This document shows, in pieces, positions 1 to 64,000 of a stretch of 64,000 nucleotides of DNA (position 1 is its first letter; each line of letters opens with the position of its first letter). The notes below the pieces were generated by a model, which was not told where the DNA came from, did no database searches, and saw nothing but the letters and a program-made list of their open reading frames with translations. A program made the position numbers and the translations under genes. The DNA lies in NCBI GenBank assembly GCA_019321725.1, contig CM033106.1, positions 21,698,965 through 21,762,964 on the forward strand, written 5' to 3'. This DNA is from Paulownia fortunei. Lineage: Eukaryota; Streptophyta; Magnoliopsida; Lamiales; Paulowniaceae.

Positions 1-490
1 TCCTTATCACTGTCTTATATGATATGCAAGAGTAGTTGTATATAGACACGCCCTCCTAAAATGCTCGACATAGGACAAAACCTAGAGTAACCTCACAGTA
101 TTGCACCCACTGTGATATAGACATCTGGTGATCTACACTCGTGATTGGACGATCGTCAATAGGAAGACCCCAAATAATTGCAACATCCTGTAATGTAATG
201 GTTGTCTCTCCTACTCGAAAATAGAAAATATGTGTCTCTCGGCACTATCTATCCACCAAAGTGGTGATCAAGTAAGAATTAGCGACGAAACGTCAACATC
301 TGTACTTAGCATAAAACCCTATATGATGTAATACAGTAAGCACGCGTGTATGCTGGTACACCTTATCAAATAACTGATAAAAAGATCGTCAACCCATCTA
401 CCATGTAATATCTCATCAATCGTCTCTGTCATCACAATCTCGGATCTATGTTATGACTGTATAGATAACAAACTCGAATCACCTAACCTA
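1..490 (-). pseudogene. Plant mobile domain (PMD / MAIN-like) pseudogene, partial
   Basis: On the minus strand the translation gives, in order, a degenerate N-terminal part (about 490-330), then 'CRETHIFYFRVGETTITL' followed by 'QDVAIIWGLPIDDRPITS' and 'WVQYCEVTLGFVLCRAF'. This is the signature of the plant mobile domain, in which a Trp-Arg-Pro-Glu-Thr-His-like stretch precedes Gly-Glu-x-Thr-Ile-Thr-Leu-Gln-Asp-Val. PMD proteins include the nuclear MAIN/MAIL1 family and many transposon-borne copies. Several in-frame stops (near 40-70, 270 and 300) and at least one frame change make it a pseudogene. It runs off the left edge, so the C-terminus is missing. It lies downstream of the MULE transposase remnant on the same strand and may have been cargo or a second ORF of that element. 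Family confidence is good; function is lost. Confidence 0.75.
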
Positions 491-612
491 TATACTTGTG
501 TCAAATACATCATGTAAGTTAGAATAATTCAAATTAGTAAAACTTCGAAAGTAATATTAAACTTATGACATGATTCAAATATTTATAATCAAATAAACCA
601 TATGTAATGAGA

Positions 613-793
613 ATAAGTGTTTTGATCATTCCAACCACAATTAATAAAAATAAGTGCATTATAAATAATTATATCAAATAAGTGCATGATAAATACTTAT
701 CAATGAGTATTATGATCATTCCAACCACAATTAATAAAAATAAGTACATTACAAATAATTAGTATTAAAAACCTTAATACAATAATATGTCAA
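613..793. repeat. 90-bp tandem duplication, two copies
   Basis: The block containing 'TGATCATTCCAACCACAATT' occurs at about 623 and again at about 713. The following 'AATAAAAATAAGTRCATTA' is also shared. The period is 90 bp. It sits in noncoding AT-rich sequence between the PMD remnant and the MULE remnant, and I see no coding potential in 491-1000 apart from the transposase tail. Confidence 0.7.
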
Positions 794-999
794 TAGAAAT
801 TTTAACTTATACCATGGGTCAACCCTAAAATCAAGCAAAGTTCATTGCTGAGACTATGTTGGACGTTGTTATTGTCGAGCTTGTTGTCTCGCACAAGTTT
901 GTGCTCATTTGGGATGTGAGAAGTCCGATTTCTGCCTTGATTAGGAATAACCCGTAAAGTGCTATCATGAAATAACTCAAAATCAAGTAAGTCTCAATA

Positions 1000-2290
1000 A
1001 TCTTCGTCCATGTACGACTTGAATACAACAACATATATATGTCTATAACTCTGTATGTTGTAATATGATTTCACGAACACTGCAGAGTTAAGCTTGTAAG
1101 CAGCACACACCTTCTGAGCATGAGAGGATGGAATCCCAAACAACTTCCATTTGCTGCATGTATAATCCCTTAACATTAAATGCACATTGTGTCTATGATC
1201 TTCATGTCTACTTCCATAGTATGTTTGTGTGATAACAGAAGCTGACTGCTGATTGTGGTCAAACATGGTTGTAATATAATACAAGGAGCACACCTCCCAA
1301 TACTTGTATTTCTTATATGCATAATCAGTCCATATTTGATTATTTTGCATCATCCTATCTACCTTTAGCACTCATTTATGGAAACATTGAGCACACCGAT
1401 GAAATATTATATCCACTATAGTTGTGACTGGAAGGCAACGAGCACCTTTTAATACTTCATTAATACATTCGGACATGTTGGTGGTCAGAAGTCAATCTCA
1501 CTACCCTTCATCATGAGCAAATACCCATTTCTTCTTATCAATCTTTCCCAAGTATGCAAACACTTGTGCCTTAATGCTTGTAATCTCTTCAAGAGCCTTC
1601 TCAAATTTATTTACCAGCTCTATAACATAAGTCACTCAATCATATATTCTTGAAATGATTGTTGAAATTATCTCAAGCAAAATTGATGCACACCATGAGG
1701 GAGTTTGAAGTTGGGTACGGTCTCAACTATTCGAAAAATGCCATGATGTCGATTAGAAATAAGACGCATACCTTCAACCCCTCGTATAATGTGTTTGCTC
1801 AACATCTCTAGAAACCACTTTCAAGACATAGTAGTTTCTTCATCCACAATTGCAAAAGCAAGTGCAATTAACATTTTATATTTGTACTTCATGTATAAAT
1901 GGGTTCCAATGACACTTAAGACTTTGCGACAGTGATGAAATCCCTCTATACAAGGCTTGAGGCCTAAAAGACTTATTTGATTATTTTTTATCTTGAATTT
2001 ATGGTATCTTTATGCTCCCACTTAACAACCGTTCCTTATTCGACTTTTGTAGAGCTCTCAAAAGTTTAGGGAGTTTCTACATTAAGCTCTCCCAAGTCCC
2101 ATATGTATTTTCTCGGGCGAAGCTATACCATGCTTTCGAATATAAAATTTCCAATTCCAAATTTTTCTTCACAAATTGCATGACATATTTTATCTAACAT
2201 ATCGAGTCATCCCGAACAATCCTCACCAATAATGTAGCAATATATTTTTTATCTAAATTAAAGTGGTCAACTAACATTTAATCAATTATA
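1000..2290 (-). pseudogene. MULE (Mutator-like) transposase pseudogene
   Basis: Reading the minus strand from about 2290 leftward gives successive blocks of a MuDR/MULE transposase: an N-terminal region with 'SKAWYSFARENTYGTWES' (2180-2085); the start of the catalytic core with 'GFHHCRKVLSVIGTHLYMKY' (1950-1890) and 'LALAFAIVDEE' (1860-1830); 'GMRLISNRHHGIF' (1770-1735), the usual 'Ser-Asp-Arg-His-x-Gly' block; 'MSECINEVLKGARCLP' (1475-1425); and a SWIM zinc finger, 'CSKWKLFGIPSSH' (1170-1125), where the second Cys of the usual C-x-C...C-x-H is Ser. Stops and frameshifts separate the blocks (for example near 1545, 1650, 1820 and 1375), so it is not functional. The enzyme would cut and paste Mutator elements. 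No terminal inverted repeats were recognised. The right side is cut by the N gap at 2323. Confidence 0.85.
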
Positions 2291-2300
2291 CATATGTGGT

Positions 2301-2422
2301 CCCCCCCCCCATACATTATTACNNNNNNNNNNNNNNNNNNNNNNNNNNNNNNNNNNNNNNNNNNNNNNNNNNNNNNNNNNNNNNNNNNNNNNNNNNNNNN
2401 NNNNNNNNNNNNNNNNNNNNNN
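2301..2422. other. C10 homopolymer and 100-N assembly gap
   Basis: Ten consecutive C at 2301-2310, then exactly 100 N at 2323-2422, a conventional unknown-size scaffold gap. Sequence on either side may not be contiguous in the genome. Confidence 0.95.
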
Positions 2423-3574
2423 ATTGTGCAAGGTAATAAAATTATCAATCAATGCTAGCAATTAAATCATAATCAATTATGATCCTTTCAAGTTGAAAAA
2501 AGGTGACTAAGAAAAAATAATTTTGACACTTTAATATTAAGAAATTAAAGACTACAAAAATAGCAATTACAATTTGGATTTTCACAAAAGTACATTTGAA
2601 TAAGTGAAAAATATAGTGGACTTCTTTAATTTTTTGATTTATTTTAAGTTTACAAATTGATCATACATGGAAAAATAAATTTTAAAATTGATTATGAAAT
2701 ACTTTAGATATGGATGTATATCATATTATCTTTTCCATTATTTATCATCAATAGGGACTTAAAATTACTTTACCATTAAAATTGTTTACCGTAAATTTAA
2801 TATTTTATTAAAGTCCAATATTATTTTCTATTATACTAGGTATACTTAAATTATAGGTATAAAGCGATTGACAAAATTATTTTTTTGTTCCTTTAAGTTG
2901 GCCTACTCAGACTTTTGGTCTTTTTCATTTCAAAAATTTAAATTTTGTCCTTTAAGTGGAAAAAATTAGGACATTTAGGACACCCATAGCCTACAATAGG
3001 CAAAAGTGACCGACTCAACAGATGTGGTTTTAATTTGGGAAAAAATAGATTTTGGAGGGAAAATCGTCTATGTGGCAACTTAGGTGGAGCTAGGGAGGGG
3101 GAAAAAAGCCAATTGGAAAATTTTCTATTATTTCTTTTTCAATAAAATTTAAAAAGTTATAAATAGGAAATTATTATGAAAAAATAGATAATTTCTTAAT
3201 TTTAAAAAATATAAAATAATTTATAAAACTTATAGAAAATAAAGAAAAAAAGATGTTAATAAAAATTCATATTCCAAAATTAGAAAATATATTTACTTTC
3301 AATATTAAGAAAAATAAAAAAATAGTTTCATATTATTTTAAATAATTTCTTAATTTTATAATTATAGAAGAAGAAGAATACAAGCAATGCACATATTTTT
3401 TACTAGTCTATATCTAACTAAAAGTATGAATCTTTAACTTATTTCTTCCAATTGGGGAATGACTAAACAACCCTTATTAACACACTTAATAAAAGCCCCA
3501 CTTTCCAACTTCTTAGCACACTTAATAAAAATCCAACTCACACTTAATAAAAACTCAACTTTCCAACGTCTATT
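2423..3574. other. AT-rich noncoding interval
   Basis: No coding potential or RNA gene is recognised. The stretch around 2880-3110 ('CCTTTAAGTTGGCCTACTC' onward) resembles sequence I associate with dispersed plant repeats, but no family or termini can be assigned by eye. From 3120 to 3400 it is low-complexity AT-rich DNA. Confidence 0.5.
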
Positions 3575-3791
3575 GTGTTCATATGAGTTAAATAACTCTT
3601 GTTAACACTTCATAAAAATTCTACTTTCCAACTTCTATTCTACTTACATGATTAATAAAAATCTTACTAACATAGTTAAGAGTGTTCATATGAGTTAAAT
3701 AACTCTTGTTAACACTTCATAAAAATTCTACTCTGCAACTTCTATTCTGCTTACATGATTAATATAAATCTTACTAACATATTTAAGAGTG
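3575..3791. repeat. 107-bp tandem duplication
   Basis: The unit starting 'GTGTTCATATGAGTTAAATA' at 3575 recurs at 3682 (period 107 bp) with a few substitutions, such as ACTTTCC versus ACTCTGC. A shorter related motif, 'CACTTAATAAAA', recurs irregularly at about 3482-3560, so the pair is the last part of a longer decayed array. Confidence 0.85.
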
Positions 3792-4428
3792 TCGGTTAAT
3801 TCATAATATTTTTTTCTTTATATGCATTTACCTTCTACTGGCCAAGAGCGCAAAATTGGAAAATTACATAGTACAAGAGGGAGAATCCATTCCCATAAGA
3901 AGAGATGGGAACTTGAAGGCTTTATTTTAAAGTCATTCAATTCCTTGTTAATTTTATAGGTCAAAGCCACATTAGAAGGACTGTTCAATCAACCAATTCA
4001 ATTAGTTCAAGCCTTTTTATGTTCCTATGTCCGAAGGGATTACCTTTAATTCGTGCTGATGCCTGGCAATTATCATTCTTCAAAGGCTTTTAGTTTAAAG
4101 ATGAGTGCGTGCAAATATAATTTCAAGTTGCAAGTTGTACGCATTTTCCATGCCCTATGAACAGAAAAATGTTGTTGATTGTTGTCTGTAGATGCCTTCT
4201 GAGAGTTCTTGGGCATTTCTTTTAATGGCATGAAAAACTTGTGCTTTTGAGCTTCTCTCACGATTAGATCTCCTATAATATTATGTATAAAGTATTGGTT
4301 TGGCTATTATAACTCATCTCATTGGTCAGGACTTGGAGATTGGATAAGCTCCATTAGTACAAACTGCAAACCATCAGTATGAACTAGAGACTTCCTAATA
4401 TGAAAACATTGTGGCCTCAGTTCATCCA
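3792..4428. other. Unassigned interval before copia-1
   Basis: No family was recognised. A 62-codon minus-strand open frame (4261-4073) has no motif I can name. This may be the host flank of copia-1, directly abutting the TG of its LTR at 4429. Confidence 0.4.
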
Positions 4429-5589
4429 TGTTAGAATCTATTGTTGTTTTAATTAACTCAATGAATCAATTTTACCAGATTCGTGATATTTCGATTTAAT
4501 TTTATAACATCAATTAGAACATGAACACAGATGCACAGTGGAAACTAAAATTAACACCAACAATTTAAACGAGGTTCAAATCTCAAATATCATACTCCTC
4601 GAGGCCACGCCCAAAGAGAAAACAATCAACTATTAGTAAATGAATTACACAATACAATAATAGGACTTATAAAACAAAACCAAATCTCTCTCCTTGTTTT
4701 GATATCGTTCTTGTATTGTTCCACTAGTGGACTTGCTTGCGAGATCCACTCGACTTGAACCTGCTTCGTTGAAATCCCTTTGACGCTGAACCTCTTCAGA
4801 CAGCAGAGCGCCTTCTCCTGAAAATTCACCTCCTTCTCCCAAATGATGTATAATAGGTATTGTCATCTTCTCTCGAAAACTCACCTCCTTCTTTTGAAAG
4901 ATGTTCAATGACGATGTTCCAACACCTTTTGGAACATGGATAGAACACTCCAGAATACTTTGAAGCTCAATTCTTGATCAACAATCACTGACTTAAGGAG
5001 CTTGGAATCTACTGCACTCTTCTAAATGTTTTCTATGAAATCCACAGCCTAAACTAATGAAAGAGTGTGCTTAAATGCACATCTTTCAATAAGTAGATTC
5101 CTGATTTAATACATAAAAAGTTACCTAGTATAACACAAAGACTTTCCTTAATATAATATTCTATGTCTAACAAAATATAGAATCCTATTACAATTCATAT
5201 TCCTACTCTAAATCACAAGAATCGTATTCTTCAAACTAGGTAGGAAATCTGGTGGTTTGGATATTGAAGCTTCCTTGAATGTTGATTCATCCAAATAAGA
5301 CAAGTGTAAGATCAAATCTTTCCTCCATTTGACATAAATTTATTTGGAGATATCTTGAGAATTTATTTCCATAAATTCTACAAGCTTATCTTTAATAAAG
5401 TTATCCAATATGATAAGTATGTAGATACTTAGTCCTATAGGGAAACAAATTACAAGAGTTAGTATTGCATTAAAACTCTCATTAAAATCATAAAAAATTA
5501 AACTTATCATATTTAGAGAAACTAATAAAATCAATTTATGGTTTGCACAAATAATACTAACAAATAATAATTAAGTTACGGACTTGACA
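4429..5589 (-). repeat. copia-1 3' LTR
   Basis: A block bounded by TG (4429, 'TGTTAGAATCTATTG') and CA (5589, '...GGACTTGACA') that matches the block at 29997-31055 along most of its length: 'TTCGTGATATT', 'ACAATACAATAATAGGACTT', 'GAAAGAGTGTGCTTAAAT' and 'AATAATAATTAAGT' are shared in order. A purine-rich tract lies just outside its right end on the minus strand, which marks it as the 3' LTR of a minus-strand element. Relative to the right copy it has an extra segment of about 85 bp near 4720-4800. No convincing target-site duplication was found with the right LTR. Confidence 0.85.
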
Positions 5590-5604
5590 ATCTCCCATTT
5601 GGCA
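5590..5604 (-). other. Polypurine tract of copia-1
   Basis: Minus-strand reading 'GCCAAATGGGAGAT' directly precedes the LTR, preceded in turn by '...GACAAAAAT'. This is the usual PPT context of SIRE/Tork-type copia elements. It primes plus-strand DNA synthesis during reverse transcription. Confidence 0.7.
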
Positions 5605-5979
5605 TTTTTGTCAAAACCAAACTTACTTGCCTCAACCTGTCAAAGCATGTTCAAAAAGAATTTTCTAAAATAGATTAGAACATGATCATCAAATCCTACA
5701 TTACAATATTAGAACATTGAATTGAACATCAATTGGAACATGCTTGTAATAGAATAACCTGCACTTCAAAGAAAATATCCTAGTTTGCAAGAATAGAAAA
5801 TATCATCATTATAGGCCATAATAAAAAATATAGAAAATAAAAAATAGGTTGTTTAGAGATCATCAATTATCAAACTTCACAAAAACTCTCCCTCAATAAA
5901 GTAATCACTGTGGCCTTCCATGGAATGAACATATGGCAACAGCAGCACCTATCCAATATTTCTATGCCTAGCAGCAATA

Positions 5980-6602
5980 GTATAATCCCCCTTTTTGGCA
6001 AAATGGGCAAATAGGACCCAAAGGAATCTAAAGAGGATGCTGAATTAGTCTCAGAACTTGCAGCAACAACAGGGTCAGGATCAACTCCTTTGCGACGGAT
6101 TCCTTGATTTGCTCATGCATCTCATGTAATTGCTTGCTTCTCAAGATAAACATAATAATCCAGAGATGGAGTAGAAACAAAAGCAATAGAAGGTGATGTT
6201 CCAACATGCCCTAGAACATCAGTTGGGACATCTGCATTAAGATCATTCAAATGTCTTTCAAACTTGATTAGTTTCAAATTGATATTAATAGCTTTCCTAG
6301 GTGCTTGCAAAATCTCCCTTTTGTCCTTCTTAAACCCTTGAGTCATTAAGAAGTTATATATCAAAGAAGGAAAGGGTAGACTGCCATGAGTAGACTTCAC
6401 TTCTTCATGCTTCACTATAATCTTAATAATATGGCTACCAAAATCAAAGGGATGACCAGTACCAACGCGGTAAAAAAATATGGCTTAATCCTTAGTAATG
6501 ACTGTGTGATTTGAAGTAGGGGTCCAGCTGGTAATGACAACCTTATGAAGAATAGCATATTGAGTGTAAGAGAACAGTTTTGGAAATTTTGGTCACTTTT
6601 AT
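5980..6602 (-). pseudogene. copia-1 ORF3, envelope-like protein, C-terminal part
   Basis: The minus-strand frames (6602 down to about 5980) contain 'SYTQYAILHKVVITSW', 'AIFFYRVGTGHPFDFGSHII' and 'LPFPSLIYNFLMTQGF'. This matches the C-terminal half of the 'putative plant transposon protein' domain that is often labelled envelope-like in plant retroelements. The longest open piece is 6415-6122; at least one frameshift lies near 6415 and a stop near 6485. Position just inside the 3' LTR fits the third ORF of SIRE-like elements. The N-terminal half is not adjacent: it is on the plus strand at 9228-10082 and, at its very start, on the minus strand at 20928-21021. That split is explained by an inversion and by insertions. 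The biological role of these proteins is not established. Confidence 0.75.
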
Positions 6603-7650
6603 GAATGCAGCAGTTGGGCACGATTCTCATCTCGCCAACTAAAATTGGGATGATTTTTCCATTGTGGATTGTAAGTTTCAAAATATGGAGAATGGAAAGG
6701 CTTTTTAAATGTGTTCATGACATTTACTTGTGCTGGAATATTTAGGCATTCATTGGTAAAATGTCTAACAAGTTCACAAATGCTACAAACTTCTTCATCT
6801 TGCTCAGATTTGATTTTCTTTAATTTTTTAAGTTCCATGGCCTCAACTTTTCTTGTTAAACCAGCAATCCTAGCATTTATATCATCTTTTTTACTAAGTT
6901 AATATTTTCTTTTATTACTATTAGCAGGATTAGATCTAATAGAACCTTTGGAATAATTAATACTATGCCATGATTTAGAGTTTTCTGCCAAATGGTCTTG
7001 ATATTTTAGGGCTTCATCGGATTCTTTATCAAGAAACTCACCATTACACATTGTTTCAATAAATTATTTTGTTTTAGGAGTTAAATCTTCATAAAAGAAA
7101 CTAATTAAGCGCCATTTTTCAAAACCATGATGTGGGCATGAATTTAACAAATCTTTAATCTTTCCCAATATTGAAAGAAAGCTTCATTAGAATTTTGAGA
7201 AACATTTTGGATATATTTTTACAAAGCATTAGTTTTATGAGTTAGAAATAACTTTTTCAAAAATTCAACTTGGATTTCTTGCCTAGTGCCAACTGACCTA
7301 GGTTTTAAAGAGTTAAGCCAAGTTTTTGCTTTATCTTTCAAAGTAAAAAGAAATAATTTAAGCTTAATAATCTCATTTGTACAAATTTAATCTTCAAAAG
7401 TGACACATACTTCATCAAATTCTTTTAGATGCAAGTAATGGCTTTCAGAGTCTAAACCATGGAGATTAGAAAGTAGAAAGTAAAGGGATCCTGGCTTGAA
7501 TCAAAAGTTATCTGCATCGAGAGAAAAAATAAAACAAGAATGAGAAGAATTTCATGGAGGTTGCAAGTAATAACACATGGTACGCACCTGTTGATTCTCA
7601 TTTTCATCCTGAACACTTTCATTTTCAGCTATGGTAGAAGTGTGTGGAGG
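6603..7650 (-). pseudogene. Athila-1 gag, N-terminal part (inverted segment)
   Basis: The minus strand from about 7650 to 6603 reads as Athila-type gag: 'ESVQDENENQQVRTMCYYL' (from about 7625), a 'GSLYFLLSNLHGLDSESHYL' stretch, then 'FTLKDKAKTWLNSLKPRSVG' (about 7350-7290), the hallmark 'Ser/Thr-Leu-Lys-Asp-Lys-Ala-Lys-x-Trp-Leu' gag motif, then 'EAFFQYWERLK' and, near 6640, 'NPQWKNHPNFSWRDENRA', the Asn/Pro-rich block before the zinc finger. Stops and frameshifts are frequent. It breaks off at about 6600, where copia-1 ORF3 begins on the same strand. The matching gag continuation is on the opposite strand at 12440. Gag forms the particle in which reverse transcription takes place. Confidence 0.85.
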
Positions 7651-7794
7651 TGACTCAAACAAAGTTTCAGAATTATTTCTAACTAAACGATGAGAATTAC
7701 GACGATACCATATGAACATATAACCGTAAAGAAAACAAACACACAACATTTACAAAGAGAAAATATTTACAAACCTTAATACTTACCTTGCCTT

Positions 7795-7815
7795 CCCCGG
7801 CAGCGATGCTAGAAA
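7795..7815 (-). other. Primer-binding site of Athila-1 (tRNA-Asp type)
   Basis: Minus-strand 'TCTAGCATCGCTGCCGGGG' immediately follows the LTR end. It is a decayed form of the Athila primer site 'TGGCGCCGTTGCCGGGG', complementary to tRNA-Asp. The nested Athila copy has a better preserved version at 52402-52421. Confidence 0.75.
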
Positions 7816-7817
7816 CT

Positions 7818-9227
7818 TGGTATAACTTTAAGGTTGGAAACCCAAGTGTAAGTTGTGTCAAGTAATAAATTTCTCGAGAGTCCGAGGTTGATCCACATGA
7901 AAGTTTTTTGAAATTTCTAGGATTATATTCCTTAAAGGATGGGCTTTATGTGGTTTAGAATATAGAGAAAAGTTTATGTTATAACTAAGAAATCAAAATA
8001 ATATAGGTACTGAGGATTAAGGATTCGCTCTTGAGTTTTAGATAGAGAAACGATTATTTATTCTGTTTTCCTCTTTTAAATGACAGAATTGGAATCCATA
8101 CATAATGAAGGTTCCAATGGGAAGATGTTATCAAATAGCTCATACATTAAGCTAATCATGATATTATCTTACTATTTGTAAATTATCTCTTAACACCAAT
8201 ACTTGTTCATGAGATCAAGTGTTTATGCACTCTATTGTCTACAACAAATCAAGATTTCACATTAGCAGTCGGTGGGGTAGAACTGTACAATAAGTTAAAT
8301 GAACCCAAGTATTTGTTGTGTCATTGGAGATATATAAATTAAGAATCACCATAAAACAATAGAGGTTTTAACGCCAACACTTATTTATGGGATCAAGTAT
8401 TTATGCACACCTTTGTCTACAACAAATCAAAATTTCATATTAGCAGTCGATGGGGTAAAACCGTATAATAAGCTAAATGAACTCAAGTATTTGTTGTGAG
8501 GTTGGAGATACATAAATAAAAAATTACCACAAAATAAGGAGAGTTTCAATCAAAAATTAAAACAATAATACAACACACCTGAATATTATGCACCTTTATA
8601 ACTATTCTTCTTCCTCCATCAAGAGGTTCACCCTTTCTCCTCAACTAAATGAAATTTAGAATATAATAAAAGTAGAAAAGACTAAAAATAGAAGAAAAAC
8701 TAAATAATGCAAATCTATTACTACTAGAAAACTTAGCCTAAAGAAGATAAGAAAGTTGATTGGTTGAGCTTCCAATAACAAAGTTGTAGCTCTATATCTT
8801 TGCTTTCAAATGAAGTAAAAATCAAGTCCATAGGGCTTTTGAGCATGGAGTTATGCCTAAAATACAAAAAATACACAAGTTTGGAAATATGCTTATTGAA
8901 TTTAATGCAAGCCCAACAATCACTTGCAAAGTCCAAGTGATTTCTTGCATATATTTTAATCTACACATGATGGACTTAGGCAAAAAAATGGCGATTTTCT
9001 TCTAATTATGATGCTTCTTTGATATAATGAAATATTCTCTCTTAATTTTATCACATAACATGTTGTCTTCTTTAATTTTATTTTGGCTTTTTTTTATCTC
9101 TTTTTGTTCATTGATTCCCTAATATAAAACATTAATAAAATTATAATATTAACAAAAATAAATCAAGAAAAGTATAAAGGATTTGATACAAAAATATATC
9201 AAAATACACACTTATTATCAGGCTGGA
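7818..9227 (-). repeat. Athila-1 5' LTR (inverted; TATA region deleted)
   Basis: On the minus strand it starts 'TGATAATAAGTGTGTATTTT' (9227) and ends '...CCTTAAAGTTATACCA' (7818). It matches the plus-strand LTR at 19202-20927 and the minus-strand LTRs at 48773-50576 and 52425-54227. It is about 1.41 kb, against 1.73 kb for its presumed partner. The missing part lies near 8740-8760 and corresponds to about 19640-20000 in the partner, including the TATAAATAGG box. Two units of the internal minisatellite of about 179 bp are present (8190-8550). Confidence 0.85.
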
Positions 9228-10082
9228 AAGAAAGGGCATGTGCAATAAGATCCAGTGGCTGAGAAACATTAGGTGATTAAACTTGAGATATTTGACATCA
9301 TCCTTCATTCTCTTAAACTTGAGTCAGTACCTAACGATGATCAGCCCACAGAAGGAAACCCAGAGTAGGTTCCCTATGTTATTGTTGGTAAGGAACATAT
9401 ATTTGATTCATCTTCCAATCCACCTAAAGCATAAGATGATTCGTTCCACGTAACTGGAACTTCTCTAGCTAATACAATAGAAGTTGTCGCTATCTTGGTC
9501 AATATTCAATATGTTGATGCTCCAATTGTTTCACCTGCTCATTCCTCTATTGCTGAACATACTATGACTCATTCTACATCATCTGTATCCACTGAAAACC
9601 CAGTTCAACAAGGCAGTACGTCTGCTGGACATGTTGGTAGTTATGTTCCAACACCTATGGAACACTACTTAGAAGTATTCCTGATCCAGATTATGTGCCT
9701 GAGCATTCTATTGCTGGAACTGCAGTTGTCAATTTTTTTATCTTGATTCTGGAGAATCTGCTCTTAGACCAGCTTTAGGTGATGAACCCATTGAGATAAG
9801 TATTGCTTTTTCCCTAAGTTTTACAATGTTGATGCTAGAGGTATGTGGAAGTTTGTTTCAAAAAGAAAGTTGTTATCTAAAAGATCAATTAAGTTGAAAG
9901 AGTTTGTGGAAAGGGATTAGATAAATTTCTTGAGGAAAGAAGCTTGATGAAAACTGTGATGAACATTAAATCCTTTGTTCCCATTATAGTTCATGAATTC
10001 TATAATAACTTGCACTCTACTTTAGACAAGCTAGAATCTGCGAAGTTTGGGCAAATATTTATGAGGAATAGGATTTACTTTT
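9228..10082 (+). pseudogene. copia-1 ORF3, envelope-like protein, N-terminal part (inverted)
   Basis: Plus-strand frames read a low-complexity Ser/Thr/Pro-rich region ('SPAHSSIAEHTMTHSTSS', 'GHVGSYVPTPMEHYLE'; longest open piece 9495-9746), then 'FPKFYNVDARGMWKFVS' (9810-9860) and 'SFVPIIVHEFYNNLHSTL' (9970-10025). The last is the 'Val-Arg-Glu-Phe-Tyr-Ala-Asn-Leu' motif of the putative plant transposon protein domain. Stops occur near 9370, 9430 and 9920. It is interrupted at 10082 by a 2.3-kb LTR-like insert and resumes at 12373. Its orientation is opposite to the C-terminal half at 5980-6602, consistent with an inversion. Confidence 0.75.
10078..10082. repeat. Target-site duplication CTTTT (left)
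   Basis: CTTTT directly before the TG of the insert at 10083; the same pentamer follows its CA at 12368-12372. Confidence 0.85.
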
Positions 10083-12367
10083 TGTAACACCCCTTAACCT
10101 AACTGTAGAGCCTAAACAAGTTGATACAGTTAAGTAAGAAATGTTAATTTTTCATCAATATTAGAGTTATGGTTTTAATAAAAGTTCTCATTTTTAGATA
10201 TAAGAGAAAGAACTTGAATCGTTTTAAACACACCATATACATATATCAAAATTGAGTACATCTGTTTACAAAACCATAACAGAGTGGCTTATTTAAAAAC
10301 AAAACAGAGTTTTCAAAATAAACTACAAAACAGTTCGAGGCATGGCATATGAACAAATCTATGTCCGGCCAATTTAGAGACTCAGTCAACCTCTAAACCT
10401 GTACATTTCCACTTGCATCACATAAATCTAATGAGCTAAAGGCTCAATAAGGTAAAACTGATGCAATAACAAATAACATGTATGCACATCTCATAAATCA
10501 TTAAATACATTATTCTATTAATAACTTTCATTTATAAATAATTCTTTAGGCCCTTGAAGTGTGGTACCTAATTAATAGCGATACACCGTAGTTTTTGGAA
10601 CTATTCATATTGATTGGCCAATAAGAGAACTAATACGGGGTTCCATACTTGGTCTTTCAACCTCAGGTATTATCCGTATTCTATCTCATTTATTGTGGCT
10701 TTCCTATACCGGTTTTCAACCTCAAGTATTTGCCACCATTTATTGGGTCCGCCGGTCCCTCCCACATCCCTTGTCTACCCGACCATCAATCAAGTACCAT
10801 ACTTCCTTTTTAAATACCTCATTATATCCATATTAGTATCATGCTTCACAAACCATAAATTCATCAAACATTACATCATTTCACAAATAATAACAATCAC
10901 ATTAAAATATGAACAACATTATATGATTCTTGTGATACAACAAATAAAAGCTTCAACTTACCTCAAGTCCATTGTGTGCTAAGTGAAAAGGTCAATCTCT
11001 TTGGAAGATAAGACGTGTTAAAGGCCTAACATAATCAAATCATGTACCATTTATTATCCTTTTCATAAATCATTTAGTCTATTCTAATTAAAATCATATA
11101 CACTTTTCAATCTTTTGTAAACAATTCCATATCAATTACATAACCTTAGAAATAATGTATACTCTATATTTACTACTAATTCAAGATATTAAACATTAGG
11201 GCAGCCATTAAATAACTAATAATTCAAACATAATTATTAGGACAACCTACAAAATATGAACACAATCCGAATTAAAATGATGTAAACTTGTTCTAACTTA
11301 AATTGATTCTAACCTTCAATTAAGCAAACTAATTTCTATTGCTCACAATCATTTTTAGGCACCTTCAAACATAATATAAGCATTACAAAATCAATAGAAA
11401 CAAGTAAATTAAATAATTTCACAAGACTATCAATTTTGCTAAAAACTATCTTAACTAGCTTGGTTTTGGCTTCAAGTGTAACTTACTTAAGTTTTCAATC
11501 ATAAAAAAATATACTAAAACATGTAACCATCTAAGATACTACAAATTCATCATAAGAAACATTGAAAAAGAATATATATACCTTGATTAAGTTGGAATTA
11601 AGCTTCAAAATCAACAGTTTTCAAGCTTAAAAGTGTGGAAACTTGTTCTAGTTTGTGTTCTATAGATTCCTATGGATTGAATTCAATTTTTGTGAGTATG
11701 AGAGTGTAGAAATTTGGGAGAAACTTAGGAGAATAAGGGATGGTCGTTTTTGAGGTGCTTCCACAAAAAATATGTCTGAAAATGATTTCTTTGACCTTTC
11801 AAGAGATAAGTGGGGGGCTATGATTGGTTGCATCATGCTTGGTGCCTTCTCATGACAAAAGCCACGTTTATGGGCTAGGAGATGACAAAAATTGATGCTT
11901 TGGTGTTATAATCAAGTGCAATGCGGTTAAAATGATTCCGTACAACCTACTCAACCAACCAATCAAATTGCACCTTTTGCATACTTTTAGTTCTTAGCCA
12001 AATGTAACATATTTCAAGTAAATATTTAGGTAATTAATCACTTTAGCATATAACTAGTATGGATCAATACAAATAATTCATTTCATAGCCATTCAACACA
12101 TCAATCTTTCTTGACCGAGATACCAAGTTTTTCACTGCAAAAAGGCACTTAAGGAATATGTTAAATCAAGAAACAAAAGTTTGATCTCATATTTCATATA
12201 CTAATGCATATTAAAGCATAACTGGAGCATATAGTAACAATTATTCATGTTCGTGCAATAATGCTATTTGTATGCCATAATCCGATAATGATTATTGATT
12301 AGATGCATATTGATGAAAAATACCTATTATTGGCTATGTAGGAGAGAATTGAGAATTGGGCATTACA
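10083..12367 (-). mobile_element. LTR-like insert (solo LTR or non-autonomous element), 2285 bp
   Basis: Bounded by 'TGTAACACCCC' (10083) and '...GGGCATTACA' (12367) and flanked by a perfect CTTTT duplication. Removing it restores the ORF3 reading from '...RNRIYF' into 'TADLVNK'. No gag or pol motif lies inside, so it is a solo LTR or a large non-autonomous element. Orientation is minus by comparison with related inserts at 23314 (minus) and 59564 (plus): all three carry a 'TTACTTACTGAGC...TTAGCTCA'-like block (here reversed, near 10430-10460), though this one is a distinct subfamily. A short plus-strand open frame inside (10614-10982) has no recognisable domain. Confidence 0.8.
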
Positions 12368-12372
12368 CTTTT
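12368..12372. repeat. Target-site duplication CTTTT (right)
   Basis: CTTTT following the CA end of the insert at 12367; it matches 10078-10082. Confidence 0.85.
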
Positions 12373-12433
12373 TCACTGCTGATTTGGTTAATAAAGTTTC
12401 TAGGTATTCCAAAAGTGATTGATGTTGAACCCC
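12373..12433 (+). pseudogene. copia-1 ORF3 continuation fragment
   Basis: Directly after the insert the plus strand continues the envelope-like ORF with 'TADLVNK' and, one frame over, 'KFLGIPKVIDVE', matching the 'Ile-Asn-x-Phe-Leu-Gly-Leu-Pro' block that follows the Glu-Phe-Tyr motif in this family. It stops at about 12433, where Athila-1 gag-pol begins. This is the right-hand inversion breakpoint. Confidence 0.65.
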
Positions 12434-12439
12434 TGTTGA

Positions 12440-13060
12440 TTTGGATTTGGCTGTATCGCATACAAAATCTATTGAGGAAACTTTGCAAGAATTTATGCAT
12501 GGACAAACAAACATCAATAACCAGACTTCACAAGCCATCAATGAGAACAAAATCACACTTTCAACACTAATAGCTTCTTTGTGTACTCATGAAAAGGTAA
12601 ATTTCTTGCCCAACCTCAACTTGATCCTTCCATGCACTGTCATGCTTCTTCTTAATTCGGTCACAACTCTTCTTAATGAAAAAGTTGTTGACAAGACTGT
12701 TCATCCCAAGGAGAAAGTTTCTAATCCACCTTTAGAAATAAAGAATGGAAATTATCTTGATGATGAAGGTAAGTTTAAGGAAGATGAGTTTGAAAATAAT
12801 GAAAAAGAAAAATACTCATCTTTAGCTCATTTTTCTCAAAGATTGCAAACGAATCAAAAGTTGAACTCAAATGCTTAAATCTTTGGAGTTTTTAAACAAG
12901 TCAAGATTAATATTACATTGTTGGATGAAATCAAGCAAGTTCCACCTTATGCCAAATTTTTGAAAGATTTGTGTACAATCAAAAGAAAACATCATATACT
13001 AAGGAAGACATTTTTAACTAAAAATGTTAGTTCAATCATTCAATAATTCTCTCCACCCAA
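12440..13060 (+). pseudogene. Athila-1 gag C-terminal part and linker
   Basis: Plus-strand frame 12441-12878 reads 'IEETLQEFMHGQTNINNQTS' and 'AINENKITLSTLIASLCTHE', nearly the same as the gag tail of the nested Athila at 51537-51800 ('LQEFMHAQTNINNQTSQAIN'). A Lys/Glu-rich linker follows, and after a stop the 'KFLKDLCTIKRKHH' block (about 12950-12995) that precedes protease in Athila polyproteins. The gag N-terminus is not upstream here; it is at 6603-7650 on the minus strand. Confidence 0.85.
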
Positions 13061-13064
13061 CTAC

Positions 13065-13500
13065 AAAGATCCAGGTTGTCCAACCATTTCATGTACCACA
13101 AGAAACACTATAATAGAGCATTCTTTGCTTGATCTTGGTGTTAGTGTAAATCTTATACCTTTCTCAGTTTATGAACAGTTAGGTTTGGGAGAACTTAAAA
13201 CAACTTTTGGTGTACTCCAACTAGCTGACCGTTCGATTAAAGTTCCAAATGGAGTAGTAGAAGATGTATTGGTACAAATTAATAAGTTTTACTTTTTAGT
13301 CGATTTTATTGTTTTGGACACAGAGCCTGTTGCACATTCACATACACAGATTTCTATCATTTTGGTTCATCATTTTCTTGCAATCTCAAATGCTCTAATT
13401 AATTGTGGAAATGGTATTTTAAAGTTATCTTTTGAAAATATGACTTTGGAACTAAATGCGTTTAATGTTTGTAAGCAATTTGTAGAAGATGTCGAAGTAT
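13065..13500 (+). pseudogene. Athila-1 aspartic protease
   Basis: The open frame 13125-13502 begins at 'MLDLGVSVNLIPFSVYEQLG' and continues 'LQLADRSIKVPNGVVEDVLV'. This is the retropepsin-like protease of Athila elements, whose active-site motif is Asp-Leu-Gly-Ala-Ser. The catalytic Asp is kept and Ala is Val. The upstream residues 'CTTRNTIIEHSL' are out of frame with the ORF start. It would cleave the gag-pol polyprotein, but the surrounding frames are broken. Confidence 0.85.
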
Positions 13501-13539
13501 AGGAACTGGATTCAATTGAATAACTTATTCACGAATATT

Positions 13540-15175
13540 TTACTTTTACTAATTCATTTGATCCTCTGGAAACTATTTTGAAAGTGAAAGTATTTGTAAA
13601 AAAACACACTATGATACTCTCTCTGAATTTTCATAGGTACAAGAAAAATATTTTTGAAAACCAAGGTTTTGAAAAACTTTCATCATCAACAGTACAATCT
13701 ATTCCATCAAGTATTAAAGCTCCCGTGATTGATTTGAAACCTTTGCCATTTGATTTGAAATACTCTTATTTGGGTGAGAATGAGACTTCTCTGGTAATAA
13801 TTTCTTCCAAACTTGATGCATCCCATGAAGGTAAGTTGATCGAAACTCTAAAAATGCATAATAAGATGGACCATTACAAACATTAAAGGTATTAGTCCTT
13901 TCATTTGCACACATAACATCTATCTAGAGGAAAATGCTAAACCTTCTAAAGAAATGCAATGAAGACTAAATCCTAATATGAAAGAAGTAGTGAGAAATGA
14001 AGTCATAAAACTCTTAGATAATGGAATCATTATTCTATTTATTATAATAAATGGGTAAGTCCTACTCAAGTTGTACCAAATAAATTTGGAGTTACTGTAG
14101 TCAAGAATGAAAATGATGAATTAATTCTATCTAGGACTGTTACTGGTTGGCCAATGTGCATTGACTATAGGAAACTCAACTCAGTTACTAGCAAAGATCA
14201 TTTTCTATTACCTTTCATGGATCAATTCTTAGAAAGAGTTGCGGGACATGAATTTTACTGCTTCTCAAATGGATATTATAGGTATAATCAAATTGCAATT
14301 GCACTTGAAGATCAAGAGAAAACTACTTTTACATGTCCTTTTGGTACTTTTGCATATCAAATGATGCCTTTTGAATTATGTAATGCACCAGCTACATTCC
14401 AAAAATGCCTGCTTAGTATTTTTAGTGACATGATAGAAAGTTTTCCTAAAGCCTTCATGGATGATTTTTCGATTTTTGGTAATTCACTTGACATTTGCTT
14501 GTCTAATTTAGAAAAAGTTTTGATCAGATGTGAAGAAAAGAACTTTGTACTCAATTGGGAGAAATTTCATTTCATGATAATAACTAGTATTGTGCTTGGA
14601 TACATTATTTCATCAAAAGGTATTGGAGTAGACAAATTTAAAATCGAGTCAATTGCCAATGTGCCAATACCAAAATCTGTGAAGGAGGTAAGATCATTTT
14701 TAGGACATGCTGATTTTTGTAGAAGATTTATCAAATAATCTAGTATAATATATAAACCTTTGTGTAATCTTCTAAAAAAACACACTACTTTTGAATGAAC
14801 TGAAAATTATGAAAATGCTTTTGTTAAGCTTAAAAATATGCTTATGTATGTTCTAATCATACGGCCTCCAGATTGAACTTTACCTTTTGAAATAATGTGT
14901 GGTGTTAGTGACTATGCTGTTGGAACTGTTTTAGGATAAAGAACATATAAAAAATCATATATCATTTACTATGCAAGTAAAATTTTGAATATTGCTCAAT
15001 TGAATAATTCAACAACTAAAAAAGACTACTTCTTGTAGTTTTTGCATTGGACAAATTTAGATCTTATCTTATTGGCTCACCAGTTGTTGTTTTCAGTGAT
15101 TATACAGCTTTGAAATATCTTTTATCAAAAAAAGATGCCAACTGATTAAGTAGATTCTCTTACTCTAGGAACTCA
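13540..15175 (+). pseudogene. Athila-1 reverse transcriptase and RNase H
   Basis: A linker with 'DLKPLPFDLKYSYLGENE' (13735-13785) precedes the RT. The longest RT frame, 14154-14738, contains 'CIDYRKLNSVTSKDHFLLPF', 'TFTCPFGTFAYQMMPFELCN' and the catalytic 'FMDDFSIFGNS' (about 14456-14488). The other catalytic Asp, normally in 'Leu-Asp-Gly-Tyr-Ser-Gly-Tyr', is replaced (Ser-Asn-Gly-Tyr-Tyr-Arg-Tyr, 14265-14285), so the enzyme would be dead even without the stops. RNase H follows with frameshifts (14740-15130), ending in an 'ELNITIRNK' block near 15165. The end of RNase H and the start of integrase are missing: sequence jumps straight to integrase at about 15190, a deletion of several hundred codons. 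Confidence 0.85.
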
Positions 15176-15184
15176 ACATTACCA

Positions 15185-15870
15185 TTCGAAACAAATGACA
15201 TATGGAATCAGTGATGGGGGAAAATATTTTTTTAACAAAATTTTTGAAACTTTAATGAGGAAATATGGAATCATATATAAAGTTTCAACCCCTTATCACC
15301 CTCAGACAAATGGAGAAGTTGAACTTGCAAATAGGGAGATAAAATGAATTTTGGAAAAGACAGTTAATCCAAATCGTAAAGATTGGTCTCTTAAACTTAC
15401 CGATACACTTTAGGCATATAGAATTACATTTAAAACATCATTAGGCATGTCTACTTACAAGATAGTTCATGGAAGTCATTTACCTGTTGAACTTGAACAT
15501 AAAGCTTATTGGGCAATCAAAATATTTAACTTCAACATTGATGAAGCTTCAAAATTGCGCAAATTGCAAAGTAATGAACTTCAAGAATTTTAAAATGATG
15601 CATATGAGAATTTTAAAATTCATAAAGCAAGAATCAAAGAATTTTATGATAATAAAATTTCAAAAAAAATATTTGAGGTTGGTCAAAAGCTTTTTCTTTA
15701 TAATTTGTGATTGCATTTATTTCTTGGAAAATTAAAATGTAGATGGAGTAGTTCTTTTGTTGTGAAGTAGGTATATCCTTATAGGGTGATTAACATTGAG
15801 AATCCTAGAAATGGTATGTATTCAAAGTAAATGAACAAAGACTTAACCATTTCTAGAGAATCAATTTTCA
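15185..15870 (+). pseudogene. Athila-1 integrase, C-terminal half
   Basis: Plus-strand frame with 'ISDGGKYFFNKIFETLMRKY' (15205-15265), the second Asp block, then 'YHPQTNGEVELANREIK' (15290-15345), which includes the catalytic Glu, 'DWSLKLTDTL' and 'YKIVHGSHLPVELEHKAYWA' (about 15455-15515). The latter is the 'Leu-Val-Tyr-Gly-Lys-x-x-His-Leu-Pro-Val-Glu-Leu-Glu-His-Lys-Ala' block of Athila integrases. In-frame stops are at about 15345, 15410 and 15590. The zinc-binding N-terminus and the first catalytic Asp are deleted. Confidence 0.85.
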
Positions 15871-16402
15871 CAAGAGGATTTTTTTTTCTAACCCTTGTTA
15901 TGATTAGTATGTGTATATATATACATATTTTGTCTAACTTTGTTTGTTTTGTAGGCTTCTTTATTTTCTTTTTTTCTTTTTTTTTCGGTTAAGTGTTAGA
16001 TAGCGATATTTTATGGCTATTGAAGTCGGATTTATTAGTTTTCCAAACAACTAAAATCTCTGTACAAAATTTCTTTAGTTTTTTTCTCATTCTCTTTTCT
16101 TGTTCTTTTCAAAGTGGATGATATTTTTCTAACTCTCAAGAAGCGATTTCATTTTCTTCCTAAAAATGCAATTTTAAAAAAGAATGCTTATACATAAGGG
16201 CATCCTATGGGACATACGATAGATAATTGAAGCAAAAGGTAAGAGTAGCAAGTGAGTTTTCAAATGAGTTTTCAAACTTGTTTACTAGATACATACCTAA
16301 TTTTGGTAAAAATGCATATTCAAAAAAACGAAGGGCAAAAAAATGTAAGTTTATCACAAATGTGTTCGATGGACTTGCAACACAAAGTATCATTTATTAG
16401 GA
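15871..16402. other. Post-integrase spacer of Athila-1
   Basis: No coding motif was seen. A pyrimidine-rich run ending 'TTTGTTTTGTAGGCTTCTTT' (15943-15962) looks like a 3' splice site. It closely resembles the acceptor-like sequence before the Athila-2 envelope-like ORF at 63168. Confidence 0.5.
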
Positions 16403-16610
16403 ATGATTTCTAAAAATCGAGAAGATAAAACTCAATTCATTACTGATAGACTGAGTAAAGAGTCTTTAAATAATAATATATTGACTCTTGAGATGCATTC
16501 ATATAGATTAGTACGTCGTGTAATTCTTGATTTATGGAATCACTTTCGGGATGAATATGAGTATTATAGTCTTGCGAATCTTACATTAAAAGACCCTGTT
16601 TGAAAGTTTA
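16403..16610 (+). CDS. Short unrecognised ORF in Athila-1, upstream of the LOG-like frame
   Basis: A 66-codon plus-strand frame, Met at 16403, stop at 16601-16603. It contains 'RLVRRVILDLWNHFRDEY' and no domain I can name. Similar plus-strand translation continues out of frame to about 16650. It lies between integrase and the LOG-like frame, so it may be the remnant of an element ORF or of a second captured fragment. Whether it is translated is unknown. Confidence 0.3.
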
Positions 16611-16883
16611 TAAGAAAACTAAATGGGAAGCATATCCTCAACCCATAAAGGGTGTTTAAACCATTACTAGACATAAAACCAAAGAAAGTTGTGAGTCGCA
16701 GTCACAACTACATGTACATTCACGTGTAAGTAGCAAATTTTCAAATTTTGTGTCCTTATTTTTAACCTTTCTCATAAAAGAAAAAGATGTGCAATAAATG
16801 CATTCCCTATTCATACCTTAATAAATAGCACCGTACTTAGTCCATTTTAGCATAACTCACTTTCAAAAAGAAAAAGAAAAAAA

Positions 16884-17530
16884 ATGGAAGGGTTTTCCAC
16901 TCACAAGTTCAACTGTATTTGTGTCTTTTGTGGAACTAATCCAGGGAAAAATGGTGAGTATATAAGGGTAGCCAATAACCTTGGTAGAACTTTAGAAGAA
17001 AGAAAAATTCATTTAGTGTATAAGGGAGGCAGTCTAGGGTTAATAGGGAGTGTTGCTACGTCTGCTTAAGTAGAAAGAGTCAAAGTTTTAGGAGTTATCC
17101 CAAAACATTTAATAGTACAGAATATCACAGGTATGACCATTAGAGATGAGCTAAAAGTGTCACATATTCAATACATAATGCCTAACATGTTAAACAATAT
17201 GGATGCATTCATCACTCTACCTGGCGGTTTTCATACACTGGAGAACTTATTCCAAGTTGTCTCTTGGGCATAACTCAATATTCACTAGAATCCTGTATGT
17301 ATTCTTAATGTTAATGATTTCTTTGATGGTTTGCTATCTTTTGTAGATCTTGCTATAGAAAAAGGTTTTATTTCATCGTCTGCGAAATAAATTCTCATTT
17401 CTGATCTAACACCTAACTAATTGATTGATCAACTTCTAGCATATGTGCCAAAACCTGATCTAGTATTGACTCATGTTGATTGGTGCCGTGTGGATTGGTC
17501 CAACAAGGACAATGGTCGAAAATATAATAT
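16884..17530 (+). pseudogene. LOG-like: LOG-like cytokinin riboside 5'-monophosphate phosphoribohydrolase pseudogene captured in Athila-1
   Basis: From Met at 16884 one continuous plus-strand frame matches the full length of plant LOG proteins (about 210 codons). It has 'NCICVFCGTNPGKN' at the start, 'LVYKGGSLGLIGSVATSA' (family: Tyr-Gly-Gly-Gly-Ser-x-Gly-Leu-Met-Gly), 'VLGVIPKHL', 'MPNMLNNMDAFITLPGGFHT' (family motif Pro-Gly-Gly-x-Gly-Thr-x-x-Glu; here Gly is His, Glu kept), 'FFDGLLSFVDLAIEKGFISS' and 'LLAYVPKPD'. LOG enzymes release active cytokinin bases from their nucleotides in the cytosol and nucleus. Five in-frame stops (17067, 17271, 17292, 17388, 17418 approx.) but no frameshift were seen. 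No introns are present, whereas plant LOG genes have several, so this derives from a spliced RNA. It lies about 1 kb past integrase and 1.7 kb before the 3' LTR, on the element's coding strand. No poly(A) tract follows directly. It could instead be an independent retrocopy insertion. Confidence 0.85.
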
Positions 17531-19184
17531 TAATTTGACTCTAAGCCTGTGAAATTTATCCTTAATGACTTCAACTAATAGTGTATATATTATATTGTTT
17601 CAGCTTTATTTTCCAATAAGTCACATTTTAGGTAATATCTTTTAAACTCTACTTTCCTATCTATTTTCCACATTAAGGACAATGTCTCGATTAGGTTGGG
17701 GGAGGGAATAGTTGATATCATATCTTGTGTGTTCAAAGTGTATTTATTTAGTTTTTGTTTTTAAAAAAATGATAAAGCGTGTTTTTTTTTATCCGTTGAA
17801 ACCATAAAAAAGAGTGGCAGAGTAAAGAGCAACTATAACACTCTTGAGATGCATCCCTATTTTTTTGCATAACATGGCAAGTTTGGGAAGTTTTGAATAA
17901 AAGTTTGTAAATTGTTAATTTTTTTTAGTTGTAGATGTTCTTCCAACTTCAATGATTAAAATTAAATACGGATAATGTAGTTTGATTGATGATGAGTGTT
18001 ATTTTAGACTTTGATGTTCTTTGGTTAATATATTTTTGTAATAATTATACTCAAATCTTTTTGCACAAACAACTATGTTATTCGGTGTGGAGACAAGCAT
18101 GTCAAATTAGATAGTTTTTAGGCCCTCGCTTTAATCATCACTTGAATTTTCGACATGAAGGGGTTGAGTGTTAGAACTTTTTTTTTTATTTTTTGAGGTG
18201 AACGACTGATTGAGCACCACTTGAAAAGTGATTAAGGTATTAGGTTTTCTAGCACCGTGGTCAAATCAGCTTGTTCCCCATGTGATGTTTCAAGATAATA
18301 TCCCACATAGTGAGCCACTTTGAGCCTTTCAATAAATAAGTATTTTTTTGTAACCATATCTTCTTACCTAGCCTAAATGCACTATTATCCTACCTTTTGT
18401 TCTAAAAATAATTTGGAATTTAAGATACATTCCATTGACAAAGTGAGCTTGCAAAAGAAATTTAGATTGGAATAGAAGATAAGTGTGGGGCATCTTTTTT
18501 CTAAAAAATAAAAAATAAATTATAAAGTGTTAAAAATATTATGAATTGCAACTAAAAATGGGTGCTGCAAAATCAGTAAGAATGATGAAGAGGGGTCCAA
18601 TTCAATGATAAACTATATGTCTCTAATCTCATGAAATTTTTTAAAACCTTTGTTGTATCCAATCTTTTTATTTTTTAGCCATATCACTTGGCCCCATTAC
18701 AACCTTTATTGCATACATTTTAATTTCATGTGGTGCTTTGGTGTAGGGGAGATTTTTACCAAAGGAAGAGTCTATGATGTTTAACTATTCCATTAGAAAT
18801 TGGGTGTTGATTTTTGTGAGGTTTTATGAGAATTCACTTGTTTGAAGCATGCATGGTTTCGTCACTATTAACATTAACTAATCACACACACACTTGAGTA
18901 TGTTTATTGTGGAAATGTATTGAATTTTTAATGACTAAGGGTTAGATTCAATACTTGTTTGATTTCATTTATATATTAATTTGTTGCTTCCTGAAAATAA
19001 CGGTTGGAAGTTAGTTTTAATAGGTGTTTGTGGGTATCACTACTAGAAACCCTCACGAGACTATAACTCGTCCTCTATAGACCACTTGGGGTTTAAAGTC
19101 TTGTTTTATATGCTAAATACAATCATGATTTCCTACGAAAGTGGATTAGTTTAGGTTTGTTTTAGGCTTGCTCGAGGACAAGGG
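17531..19184 (+). other. Athila-1 3' noncoding region
   Basis: No ORF with known motifs. It has a purine-rich tract 'GGTTGGGGGAGGGAATAG' (17695-17709), resembling the 'GTGTGGGGGAGGG' tract found after pol in Athila elements. It ends with 'GCTCGAGGACAAGGGTTAAG', the usual lead-in to the 3' polypurine tract. Confidence 0.6.
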
Positions 19185-19201
19185 TTAAGTGTGGAGGAAT
19201 T
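19185..19201 (+). other. Polypurine tract of Athila-1
   Basis: 'AAGTGTGGAGGAATT' ends directly before the TG of the LTR at 19202. It is the standard Athila-type primer for plus-strand synthesis. Confidence 0.75.
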
Positions 19202-20927
19202 TGATAAGTGCATATTTTGATATATTTTTTTATCAAATTCTTTATATTTTCCTTGCTTTATCTTATTAATTTTATTAACGTTTTATGTTAGGGAATCAAT
19301 GAACAAAAAGAAATCAAAAATAAAACCGAAGAAGATAACACATTTTGGGAGCAACTTGGGAGATAATATTTCATTGAATCAAAGAAACATCACAATTAGA
19401 AGAAAAGGACTATTTTTTTTGCCTACGTCCATCATGTGTAGATCAAAATATATGCAATAAATCACTTGGACTTTCCAAGTGATTGTTGGACTTGCATTCA
19501 ATTCAAAATAAGCATATTTCCAGAAGTTTTTGTATCTTGGGTATAACTCTATACTCAAAAGCTTATGGACCTGATTCTTACCTCATATGAAAGCTAAGAG
19601 ATAAAACTACAACTTTATTATTGGAAGATTAATCCAATTCACCTTTGATTATAGTAGAAAATTCGTCCAAATGTGTGTATTAGAAAGGATCTATCTATGC
19701 TCACACATATCCTTAAATCAAGCATAACTTTCTCCCTAATAGTTGGAATTAGGTGATTCAAGTTGAAAAATGAAGCTAACAACAAATCTACAATTTCTTG
19801 TTGATCACTTTTTCACATTCAGCTAATTAGATAGAGACAAATGTGTGACACAATTCGGATCTAAAAAGGACATGTTAATTTAGAGCACACTTGAGTTAAT
19901 TTGGAGATGTCAATTTAGGGACTCTTCTGCTATAAATAGGGGCTCTTGGATGACATTCAAGACACATAAAAAACCCATAGATGGGGAAAGAAAGTTTCAT
20001 TGTTGCCTTTCTTTAGGCTAAATTTTCTAGTAGTAATAGAAATGTATTCTCTAGTTTTTCTTCTATTTTTAGTCTTTTATACTTTCATTATGTCTTTCTA
20101 AATTTCATTTAGTTGAGGAGAGAGAGTGAACCTCTTGATAGAGGAAGATGAATGGTTATAAAGGTGCATAATATTCAAGTGTGTTGTATTATTATTTTAA
20201 TTTTTGATTGAAACCCTCCTTATTTTGTGATGATTCTTGATTTATGTATCTCCAATGGAACAACAAATAATTAGGTTTATTTAACTTATTGTATGGTTCT
20301 ACCCTACTGACTGCTAATGTGAAACCTTGATTTGTTGTAGACAAATGTGTGTATAAATACTTGATATCATAAATAAGTGTCGGCGTTAAAACCTTTCTTA
20401 TTTTGTGGTGATTCTTGATTTATGTATCTCCAATGGTACAACAAATACTTAGGTTCATTTAGCTTATTATACTATTCTACTCTACTAACTGCTAATGTGA
20501 AATTTTGATTTATTGTAGATAAAGGTGTACATAAATTCTTGATCCTAATGGCTTTAAGAGATAATTTGCAAACAGTAAGACAATATCATGATTACCTTAA
20601 TGCATGAGCTATTTGATAACATCTTCGCATTGGAACCTTCATTATGTATTGATTCTAATTGTGGCATTTAAAAGAGAAAACAGAATAAATAATCGTTCAT
20701 CTATCCAAAACTCAAGAGCGGATCCCTAATTCTCAGTACTTTTATTACTTTGATTTCTTAGTTATAGCATAAATTTTATTTTATATTCTTAACCACATAA
20801 AGTCCATCATTTAAGAAATATAATTTTGAAAACTTCAAACAACTTTCCTATGGATCGACCTCGGACTCCTGAAAACTTTATTACTTGACATAACTTGGAT
20901 TTGGTTTGTAACCTTAAAGTTGTAGCA
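19202..20927 (+). repeat. Athila-1 3' LTR
   Basis: Begins 'TGATAAGTGCATATTTTGAT' and ends '...CCTTAAAGTTGTAGCA'. It is homologous over its length to the LTRs at 7818-9227, 48773-50576 and 52425-54227. It holds the TATA box at 19931-19939 and two units of the minisatellite of about 179 bp (20215 and 20394). The flanking 'CCTGA' does not match the flank of the presumed 5' LTR, so no duplication confirms the pairing. Confidence 0.85.
19931..19939 (+). promoter_or_regulatory. LTR TATA box
   Basis: 'CTATAAATAGGGGCTC' in the 3' LTR of Athila-1. The same element occurs on the minus strand in the nested Athila LTRs (53441-53451, 49967-49977), which supports it as the core promoter of this LTR family. 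Confidence 0.65.
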
Positions 20928-21021
20928 CCTGACCACCAGGGGGTTTGCCTTTTTCTTTCCTCTTCTTAGAAAGAACCTTTTTCTTCAATTGTGCAAGTGT
21001 TTCGTCTTGAGATTCTGACAT
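20928..21021 (-). pseudogene. copia-1 ORF3 N-terminus
   Basis: Minus-strand Met at 21021 followed by 'SESQDETLAQLKKKVLSKK', a lysine-rich start typical of the envelope-like ORF3. The reading is cut at 20928 by the Athila-1 LTR and would continue into the segment now at 9228, where the plus strand begins 'AGKKGHVQ'. Confidence 0.55.
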
Positions 21022-22152
21022 CCTGTGATTCTAGAAGAGAAGTTTGCATAGAAACACAAGAAAACAATGAAAAAAAGTATGGAGGAAGAAAAAAAAATTT
21101 TACTGCAGTGAAAATTAGGGTTTGATGCTGGAACATGGGGGTAAAAATTCCCTTTTATAGTGAAGCCCTAATTTTTCCAGCCTAAGTGACGTGTCCAAAT
21201 AAAATTCCCTCCAATCCAGTCTAATGACCTTTGGAGTTCACAGACCACTAACCCACATCTTCTAATTATTAAGAGATTTTAGAATTCAAAATAGTGATAA
21301 CAGAATTCTATTCTAACACGATTTCTTCCCTGTACTTCCACACTTATTTAGGGAAATTGATGTAAAAAGGAAAAATAAAAATCTCTAAAATCATGCTTAA
21401 ATGCTGGATTGTAAATCACACACAATCTGAATTAAATAAAATCTAAACATGCCATTTTTAGATTTCATAATTCCTAATTCCAAAACATCAATAAATAAAT
21501 TCAAACTAAAATCTATTTTGCTATTGGACTGAAGAATAAATGTATATTTTTTATTCCATAATTTTTTATTTTTTATGCTAGAAATTAACATTTTTTAATA
21601 AGATCAGAAATTGAATCTCATTAAGTAAAAAACAATGTTCTATCAGTGTTTGAATATATGGTGAGAATATGAATTTAGCCATTTAGTAGCTTTCACTCTA
21701 ACTCAATGATATCTTTTTCTCATAGTAGATCGTCCTCTAGATATTTGTGATACCTAGGCTCAGATTACTCATGAGTAGCTTTCACTCCATTGAGTTAGGT
21801 AACTTTTTCTATTAAAGGCCTCCTAGTTCTCATGTTAAATATAAAGTTTAAACATTATCATGGAACATCTTTGGCAAATATACAAGTTCAATATCAAAAC
21901 AGACAAAGCTGTTATTCCAAATTGAGATTCCAGAATTGGACTTTTCAAAATCAATTTCTTTTAGACTCACAGTGCAATATGCCTAATGCAAATCCTAGTA
22001 TGATATGCATGAAATTTCTAGAAAAAGTCCTAACCTAGCTTCTATCATGTCAACACTCTGTTGGAACACAAATTGATAATACTCTATGCTTCATAATGTT
22101 CCAACATTGGGCTTGAACATGTATTATATAACACAAACATCCAAGGACTTTC
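21022..22152. other. copia-1 spacer between ORF3 and RNase H
   Basis: No coding motif. It is AT-rich with short open frames on both strands that carry no domain. Its position between pol and ORF3 of a minus-strand SIRE-like element is as expected. Confidence 0.5.
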
Positions 22153-23313
22153 TCAATGCAATGAACCTCTGAGCATCAATGGCTTGGTAAAGATATCAAC
22201 AAGTTGGTTATTAGTTATAATATATTCTATTATCATAGTTGCACTTTCAACCAACTCTCTAATAAAACGATGATGTATGTCAATGTATTTTGTCCTAGAG
22301 TGTTGAACTGGATTTTTGGAAATATTTATCACACTCTTATTGTCACAAAACATACATATTGACTCTTTTACAATTCTATAATTAACAAGCATTTGCTTCA
22401 TCCATAGGAGTTGTGAACAATAATTCCCACAAACAATGTACTCAGACTCAACAATTGATAAGGACACACAATTTTTTTTTTTGCTAAACCATGATATGAG
22501 ATTATTACCAAGAAAAAAACAACCACCTGATGTGCTCTTGTGATCATCAGCCTTTCCTGCCTAATCTGCATCACTGTAGCCTGCAAGGTTTGCATTAGTA
22601 TCTTTGGAGTACCAAATACTATAATCAAGAGTAGCAATCACATATCTAATAATCTATTTGATGGCTTTCAGATGTGACTCCTTTAGATCAGATTGATACG
22701 TGGCACACACACCAACATTGTAGCAAATATCAGGTCTACAAGTAGTAAGATATAAAAGACTTCCAATCATGCTTCTGTAAAGTGATGTTTCAACTGATAT
22801 TCCAACATCAACTTTGGACATCCTGTCATTTGTGCCCATAAGAGTTTTAGTATGTTTGGAGTTGTCTAAGCCAAATTTCTTAACTAGGTTACTTGTAAAT
22901 TTACTCTGCGAGATTAAGATGCCATCATCAAGTTGTTTAATTTGTAACCCTAGAAAGTAATTTAACTCACCAACAATACTCATATCAAACTCCCTAGATA
23001 TTTGTTCAAAAAACTCATTAATTTTATCTCTAGAGGTTGACCTAAAAACTATTTTATCCACATAAATCTATGCAATGATCAAACAGGTGTTCGAATATTT
23101 GATGAGCATTATTTTATCAGCTCTCCTTCTCTTATAGCCTTTATTGACTAGAAAGTTTGTTAAATGTTCATACTAAGCTTTAAGAGCTTGTTTCAATCCA
23201 TAGAAGGCCTTTTTCAATTTATAAACATGGTTAGGATGATGATGATCCTCAAAACCCTTAAGTTGTTCAACAAAGGCCTCTTCATTCAAAAACCCATTCA
23301 AGAAGGTACTTTT
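22153..23313 (-). pseudogene. copia-1 RNase H and C-terminal reverse transcriptase
   Basis: The minus strand reads RT then RNase H. RT has 'NGFLNEEAFVEQLKGFEDHH' (23295-23240), 'VYKLKKAFYGLKQALKA', 'ISREFDMSIVGELNYFLGLQ' (about 23000-22940), 'ISQSKFTSNLVKKFGLDNSK' and 'GSLLYLTTCRPDI'. RNase H has 'MSLSIVESEYIVCGNYCSQL' (22467-22410) and 'YIDIHHRFIRELVE'. Stops and a frameshift lie near 22450, 22640, 23070 and 23170. The catalytic Tyr-Val-Asp-Asp region near 23060-23050 is degraded. It is cut at 23313 by the 2.85-kb insert; the RT N-terminus continues at 26165. Confidence 0.9.
23309..23313. repeat. Target-site duplication CTTTT (left)
   Basis: CTTTT directly before the insert's TG at 23314; the copy after its CA is at 26165-26169. 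Confidence 0.9.
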
Positions 23314-26164
23314 TGTAACACCCACTACTCAACAACTAGATATCTAGTATAATTTGACATGATAGAACCTGTGTGTATGCATGGAATATTTTAGGAAAAG
23401 ATAAATCACTTCTTACATGCACAACCCTATTTAAAATACTTTCTCACGCATGTCATGTATATAGCAGGATCAGTATTTATATAAAAGCACAACACCCACA
23501 ACGACCACAATATTTACATACTTATTTATAGCAAAGTTTTAAAAGCGAAATATAGAACCAGTCTAAAAATATAATACAACAGACTCAAAATATAACAAGC
23601 CAACAAAATAGCCCAACAGGTTGTCATCCATGTACACACTCTCTCAGACACTTGCAGGAGCTCCAACAGCCGTCCACCCAGTAAAAGATGCTTCAAGCAT
23701 CGCCGTACTCACCTACAATGTATAAACTATATGAACTAACGCTCAACAAGTAATGATTATACATGTCAAAGAATAATCCACAATATCAAGTCATGCATCT
23801 CAAAATGCTATGCCCACAATGCAATTTTATGCATCAAAATATTTTTCTCAAAATCATTTCTTTCTTGGGCCCCTGACCAACGCTACTATCCCATGTACCG
23901 AAAAAGAGTTCTGTACACTGCCATAATCCAATGACCAATAATCATATAAGCATGCAAATCCATGCATACTCATACGCATGCAAATCCATGCACACGAACC
24001 TGTAAATCCATGCATAAAACCATGCATGCTTCGGTGCAGTAGTAGTGGTCAGCAAAATATTTTCCTTTCTCAGAATCATGCCGTACAATACAAGATTTAT
24101 CACAATGCTCGTATATGATGCATGCACGTGTCAATGACAATGCCCATGTATGTATGCTCAATGGAGAGCCCTCTACTATGCACATATGATTTATGATATT
24201 ACATATAATTCACACATCTACTATGTCTATGCATTGTAGTTGCAAATGAATATTTACTTACCTTTCACTTAGTTGGTGGCTTAGTCTAGATTTTTTATTG
24301 TTCCCCTCCAATCTTAGATGTAAAATAGCCTATAATATTACCAACATCAAGCACCATTCCTAATTTGGCAAGTTGAAAGTATAAAATATCATACTAAGAC
24401 CTTAAACACCAAGCTATCTAGGTTTTACAAACTAGAACCCAATCTAGTCCCTCCAATACCTTAATTTCTTATCTTAGATACATTAAACATCATATAATTG
24501 AAGTATTATAACTCTAATATCATGTACCTAATTGTTAACACTCAATAGCAATATGTCTAGGTTGAAATATGTTAAATTATCAAATGGGACAAATTCACAT
24601 TTTCATATTTACTTGTTGTCCAATTTAGTTGCATGATAATTTTGACATCCTTAAACATATCCAATCACTCCCAAATATTTACCACACTTAGATAACATGT
24701 ATATAAATGTAACCATATCATAGAATTGATAAAACTCATGGATATATCTCCCAAGTTCAGCTCTCTTCACAACATACTGAAACAGATTGTTTTCCTACCG
24801 TGACAGTTTTGCACACTTCACAACATTAATGGTTTTGGCACCTTTACGTATATTCAATCTCTCCCAAATTTTTACCACACTTATATAACATATACACAGA
24901 GACAAAAAGGTTATATTCTTGCCTAAACTAATGGATTTAGCTCCCCTAATTCAGTCTCCTTCACAGCACACCAAAACAGATTTTGCTACTTTGGCAGTTT
25001 GAGTGTTTCTCCAATATCATTCTCTATTTCAATTTCTAACCGATTAAAATTCATTACAATACTCTTAACTCATATATAAACATGTATATGATGATAATTA
25101 CAGGTTTTATTTAACATACCATACAGTTTTGAAGTCTAAAACACAAAAATACAGCAAAGTGACAGTTTCTAGCACAAGTATTTTCTATCAAATATTTACA
25201 ACCACAAACCCTTTCTTTATCCATCAAAGCCTATCTAATAACATACTAACACATTTATAAATAATATTCAAAGCTTAATAATCCAATAAACCTCAAAATA
25301 AATCTAAAAGTCATGCCAAACCCATAGGTTATGCTCACCTTGCACAGTTTCCTACTTGAACTTAGTTATTTCTCCTTCCCTTTGCTTGTTTTGCCTTCTT
25401 TTTCGGTTGGAATCACTTAGGAACTATTTAGAGAGCTTTTTACATGTATTTAGAAGCTGAAATGGTTCAGAAGAAGGTTCAAGTCACGGCTGTTAGCTTA
25501 AGAGTGAAGAATAGGTTGAGGTGTTAGCTTGATAAGTCTAAGCATGAGGTGGCATGTAATGGTATAATCTGATTTTCTCTCTTATCTTGTAGCCCTAATC
25601 TTGTGTGTCTCACATATTCTTATTTGGTTTCAACCTATCTTCATCACCATTCATTCCCGTAGCTAGTTCCTATGTCCGTTCATTAGGTTCTTCACCCGAA
25701 AAATTATCGGTTATTGCCCGATTGATAAGTTTGTGCACCGATAGTGTTACAAGCCTATGAACCTAGTTATATAACATTTAAATTATAGTGTTGTATGTCT
25801 AGTTGTCCCAAGTGTACGATTTAAACATACATATAATATTAAAATTCATGATCGAACCGACTCCCTTTCTATAAACTTTTCGGTGACACTTTTCGAACTC
25901 CTAAGTTTACCACGTGTAACCTAGGACTATTCATTATATTGATACCTAAATTTCTTCTTATCTCAATACAAAATCAACCATTTAGGTTAGGGGATTCGAT
26001 AATCAATACAGTGCGAGAGCTTCAAAATTAAGTTTAATGATTAAGAACGCCATATAAAATAAAATGAATTATATGATGTCATATCAATGCAAATAGCACG
26101 CAATTAATATGTAATGCATGAATCATATCTGGCCATGTGAGTAGTAAGAGGCTCGGGTATCACA
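23314..26164 (-). mobile_element. LTR-like insert in copia-1 RT (solo LTR or non-autonomous element), 2851 bp
   Basis: Bounded by 'TGTAACACCCACTACTC' and '...GCTCGGGTATCACA', with perfect CTTTT duplications. Removing it rejoins the RT reading 'YQMDAK' to 'STFLNGF'. It is homologous in opposite orientation to 59564-62448: the 'GCACACCAAAACAGATTTTG' stretch near 24970 pairs with 60745-60770 reversed, and 'TTGCAACTACAATG' near 24240 with 61317. No gag or pol was seen. A cluster of 'CATGCAAATCCATGCA' repeats lies at 23950-24027. Being 2.85 kb with no coding sequence, it is either a very long solo LTR or a LARD-like element. Confidence 0.85.
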
Positions 26165-27000
26165 CTTTTGGCATCCATTTGGTACAATTTGAAATTCATC
26201 AAGCATGTAATGGCCCAAATCCAAAAGTAACCTAACTAACTCTAACCTAGCTACAGGGGCAAAGGTTTCATCAAAATCAATTCTCTCAATTTGTTTATAA
26301 CCATGTGCAACTAACCAAGCTTTGTTCCTTATAATATTTCCAAACTCATCAGTTTTTGTCTTAAAGATCCATTTGGTATCTATTATATTAGAGTCTTTAT
26401 GCCTAGGAACTAGAATCTATCCATCATTCCTAACAAATTGACCTAACTCCTCTTGTATAGCATTGACCCAAAATTTATCTTTCAAAGCTTCATTGACTTG
26501 TTTTGGTTCAATAGAAGATGTATAGCATACTTACCTTACAATGTCTCTATAATTGAGTTTAGGCTTTTATCTTGCTTTCATCCCATCAGAAAGAGTCTCG
26601 ATTACTTGATCCGTAAGGTGATTCCTTTGAATTCTTGCAGGTGGATCTCTTCTGGGTGAATCTTGATCATCAGAACTGTCTGTTCCATCCGATGTTGAAA
26701 CATGAAGTGGAGGATTAGGTGGAACATCAGAATGAACATCATGCTTTTAAATTTTTCTTAGTTTCTGTAGATCTCAGTGTTTTACCAGTTTCTTCTGTAA
26801 AGCTGGTTATCTCCCATTCCTTTGAGAATTCTACAAAATCAGAAAATCATCAATAACCATATTAGTTGATTCCATAATAGTTTAAGTCCTCATGTTCAAT
26901 ACACGATAGGCTCTACTGTTAGTAGAATATCCTAGAAACACTCCCTCATCACTCTTTGCATCAAACTAACCCAACTAATCACGATCGTTAAGTTAAGTAT
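26165..27000 (-). pseudogene. copia-1 reverse transcriptase N-terminus and integrase C-terminal region
   Basis: After the CTTTT duplication the minus strand gives the RT '[11 protein letters not shown]' block. Before that, reading from higher coordinates, come the residues corresponding to 'Trp-x-Phe-Lys-x-Lys' (near 26350) and 'Ala-Arg-Leu-Val-Ala-x-Gly' (near 26300), in degraded form. The stretch 26700-27000 is the poorly conserved linker between integrase and RT, with 'SNSRAYRVLNMRT' (about 26925-26885). Stops are frequent. Confidence 0.7.
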
Positions 27001-27779
27001 GAGCACTTAGCAAAAATATAAAAATAGTTGAGATTTGGTTTCTTACCTTTCTAGAGTTCAAAAGGGGTCATACCATGCCTGAAGTGAACTTTGCCAAAGA
27101 TGTAACAAGCAGGACTAATAGCTTCAACACAACTTTTGAGCCAATTTCTTGAAATTGAGCATGGCTCGTGCCATTTCTTGCAAAGTCATATTCTTTCTCT
27201 CAACCACACAATTTTGTTGAGGAGTCTTGGGGGCTAAAAACTCATAAGTAATTCCATGCTTATCACAATAATTAACAAAAATAATATTTTTGAATTCTTT
27301 CCCACAATCACTTTTAATCCTAACAAAATGACCTATTTCACTATTTTTCTCAATTTTCAATCTTTCACAGAGTTTTTTAGAGGCCTAAAATGTTTCAGAT
27401 TTCTCTCCTAAAAATCAACCCAAGTGTATCTAGAGAAATCATCTACACAAACAAACACGTATTTCTTACCTCCAATGCTTTCAACCTGCATAGGACCCAT
27501 CAGATCCATATGAAAAAGTTCGAGGTTCTACGATGTACCTACATGTTAGATCATGAGATAAGATTCCTATTTCTATTTTCCCAATTGGCAAGGGCTATAA
27601 ATTCCATCATTTTTCTTTCTCATTTTTGGCACTCCCAAAACTGTACATGCATTCACAAGTTTTATCAAACTTTTATAATTGAAGTGCCCAAGTTTCTAGT
27701 GCCAAAACTCAGTTTCATCCTGTATGATATTCAAACGTGGCATCTAATGTTCTATTAAGTAACAATTATCTGACGAGCT
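27001..27779 (-). pseudogene. copia-1 integrase
   Basis: The minus strand reads 'FWHXKLGHFNYKSLIKL' near 27700-27650 (the GAG-pre-integrase zinc-binding region), 'LFHMDLMGPMQVESIGGKKY' (27520-27465), the first catalytic Asp block, then frame 27360-27124 with 'IKSDCGKEFKN' (second Asp) and 'FLAPKTPQQNCVVERKNMTL', which holds the catalytic Glu. It would insert the element's cDNA into chromosomes. Scattered stops (for example near 27390 and 27590) break it. Confidence 0.88.
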
Positions 27780-28080
27780 TTTACCTGTCAAAAAACAATT
27801 GTTAGTATCATAAAAAACCTCACACAAATATTTTGTAAAATGAACAAATAAATTTTGGTCACATAATTGACTAATACTAATTAAGTTTGCCTTAAGGCCT
27901 TCAAACACATTCTTTAGCCTAGGAAACCTTTAACATCAAGTGTACTTTTACTAAGAATCCATCCATTTACACCATCCCCAATAGTAACATAACCTTTCCC
28001 AATACTTTGAAAGTTTGATAAGTTTATTACTAGTCATGTGTCTAGAACAACCACTATCAAAGTATCAAGATTCACAAGTA
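27780..28080 (-). pseudogene. copia-1 protease
   Basis: The minus strand near 28070-28010 reads 'YFDSGCSRHMTSNKLIKL', the copia aspartic protease active site (Asp-Ser-Gly-Cys-Ser-x-His-Met-Thr-Gly), catalytic Asp kept. 'GKGYVTIGDGVNGWI' follows near 27990-27950. A stop precedes it by two residues and the frame breaks downstream. Confidence 0.8.
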
Positions 28081-29922
28081 GATTGCTTGCAACGATATAT
28101 TTGCAACATTACACCTAAGATCGGACTTTATAATCCAAATTCTGCGTGGAAAATTATTTTTCAATTGGATCTTAATCTTTGTGTATGTTTAGGAGTAGAT
28201 TTTAGTCCATGTTCAAACTTTCCAGAAAATGATGTTATGACATGCTTTCCATTCCATAGGTCATTTTTCAATTTGAAACACTTAGGACGTATATGACTAG
28301 GAATCTAGCAGTAATGATAGATTGGTACGAACCTTTTTGGCTAAAGTTTTTGGAAAACCCTTTTCTTACCAGAATCAAAGATTGAGGGTTTTGCTTCAGT
28401 TCCTTTCACAAATTCAATCCTTGATTTTGAATCCTTATTTGTATTTGAACACTCACCAGTATAACGAAGACCTTGACATTTTCTCCAACTTATCCAGTAG
28501 AGAGGATTTCATCAAGTTTAGCTTTACTAGTGTTCATTCTAAACAAAGAAGTTTGTGAATTTTCCAACTCAACAAGTGTGTCATTGAGCATCTTATCCTT
28601 CTCAGCAATCTGGAGTTTGCAATATTCCAACTCATGTTCTAGCTTTACTTTTTGACATGAAATCTCAACAACCTGTTCCTCCAATGACTTGTTAGTCTTA
28701 CAAACTTCAAGCTATTTTTGGTACATCTGGTTGTACATCTTTTCAATTTCCTCATGACTTGGTTTATCACCATCATCATCATCACTATTACAGCCAGAAT
28801 CACCATTAGTTTAAATATTTTGAACAATCTTTTCTTCAACTTTTAAAGCAGTGTCACTACTGGCTTCAAAAATATATGACAATTATATCTTGTTCAGAAC
28901 ATAGAGTAACATAATTGCTCACAACATCATCGTCTTATTCCTGGTTGTTCTCTAATTCAGCATCATTCCATGTTATGTTTAGTGATCTTCCCTTCTTTTT
29001 GAGAGTGTTTGTGCATTCTGATTGGATATGTCCATAGCCTTCATACTCTCTTCATACTCTCTACATTAGAAAAAGAAGAATGATTAGAAGCACTTTTATT
29101 TTTAGGACTATCATAACTCTTTCCTGCATTAGATTTTTAGTTTATCATCTTCTTCAAGAACTTTCCAAAGTTTTTTGGTAAGCAGAACTAATAGATTAGT
29201 CATATCATGAACATTAGGTTGAACATCATCTTTGGTTTCCTAAACCTCAGCTTGCAATGTAATTCTCTTGTCTTTCTGCCTCTTATTTTGTTTTAAATTC
29301 ATCTCGAAAGTCTGCAGTGAGCCCATCAGTTTAGCAAGACGCTATTTGGTAACATCCTTGGCCTCCTCAATAGCGGTAACTTTGTGTGCAAACCTATCAA
29401 GCAGAGATCTCAATGTCTTCCTCACTAGCTTTATGTCCTCATACTTTTCACCTAGGGCATGAGCCTCATTTGCAATTTCACAAAGCTTGGCGTTGAAGTT
29501 AATAATGGCTTCATTTTCTTCCATTCTGAGATCCTCAAATCAGAAAGGTAACATTTGCACATTTGAAAGTGTGATATATGTAGTTCCTTCATAAGCTACT
29601 TGAAGTATGTCCCATGCTTCCTTGGCGGTTTCACACTTGCAATCAGCCTGAATTGGTTTGAATCAATGACAGCATTCAAGGCTTTGGAGTTGCTATTTGC
29701 AAGTTCATCTTCAGTAGTAGTCCACAAGGATTCTGGTTCAGAAACTATTTCCTTATTCTCATTATCCATGGCAGGGTTCGTCTATCCATTAACAACTGAT
29801 CGCCATGTTTTCTCATCAATAGACTTGATAAAGGCTCTCATCCTGGCCTTCTAATATGAGTAGTCGGACCCATCCAATAATGGTAGATGTGTAACCGAGT
29901 CTTTTTCATGTAGGATATTCAT
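28081..29922 (-). pseudogene. copia-1 gag (SIRE-like)
   Basis: The start is set by minus-strand Met at 29922 ('NILHEKDSVTHLPLLDGSDY'), 57 bases from the primer site. Further on are 'KARMRAFIKSIDEKTWRSVV' (29852-29795), a gag/UBN2 region with 'NFNAKLCEIANEAHALGEKY' (29502-29445) and 'VRKTLRSLLDRFAHKVTAIE', a degenerate zinc knuckle 'YEGYGHIQSEC' (about 29045-29015, first two Cys lost), and a coiled-coil tail with 'QLVEISCQK'-like and 'LNDTLVELENSQTSLFRMN' segments (28590-28535). This order matches SIRE/Maximus-type gag proteins. Stops interrupt several blocks. Confidence 0.85.
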
Positions 29923-29978
29923 AGCTGCACTTAAAAATGACAACTGATTAGTCCAAGATCTTAGTAAGTGTGTATAGT

Positions 29979-29995
29979 GCTTTCTCTAATACCAC
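29979..29995 (-). other. Primer-binding site of copia-1 (initiator tRNA-Met type)
   Basis: Minus-strand 'GTGGTATTAGAGAAAGC' beside the LTR end. It differs from the common copia primer site TGGTATCAGAGC by C to T at one position and decays after it. It fixes the 5' end of the element on the right side. Confidence 0.75.
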
Positions 29996-29996
29996 T

Positions 29997-31055
29997 CGTT
30001 AGAATCTGTTGCCATTTTAATTAACTCAATCAGTTTTACTAGATTCGTGATATTCTAATTTAATGTTATAACATCAGTTAGAACATGAATACACATGCAC
30101 AATAATTTTAATGAGCTTTGGATATCAAATATTATACTCCCTGAGACCATGCCCAGAAAGAAAACAATTCACTATCAATCAAGGAATTGCACAATACAAT
30201 AATAGGACTTATAAAACACAACCAAAGACTCCTTCTTTATTTTGATGTCGTTCTTGAATTGTTCTGAACCTCTTCAGATAGTAGAGCGTCTTCTCCCGAA
30301 AACTCGCATCTTTCTCCTAAAGGATGTATAATAGGTATTGTTGTTTTCTCCCGAAGATTCATCTCCTTCTTCTGTTTAATGGCGATGTTTCAACACCTTT
30401 TGGAACACAAATAGAAAACTCCAAAATTCTTTGAAGCTCAATTCTTAATCAACGATCACTGACTTCTGGAGCTTGGAATCTATTGCACTCTTCTAAATGT
30501 TTTCTATGAAATCCACAACATAAACTAATGAAAGAGTGTGCTTAAATACACATATTTCAATATGTAGATTCCTAATCTAATACGTACAGAGTTACCTGAT
30601 CTAACACAAAGACTTTCCTTAACATAATCTTTCTATGTTTAACAAAATATAGAATCCAATTACGACTCATATTCCTACTCTAAATCACAAGAATCGGATT
30701 CTTCAAACTAAGTAGGAAATCCGGTAGTTTGGATATGGAAACTTCCTTGAATCTTGATTCATCTGGATAAGGGAAGTGCAAGATCAAATATTTACTCTAA
30801 TTGACATAAATTTATTTGGAGATATTTTGAAAATTTATTTTCATAAATTCTACAAATTTATCTTTAATAAATTTATCAAGTATGGTAACTATGTAGAATT
30901 TTAATCCTATAAGGAAATAAATTACAAGAGTTAGTCTTGTATTAAAACTCTCATTAAAATCATAAAAAATTAAACTTATCATATTTAGAGAAATCAATAA
31001 AATCAATTTATATTTTGCACAAATAATACCAATAAATAATAATTAAGTATCGACA
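29997..31055 (-). repeat. copia-1 5' LTR
   Basis: Homologous to 4429-5589. The TG at the left end has become CG (29997-29998), followed by 'TTAGAATCTGTTGCC'. The right end, 'AATTAAGTATCGACA', is shorter than the partner's. About 85 bp present in the left LTR (the 'CACTAGTGGACTTGC' part) are missing near 30262. Confidence 0.82.
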
Positions 31056-31305
31056 CTAAGGATTTTGCGATTAATATTGATTAGGAATGTTGTAGCTAGC
31101 ATGTCAATGCATCGTTGCAACTCTATAGACATACAAATAATTTTTTTTCCAAACAATGAAAATTCTTCTTTCTAAGGCGTCACTGCATTTTCAATAAATT
31201 TTGAAGCCAGAAATATAATTCTAATATTTATCTAACGGTGGAATCATAATAATTATGTCTACAATAATGGTTCTAGTAAAAGCAGCAATTTGTTAATGAT
31301 TGGGA
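31056..31305. other. Unassigned spacer between copia-1 and copia-2
   Basis: About 250 bp of AT-rich DNA with no recognisable motif; possibly pre-insertion host sequence. Confidence 0.4.
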
Positions 31306-31786
31306 TGTTGAATATTTAAACAAATATGGGTATTTTGTCATTTCATCTTTATGTCTATTTTTGTCATTTTACCGTAGAAATCTTAAATCTGAAGTAGTCA
31401 TAATTTTGACTGCTATTGAGAACAAAAATTAGATTGAGTCGGTTCATTTTTTTGCTAAATAATTTGTGCAAGCTGCTGAAACTGGGCAGCTGTATATAGT
31501 GGAAAACACTTAAAATGAGAGATGAAGAGAGGAGAATATAAGTTGCTGTTGTAAGAGAGAAAGTGCTAGAGCACAAGTGGTAATTCCTCCCAACTTATTT
31601 GATATATAAGTGAATTTTGGTGTATTAAATGTTTGAGTTTCTTGCTGAAAATTTCAGAGTTCTTTTATTCTGTTTTGGGTTGATTATCGTGCTTGATAGC
31701 ATCTCTTTTTCTTGTTGCTTTGGTATTGTGATATCCAGCTTCTAATTTGTTATTTGGTTGAGTTATTAGTGTTGAAACAACCAATA
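31306..31786 (+). repeat. copia-2 5' LTR
   Basis: Begins 'TGTTGAATATTTAAAC' and ends '...GTTGAAACAACCAATA'. It matches 35944-36341 closely but has about 80 bp extra (31400-31530 region) that the 3' copy lacks. Both share 'GTAATTCCTCCCAACT' followed by a TATA box. Confidence 0.9.
31603..31610 (+). promoter_or_regulatory. copia-2 LTR TATA box
   Basis: 'GATATATAAGTGA' at 31601-31613, conserved at 36157-36166 in the other LTR, each about 15 bases after 'TAATTCCTCCCAAC'. Conservation in both LTRs supports a core promoter. Confidence 0.5.
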
Positions 31787-31788
31787 AA

Positions 31789-31808
31789 AAATTGACACCA
31801 GAGCTTGA
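31789..31808 (+). other. copia-2 primer-binding site (decayed tRNA-Met type)
   Basis: 'AAATTGACACCAGAGCTTG' follows the LTR; the canonical form is ATTGGTATCAGAGCTTG. Several substitutions have accumulated. Confidence 0.65.
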
Positions 31809-31901
31809 TTCTACTGAGGGACTTCGATCGAAGAAAGGTTATGGGGGTTGCCTTGCGAATAGAATTGGGACCTTTTTTGTTGCTGCTATTTTGGAATATT
31901 A

Positions 31902-32880
31902 ATGGCTTCTACAATTAACTTTATTTAGTCCCAAATTTCCATATTGGAGAAAATAATTATGGGAATTGGAGCATTCAAATGAAAGTATTGTTGCAATCAC
32001 AAGATTTGTGGGATATAGTTGAAGAAGGTTATAATGAACTTATTTCACAAGAAATGAGGACAGATTGACAAAGAAATAAAAAGGATTTATTCAATATTTA
32101 TCAAGGAATAGATGAGACAACTTTTGAGAAAATTATTGCAGCGACGACTTCAAAGAAGGCTTGGGAACTTCTAAAAAATTCTTACAATGGAGTAGACAAA
32201 AGCGACTAGAGTTTGACTTAAAGTTTTGTGAGGTGAATTTGAAGGATTGAGTATGAATGAATCTGAATCAATCTTTGAATATTTTACAAGAACTTAGGGC
32301 CATTGTAAATCAAATGAGTAAGAAATAGAGAGTAGATTGATGATGTTCGAGTAATTGAAAAGATTTTAACATCTTTAACCACAAAATTCAAGCATGTTAT
32401 GGCAGCTATAGCGGGGTCAAAGGATCTTAATATGATGGTAGTTGATCAATTGTTGAGTACCATTGAAGTGCATGAACAGCGCATGAAGAAAAAGGTCACC
32501 ATCTCGCTTGAGCAAGCTCTAAAAGTGAAGCTCTCTATTAAAGATGATAAAAAATCTGAAGTTGGGACATCATGAGGTGGAAGGAGTTTTAGCAACCATG
32601 GTCGAGATCGAAGTCGAGGATATCTAGGTAGAGGAGGATGCAGTCATGGTTTTCAAGGACGAGGAGGAAGAAATAATATAATAGTGATAGAAGAACTCAA
32701 AATTTTAACACGGAAAGGCTACGTCAAAGAGGATAAATGAGGAGTCGTAATAATCAATTCCCAAACTCTTAAGGTTATGATAAAAGAATATTGGATGCTA
32801 TAGTTGCCACAGGTTTGGACACTATAGTTATCAATGCCAAGAAAAATAGAGTGGTGAAATGAGAAAGTGAATTATGCTGT
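31902..32880 (+). pseudogene. copia-2 gag
   Basis: Met at 31902, then 'ENNYGNWSIQMKVLLQSQDL' (about 31945-32005), 'WDIVEEGYNEL', 'DETTFEKIIAATTSKKAWEL' (32112-32170), as in copia DUF4219/UBN2 gag proteins. Then an Arg/Gly-rich tail and a well-preserved zinc knuckle 'CYSCHRFGHYSYQC' (32796-32837; C-x2-C-x4-H-x4-C). In-frame stops and frameshifts occur near 31926, 32068, 32208 and 32575. Confidence 0.87.
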
Positions 32881-33260
32881 AGTAGAAGATAAATAGACTG
32901 GACCGAATTTACTATTTGCTTATAATGGCCTTGAAGGAAAGCAAGAGAACACATGGCATTTTCACACTGGAGCTAGCAATCATATGTGTGGAAAAAAAGA
33001 GATGTTTGTGGAACTTGATGAAGCTGCACAAGGAAATGTTACCTTCGGCTACTCCAAAGTTGCTGTGAAAGGTAAAGGTAAAATCTTAATTAAGCTCAAG
33101 AATGAAAATCATGATTGTATTTCTAATGTTTATTATGTTCCTGCAATGAAAAGTAATATTATAAGCCTTGGCCAACTTCTGGAGAAGGGATATGACATTA
33201 GTATGAAGAAATTTTATTTGCAATTAAAGATGCACGTGATAATTTGATAACTCATGTGAG
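32881..33260 (+). pseudogene. copia-2 protease
   Basis: 'WHFHTGASNHMCGKKEMFVE' (32958-33017) is the copia protease active site with the catalytic Asp replaced by His (Asp-Thr-Gly-Ala-Ser to His-Thr-Gly-Ala-Ser). It continues 'VAVKGKGKILIKLKNENHD' and 'YYVPAMKSNIISLGQLLEKG' in the open frame 32984-33247. Without the Asp it could not cleave. Confidence 0.87.
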
Positions 33261-34200
33261 GATGTCCAAAAAGTATAATGTTTTCACTTAATATTCAGCA
33301 TGATACGATGAAGTTCTTGAAATTAGTTTTTAAAGATGAGTCTTGGTTATGGCACCTACGATTAGGACATCTAAATTTTGGTGGTTTGAAGCTCCAATCT
33401 ACAGACAATATGGTGAGAAGGATGCCCTATATTGATCATTCAAAAGAGATTTGTAAAGGACGTGTTCTGGGCAAACATTACAAACCAAGTTTCTCAAAGG
33501 AAATGAGATGGCAAGCATCACATCTGCTAGAGATTGTACACACTCATGTTTGTGGTCCCATGAAGCTAATGTCGAATTGAAAGAATCAATACTTTCTTAC
33601 CTTTATTGATGATTTTACAAGAAAGACTCGGGTTTATAAAAAAAATAATCTGATGTGTTTGAAATCTTCAAAGAATTTAAGATATTTGTAGAGAAACAAA
33701 ATGGCTTTCATATTAAAGTTTTGAGATTCGATCAAGGTGGTGAGTAAAATTCTAAATTTTTTAGAATTATTGCAAAGAACATGCAATTGTTCATTAAGTG
33801 ACACCTTCCCACATGCCATAGTTAACTTAAGTTGCGAAAAGAAAGGATAAAATGATTTTAGATTGGCTAGGAGCATGTTAAAGGGAAAAAAGTTGCCTAT
33901 AAGATTTTGGGTTGAAGCTGTAGCATGTGTCATATATTTATTGAATCGTTGTCCCACTAAAAGTGTTCGGTACAAGACACTAGAAGATGATTGGAGTTCA
34001 TTTAATCCTAGTGTTGCTCACTTGAGAGTCTTTGGCTATATTGTATATGCCAAAATTATGAAGTTAGAAGAATAAAGTTAGACAAAAAAGGTGAAAAATA
34101 TATTTTTCTCGGATATGGTGATCAAACAATAGGTTATAAGCTATATAACCCTATTATAGACAAAGTTATCATGACCAGAGATGTTAGTTTTGATGAATAA
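33261..34200 (+). pseudogene. copia-2 GAG-pre-integrase and integrase
   Basis: 'ESWLWHLRLGHLNFGGLKLQ' (33338-33397) is the HHCC-type pre-integrase region, though the second Cys pair is degraded. Then 'IVHTHVCGPMKLMSN' and 'FLTFIDDFTRKTRVY' (33590-33640), with the first Asp as Ile-Asp-Asp. The second Asp block 'RFDQGGE' is at 33725-33745. 'FWVEAVACVIYLLNRCPTKS' (33905-33964) follows, with 'LRVFGYIVYAK'. The catalytic Glu region near 33810-33850 is scrambled. Stops are at about 33579, 33747 and 34072. Confidence 0.87.
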
Positions 34201-35250
34201 AAAATGTTGAACTGGAAAGAAAAGAAAACTACACAGGATGCAGGACTTGTTTTGAAGAGAAACTAGAGTAAATAATAGATGCTGAAAAAAATCATAATCT
34301 CCATCATCTTCTTCAGATTCTAGTTCAGATGAAGGATCAAGAAAGGTTGGAAGTTTGAGAGATATTTATGAAGCAACAGAAGAAGAAACAACTTGAAATT
34401 ATTTTTCTTTTATGTTGAATGTGATCTTTTGTGTTATGAAGTAGCTGTGCAACAAAAGAAATAGAGGAATGCAATGGATGAAGAAATCAAAGCTACTGAG
34501 AAAAATGATACCTGGGCATTGACAAAGCTATTTTAAGGTCGCAAAGCGATTGGTGTGAAATGGGTGCATAAAACCAAGAAGAATGCTAATGAAGAGGTTG
34601 GAAAATATAAGGCGATGTTAGTAGTTAAAGGGTGTAAGCAAAAGGCAAGAATTGATTATAGTGTAGTATTTGCTCCAATTGCTGATTTAGAAACTATTAG
34701 ATTGTTGATCTCTTTAGTTGCCCCATGCAAATGGGAAATTTATCAACTTAACGTGAAGTTAATATTTTTGAATGGCTTTCTTGAAGAGGAAATTTATGTT
34801 GAACAATTGGAAGGTTATGTAAAGCAAGGATATGACAACAAAGTTTAAAGACTGAAGAAAGCATTATAGGGTCTTAAGCAATCATCACACGCCTAGAATT
34901 CTAGAATTGACAAAATATTTTCTTGATAATGGATTTATGATGTGTCCTTATGAGCATGTATTATACTTGAAGACAAATGCATCAGATAATATATTACTTG
35001 TATGTCTTTATGTTGATGATTTAATGTATACAAGGAACAATGAAGTAATGTTTGATCAATTTTAGAAGAGTATGATCATAGACTTTGAGATGACCGATAT
35101 TGGTTTGATGGCACATTTTCTTGGTACTGAAGTAGTGCAAAACCAAGATGGAATTTTTATTTACCAAAGCTCTTAAGCTAAACAAATTTGAAGAAGTTTC
35201 ACATGGAAGCATGCAATCTGGTAAATACACCTACTTAGAGTGGACTAGAA
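34201..35250 (+). pseudogene. copia-2 reverse transcriptase
   Basis: 'AIGVKWVHKTKKNANEEVGK' (34546-34602), 'YKAMLVVKGCKQKARIDYSV', 'LETIRLLISLVAPCKWEIYQ', 'FLNGFLEEEIYVEQLEGYVK' (34765-34825), then 'LYVDDLMYTRNNEVMFDQF' (35006-35060) with both catalytic Asp present, and 'MTDIGLMAHFLGTEVVQNQD' (35089-35150). A stop after 'YDNKV' (34846) and frameshifts near 34890 and 35180 break it. Confidence 0.88.
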
Positions 35251-35930
35251 TTGAGAAAGTGTTCTAATGATGTTATTGTTGATCTAACATATTTCAAAAG
35301 ATTAGTTGGTAGCCTTTGTTATCTCACTTGCACTAGACTTGGCAATTTTTTATGGAATTGGGCTAATTAGTCGTTATATGGAAGTACGAATCAATCTCAC
35401 TTAAATGCTCAAAAGAGGATTCTTCGCTATATTGAAGGTACATTTAATGATAGTTTATTTTATTCCTCAAGTCATGATTTGAAACTTGCTGGCTACTCAG
35501 ATAGTGATTGGGGAAGAGACTTGGATGAGAGAAAGAGCACAATTGGTTATTGTTTTGTTGTTGGAGATGCAGCATTTACTTGGTCGTCAAAGACAAGCCA
35601 TTGCAACGATGTATGAAGTTGAGTATTTAGCAACAAATTCTACAGTTTGCCATGATAATTGGTTAAGAAACTTGCATAATTACTTTGGTTTTCCTCAAGA
35701 TGGTCCAACAGAATTTTTTGTTGACAATAAATCCGCAAAGAATTAGCTAAGAATCCAGAAGTAAGCCTATAGACACTCATTATTTGGGAGCATGCATACA
35801 GGAAAGAGGTAGATCTTGCACACTGTAAGTCATATGATCAAATTGCTGAATATTTTTACAAAGCCATTGAAACATGAAATTTTTGAAAAATTGAAGAGTT
35901 ATGCTTGGGAAGAGAACTTTTGGAAATTGG
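35251..35930 (+). pseudogene. copia-2 RNase H
   Basis: 'NAQKRILRYIEGTFNDSLFY' (35407-35465), 'LAGYSDSDWGRDLDERKSTI' (about 35490-35545) with the 'Asp-Ser-Asp-Trp' active site, 'GYCFVVGDAAFTWSSKT', then 'GPTEFFVDNKSAKN' (35702-35744). Frame shifts near 35590 and 35745. The tail runs into the purine tract 'AAGGGAGGA' (35935-35943) just before the 3' LTR. Confidence 0.87.
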
Positions 35931-35943
35931 ATATAAGGGAGGA

Positions 35944-36341
35944 TGTTGAATATTTAAACCCAATAAGGGTGTTTTTGTCATTTCATCTTCATGTCTATTT
36001 TTGTGATTTTGCTATAGAAATCTTAAATCTGAAAGTAGTCTTAATTTTGAGTGATAATGGGAACAAATGTTTTCAAATGTTTTCTATTATATATACAGCT
36101 GCTGTTGTAAGAGAGAAAGTGCTGAAGCACTGCAAGTAATTCCTCCCAACTAACTTGATATATAAGTCAGTTTTGGTGTATTAAATCGTTGAGTTTCTTG
36201 CTGAAAATTTCAGAGTTCCTTTTGTTTTGTTTTGGTTCATTATTGAACTTGATAGCTTCTATTTTCTTGTTATTTTGGTATTATGGTATCCAGACTCTAA
36301 TTTATTTTTTGATTAAGATATTGGTGTTGAAACACCCAACA
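35944..36341 (+). repeat. copia-2 3' LTR
   Basis: Begins 'TGTTGAATATTTAAACCC' and ends 'GTTGAAACACCCAACA'. It is 398 bp against 481 bp for the 5' copy. Outer flanks (TGGGA at the left, AAATT at the right) do not match, so no target-site duplication is seen. Confidence 0.9.
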
Positions 36342-36800
36342 AAATTAAGGAGAATACTGATAGTAGTAGATTTGATTTTTGAATGGATCTTTTGTAGTCG
36401 TGAAGATTGAGGGGGTTCTTGATGGGATTATTATGACTTTATTATGTGTAGTCTTGTGATATACTCTGATGCTATTGAAGGTTGTTGATTTATCACCAAG
36501 TTAAAGCCTACAGAAAGGAATTTTAGAAAGTGTTCGGAAAAAAAAATTAAGTGCTTTTCTGCTATTAGCTGAAAAAGGCACCATTTAAGTGTTTGGCACA
36601 TCAGCTTCTACTTGTGATCATTAAACTCATTAAAAGCTAAGGCAAGTAACTATAACTGAATTTTTGTAAATATGTTGAAGTTCTTTTTGACATTTTTGTC
36701 CTCAAACATTTTCGAAAATTCCCTTACACCAAAAATTCCTCTGCTTTATTCATTATCCAAGCAAATATGTATACCAAATATGGAAAATATATTGATATAT
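36342..36800. other. Unassigned flank after copia-2
   Basis: No coding motif recognised; a possible decayed small DNA transposon is considered in the findings. Confidence 0.4.
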
Positions 36801-36804
36801 ATAT

Positions 36805-37300
36805 ATATATATGTATATAAATATACATGTATTATACACATGTTCGTTTATATACATAGATACATCAACAAATATTATTATACACAATAAAATGGAAAGT
36901 ATATTTATTTTGTAGGTATATCAAATATGAAAATTACATTTATATATAAACAACCATATATTTGTTTATATAATACTTTTATATATAAATATACATATAC
37001 ATATACATGTACAATTATACAGATATATTTGTTTATATACACAAACATACTAACAAATATTGGATACCAAGTAAAATGGAAAACATACTTATTCATATAG
37101 GTGTACCAAATATGCAAAATATTATATATTAAAAACAACCATATATTTATTTATGTAACATTGTACATTTAAATATACATATTCATGTATAATTATAAAA
37201 ATATGTTTGTTTGTTTTTTTCGTGTATAAAAAAAATATGTTTCATCATATACACAACTCTATAAAATGAGTATATACACGTGTAAGTGTACAAATGTTTA
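36805..37300. repeat. AT-rich tandem repeat, about 184-bp unit
   Basis: 'AAAATGGAAARYATAYTTATT' recurs at 36889 and 37073 (period 184), with flanking 'TTGTTTATATA', 'AACAACCATATATTT' and 'AAATATACATRTACATG' blocks in the same order. A third, shorter diverged unit is suggested around 37263 ('AAAATGAGTATATA'). A (TA)n run at 36797-36813 precedes the first unit. Confidence 0.65.
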
Positions 37301-38529
37301 TTTTTAATTTGATACTACAATTGATTCTTATATTTTACTATACCTAATTAGTGATTTATTGTAACTAATTTGTTATTAAATTGATTATTTACTTACATAC
37401 ATGAATTATTATATGTATATATTGTCTTTATTATTTTTATGTATCTAATATATACAAATAATTTAGATTTGATTATTTGAACAAACCACAACTCTAAATC
37501 ACTATTTCAAAATTGGATGGCAATTTAGACTTCTACACACAAGCAATTTGGATATACTATTATAACTTATTAGCAAAACACTATTTTTTAACTTATTCCT
37601 ATTTTTTTGCAATACTTTGAGAACATTCCCAATTTTTATTTATTAATAAATTTTCCACTTTCTCCAAAAATAAACGCTTTTCTAAAAGTAGAAATTTTTA
37701 CAAATACTCCAGTAGTTTGTTTGTAGGAGCACTTAAATGAAAAGGGAGAAAAGAGAAGAGAAGAAAATTATCCTAAAAATCTTCTGCTAAGTTATCAAGC
37801 TAATATTTCATTTATATAACAAATATTGTTCTAATGATATACTGATTCACAACCAACAACTGAATTTTGTTCATGAAAGATCAATTTGTCAATGTATTTT
37901 CAAGGATGATTCTCAAATCCCAATCATAACTTATATCAAGTATAAAATTCTCAAGTGAATACTTTAAATCAAAGGGTATAGGGATGTAAAACTCAAGATA
38001 GAGGAATGGAAGAGTAAAACAAGAAAGTACATAATTAGTTACATCAATGAAAGAAAATCATTCAATACGAAAGGGTATATATAACTTATTGAACGTAATT
38101 TGGTATTTAAATAAATACACATGTCAGTTGTGATTTAATTTTAATATCAATCGTTGTACCTCATCTTTCAGTTGCATAGGATATATTTTACTTGAAAATA
38201 TGAAATAAAAATTAAAAAGAAAAAAATCAATTGCGTTTCATGGACGATTAATTCCTTATGATTATGAGGACAAAATATATAATTTTACTATTTAAAGATT
38301 TAAGAATTAACAATTTTTTTGAACAAAAGATTTATGCTTGAGATATTTCTTATAACGCTTATTCTCACGCAATTAGCAAAATCATTGTTCTTTTAATTGT
38401 TTCATTTTGATAAATAAAATTCACATATTATCATTTATAACAGTTATCAATTCTCCTTTTTAGTGGGTTAGTGGTGTTTCAGTCTTTTAATAAAAAAATT
38501 TAGAATTTTTTATTAAATAGTAGTAGAGG
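37301..38529. other. AT-rich noncoding interval
   Basis: No ORF with a recognisable motif, no RNA gene, no repeat boundary seen. Confidence 0.5.
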
Positions 38530-38629
38530 NNNNNNNNNNNNNNNNNNNNNNNNNNNNNNNNNNNNNNNNNNNNNNNNNNNNNNNNNNNNNNNNNNNNNNN
38601 NNNNNNNNNNNNNNNNNNNNNNNNNNNNN
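38530..38629. other. 100-N assembly gap
   Basis: Exactly 100 N; contiguity across it is not assured. Confidence 0.98.
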
Positions 38630-39386
38630 GAATAAGTATTTTGGTATGGCAGAAGACTTACCTTGTGTGATACTAGGTGTGAGCACAACAAATTTGGATA
38701 AGGAAAAGATTCCATATAGATAGAATTTTGAGGGGTTATTTATATCCCTTTAGGCCGAAAATTTGGGGAAGTATTCTCCATCTTTGTTTTTTGCATCATT
38801 CTTGGCAGCAAAATTCGTGCTCCAACCTTCCCTCTTGATAAAGAAAAATTATTCTCCTCATGCAAGAAATTCGGCTTCATTTGTTCTCCAAAAACTGCCA
38901 CCTTCTTCCCTACTCTATATTGTTTTTATTCTTAGTTTCATGTGTTGAATATAGAATCAAAACAAACATCTAAAAACTTGTTTTTCTTGTTCCAAACCAT
39001 GAAATCAATTCTTAGGTTAGAATTATCAAGTCGAGATCTTACTAGCATAGAGCGACTGTAAATGGGCATCCGAGGTGTGGATACGCTTAGAGGAGTAACG
39101 CTTGGGACTCTAAGTGAATCTTCCATGACAAAGAGTTTGGAACAAGATTGGGAATTGTTCATGGAGAAAATGATTTGGATTATTGCACTCATCATCTTCA
39201 ACAAGAAGAAAATCAAGTAAAGGCATCTGAAACCTTCCTACTTTATGTAATAGAAAACACACAATTGAGTAATCGCGAAAGAGTTCCAAGATTTGTTTAT
39301 TTACTTACAATGTATTATTAGTTTTCATGTTATGAAAAAATTTAAAATCCATCGCATTTATATTTTTCGAGCCTCACAAATTCAAC
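38630..39386 (+). repeat. LTR (3' portion) of a plus-strand copia element
   Basis: The right end '...CTCACAAATTCAACA' (39386) is followed at once by a primer site, so this is a 5' LTR in plus orientation. A TATA-like 'TTATTTATATCCC' is at 38737-38748. The left end is not identifiable and may lie in the gap. No coding remnant of this element follows beyond about 39540. Confidence 0.7.
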
Positions 39387-39405
39387 AGTGGTATCAGAAC
39401 TAATG
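39387..39405 (+). other. Primer-binding site, tRNA-Met type
   Basis: 'GTGGTATCAGAACTAATG' is an almost canonical copia primer site directly after an LTR end in CA. Confidence 0.8.
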
Positions 39406-39639
39406 TTCTTACGTTTCTAATACCTTCTGATTGCATTTATTTTATTTATGTGTAGATTGAAAATGTATTTACTGTTGGGATCTATTTTTGAAAGAAATTC
39501 AAGGAATATTGCTTCATTTTGATTTAATGATCTAGTTCTTACTTCTACAATTAGTGGTCTAATCACCAAATTTGATGGATAGTCTCTTAGTCATCTTAAA
39601 TCAGATTGAAGTTCAGTCGACTAATCTCCTAGTGACTCA

Positions 39640-40308
39640 ACTGTTCCCTGATTATCTTATTTTGTTTGAACTAGATCATTTGAATGTATGTTATCTTCTT
39701 CATTATTTGTGTCTCCATTAATATCTGGGATGACACATTCAAGTTGATCTTCATACAATTTCAAATCAGCCATTTTTTCGATGTTTGCTTTACTTAGCTC
39801 TGTTCCACTTTCTGTTGTCCATGTATAATTTTAATTATCTTTTTTATCAAAGACAAAATGAATAGATTCTTTCACTACTAATGTCCTTTTGTTAAAGACC
39901 TTGTATGTCTTGCATCCAAATATATAAAAGTGAGATGTTTAGCTTCCTTTCTTTCCATAACTCATACGTTGTAATATTGTGTTACTTATTGATCATGCAC
40001 CGATTTTGGTGTAGCTGATAGTGCTTGTTGCTTCTACCTAGAACCATTTTTGAAGTTTTGATTCATTGATCATTGTTCTCACTGCTTCCTTGAATATTCT
40101 ATTCTATCTCTCAATGAATCCTATTTTTGAGGAGTTCTGGCTGTTGAGTGCTCATGCATAATGTCATTTTTCTGCATGGTATTTCTCAATTTCACTATTT
40201 TTGAATTCAATGCCTTATACATACAATGGCTTAGCCTTTCTATGTTTAAATTTTCTACAATAATTCAGTCAGCTTGTTGCATTTCTTATCTTTGCTCTGT
40301 AGAAATAC
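39640..40308 (-). pseudogene. copia integrase fragment (separate element)
   Basis: The minus strand from 40308 leftward reads 'GIEFKNSEIEKYHAEK' (second Asp region, degraded), 'ALNSQNSSKXGFIERXNRI' (equivalent of Pro-Gln-Gln-Asn-Gly-Val-Val-Glu-Arg), 'EAVRTMINESKLQKWF', 'FYIFGCKTYKVFNKRTLVVK' and 'ESIHFVFDKKD', then the acidic linker 'MADLKLYEDQLECVIPDING'. This is the C-terminal half of a copia integrase. It is cut at 40308 by the copia-3 LTR and has no neighbours from its own element, so it is a nested-insertion relic. Confidence 0.8.
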
Positions 40309-41984
40309 TGTTGGGTTCGCATGATCTCGGGGTATATGTAATAGAAAATTTTTTTTTTTTAAAAACATCATACCATAACAATTATAGCAATACCCCGAAT
40401 TTGATGCGATTTCTAACGAGCTCGCAATTTCCAATGGTTGTAGTAAAACAATTAAAACAATCTAGTTTATAGAGTGCTATAAAAAATATTAATTCTTGTT
40501 ATCAACTTGTAACAAAAGAATTAACACTTAAAGATGGAATTTTTGGAGAAAAATGACGAATGAAGAAAATAATTTTTCTTCTATTGATATCTATATGACC
40601 AAAAAATTAGATGATGATTATTCATCCTTAAATTTTTTGCCATGGTGTATATATAGGGGGCATAAAATTTCAAGAGTTTTACTGTTGGTATTTTGTATGT
40701 CCTTTTGATTGGTCAGAAAATATTTTGGTTCATCTAAACTTCTTCCAATTTTATCTCTTTCATATCTTTTAGAAATATTCAAGATTACTAAAGAATTTCA
40801 AACTGTTGACTTTTCATCCTTTTTCAACCACTTTCATGGACCTCTCCAAATGGGCCTTTGTGTATTGGGTTTGGACTTAAAATAAATCCTACAATTAATC
40901 CAATTAATTATCTTACACAAATTAATTTTATCTAGCTTATCTAATTAAATTAGGTCCAATTAAATAATATAATTATTTAATTGAGTAAATTAATTTATGG
41001 ACTGCATAATTAATTTGATCCAATCAAATAATTATTTCACTCCAATTGGGCTCCCTAATCTTATTAGGTTCAGTTAAATAATCCAATTATTTAATTAAAT
41101 AATTAATTCAACTCCTTGAATTAATTTAAGCCCCCAATTAAATAATCTCCATTAATTAATTGAATCCAATCCCTTATATCAATTCCTAAATTAGAAATGT
41201 TTCATCTCAAATTATGTGTGATATTTTAGGTTCACAACTAAGCTAGCCGTAAGCTAACAATATTTGCAACTTATGAATAATAATAATTATTCTGATTAAT
41301 TAATCCACTTGAAATTAACTCCTTAATTTCATGAAACTCACAAGTCATGGCAAACACCTAACAAGTGTATCATGACTACCTAGACTTAGGTGAAATAGCA
41401 GGTGAACCTATTTCAATTACGAGTATTATACATGTAAGGTCCTTCTATCAACTAATCTCCAGATTGAGTCCAGGGCATGAATTAATAGTCGAAATCCTAA
41501 TTGCTCAATAACTATGATTCCATTTCAAGTTTCAATAACTCATGACAAATCATTAGAAAACCCCTGTCTAACAATCATCCTGCCTTAGCCAAGGACATTT
41601 GAGTCATGAATTATGAAAATATAGAAGATTCACTTGTTTTACTAGACAAGTGACGGATCCTTTGTTTGCCACTCATTAACCTCAATACATATCAATGCAA
41701 CATCCAACATATCTCCTTTGTGATTTTCAATCAATCAGAAGATATATTAAAATGAAACACGATATGGAGGCATAGAGGCATATTCCATGATCACCATGAA
41801 ATGCATGACCATGCCCCGTAGATAAGTTTGGTTTAGGGACTTTATCTAATTACAAGATTCAATTAAAGATAAAGAAATTTACCTATTTCATTAATGTGAT
41901 TCGAAAACAACTATTTTTACAAATACAAGAGTATGAAGAACACACAATCTAATTGGCTTGACACGTCGGGCACTACTCTAAACA
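40309..41984 (-). repeat. copia-3 3' LTR
   Basis: Bounded by 'TGTTGGGTTCGCATG' (40309) and '...CACTACTCTAAACA' (41984), with a minus-strand purine tract just beyond the right end. A TATA-like 'TATATATA' is at 40648-40655 on the minus-strand sense. An unusually AATTAATT-rich block fills about 40895-41165. At 1676 bp it is long for a copia LTR, but no second copy is present to confirm it. Confidence 0.75.
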
Positions 41985-42001
41985 ATCTTCCACTTGCCCT
42001 A
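41985..42001 (-). other. copia-3 polypurine tract
   Basis: Minus-strand 'AGGGCAAGTGGAAGAT' lies directly before the LTR, resembling the usual 'GGCAAGTGGGAGATTG' of copia elements. Confidence 0.75.
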
Positions 42002-42640
42002 GCGCCAATTGCCTATGTATTTTAGGCCCATCTTCTCAAGATATCTATCGAATACCTTCTGCGATAGAGGTTTGGTCAGTGGGTCTGCTATATTTTTCGC
42101 CAAGGCAACTCTATCCACTACAACGTCGCCTCTATCAATGATCTCTCTGATCAGATGGTATTATCTCATAATATGCTTTGATCTTTGATGAGATCTTATC
42201 TCTTTTTCTTGCGCAATAACTCTATTGTTATCATAGTATATCAATACAGGATCAACAACGGATGGAACCACACCCAACTCTTGGATAAAGTTCCTTATCC
42301 AAACAACTTTTTTTACCGCATCACATGCAACAATACATTCAACTTCGGTGTTAGAATCCATGGTCGTCTTCTGCTTGGAACTCTTTCAGCTGACCGCACC
42401 ACTATTTAAGGTGAATACGTATTCAGACATTGACTTTAAGTCGTCTATATCAGACTGAAAACTAGATTCAATATAGCCTTCTAGTTTCAGTTCTCTAGAG
42501 CAATATACAAGAAAGATATCCTTAGTCCTTCTTAAATACTTCAGGATCACTTTTATGGCCTTCTAGTGTTCCTCACCTGGATTGGACTACTCGTGTCACT
42601 GAGAGCATATACAACATCAGACCTTGTACATAGCATGCCA
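42002..42640 (-). pseudogene. copia-3 RNase H
   Basis: The minus strand has 'YVFTLNSGAVSW'-like residues (42425-42385), then frame 42361-42161 with 'MDSNTEVECIVACDAVKKVV' and 'LIYYDNNRVIAQEKEIRSHQ', followed by 'RSKHIMR'. A frame change near 42390 and stops further right (42560-42640) break it. Confidence 0.85.
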
Positions 42641-43560
42641 TACATTATGCTTCATATGGCAGATGCATAATGTATGCGAGTCATCCTTTTCCTCTCCTTA
42701 GGAGTCTTAAAAGACATTGCCCTTAAGAGAGAAACGCCATGACTCATTGGCAAGAATCCTCACTTGGATTCCTCCATGTTAAACCTATTTAGCATTTTGT
42801 TTATGTACATAGATTGGGACAATCCAATTATTCTTTTTGACCTATCTCTATAGATCTTATTCTAAGAATAAAATATGTTTCTTCCAAATTATTCATGGAG
42901 AACTGATTAGACAACCAAGTCTTAGTTGACTTCATCATCACTACATCATTCCCAATGAGTACGATATCGTCAACATATAGCAAAATTAATGTCACTGCGC
43001 TCACACTAACCTTTTTATAGACACCGGGTTTATCTAGGTTTTTGTGAAAATCAAACAATTTTATTACCACATCAAACTAGATGTTCCAGCTTCAGAAAGC
43101 CTTCTTGATCCATAAATGGATTTCTGGAGTTTGCAAACCTTTTGCTCACTTCCTTTGGATATGAAGCCTTCTAGTACTTCCTTTGGATATGAAGCCTTCT
43201 AGTTGTCTCATATAGATCTCTTCCTTAATATTTCCATTAAGAAAAGTGGTCCTCATATCCATCAGTTATATCTTGTAGTCATAATATGTTGATATGGCTA
43301 GCAGTATCTGAATGGATTTAAGCATTGCTACTGGTGAAAAAGTTTTCTCACAATCAATTTCTTGCTTCTAAGTATAACTTTTTATGACCAGTCATGCTTT
43401 AAAGGTCGCTACCTCTCCATTTACTCCTAGTTTCCGCATGTAGACTAATTTGCAACCAATGGAAACTATTCCCTGTGGTGGGTTCACTAAGGTCCATACC
43501 TTGTTAGAGTACATGGAGTCCATCTCGGATTGCATGGCTTCTTGTCATCTTCCCGAGTCG
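42641..43560 (-). pseudogene. copia-3 reverse transcriptase
   Basis: Frame 43070-42828 holds 'VSAVTLILLYVDDIVLIGND' with intact Tyr-Val-Asp-Asp, and 'TKTWLSNQFSMNNLEETYFI'. Upstream (43560-43080) the minus strand gives 'VGCKLVYMRKLGVNGEVATF' (about 43455-43400) and 'MDMRTTFLNGNIKEEIYMRQ' (43262-43205). A 24-bp direct repeat, 'ACTTCCTTTGGATATGAAGC', at 43153 and 43177 is a duplication within the RT. Confidence 0.85.
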
Positions 43561-44640
43561 ATGTCTGACATCGCTTTTCCATAAGTCCTTGGAACATTGT
43601 CTAAGGGAAGATTCTACTCATTGTTCTCTAACAAAAAACCATACTCTCAGGTAGCTTTGAGATCCTATGGGATCTCCTAGGAGATTATGTGTTCGAAGGC
43701 CCAGTCTCTACTGGTTGGCCCATTAATGCTTTTACTGGAAGGCTTTGTGGTTCTTAAATTTCTTCAAGTTCTATGACTTTGCTATTTCTGTCTAATAGAA
43801 ACTCCTTTTCTAAAAGGTGGCATTCCTCAAAACAAACACCTTTTATTTTGAGGGATCGTAGAAGTAGTATCTAATGGATTCTTTTGGATACCCCACGAAC
43901 CTACATAAACTGGATCTCAATTCCAATTTGTCTCCCACTTGCTGCTTCACGTAAGCAGCACACCCTACCCTTAGGTATTTGTAAGAGGGTGGTGTCTCAT
44001 ACCACATCTTATATGGTGTTTTGGGCACCAACTTTGATGAAACTCTATTTAATAGATATACCTCAGTTTCTAGAACATACCCCAGAATGAAAGAGGAAGC
44101 CTAGTAAAACTCATCATCGATTGAACCTTGTCCAACAAGGTTCGATTCTTACACTCCGCAACTCCATTGAGTTGAGAAGTAGCAGGAGAGGCCCACTGAG
44201 AGAGAGTCTCATTCTCTTTTAGATAATAAAAAAACTATGTGCTCAAGTATTCACCTCCTCGATCTGATCGAAGAGCCTTGATACTTAGCCCAGTTTGTTT
44301 CTCCACCTCACATCTGAATTCTTTAAACTTTTCAAAAACTTCAGATTTGTACCTCATAAGGTAGACATAACCATACCTAGAATAATTGTCGGTAAAAGTT
44401 ATAAAATAGTGATAGTTTCCACGAGCACTAACACTTAGTGGCCTATATACATCAGAATAGATCAAATCCAATAGATTTTTGGCTCGCTCCACTTGTCTAA
44501 CAAATGGTGATTTGGTCATCTTCTCTTTGAGATATGACTCACATGTTGGCATTCATTGCTCTTTCAAAAGATTGAGCAATTGGACCAACTTATGAATTTT
44601 TTTCTTAGAAATATGGCCTAACCTAGTATGCTATAAGAGT
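43561..44640 (-). pseudogene. copia-3 integrase
   Basis: The minus strand reads 'MPTCESYLKEKMTKSPFVRQ' (44552-44495), 'NLLDLIYSDVYRPLSVSARG' (first Asp), 'FTDNYSRYGYVYLMRYKSEV' and 'IKALRSDRGGEYLST' (second Asp, 44285-44238), then a frame break. 'LSQWASPATSQLNGVAECKN' (about 44205-44145) carries the Glu region, followed by 'PYKMWYETPPSYKYLRVGCA' (44015-43955). Both Asp residues are intact. Confidence 0.88.
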
Positions 44641-45139
44641 TAGGAACTATGATTATCTATCTTTCTTTTATTTTGTTGAACATGGAAAAAAGAGTTATAG
44701 GGATTAATAGAATATAAACCATTCATCAATATGTCAGAGGTAATCAGAACTGAATCTTTAAAAATGGAACAACTTCCATGTTTTATTAAAAAAGTAAAAC
44801 CTTCTCCATCCGAAACAGGAATGGAGATAATGTTCTTAACAATCTCTAAAATATAAAGACAAATGTTAAAAACTAAAACTACTCCATTTCCTAAAACTAA
44901 GTTGACACTACCTATGGCTAATGCAGCAACCTTTGCTCCATTCCACAGCAGCACGACTGTCTCTCCTCTACTTAGCTTTCTACTTCTTATCATCACCTGC
45001 AAATCATTGGAAAGATGAGACCCACACCCGGTATCCAATACCCAAGAAGAATCATTAACTGATAAGTTAACTTCAACAAAATAAAAACCTGAACTCTTTA
45101 GGCTCACAAGGTACTCCTTGTAGTTCCTCTTCTATTACC
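44641..45139 (-). pseudogene. copia-3 protease and GAG-pre-integrase
   Basis: Frame 45107-44640 opens 'MSLKSSGFYFVEVNLSVNDS' then 'WVLDTGCGSHLSNDLQVM', with the catalytic Asp-Thr-Gly kept, 'GSVNLVLGNGVVLVFNICLY' and 'GLYSINPYNS'. It is one of the longest undamaged frames of the element (155 codons). The pre-integrase 'LGH' block falls after the stop at 44640, on the left side. Confidence 0.85.
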
Positions 45140-45907
45140 CAGGTCTGCCGTAGTAGTAGCACTTATCATCGGTCTTATTAGAACACTGAAGATGCCATAT
45201 GTTGGCTTTATACCTTTGGATTTTAAGGAATGCTTTCATTTTCCCTTGTTTCTCTTGGGCTTTGTAGCCTTTGAGTTGGATGAGGATCCAACAAGCATGA
45301 CCGACTTGTCTTTCTTCATGGTGGACTCAACCATCTTCAATATGTTAACTAGCTCAACTAGGCTATTTTGTATTTTTTGCATGTTGAAGTTAACAACGAA
45401 GGTGTCAAATGATGGAGGCAAAGACTGTAGGATGAGATCTAAATAGAGGTTGTTATCCATAACAACTCCAAGCGACTCGAGCCTTTCAATCAGGCCTATC
45501 ATCTTCAATCCATGGTCATAGACTGAAAAGCCCTCCATCATACATGTCTTGAAAAACTCTTTGGAGATCTGATATCTCGCTTGCCTAGTATGTTCACCAT
45601 ACAACTCTTGTAAGTGAACACAGATATCATGCGCATGCGCATATACCTCGTGTTGCCTCTACAACTTGTTTGACATCGATGTCATCATATAGCATCGCAC
45701 TTGCAGATTATCATCAACTAATTTGTTATAATCCGTAAGCTCCTCCTTACTGGCATCTTCCGGCGAGGCCAACTGCAGGATCACATCAAGTATGTAATCC
45801 CTCTTTTTGGACTATAGAACAATCCAAAGGTTCCTTAACCAATCGACATAATTGGGACTAGTTAATTTATTAGCTTTCAGAATTTATGTAAGTGGATTTT
45901 TAGCCAT
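45140..45907 (-). pseudogene. copia-3 gag (UBN2 type)
   Basis: Minus-strand Met at 45907 begins 'MAKNPLT' followed by 'ILKANKLTSPNYVDWLRNLW' after a stop, then 'DYILDVILQLASPEDASKEE', and frame 45604-45236 with 'MYGEHTRQARYQISKEFFKT', 'IERLESLGVVMDNNLYLDLI' and 'MLVGSSSNSKATKPKRNKGK'. The zinc knuckle region (about 45210-45140) reads 'CSNKTDDKCYYYGRPG', with some Cys kept. Start chosen because it matches the standard 'Met-Ala-x-Asn-Pro-Leu-Thr' opening. Confidence 0.87.
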
Positions 45908-47500
45908 TTATAGACAATCTACAAATATAAATGATGCAGACATTCTTTCAAAATCATATTCATTTATAACAAGTTCTTAAGTAATAAATATCTCCCATTA
46001 TTTTTTTCGAATTCCATCACCCCTAATGGTAAGTCGGGAAATATTATTTCCTAGTGGGCTTGAGGCTCGATCAATATATCGTATGCCTCAATTTTATGAG
46101 CCCATAAAACATATTGAAAGGTAGTTAACTTTTAATAATTGTATCTCCATTACTTTTAACAATTGTATCTCCATATAACCTTCAAGATTTTTTACATCAC
46201 TACTTCCCATGCACCCCAATTTTATGAGCTCATATGGTACTAAGTGTCAAGCTAGACCCATCAAACCTCCATGTAGATGGAGCATCAAATCATTCCATGA
46301 CTCATGGCCAATGTAGAGACGAGTCCATCCCATGGCATCACCATACTTAGTAGAGATCATAGTTTTTCATTACAGAGTCATTCCACAACTCATGTCCAAT
46401 GACAAAGTAATGTAGCATCATCGTGTCAACTACTTTTGATGATAGGCATGGATTATTGGGCCCAACCTAATTTTGTCCATATTTGCTTGAAATCATAATT
46501 CAAAAATTCCTTTACTTGATTTTTAGTTCAAGTAGGGTATTTATTTTAACCAAGACCTCATTAATTTTAATCTTGATTTATTTAATAAATTGACAAGCAA
46601 ATCAATTAAATAAACCCTATGTATGCATCTAATACATACATAATGCAGATGATCATGGGCCATTCCTGTGCCATTCATGTGAGCAAAAAATGAATTTAGG
46701 TCAATCTAAGGGCAATAGAATGGAAATAGAAACTAATTTCTATTACATGATTATATCTCATACATTCATAGGTCTTCTCTTGATTCTTCTTCTTGGTCCT
46801 TCTTCTTGTCCACCAAAAAGTAAAAAGAAAAACCTCACCCTATTCTACTCTCATTCAAAATATAAAGTACATAAAAGGAAAGAATAAGAGACTCTCAGGC
46901 CTCATTTCAAAAACCCAAAGATAGATGAGTCCAATCACGTTAGTTCAAATGGCTCCATGATCATCCCATATATACTAATAAATACATCACATGAATTTAT
47001 TAAAACAAGCAAATTTACCATCCTTTTAAGTTGTAATTTCATAACTTGGGATAAAATCTTGATTTTTTAACCCTTTTTCAAAATTTTAAAATTAACATTT
47101 TAATTATAAAATTAAAAAATTGAATTTTGCAATCCAACACGATGAGAATGTCCATCATCCCTACACATTGCACGTATGGTATGCCGCTGGCGCGCGCAGT
47201 GCATTGCTGACACACTATCAGTAGTTACACGTGCTGTCAACACTCGTGTGGGTTGCCACGCTATGCGTGCTGCTGGCAGCATGTGCAGCAATGTGCTGTC
47301 GGCGCACACAGGCTGCCCAATATTTGGCAACATATAGCCGGTGTGCGTGGGCTGCCTAGCGTCGTGGCATGTAATTATTTTTTCTTTTGATCGAATCAAA
47401 TTCAATCATACATATTCTGTTTAACAATTAAATTAATTGCAAAATAATTTTATCCCAATCAGAATTACAATAAATCAATCAGAATTTAATAATTAAATTC
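45908..47500 (-). other. copia-3 5' leader and unresolved flank
   Basis: No coding motif. A sharply GC-richer block (47110-47380) with inverted repeats stands out from the AT-rich surroundings. No copy of the LTR seen at 40309-41984 and no tRNA-Met primer site was found to the right of gag, so the 5' LTR is missing or displaced. A minus-strand 97-codon open frame (47405-47112) lies on the GC block but shows no domain. Confidence 0.5.
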
Positions 47501-48295
47501 ACAGGCATAAATCGAAGACATCTCACGTATGGATACAGAGAGGGTTCTTTCTCTTATTTATCAATTCCTTTTTTCTATTTCAGTTTCATTCATACGATAT
47601 TTCAAAACTTGTCTATGGGTTTTCCTATGCCAGTCATGAGCTAAATTCTAGTTTCTATGGGTTGATATAGCCAAAGTTAGATCCTATGCTTTGAGATTTT
47701 AATCTATCAACTTTTAAGTTTTCAATTTAATTGGGCTATTTATTTTTATTGCATCTTGATTACTTAATCAATAATCTAGATTGTTTGGCGTATCAAATTC
47801 TACACTCGAGAGAGGAAAATTAGTACATCGCCATAGGAGAGCACAACTTAGGAATTCATAAAGTCACAAGGCTTATGAATCATTTGAAGTCTTGTGAGAG
47901 AATTCATTGAACTGGATAGGGTTTCAATTAGGGATTTTTATAGAGATATCAAAATTTGGATTAAAATTCATAACCACTTGGCATTTGAGAGAGGAAGTTG
48001 ATGATTTTAGAAACTCTTACCTTATAAATTGTTGGCTGGAAAAATTGATAGATTGGATTGATAAACATAGGCAAAAACTAGTCATATCAAACCTTTATAA
48101 TTGATTATCCACTAAGTGTTTGATTAATTGCCTTAGTGAACTTTTTAGTTTAATTTTAGAATTTTTAGTTTATCAATTTATAACTTTTATTTGAATTATC
48201 TAGATAAAGTTAAGACTATTATAATTTCGGTACTTAGTGCGTATTTGATAACAATCCCTATAGAGATGACACTTGCGGTAGGATTTTCAATGAAC
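47500..48295 (+). repeat. Athila-2 5' LTR, 3' portion (left boundary uncertain)
   Basis: Sequence before the primer site has the ending typical of Athila/Calypso LTRs, with 'GTACTTAGTGCGTATTTGAT' and 'CCTATAGAGATGACACTTG' near 48228-48275. The left boundary cannot be fixed by eye because the other LTR lies outside the window. Confidence 0.55.
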
Positions 48296-48302
48296 AAGTT
48301 TT

Positions 48303-48320
48303 TGGTGCCGTTGTTGTGGA
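48303..48320 (+). other. Athila-2 primer-binding site (tRNA-Asp type)
   Basis: 'TGGTGCCGTTGTTGTGGA' corresponds to 'TGGCGCCGTTGTCGGGGA' with C-to-T type changes, located about 125 bases before the gag Met. Confidence 0.75.
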
Positions 48321-48427
48321 TTCTTTTCTTTTTAACATTAATATTGTTATTATGTAACCTTGATTTTAATCTAGATTTATTTTTTCTTGTTAGCAAGTTT
48401 TGTTTTGTTGTTGCATGTTAATTATTC

Positions 48428-48772
48428 ATGCGAAGAACTAAAAATGTTGAATTGCTTCCTTTTGATTCAAAAATCAAAAGAACATTTTGGGAACAAAGAG
48501 GAAGAGCAAGGATAACTAAAGTTCGAGTAATAGGGAATAACAACAACAATGATGAAAGTTTACCCATCCCACAACAACCATAAAGAGCAATTTAGGATTA
48601 TTTCAACTAACCATGAATCAAAATTATTCTGAAATAGTGCGCCAACCAACTAATGTAATCAACTTTGAGCTGAAACCTACACTCATTAGCATAGCAATTA
48701 GTTTGGGAAAAGTGTATTGGATGATTTGAATTCTCATCTCACTATGTTTCTGGAGATATGCAACACGATCAT
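48428..48772 (+). pseudogene. Athila-2 gag, first part
   Basis: Met at 48428, then 'FWEQRGRARITKVRVIGNNN', 'NVINFELKPTLISIAISLGK' (about 48650-48710) and 'MFLEICNTI' (48745-48770, frame-shifted). This is the standard Athila gag N-terminus ('Asn-Phe-Glu-Leu-Lys-Pro-x-Leu-Ile'). It is interrupted at 48772 by a complete nested Athila insertion and continues at 54233 with 'KMNRVSDEAIRLCLF'. Confidence 0.85.
48768..48772. repeat. Target-site duplication ATCAT (left)
   Basis: Pairs with ATCAA at 54228-54232 (4 of 5 identical). Removing the insert plus one copy restores the gag reading. Confidence 0.75.
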
Positions 48773-50576
48773 TGCTACAACGTTACGATTGCAAATCCAA
48801 GTGCAGGTTGTGTCAAGTAATAAATTTTTCGAGAGTCCGAGGTCAATCCATAGGGAAGTTGTTTGAAGTTTTTGGGTTTATATTTTTTAAAAGAGGGATA
48901 GAATATGGTTTAGATTATAAAGAAATAGTTATGTTGTAACTAATAATCAAAATAATAAAAGTATTGAGTATTAGAGATCCGCTCTTGAGTTTTGGATAGA
49001 TAAACGATTATTTATTATTATTTTATCTTTTCTAAATGCCACTATTGGAATCCATACATAATAAAGGTTCTAATGGAAATATTTTATCAAATAGCTCATG
49101 CATTAAGGTAATCATGATATTATCTTATTATTTGTAAATTATCTCTTAACACTATACTTGTTTATGGGATCAAATATTTATGCACTCATTTATCTACAAT
49201 ATATTAAGGTTTTACGTTAGCAGTCAGTGTAGTAGAATCATACATCAAGCTAAACGAACTCAAGAATTTGATGTGTCATTGGTGATACAAAAATAAAAAA
49301 TCACTACTAAACAAGAAGGGTTTTAACGCCAACACTTATTTATGGGATTAAATATTTATTCACATATTTGTTTACAACAAATCAATATTTCATGTTAGTA
49401 GTTGGTGTAATAGAACCATATAATAAACTAAATGAACCCACGTATTTGTTATGCCATTAGTGATACAAAAATCAAGAATTACCACTAAGCAATAAAGGTT
49501 TTAATGCTAACACTTATTTATGGGATTAAATATTTATGCACATATTTGTCTACAACAAATCAAGGTTTCACGTTAGTTGACAGTGTAGTAGAATTGTACA
49601 ATAAGCTAAATGAACCCAAGTATTTATTATACCACTGGTGATATATAAATCAAGAATCACCACAAAATCAGGAGAGTTTCAATCAAAAATTAAAACAATA
49701 ATAGAATACACCTGAACATTGTGAATCTTTATAACCGTTCCTCTTTCTCCATCAAGAGGTTCATCATTCTTATTAGTTAAATAAAATTTAGAAAGGCATA
49801 ATAAAAGTAGAACATACTAAAAATAGAAGAAAAACTAGAGAATACATTTCTATTGCTACTTGAAAACTTACATTACTACTAGAAAACTTAGCTTAAAGAA
49901 AGATAACAATAAAACTTTCTTTCCCCCTCTAAGGGTTTTTGTGTATTCTCAATGACATTCAAGAGCTCCTATTTATAGTAGAAGAGTGCCTGAATTGACA
50001 TCTCCACATTCACTCCAAATTTACTTCAAATATGCTCTAAATTCACATGTCCTTTTTAGATCCGATATTTTTGTCACATATGTTTCTCTATAGAATTAGC
50101 TGATTTTAGAAAAGTGATCAACATGAAAGATGTGTATTTATTTGTTAGCTTCATTTTCAACTTGAATCACCTAATTCTAACCATTAGGGAGAAAGTTATG
50201 CTTGATTTAAGAAAATATGTCAGCATAGATAGGTCTTTCCTAATATAATGTTTTGCTATAATCAAGGCTAAATTGGGCTGAGCTTCCAACAACAAAGTTG
50301 TAGTTCTGTCTCTTGATTTCTAATAGAAAAAAAACCTTAGGTCCATAGGGCTTTTAGATATGGAGTTATGCCAAAAATACCAAAACTGCACAAGTCTAGA
50401 AATATGTTTATTTTAAATTTAATGCAAACCCAACAATTACTTGCAAAGTTCAAGTGATTTTTTACATATATTTTGATCTATACTTGATGGACTTAGGCAA
50501 AAATAGTCCTTTTCTTCTAATTATGATGGTTTTTTGATCCAATAAAATATTATCTCCCAACTTACTCACAAAATGT
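48773..50576 (-). repeat. Nested Athila 3' LTR, truncated at its pol-side end
   Basis: Starts 'TGCTACAACGTTACGATTGC' and matches 52425-54227 through to about 50576 ('CTTACTCACAAAATGT'). The last 165 bp or so of the LTR are absent; pol sequence follows directly. It carries three units of the minisatellite of about 178 bp (49147, 49324, 49502). A TATA box on the minus strand is at 49967-49977. Confidence 0.88.
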
Positions 50577-51440
50577 GCGGGGACTAGTGGTATTTCTTTC
50601 TCACCCAAGTAAACATATTTAAGATGGTCTGAGATTGGTTTAATCTCTATTGTAGATGTTTGCACCATAGAAGGTACAAGCCTCTCATTAGATATTGGCA
50701 ATTTAACATAAAATATATCATACCTTGATTTTTTTAGCAATGAATCCAGCCCTATCACATCATTTTCCACACCCCCCAACATTTGCACATCCAACTTCTT
50801 TTCTTTCAAATCCTCCATAAGGAGATGTTTTTGTAAAGTAACTTCCACTCCATCCTTGCCAATGAACTCAAGCATTTGTTATGACTTGGGATCAATAATG
50901 CCAATTGTAGAAAAATATTCACGTCAGTAGGATATCTCATGGCTTAAAAAATATTATATTTTATAACCTCATCATCAAACTCCATAATAAAAATGTCACC
51001 ATGAACATCAATCTTAGCTTGGGATGTCTTCATGAATGATTTTTCCAAAAGAATGCCTAGAGTATTAGGGCATATGTCATCCTCCATCTTAAGAACATAA
51101 AAATTAGTAGGGAAAATAAATTCATTTACCTACATAAGAACATCTTCTACAACCCCTATTGGATATGCATTAGATCTATCAACCAATTGCATGATAACAC
51201 CAGTTTCTTTTAAAGGTCCTAGATTTAGATAAGAATAAATAGATATGGCATAACATTAATTGATGCTCCCAAATCTAACATGCATTTTTCAAATCTGGTC
51301 TTACCAATGGCACAAGGGATAGTAAAAGTGTTTGGATTCTTACACTTTGGAGAGAGTTTTCTTTAAAGAATCATTGAAACATTCTCCCCCACACTTACTT
51401 TTTCAACCCCCCTCAACTTCCATTTGTTAGTGCATAGCTC
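50577..51440 (-). pseudogene. Nested Athila protease and pol start (rest of pol deleted)
   Basis: The minus strand reads 'CMLDLGASINVMPYLF' (about 51285-51240), the Athila protease active site with catalytic Asp. It continues 'VIMQLVDRSNAYPIGVVEDV' and 'KIDVHGDIFIMEFDDEVIKY' (about 51020-50960). Frame 50875-50462 then has 'EIKPISDHLKYVYLGEKEIP', the linker before RT. The coding sequence ends abruptly at 50577 against LTR sequence. All of RT, RNase H and integrase are missing, so the element is internally deleted. Confidence 0.87.
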
Positions 51441-52400
51441 TTTGAGGAACTTAGCATATCGAGGCACCTATTTGATCGCATCAAGAAGAGGGATGTTTAC
51501 CTCCACTTTTTGAAAAGTCTCAAAGATCTTCTTTTCTTAGTCATTTTTCTTAGAATTTGCTAACCTACTAGGAAAAGGTAAAGGTGTTGCATAAGTATGA
51601 GAGAGAGGCTTAGAAGTGGTTACCAACTTTAGATTCTTCTTAGGATGAGTCTTGTCAACAACTTGAGGTTGAGAAGGAAATTTACCTTTTTCATGAGTAC
51701 ATAGAGAAATTATCAATGTTGAAAGTGTGCTTTTGATCTCATTGATTGCTTGTGAAGTCTGGTTGTTGATATTTGTTTGTGCATGCATAAATTCTTGCAA
51801 AATTTCCTCATGAGATTTTATATGTGGATTTGGATAAGAAGAAAAGTTTGGTGGCTTTTGTGAATATAGTGATTGTGCACGATTCTTATCTTGCCAACTA
51901 AAATTAGGATGATTTTTCCATTATGGATTTAAGTTTTAGAATATGGAGAATGAAAAGGCTTTTTGAATGTGTTCATGTCATTTGTTTGTGCTGAAATATT
52001 TGGGCATTTATTAGTGGACTGTCCCACAGGTTCGCAATTGCTATAAACTTCTTCATCTGAACCATGGAAATTACGAAGTAAATGGATCATAGCTGGTTTG
52101 AATCAAAATTTATTTGCATTAAGAGGAAAAATAAAACAAGAATGAAAAGAATTTCAAGAAGGTTGTAAGTAATAACACATGATACGTGTCTGTTGATTGT
52201 CATTTTTATCCTGGATACTTTTATTTTTAGACATGGTGGAAGAGACTCAAACAAATTTTCAAACAAAGTTTCAGAATTATTTCTAACTAAACAATGAGAA
52301 TTATGATTACGATACTATATGAATATATAATCGTAAAGAAAACAAACACACAATTTTTGCAAAGGGAAAATATTTACAAACCTAAATACTTACCTTGCAT
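51441..52400 (-). pseudogene. Nested Athila gag
   Basis: Minus strand: 'KNKSIQDKNDNQQTRIMCYY' (52236-52175), then a large internal loss, 'NHPNFSWQDKNRAQSLYSQK' (about 51915-51855), 'LQEFMHAQTNINNQTSQAIN' (51798-51740) and a Lys/Pro-rich tail with 'KKNLKLVTTSKPLS'. It is closely related to Athila-1 gag and supplies the template showing that the two Athila-1 gag pieces (6603 and 12440) belong together. The central gag region with the Lys-Ala-Lys-x-Trp-Leu motif is deleted here between about 52040 and 52100. Confidence 0.82.
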
Positions 52401-52401
52401 T

Positions 52402-52421
52402 CCCCGACAACGATGCCAAAA
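52402..52421 (-). other. Nested Athila primer-binding site (tRNA-Asp type)
   Basis: Minus-strand 'TTTTTGGCATCGTTGTCGGGG' beside the LTR end at 52425. It is the clearest tRNA-Asp primer site in the window (canonical TGGCGCCGTTGTCGGGG). Confidence 0.85.
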
Positions 52422-52424
52422 ACT

Positions 52425-54227
52425 TGTTACAACTTTAAGATTGCAAACCCAAGTGCAAGTTGAGTCAAATAATAAATTTTTTGGAAGTCCGATGTCGAAT
52501 TACAGAGAAGTTGTTTGAAGTTTTTGGGTTTATATTTCTTAAAAGATGGGCTAAATATGGTTTAGATTATAAGAAAAATTTATGTTTTAACTAAGAAATC
52601 AACGTAATAAAAGTAGTGAGGATTAGGGATCTACTCTTAAGTTTTGGATAGAGGACCAATTATTTATTAATTTTTTTACCTCTTTTAAATACCACTATTG
52701 GAATCCATACACAATGAAGGTTTTAATGGAAAGATGTTATCAAATAGTTCATGCACTAGGGTAATCATGATATTGACTTATTGTTTGCAAATTATCTCTT
52801 AACACCAATACTTATTTATGGGATCAAGTATTTATGCACATCTTTGACTATAACAAATCAAGGTTTCACGTTAGCAGTCATTGTAGTAGAACCATACATC
52901 AAGCTAAATGAACCTAAGTATTTATTGTACTATTGGTGATACAAAAATCAAGAATCGCCACTAAACAAGAAGATTTTAACGCCAATACTTATTTGTTGGA
53001 TTAAGTATTTATGCACCTTTGTATATAATAAATCAAGGTTTCACATTAATTGTCGGTGTAGTAGAATTGTACAATAACCTAAATGAACCCAAGTATTTGT
53101 TATGTCATTGGTGATACATAAATCAATAATCAATACAAAATAAGGAGGGTTATAATCAAAAATTAAAATAATAATATAATACATCTGAATGTTATACACC
53201 TTTATAATTATTCATCTTCTTCCATCAAGAGGTTCATCATTTTTCGTCAACTAAATAAAATTTAGAAAGATATAATGAAAGTAGAAAAGACTAAAAAGAG
53301 AATAAAAACTAGAGAATGTATTTCTAATACTATTTGAAAACTTGCATTATTACTAGAAAACTTATCCTAGAGATAGACAATAATAAAACTTTATTTTTCT
53401 CTCTAAAGATTTTTTTGTGTTTTCAATGATATGTAAAAACTCCTATTTATAGCAAAAGGGTACCTAAATTAGCATCTCCAAATTCACTCCAAATGCACTC
53501 CAAATTTACTTCAAATATGCTCTAACTTTACATATCATTTTTAGATCCGACATTTGTCATATTTTTTCTCCATGAAATTAACTGATTTTGGAAAAGTGAT
53601 CAACATGAAACCTATGTATTTATCTATTAGCTTTATTTTTCAACTTAAATCACCTAATTCCAACAACTATAGAAAATGTTATGCTTTATTTAAGGAATTG
53701 TATTAGCATAGATAGATCATTTCCAATATACACACTTGGATAAATTTTCTACTATAATTGAGGTTGAATTAGTTTGAGCTTCCAATAGAAAAGTTGTAGT
53801 TCTATCTCTTATCTTTCAAATGATGTAAGATTCAGGTCTAAAGGGCTTTTTAACATAAAGTTATGCCCAAAATATGAAAACTTCACAAGTTTAGAAACAT
53901 GCTTATTTTGAATTTATTGCAAGCCCAACAATCACTTGCAAAGTCCAAGTGATTTCTTACATATAGTTTGATCTACCCATGATGGACTTAGGCAAAAATA
54001 GCCATTTTCTTCTAATTGTGATGCATATTTGATCCTATGAAATACTATCTCCCAACTTGCTCATGAAATGTCTTGTCTCTTTTGGTTTCATTTTAGTCCT
54101 TTTTTATCTCTTTTTGTTCATTGATTTGCTAATACAAAATATTAATAAAACTGTAATATTAACAAGAATAGCGCAATGAAAGTATAAAGGATTTGATACA
54201 AAAATATTTTAAATTATGCACTTATCA
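52425..54227 (-). repeat. Nested Athila 5' LTR
   Basis: On the minus strand it starts 'TGATAAGTGCATAATTTAAA' (54227) and ends '...CTTAAAGTTGTAACA' (52425). Length is 1803 bp. Two minisatellite units (52799, 52978). TATA box on the minus strand at 53441-53451. Confidence 0.9.
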
Positions 54228-54232
54228 ATCAA
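54228..54232. repeat. Target-site duplication ATCAA (right)
   Basis: Right-hand copy; see 48768-48772. Confidence 0.75.
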
Positions 54233-55660
54233 GATGAATAGGGTTTCAGATGAGGCTATTAGACTCTGTTTATTCTCATTCTCTCTAAGAGACAAGGCAA
54301 GATTGTGGCTATAATCTTTTGCGCCAGGAAGCATCGCTAACTGGAATAATTTGACTTAGAAATTCCTTGCTAAGTTATTCCCACCTAGCAAGACTCTTCA
54401 ACTAAAAAGTGAGATCACCCAATTCAAACAAATGGATTTTGAACCATTATATGAGGCATGGGAGCGATTCAAGGATCTTTTTGAGAAGATGCGCAACACG
54501 GTTATGAGGATTAACAATATATCTACAATGGAATGGTCAGACAAGGATAATCATAGATGCTACAGCTAGGGGTACTTTGATGTCTAAAATAGTAAATGAT
54601 GTATATATATACTGCTTGAAGAAATCGCAACCAATAGTTATCAGTGGCCTTTCGAAAGATCATCGTCAAGTAGGTAGCTTAGGTTCTTAAGCTAGATCCT
54701 TTGACTGCTTTTGTTGCACAAGTCTCTGCTCTATCTAATCAATTTGCTCATTGACCACCAATGGACCACTTCAAGCAATGGATACTACTGCACCTCCTTC
54801 TTTCAATCCACAAGAGTCTAATAAACAAGTAAACATTGTGAATAACAAGAACTTCAATTATAGAGACAATCAACTGCCAACTCACTGCCATCCGGGGATT
54901 CCTGACCATGAGAACTTGTCTTCTAGAAATAATAGGAATGTGCTCCAATCTCCTCTGGGCTACAACAATCCATCCAACTCTAATAACCAATGAGGTAAAA
55001 AAAATCCTTCAGAGGATATGTTTAGCACTTTCATTAGTGAGATAAGAGCTAGATTTAATCGTGATGAGCAACATTGAGAATCAGATGGATATTTAGCATT
55101 GAGTGTAGGAGCTTAAATGACTAGTGTAGGGCACAAATCAAGTCTTTGGAGATCCAAATCGAGTAATTGGCTATAATACCAAATGACCAACAACAAAAAG
55201 AATTTTTTTTACGTGATACCAAGGTCAACCCTAGAGAGAATTGCAAGGCAATACAACTTAGGAGTGGAGCTGAGTACAAAGGTCCTGAGTTGAAACAGTC
55301 TACTACCGATAGGCCTCACACTCCCTTACCCATTTAAAGTCCAGAGATGGGACCATCAAAAAAAGAGGAGATTTAGCATGATGAGCAAACAAGGGCTAAG
55401 AAGCCAAAATCTATTTCTAACTTTGAAACTCATTCTAATGTTAATGTTCCCCTCTCTTTCCTCAAAAATTTCAAAAAAAAAAAGTTAGATGCTAAATTTG
55501 GTAATTTTTTAGAATTTTTTTAAAAAATTCACATTAATATCCATTCTGCATATGCATTGGAGCAAATGCTAAATTACATAAAACTCATGAAAAATGTGTG
55601 TCAAGAAAGAGAAAATTGGTGGACTTTGAAATAGTCAAACTTACAGAGGAGTGTAGTGCT
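54233..55660 (+). pseudogene. Athila-2 gag, second part
   Basis: Resumes as 'KMNRVSDEAIRLCLFSFSLR' then 'DKARLWL' (54290-54310), 'KFLAKLFPPSKTLQLKSEIT' (about 54360-54418) and 'EAWERFKDLFEKMR'. The Asn/Pro-rich block is in frame 54751-54993 ('FNYRDNQLPTHCHPG', 'SSRNNRNVLQSPLGYNNPSN'). The 3' part (55330-55660) has the Lys-rich linker before protease. Multiple stops, for example near 54317, 54355 and 54690. Confidence 0.85.
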
Positions 55661-56100
55661 ATTATTCAGAAAAAGCTACATTAAAAATTAAAAGATCCAT
55701 GGAGTTTTACTATTCTTTGCACAATAGGCAGTTCTTTTTTTGATAAAGCACTTTGTGATCTTGGAGGAAGCATTAATTTGATGCTACTTTTGTTTTTAGA
55801 AAATTAGGTCTAGGAGAAGTAAAACCATCCACCATCACCTTGTAGCTTGCAGATAGGTCACTTACCTATCCCAAGAAGAGCGATTGAAGATGTCTTGGTG
55901 AAGGTGGATAAGTTATTTTTCGATAGAATTTGTGGTGCTTGACATGGAAGAAGATCAAGAGACTCATCTCATTCTTGGACAACCATTCCTTGCCACCGAT
56001 AGAGCGTTGATAAATGTGCAATGTGGGGAGTTGACTTTGAGAGTCAATGAAGGTCAAGGGTTGTTCAACATCTACCGAGCTATGCATTTTTAGGAAGAGC
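55661..56100 (+). pseudogene. Athila-2 protease
   Basis: '[20 protein letters not shown]' (about 55695-55752) leads to '[10 protein letters not shown]' (55752-55780), the Athila protease motif with the catalytic Asp kept and Ala replaced by Gly. 'RAIEDVLVKVDKLFF' (55875-55920) and 'TIPCHR' fragments follow in shifted frames. Frameshifts near 55780, 55850 and 55920 break it. Confidence 0.82.
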
Positions 56101-57378
56101 CAAATACTTGCAAAATGATAGACATTTTAGAACATTGCATCAATACCCACCTCATCAAACATACACCCGAAGACCTCTTAGAAAGATGTCTTGCTCATTC
56201 CTTGACACAAGGTAATGATTATTTGGTTAATGATGAGGATTTGGCACATTATGTGTTTTCTCTTGATGCAATGCCGGATCAAATGAAGAATGAATGTTCT
56301 TTGGAGAGGTTGGAAGAGGCAGCCACTAAGAAAATAATAAAAGCATCACCGAAATTGAAGAAGCTTCCAAAACACCTCCGATATGCATTTTTGGATGAGA
56401 ATGACAAATATCTGGTAATAGTTTTTGCCTCTTTATCTCATTCAGAATTGGATAAATTGTTGTAAGTCTTGAGAAAACATAAATCTGCTTTAGGATGTTC
56501 TATTTCAGTTTTGAAAGGCATTAGTGCCTCTATAGTCATGCATAAAATTTAATGGAAGACTCATACAAACCTTCTATTGAACATTAAATATGTTTAAATC
56601 CTGTTATAAAATAAGTTGTACGAGTTGAAGTTTTAAAATGGCTTAAGGCAAGGATTATTTATGCTATTTCAGATAGTTCATGGGTTAGTCCAATCCATGT
56701 TGTTCCAAAAAAAAAGTGTATGACAGTAGTGAGGAATGAAAATAGTGAGCTTATCTCTTCTAGGACTATGACTGGGTGGAGAGTGTGTACTGATTATAGG
56801 AAATTGAATAAAACTACTCAAAATGATCATTTTCCCCTCCCTTTATTGACCAGATATTAGATTATCTTGGAGGGTACCAACTCTATTATTTTCTTGATGG
56901 TTATTCAGAATATAATCAAATTGTCATTGCCCCCAAAGACCAAGAGAGAACAATATTTACATGACCCTATGGTACATTTGTTTTTCGCAGGATGCCCTTT
57001 TGGTTGTGTAATGTCCTGCCACATTTCAGATATATATATATATATATGGCCATCTTCCACGACATGGTGGAAGAAATCATGGATGATTTTTTTGTTTTTG
57101 GTTCTTCATTTGATCACTGTCTGCATAATCTTTCTCTTGTTTTACAGAGATATGAGAAGACCAATTTAGTCCTTAATTGGGAGAAATGCCATTTCATGGT
57201 AACGGAGGGCATAGTTCTTGGTCACCGAGTATCGCCTAGAAGGATAGAAGTAGATCATGCCAAAATAGTGGACATTAAAAGACTATCACCACCAATAAAT
57301 GTGAAAGCGACTCAAAACTTTCTTAGGCATGCTAGGTTTTATAGAAGATCTTTTAAAAAAAAATTCAAAATTTGTTAA
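56101..57378 (+). pseudogene. Athila-2 protease-RT linker and reverse transcriptase
   Basis: Open frame 56115-56465 is the linker, with 'EDLLERCLAHSL' and 'LPKHLRYAFLDENDKYLVIV'. RT follows: 'WVSPIHVVPKK' equivalent (56690-56715), 'TGWRVCTDYRKLNKTTQNDH' (56772-56830), then frame 56992-57378 with 'MAIFHDMVEEIMDDFFVFGS' and 'NWEKCHFMVTEGIVLGHRVS'. A run of nine AT dinucleotides (57030-57047) has replaced the codons after 'MPFWLCN', and the usual four residues between Glu-Ile-Met and Asp-Asp-Phe are missing. One Asp of the 'Leu-Asp-Gly-Tyr-Ser' block survives only out of frame near 56895. Confidence 0.87.
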
Positions 57379-57985
57379 ACCTCTATGTAACTTTTTGGAA
57401 ACAGATATGCCTTATAATTTCTTATTTACAGACTTTTGAGCATATAAAGAAGGCACTCATATCAGCCCCTATCATGGTGGTACCCAACTAGACTCAACTA
57501 TTTAAGCTCATGTGTGATGCCAGTGACTGGGCAGTAGGAGCGGTGTTAGGCCAAAAATGGGAAAAGATCTATACATTACGTAAGTCGGACCTTGGACAGT
57601 GTACAATAAAATTACATGACAATCGAGAAAGAGATCGATTAGGTACCTATTTGCTATGAAGGATGCTAAGCCATGGTTGATTCGTTGGATTTTGTTGCTT
57701 CAAGAGTTTGATCTTGAGAGTCATGACAAGAAGGGTAGTGAGAATGTGTTAGCAGACCACCTATCCCATTTGGAGCAAGAGAATGAGGTAGTAGGAGCAT
57801 CCATTTAGAAGTCATTTCTAGATGAACTCATTTTAGCAGTTGGGGCGAGGCTTCGATGGTATGCATATTTTCTCAATTATCTTGTTGGTGGAGTCCTTCC
57901 TCCAGATTTGTCATCTAATCAAAGAAAAAAAAATTGCATGATGTTAAGTTCTATTTGTGGAATGACCTTTTGCTTTTTTTAAGAA
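57379..57985 (+). pseudogene. Athila-2 RNase H
   Basis: Plus-strand pieces: 'HIKKALISAPIMVVPN' (about 57440-57487), 'FKLMCDASDWAVGAVLGQKW' (57502-57560), '[20 protein letters not shown]' (about 57645-57710) and '[20 protein letters not shown]' (57711-57770, with small gaps). 'Asp-Ala-Ser-Asp' is the RNase H active-site block. Frameshifts near 57560 and 57655. Confidence 0.85.
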
Positions 57986-59110
57986 GTGTAATGATTCTGT
58001 GATTAGACGGTGTATGCCTATGGATGAAACTGAGGAGATTCTGCAACATTATCATTCATCCTCCTATGGTGGTTGTTTTAGGCCCACTTGGCAGCAACAA
58101 AGGTATTATAATCTGGATTTTATTGACCTTCATTATTTAAAGATTGTTATGCTTTTGTGTAGACTTGCGATCGATGCCAATAGGTAGGGACCATCACACG
58201 ACGTCATGAGCTTCCATTGATAAATGTGACGGAGGTTGAGCTCTTTGATGTATGAGGGATTAATTTTACGGGACCCTTTCCTCCCACTTTTGGACATAAC
58301 TACATCTTACTTAATGTCGATTATGTCTCAAAATGGGTGGAAGTCATTACCACACTAACTAATGTTGCTAAGGTAGTGTTAAATTTTTTACACAAATACA
58401 TATTCACACGTTTTGGCACTCCTAAAGCAATTGTTAGTGATGAAGGTATGCACTTTTGCAATAAATTATTTAATAACCTTCTTGCTAAGTATAGTGTGGA
58501 CCATAGGGTAGTATTGGGATATCACCCGCAATCTAATGGACAAGTAGAAATATCCAACTGTGAGATCAAGCAGATTTTTGAAATGACGGTTAGCACAAAC
58601 TGTAAGGATTGGGCGCATAAGCTTGATGATGCACTCTAGGCCTATCATACTTCTTACAAGACACCTATTGTATGTTGCCATACCAATTAGTGTTTGGGAA
58701 GGCATATCATCTCCTAGTTGAGTTGGAGCATTGAACTTATTAGGCTGTGAGATAGTTAAATTTTAATATCGGGGCAGCAGGTGACCAATGAAATTAAATG
58801 AGATGGAGGATTTTTGCAATTATGCATATGAGAATGCCAAGATTTATAAGGAATAGATGAAGAAATGGTAAGACAAAATAATTTTGAGGCATGAATTCCA
58901 ACTTGGACAACAAGTGTTGTTGTTCAACTTGTGTTTGAAATTATCTTTGGGTATACTAAAGTCAAGGTCTGTTTGTGGTTGAGAGGGTGTATCCATTTGG
59001 TGTCATTGAGTTGAAAAGTAGAGATGGTTCTTTATTTTGTGTCAACAATCAATGATTAAAATATTATTTTGGCAATAATATGAGGAAGGTCCCCGACATC
59101 CCTCTTGGAG
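57986..59110 (+). pseudogene. Athila-2 integrase
   Basis: 'VIRRCMPMDETEEILQHYHS' (57990-58050) and 'SYGGCFRPTWQQQRYY' form the zinc-binding N-terminus (degraded HHCC). The core has 'NYILLNVDYVSKWVEVITTL' (58305-58360), then in frame 58337-58639 'FTRFGTPKAIVSDEGMHFCN' (second Asp) and 'GYHPQSNGQVEISNCEIKQI' (catalytic Glu). 'PYQLVFGKAYHLLVELEH' follows (58674-58730), and a C-terminal 'RVYPFGVIELKS' near 58985. All three catalytic acidic residues are still readable, though stops flank the core. Confidence 0.88.
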
Positions 59111-59558
59111 AAGTCAGTTAATGTATCCGATTGAAGTCTGGCTAAAAACTATAAACTTAGCACTTATTGGGAGGCAAACCAAGCCTTTTAATGTGCTTTG
59201 ATATTAGATTTTCACAAATTTAGATCACTTGTTTATTTTATTTTTAGGATTAGATGCTTTGCTTGCATTATACCTTATTTTACCATTGTTTTGATCTTAG
59301 TGTTTTTCTTTCTTGTATGATGACTTGTGAAGGCTAGAAGCAATCCACACATGAAGCATTGGTCAAATTTAAGGTACTGATTCAATCAGGGGCTCATGCC
59401 GCGACACCCCCATGTTAGGCGCGACCCATAAAAATTAGGCAGTAAGTGAGGTTCCAACTCGCACCATGACTCCTGCATTTCATGTCACGGTGTGATACTT
59501 AAGGGTTAACTAGCACCACAATGACTTCAAATTTTAAAAAGAAAAAAAAAGGGGGAGG
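59111..59558 (+). other. Athila-2 post-integrase spacer
   Basis: No coding motif. It includes a short GC-richer patch with 'CGCGAC' words at 59399-59430 and ends in a purine tract of A then G (59540-59563) that is interrupted by the next insertion. Confidence 0.5.
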
Positions 59559-59563
59559 GGGAG
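59559..59563. repeat. Target-site duplication GGGAG (left)
   Basis: GGGAG before the insert's TG at 59564; a perfect copy is at 62449-62453. Confidence 0.9.
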
Positions 59564-62448
59564 TGTAATACCCACACTACTCACTTGGTCAATGTGATTC
59601 ATACATTACGTGCTACTTATATGCTAATTTGCATTAACATTACATGGCATCTTATATAGCATTCTTAATCATTAGACCTCTAATGCTATCACATGATATT
59701 AGTGGTCGAGTTCTTATTACGTAATTAAGAAATTCAATATTTAGATAAAAGAAAGAATAGATTGGTCAATCTATTAGATATTCATAGGTTATATGTTATA
59801 ATTTTAGAAGTAATTAAAGGTATTACTAGTAAGCTAATATATTTCAATTCAACTTGATCAAGGTATTTTAAAGGTATACATCCATAAACTAATAATACGT
59901 GGGATATTAAACATGATGTAATTTGATTTAAGTATCATATTTCAAGGTTCATATGTGCATATGATTTTAGAAATGAAAACTAGACAATCTGTTTAAGAAT
60001 CGGATGTCAATCGATTTAAAGATCGAATGAACGGCTAAGAAATTATGGGTAAAATTTATTATCCGATCATACCAAAATTAAAATAGGTTGTAAATAAAGA
60101 AATAAATGCTGAGAAACACCAGATTAGAGCTATATAAGTTGTGTATAATATCATATTTAAACCACCATTTAACACCTTAAGCTTCGCCACTTTATGCTTT
60201 TGTATTAAGTTTAAGCTAACATCTCAAGCTAACATCCCAAACCCTTCACCCTTAAGCCATGACCAGACCCTCATTTCAGCCATTTTCAGCTTCCAGACAC
60301 ACACCTTAAGGTCTCCAAGTGCTCCAAATTGATTCCAAGTTGAAATAAAAGCAAGAAAAGCAAAGGAGAAGTGATTACCATCAAGTTTAACCTCAAAATC
60401 TGCATAGGTAACACTTGTCTATGGTTTTGTTTTTGGTTTTCAGATTATTCTGAATGGGTTTACTGTTTATTAAGATTTTAATAACTATTATAAAAGTTTT
60501 AGGAAGTTTTTAGTTAGACTTTGGTGTACAAAGAAGGGTTTTTGATGACAAACACTTAATAGGAAATACTTGTGGCAGAAACTGTCACCTTACTGTTTTC
60601 TTGTGTTTTAGGCTTCAAAAGTATTTGGTATGTTGAATAAAATCTATAATTATCTATATATGAGTTAAGAGTATTGGAATGAATTTTTATCGGTTAGAAA
60701 TTGAAATAGAGCATGATATTGGAGAAACACTCAAACTGCCAAAGTAGCAAAATCTATTTTGCTGTGCTGTGAAGGAGACTGAATTAGGGGAGCTAAATCC
60801 ATGAGTTTTGGCAATGCTATGGCATGGTTATATGTTTTCATATGTTATCTAAGTGTGGTAAAATGTTTAGAGTAAATAAATATGCCTGAGGATGCTAAAA
60901 TTGCTATGAAACTTAATGTGACAGCAAGGAAAATAGAAGATGGGAATCTATTCCATTGTACTACTTGGCATGCTTCAACATATCTATGTTAAAATTGATG
61001 TTTAGCATTTAGAGAACTATTATAAGAGTTATAACACATCAATTAGGTGATTTTATCATACATTTAAGATGAGAAATACAAGGTACTTAGGAGAGTGTAT
61101 TAGGTTTTAGTCCCTAAGTAGTAAAATTTGATTGTTACATAGTAAAATTGAAATTCAAGGTCGTTGTATAGGATTAAGCATAATGAACTTGTGGATTGAG
61201 GATAGTGATTGATATCTTATATTGTTTCAGATTATTCACACCTAAGGTTAGGGACTAATACCTCAGAAACTAAGAAGTAAGATACGATCGATTAAAGGTA
61301 AGTAAAAATCCATTTTGCAACTACAATGTGTGGACATAGTATTTATTGCCTTATCTATATTAAATGTGATCCTTATGTCTTGATGAGTGCATTATGAGTA
61401 TTATAAATATCTTATAGTGCATACGTTGCTTGGATGATAGGATATGGGATCTGTTATGTCATTGAACATGCCATTCATCAGTATTTACACGTGCATGCAT
61501 AACACATGCTCACAATTGAGGTTTTGCATGCATGACATTATTTTCATAAAGAAAATATTTTGATTGGACACTACTAGTGCATAGAGGCATGCGAGGTGTG
61601 CTTATGTGATATTTTGCGGCGTCGCGAGTGTTACTTCTCGGAGGATCATAGGGGTTGACAGGGGGTGTGCCTCTGGTGGTCAATAGATGGTGGACCACTT
61701 GACTGTGCCCTTATTGACTCCGTTGGTGGGAAGACTTCTGGAGGATCATAGGGGAAGATAGGGGGTGGACCTCTGGTGATCCCAGGAGATGGCCCCTGGA
61801 CTGAGTTAATTTGTTTATGGCCATGTGATTATTGATATTGTTTAGAGCTCTATCTGGTGCATAGTAGGTAGGCCAAGGGCCCTGTGATGGAAAATAATTT
61901 TGAATGAACTATTTTAGTTCAGGAGCTTGCATTCCTGGCGTGATTTCATAAAGATGCATCGTATATTTATTAGATTATCGCTTCAGCATGCATGATTTTT
62001 ACTTACTGAGCGTTAGCTCACGTAGTTCATGAATTGTACGTAAGCATGATAAGACTTGAGACCTCTAGTTTACTGGGCTAGCTATGGAGCTCATACAGGC
62101 TTTCAAAGATCAATGTATATGGATGACGACCTGCTGGGGCTATTTTGTAGGCTGTGCTTTTGATTTTACAGTCTATTGTATTATATTACTGACCTTATCT
62201 TGTATATCACTTTTAAAACTCCATTGTAAATGAGTCTGAGTTTTGTGATGACTTTGATAGACCTTTTTATCATTTAAATAACTATCTATCTCTATACATT
62301 GTTACAAGATGTTAAAGCACTTTACTTTATCAGTGTTATGTTAAACTAACTAGCTAGAAAAAAAAAGTTATACATACGCATACATGCATAAATTATGTTG
62401 CATAGGTTATATATATATATGTATACATATTTTTAGGAGGTTGTGACA
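59564..62448 (+). mobile_element. LTR-like insert in Athila-2 (solo LTR or non-autonomous element), 2885 bp
   Basis: Bounded by 'TGTAATACCCACACTACTC' and '...GGAGGTTGTGACA' with perfect GGGAG duplications. Same family as 23314-26164 in the opposite orientation. No gag, pol or ORF3 motif was seen; open frames at 60141-60332 (plus) and 61698-61510 (minus) have no recognisable domain. A near-repeat 'GGAGGATCATAGGGG' occurs at 61639 and 61740, about 101 bp apart, each followed by 'AGGGGGTG' and 'CCTCTGGTG'. Confidence 0.87.
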
Positions 62449-63178
62449 GGGAGCCCTGGTCATTTGCAATTCCATACCCTAACCCTCTCTTTCTCCTACC
62501 TTAGCAACACTCACACACACACACACACACATATTTAGCACTTTACACACTTCACCCTTTCTATTTTCATTCACCCATAAGCACAACCCTGCAAGTTTCA
62601 TCCTCAATTGGTAAGCTTTTTCTATTTTCTTTTCTTCATTTCTTTTTATTATTTTATTTTGTTTGGTTTTTAATTTGTGTCTGTATTCTCTTATCTGTAT
62701 CTTATTGTTGAATGCATTGAGGCTGCATTGATATCTGTGACGTTGCTATAGTTGGGTATTTAAGAATTTAGGGGTAGGGGTTTACAAGAATTCTATGATT
62801 TGGTAGTTTTACATTGGGACAAACTAAGTGTTCACTGAAATGTTTGAATGAAAACTGAGCACCATATATGATTTTTCCACCCTTTTTAGCATACCATCTA
62901 CGTGTGGAATTGCATCGCACCCTACATTGCATGAATTATTCCCTTTCACTTTCATGAATGATGTGGATTTGTCATGATTTAAACATTATTTGTTCAATGT
63001 GCTTATATGAGATGTACATGCTAGTTTTCGGCTTACCAGTCTAGTTGTTTCAAAGATTGACTAGCTGCACATGTTTGTGTATTGATTTTGTTATAGCATT
63101 TTCTCTTTTCACAAGTGTGCTTGCAATAAACTTCAATACTTACTAAATTTTCTTTGTTTATATTGCAGGCTTCTTAAG
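62449..63178 (+). other. Athila-2 ORF3 leader with candidate intron and (CA)n run
   Basis: Starts with the GGGAG duplication. A (CA)n microsatellite lies at 62512-62531. A splice-donor-like 'ATTGGTAAGC' (GT at 62611) and an acceptor-like pyrimidine-rich 'TTTATATTGCAG' (AG ending 63168), 10 bases before the ORF3 Met, outline an intron of about 558 bp. This would fit expression of the envelope-like ORF from a spliced RNA. Confidence 0.5.
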
Positions 63179-64000
63179 ATGAAAAGAAAGAAGAATAAGA
63201 CCAAGGCGACTGCTTCAAGCTCCTTTGATGGAAACCGATTAAAAAATGAATAAGCTCAGAGAAAGTTTTATGATGTGCTCACTCCTACGAGCATCGCTTT
63301 TGAGCGAGGTCTCCAGCTTGCACTAGGGGATAGGGTCCTTGCTGCAATGATCTGGGCCTATCTGTGGCAGAAATTGGTCACACAGCCACACAAGTTTTTG
63401 GTTCACATCATGCAGGAATTCTATACCAATGTACCTGATCCATTTGCCAGAGACTCCTATTGCAACAATGATGACATTTTTTATACGAGGCGAGGAGTTT
63501 TCCTATCAGATTGACATGATTAGAAGTTCTTATGCATTACGAGTTGTAGATTATCCAGCATATTCTGCTTTCATATCACAACCCTTAGATTTAGACATGA
63601 TTATTAATACATTATGTCAACTAGAGGCTAAATGGCATCGTTCTACTAAGGAGAAAGGTAATTTTCTTTTGTTTCCCAAGTCAGCCTTGATCGTTATGGC
63701 AAGGCTTCATTTTACTTCATATGTGGCAAGTTGCGGCCCACCCAACATGTGAGTAGTATCACAAACAGTAGGGCTTATTTATTATATACCATCACTCATG
63801 GTATCATATTTTACGCTGCCACCATCATCGATGAGTCCTTTATCTATGCCATGCAAGCTGCCACTAGGGGGCTTTTGATGTCATCCCTCATTTGTAAGTT
63901 GTGCCAGAGGGCTAGAGTGAAATAGGGCAATGATGAGCCATGTGAGGTAGCCTTTAGCAGTTATTAATTCTGCAGTGATTACCAAGTACCATTCGTGGAG
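63179..64000 (+). pseudogene. Athila-2 ORF3, envelope-like protein, partial
   Basis: Met at 63179 followed by a basic 'KRKKNKTKATASSS' start, a stop after 23 codons, then 'YDVLTPTSIAFERGLQLA' (63268-63325), 'FLVHIMQEFYTNV' (63397-63435; the Glu-Phe-Tyr-Ala-Asn motif), and after frameshifts 'RPTQHVSSITNSRAYLLYTI' (63735-63795) and 'SLICKLCQRARVK'. The last matches the 'Leu-Ile-Thr-x-Leu-Cys-x-x-Ala-Gly-Val' end of the putative plant transposon protein domain. Stops and shifts near 63251, 63512 and 63750 disable it. It runs to the right edge. The same domain occurs in copia-1 ORF3. Confidence 0.8.

What the first reader, a model, noticed from the sequence alone, without database searches (positions are those of the whole stretch)
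16884..17560. LOG cytokinin-activation gene captured inside an Athila-type retrotransposon
A near full-length, intronless LOG-family frame sits between integrase and the 3' LTR of Athila-1, on its coding strand. Seen directly: 'CVFCGTNPGKN', 'GGSLGLIG', 'LPGGFHT' and 'DAFITLPGG' in family order. Known: plant LOG genes have introns and about 210-220 residues. Inferred: a spliced LOG mRNA was picked up during reverse transcription, so the element was a vehicle for a hormone-activation gene. I do not recall a description of LOG cargo in Athila elements.
Basis: partly seen in the sequence, partly recalled or inferred. Interest (0 to 1): 0.85.

Follow-up and report, generated by a model that had tools for sequence, protein, structure and literature searches.

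The report
LOG-bearing Athila retrotransposon with virus-like gene
In the tree Paulownia, a family of "jumping" retrotransposons carries a copied plant gene of the cytokinin-activating enzyme family next to a gene resembling a plant-virus protein; the copy in this window is broken, but many others have an unbroken frame and related genes occur in distant plants.

Summary
The LOG frame is real (16884-17552, +), full length and unspliced, but dead in this copy: five internal stops. It is not a lone capture. The window lies in Paulownia fortunei (contig lengths), where the frame is a standing part of a high-copy Athila-type element: LOG lies beside 39 of 40 scored copies of its 3' flank and 40 of 40 of its 5' flank. 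Of the 150 best-scoring LOG domains (2486 candidates) about 115 lack stops. Two copies have 1.3-1.4% LTR divergence and perfect target duplications. Relatives of both genes occur in Orobanche, Populus and Xanthoceras; the LOGs form one clade outside ordinary plant LOGs. Catalytic residues are mostly kept, but two base-pocket residues constant in 120 host and 80 bacterial LOGs (Lys100, Glu125) are replaced almost throughout, so cytokinin activation is uncertain. A LOG (YgdH) domain in Gypsy elements of Citrus and Populus is already in print; I did not find the gene pair or the altered pocket described.

The parts
16884..17552 (+). LOG-family frame, decayed (five internal stops, 15-nt insertion)
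16114..16645 (+). remnant of a second accessory gene: cysteine-rich, carlavirus-type nucleic-acid-binding protein (CRP), with frameshift and stops
   Evidence: tblastn with the L061 protein in two frames; family; stops and indels in the same stretch of L002
15255..15815 (+). part of integrase
12921..15139 (+). pol remnant: protease, reverse transcriptase (PF00078 in 14154-14735), RNase H
12460..12567 (+). tail of gag
19170..19201 (+). purine-rich stretch just before the 3' LTR (probable polypurine tract)
   Evidence: sequence printed; function inferred
19202..20927 (+). 3' LTR (TGATAAGTGC ... TTGTAGCA) with an internal duplication
   Evidence: ends set by eye from the sequences printed

Best explanation
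The window holds a decayed copy of an Athila-type Ty3/gypsy retrotransposon family whose members carry two accessory genes between integrase and the 3' LTR: a cysteine-rich, carlavirus-type nucleic-acid-binding protein (CRP), then an intronless LOG. SHOWN in Paulownia: fixed position, many unbroken LOG frames, recent insertion of copies that carry LOG. SHOWN by tree: the LOG groups with plant LOGs and forms one clade with proteins of other eudicots. INFERRED: one old capture of a spliced plant LOG transcript, then keeping of the protein by selection over much of eudicot history. PROPOSED mechanism: CRP acts in the nucleus to blunt silencing or change transcription, as viral CRPs do. LOG acts as a nucleotide phosphoribohydrolase with a changed base pocket, shifting cytokinin or a related nucleotide so that the element is expressed and passed on in dividing cells. 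Both may be made from a downstream RNA: a TATAAAA box lies just upstream of CRP in young copies.
Against: Selection inside the genome is only weakly visible: fixed differences between two Paulownia subfamilies 12 synonymous and 18 nonsynonymous codons against 57 and 178 (stops included) private ones, Fisher p 0.077; by codon position 11/5/14, p 0.12. At two codons a stop is the commonest state in the old group. Of the 40 flank-chosen places 17 had no LOG in the best-scoring lists, and of the 16 of these with LOG only 2 were free of deletions in the stretch seen. CRP is free of gap, insertion and stop in only 9 of 28 distinct full-length young copies and in none of 12 old ones (my count). TATAAAA is in only 1 of 15 old distinct copies. 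The Lys and Glu of the adenine/prenyl pocket are replaced, and the catalytic Arg is missing in 9 of 117, which speaks against plain cytokinin activation. CRP kinship to viruses rests on Pfam scores of part of the protein, and its model is poor. No expression, enzyme or silencing data. That proteins outside Paulownia sit in retroelements is indicated only for single cases.
Confidence: 0.64

Rival explanations
1. The LOG protein no longer activates cytokinin. It keeps the phosphoribose and catalytic part but has been turned to another nucleotide (for example a nucleotide immune signal or the pool used in reverse transcription), or works as a binding protein.
For: Lys100 kept in 1 of 117 (Met 58, Ile 49, Leu 8, Thr 1) against 120 of 120 host and 80 of 80 bacterial LOGs; Glu125 is Gln in 86 and His in 24 of 117, and no Glu is among the six commonest states shown, against 120 of 120 host and 80 of 80 bacterial. 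In C. glutamicum LOG, alanine at the residues of AMP binding and catalysis (Lys100 is named among the adenine-binding ones) nearly abolished activity, Ser19 excepted (PMC4979012 section 6).
Against: Catalytic Arg and Glu and the PGGxGT motif are mostly kept; the model fits type-I LOGs. The three Xanthoceras proteins, which join this side of the tree, keep Lys and Glu. No assay.
Confidence: 0.4
2. LOG is a passenger: it hitch-hikes in a successful element and is not needed.
For: Weak selection signal within Paulownia; old copies with broken LOG and flank-chosen copies with deletions.
Against: Full-length relatives 58-69% identical in other plants, most active-site columns invariant among 16 aligned, one clade: a free passenger should have lost its frame over that time.
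Confidence: 0.16
3. Lone processed pseudogene that landed in this element.
For: Intronless and broken in the window; an A-rich stretch lies next to the frame, but at its 5' end.
Against: The same LOG is in 39 of 40 and 40 of 40 family places.
Confidence: 0.01
4. The gene was taken from bacteria, not from a plant.
For: No intron; an AU test did not reject transposon plus bacterial LOGs as one side (p 0.07). Identity alone does not decide: 49% and 46% to Arabidopsis LOG3 and LOG8 and 45% to P. aeruginosa LOG, 37-50% to the 80 bacterial loci kept.
Against: The best tree puts transposon and host plant LOGs together, 100/98, against 15 of the 80 fetched bacterial LOGs.
Confidence: 0.07

Closest known systems
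LTR-retrotransposon consensuses with a YgdH (LOG) domain in Citrus and Populus (PMC9289625, section 12 read; Steinbauerova 2011 cited there, not seen)
   Same: A LOG-family domain inside plant Gypsy-type elements, in several consensuses.
   Different: There it is two sentences of a domain survey. Here: host Paulownia (Lamiales), element type, position, TSDs, unbroken copies, a companion CRP gene, a single clade and a changed pocket.
Athila clade of Ty3/gypsy elements (PMC6317226, passages seen)
   Same: Non-chromovirus order protease-RT-RNase H-integrase without a second RNase H; extra frames in sense between pol and the 3' LTR.
   Different: The extra frames are LOG and CRP rather than an env-like or Athila ORF-1 protein. 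That survey counted only extra frames of at least 250 codons, so both would be missed.
Plant LOG enzymes (Arabidopsis LOG3, LOG8)
   Same: Fold, PGGxGTLEE motif, catalytic Arg and Glu.
   Different: No intron seen, separate clade, Lys100 and Glu125 replaced.
Carlavirus, allexivirus and mandarivirus cysteine-rich proteins (PMC12172455, passages seen)
   Same: Pfam PF01623/PF05515 match over a basic stretch and cysteines.
   Different: Carried by a retrotransposon; 182-185 aa, with a conserved C-terminal half outside the matched stretch. Lengths of the viral proteins were not compared.
Phalaenopsis Gypsy elements with an AlkB demethylase (PMC9289625, abstract passage and section 12)
   Same: Recruited enzyme domain as an accessory gene.
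   Different: Different enzyme, and there activity was measured.

Membership tests
Athila clade | Ty3/gypsy order protease-RT-RNase H-integrase, no chromodomain | tested here: met
   PF13650, PF00078, PF17917, PF00665 in L063; no Pfam family at E 0.001 in the integrase C-terminal piece L061:7739-8401
Athila clade | No second (archaeal-type) RNase H, which marks Tat (PMC6317226 passages) | tested here: met
Athila clade | Position in a reverse-transcriptase tree | not tested
   no reference set at hand
Athila clade | Athila ORF-1 domain PF03078 (in 16% of Athila elements, PMC6317226) | tested here: inconclusive
   not among the families found in 9 pieces scanned
LTR retrotransposon | LTR pair, TG...CA ends, 5-bp TSD, primer-binding site | tested here: met
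   two copies; that TGGCGCCGTTGCCGGGGA pairs with tRNA-Asp is recalled; the C12 copy lacks the stretch from the primer site to RT
LOG fold family (PF03641) | Fold and PGGxGTxxE motif | tested here: met
Cytokinin-activating LOG | Catalytic Arg and Glu | tested here: met
   Arg 108 of 117, Glu 113 of 117 (3 Xanthoceras rows set apart, they keep both)
Cytokinin-activating LOG | Adenine/prenyl pocket: Lys100, Glu125, Trp129 | tested here: not met
   Lys 1 of 117; Glu125 replaced (Gln 86, His 24 of 117); Trp 100 of 117
Cytokinin-activating LOG | Phosphoribohydrolase activity on cytokinin nucleotides | not testable with these tools
   needs protein
Carlavirus-type CRP (PF01623/PF05515) | Profile match above cut-off | tested here: met
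   Paulownia copy 25.4 bits against cut-off 20.9; 18 and 19 of 24 members match at E 0.001 or better; P0189 matches neither
Carlavirus-type CRP (PF01623/PF05515) | Common descent with the viral proteins | tested here: inconclusive
   no viral sequence compared; poor model; of 145 pattern stretches in viral contigs none was confirmed as a relative
Processed pseudogene | Unique insertion | tested here: not met

The most novel reading that the evidence does not exclude
A eudicot-wide Athila lineage has, perhaps since before rosids and asterids parted, carried a two-gene kit for handling its host: a virus-type cysteine-rich protein that blunts silencing or acts as a transcription factor, and a LOG enzyme whose base pocket was rebuilt so that it acts on a nucleotide other than the ordinary cytokinin precursor. 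The cysteine-rich gene also passed between retrotransposons and RNA viruses of plants.
Probability: 0.25. Interest if true: 0.92.

Novelty: new variant of a known kind. Interest (0 to 1): 0.7.

Why it matters
Extra genes of plant retrotransposons are common but mostly without known homologues or function (PMC6317226, PMC7264820, passages seen). Here both extra genes have homologues whose biology has been studied, so what a retrotransposon gains from cargo can be tested. It also matters for annotation: about 115 of the 150 best LOG domains of this genome that were scored are unbroken and most lie in this family, and public records already name some relatives cytokinin riboside 5'-monophosphate phosphoribohydrolase, so counts of LOG genes in such genomes may be inflated.

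Tried and rejected
Lone processed pseudogene: rejected by the flank tests. Bacterial donor: not favoured by the tree, though the AU test does not exclude it. Structure of the CRP: model too poor, so no fold search was made with it. Viral contigs searched with the CRP and LOG alignments: 145 and 33 pattern stretches, none confirmed as a relative. Selection test between Paulownia subfamilies: only a trend. Capture of CRP as a polyadenylated RNA: two AATAAA signals and an A-rich stretch lie between CRP and LOG in Paulownia, but the A-rich stretch may as well be a translation leader and one relative (P0062) shows no Lys run before its LOG part, so I do not claim it. That LOG-carrying elements without gag and RT moved: the C12 copy lacks that stretch, but the primer site is gone too, so I take it as lost after insertion or in assembly. 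The short deletions, without one insertion, in 14 of 16 partial LOGs may be real or assembly errors. Papers: ten searches of an open-licence library; no title or abstract start listed there, and no passage I opened, describes the LOG-CRP pair or the pocket change, but long hit lists were cut, subscription papers are not held and Steinbauerova 2011 was not seen.

Dropped before counts: 3 Xanthoceras LOG proteins (P0013, P0014, P0060) from the 120, leaving 117. Identical copies merged: 68 copies to 53, out of 76 loci held then; loci without a near-complete LOG match were left out there. Places on redundant contigs were not merged (C600 twice; C811 is identical to the window). Trees used 25 and 17 of the 117, 14 and 11 of the 120 host proteins plus LOG8, and 1 and 15 bacterial LOGs.

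Full report
WHAT IS IN THE WINDOW. Its longest open piece has 61 residues and it bears a 15-nt insertion relative to an intact copy. Of two open pieces scanned, one hits PF03641 at 1.9e-9 and one hits nothing. tblastn with proteins of relatives places, in order on the + strand: a gag tail 12460-12567, pol 12921-15139, integrase 15255-15815, a second accessory frame 16114-16645 and LOG 16884-17531; then follows a 3' LTR. I set the LTR ends at 19202 and 20927 from the sequence printed. No + strand 5' LTR was found; further LTRs of the family lie on the minus strand.

SOURCE. G000 has 509 Mb; its contig lengths 24,664,501 and 27,090,522 are those given for Paulownia fortunei proteins. Paulownia is in Lamiales.

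LOG IS A STANDING PART OF THE ELEMENT. LOG DNA: 40 matches scored out of 2309 first-look candidates. PF03641: 150 scored out of 2486, of which by my count about 115 show no stop in the domain. These lists favour good LOGs, so I asked from the flanks. The 1.6-kb stretch 3' of LOG gave 40 scored places of 2923 candidates: 23 have a listed LOG hit in the right place, and short cuts at the other 17 showed LOG in 16, together 39 of 40. Of those 16, two had no indel in the roughly 320 bases seen; the others had one to three short deletions and none had an insertion, which could be real decay or assembly error. A query from the start of the second accessory gene into the first 120 bases of LOG gave 40 scored places of 2386 candidates, all of which run to the end of the query, give or take two bases; since those bases were in the query, that list leans a little towards LOG carriers.

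ANATOMY AND AGE. Two copies were read in pieces. LTRs are 1616 bp (my count from the outputs), start TGATAAGTGC and end TTGTAGCA; LTR pairs are 98.6% and 98.7% alike, and the target duplications GAGGT and GTATA are perfect. With recalled plant rates this is roughly 0.5-1 million years. One copy (C20) has gag (PF03732), protease, RT, RNase H and integrase pieces, though an assembly gap and a repeated stretch interrupt it and its CRP is broken. The other (C12) lacks the stretch from the primer site to RT, probably lost after insertion or in assembly. No second RNase H was found in the pieces scanned and none fits between RNase H and integrase as read, the mark that separates Athila from Tat in PMC6317226 (passages). 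A tree of reverse transcriptases was not made.

THE SECOND ACCESSORY GENE. Between integrase and LOG lies a 185-residue frame hitting the Carlavirus nucleic-acid-binding protein PF01623 (25.3 bits, cut-off 20.9). By my count 9 of 28 distinct full-length young copies are free of gap, insertion and stop, and none of 12 old ones. It has 434 relatives; the 120 listed are 56-95% identical to the query and include named proteins of Xanthoceras, Populus, Acer, Rhamnella and Orobanche. Of 24 aligned, 19 match PF05515 (best 2.9e-8) and 18 match PF01623. In the own genome PF01623 gives 23 places of 150 scored (485 candidates), and none in 14 control genomes. The structure model is poor. Viral proteins of this kind are silencing suppressors, and that of chrysanthemum virus B acts as a transcription factor causing hyperplasia (PMC12172455, passages). 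Just upstream of the frame, 20 of 22 distinct young copies but only 1 of 15 old ones have TATAAAA, which I read as a possible internal promoter; the window copy reads TATTGAA there. An A-rich stretch precedes the LOG start in young and old copies.

ORIGIN OF LOG. A tree of 25 presumed transposon LOGs with 15 host LOGs (LOG3- and LOG8-type, a gymnosperm included), three Xanthoceras proteins and one bacterial LOG puts the 25 in one group, 100/98, with Paulownia, Rehmannia and Orobanche together, 99/99. With 15 of 80 fetched bacterial LOGs, plant host and transposon LOGs form one side, 100/98; the Xanthoceras proteins join the transposon side at 99/96, but only at 86/56 in the first tree. Transposon plus bacterial LOGs as one side are not rejected (p-AU 0.07). 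One Xanthoceras gene model contains a gag-pol spacer like that of the Paulownia element. A Rhamnella CRP model begins with integrase-like sequence (by eye). LOG P0114 and CRP P0127 share a longest contig of 8723 bases, and Xanthoceras LOG P0013 and CRP P0132 a contig of 21,981,555, which hints at linkage but does not show it. For most other species the place in an element is presumed. In the own genome, a 35-residue LOG3 query finds 150 scored places: 15 with 69-88% identity all stop at residue 25-30, as at an exon end, while the other 135, at 48-58%, run to residue 35 (my count). The host DNA there could not be read, so the intron is inferred.

SELECTION. Between two Paulownia subfamilies (32 and 21 distinct copies) fixed differences are 12 synonymous and 18 nonsynonymous codons, against 57 synonymous, 169 nonsynonymous and 9 stop private changes in the old group (Fisher p 0.077): a trend, no proof. 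The main argument for constraint is full-length frames about 60% identical across plant orders.

PRIOR ART. PMC9289625 (section 12) reports the YgdH domain of LOG proteins in LTR-retrotransposon consensuses of Citrus sinensis and C. clementina, and of Populus trichocarpa under a looser filter, citing Steinbauerova 2011 (not held). In PMC7264820, PMC11728184 and PMC12596083 the terms I looked up gave no LOG or CRP cargo (passages only). The survey PMC6317226 took extra frames of 250 codons or more. So the kind is known; the lineage, the gene pair, the single clade and the changed pocket are what this adds, as far as the searches listed under Tried and rejected reach.

VERDICT. A real and interesting accessory gene of a retrotransposon family, seen here in a dead copy; a new variant of a known kind, with function open and directly testable.

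Noticed in passing
55640-59076: A second Athila-like pol and integrase on the + strand, 29-67% identical in pieces; LOG proteins as tblastn queries found no second LOG frame in the window: a different element without LOG.
   Followed up: partly
7818-9218, 48773-50577, 52425-54228: Three further LTR stretches of the same family on the minus strand; gag of a minus-strand copy at 6602-7719.
   Followed up: partly
11169-12370: A stretch whose relatives in two other LOG copies (L011, L018) lie directly next to the CRP-LOG part: perhaps a recombinant subfamily or a shared neighbour element.
   Followed up: no
20208-20543: Direct repeat of 158 nt, 86% alike, 178-bp spacing, inside the 3' LTR.
   Followed up: no
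L063:6103-7004: The C20 copy holds a 100-N gap followed by a second, poorer run of the RT-RNase H part: looks like an assembly fault.
   Followed up: no
L001 (G000:C811:20993-24661): An unplaced contig 100% identical to the window over 3.7 kb: probably a redundant piece of the assembly.
   Followed up: no
L061:8487-8606: TATAAAA upstream of the CRP start in 20 of 22 young distinct copies: candidate internal promoter.
   Followed up: partly
P0047, P0049, P0085 (Orobanche): These Orobanche LOG proteins have Arg at the pocket position Trp129; Arg is there in 15 of 117. One Orobanche cluster counts 328 member sequences.
   Followed up: no
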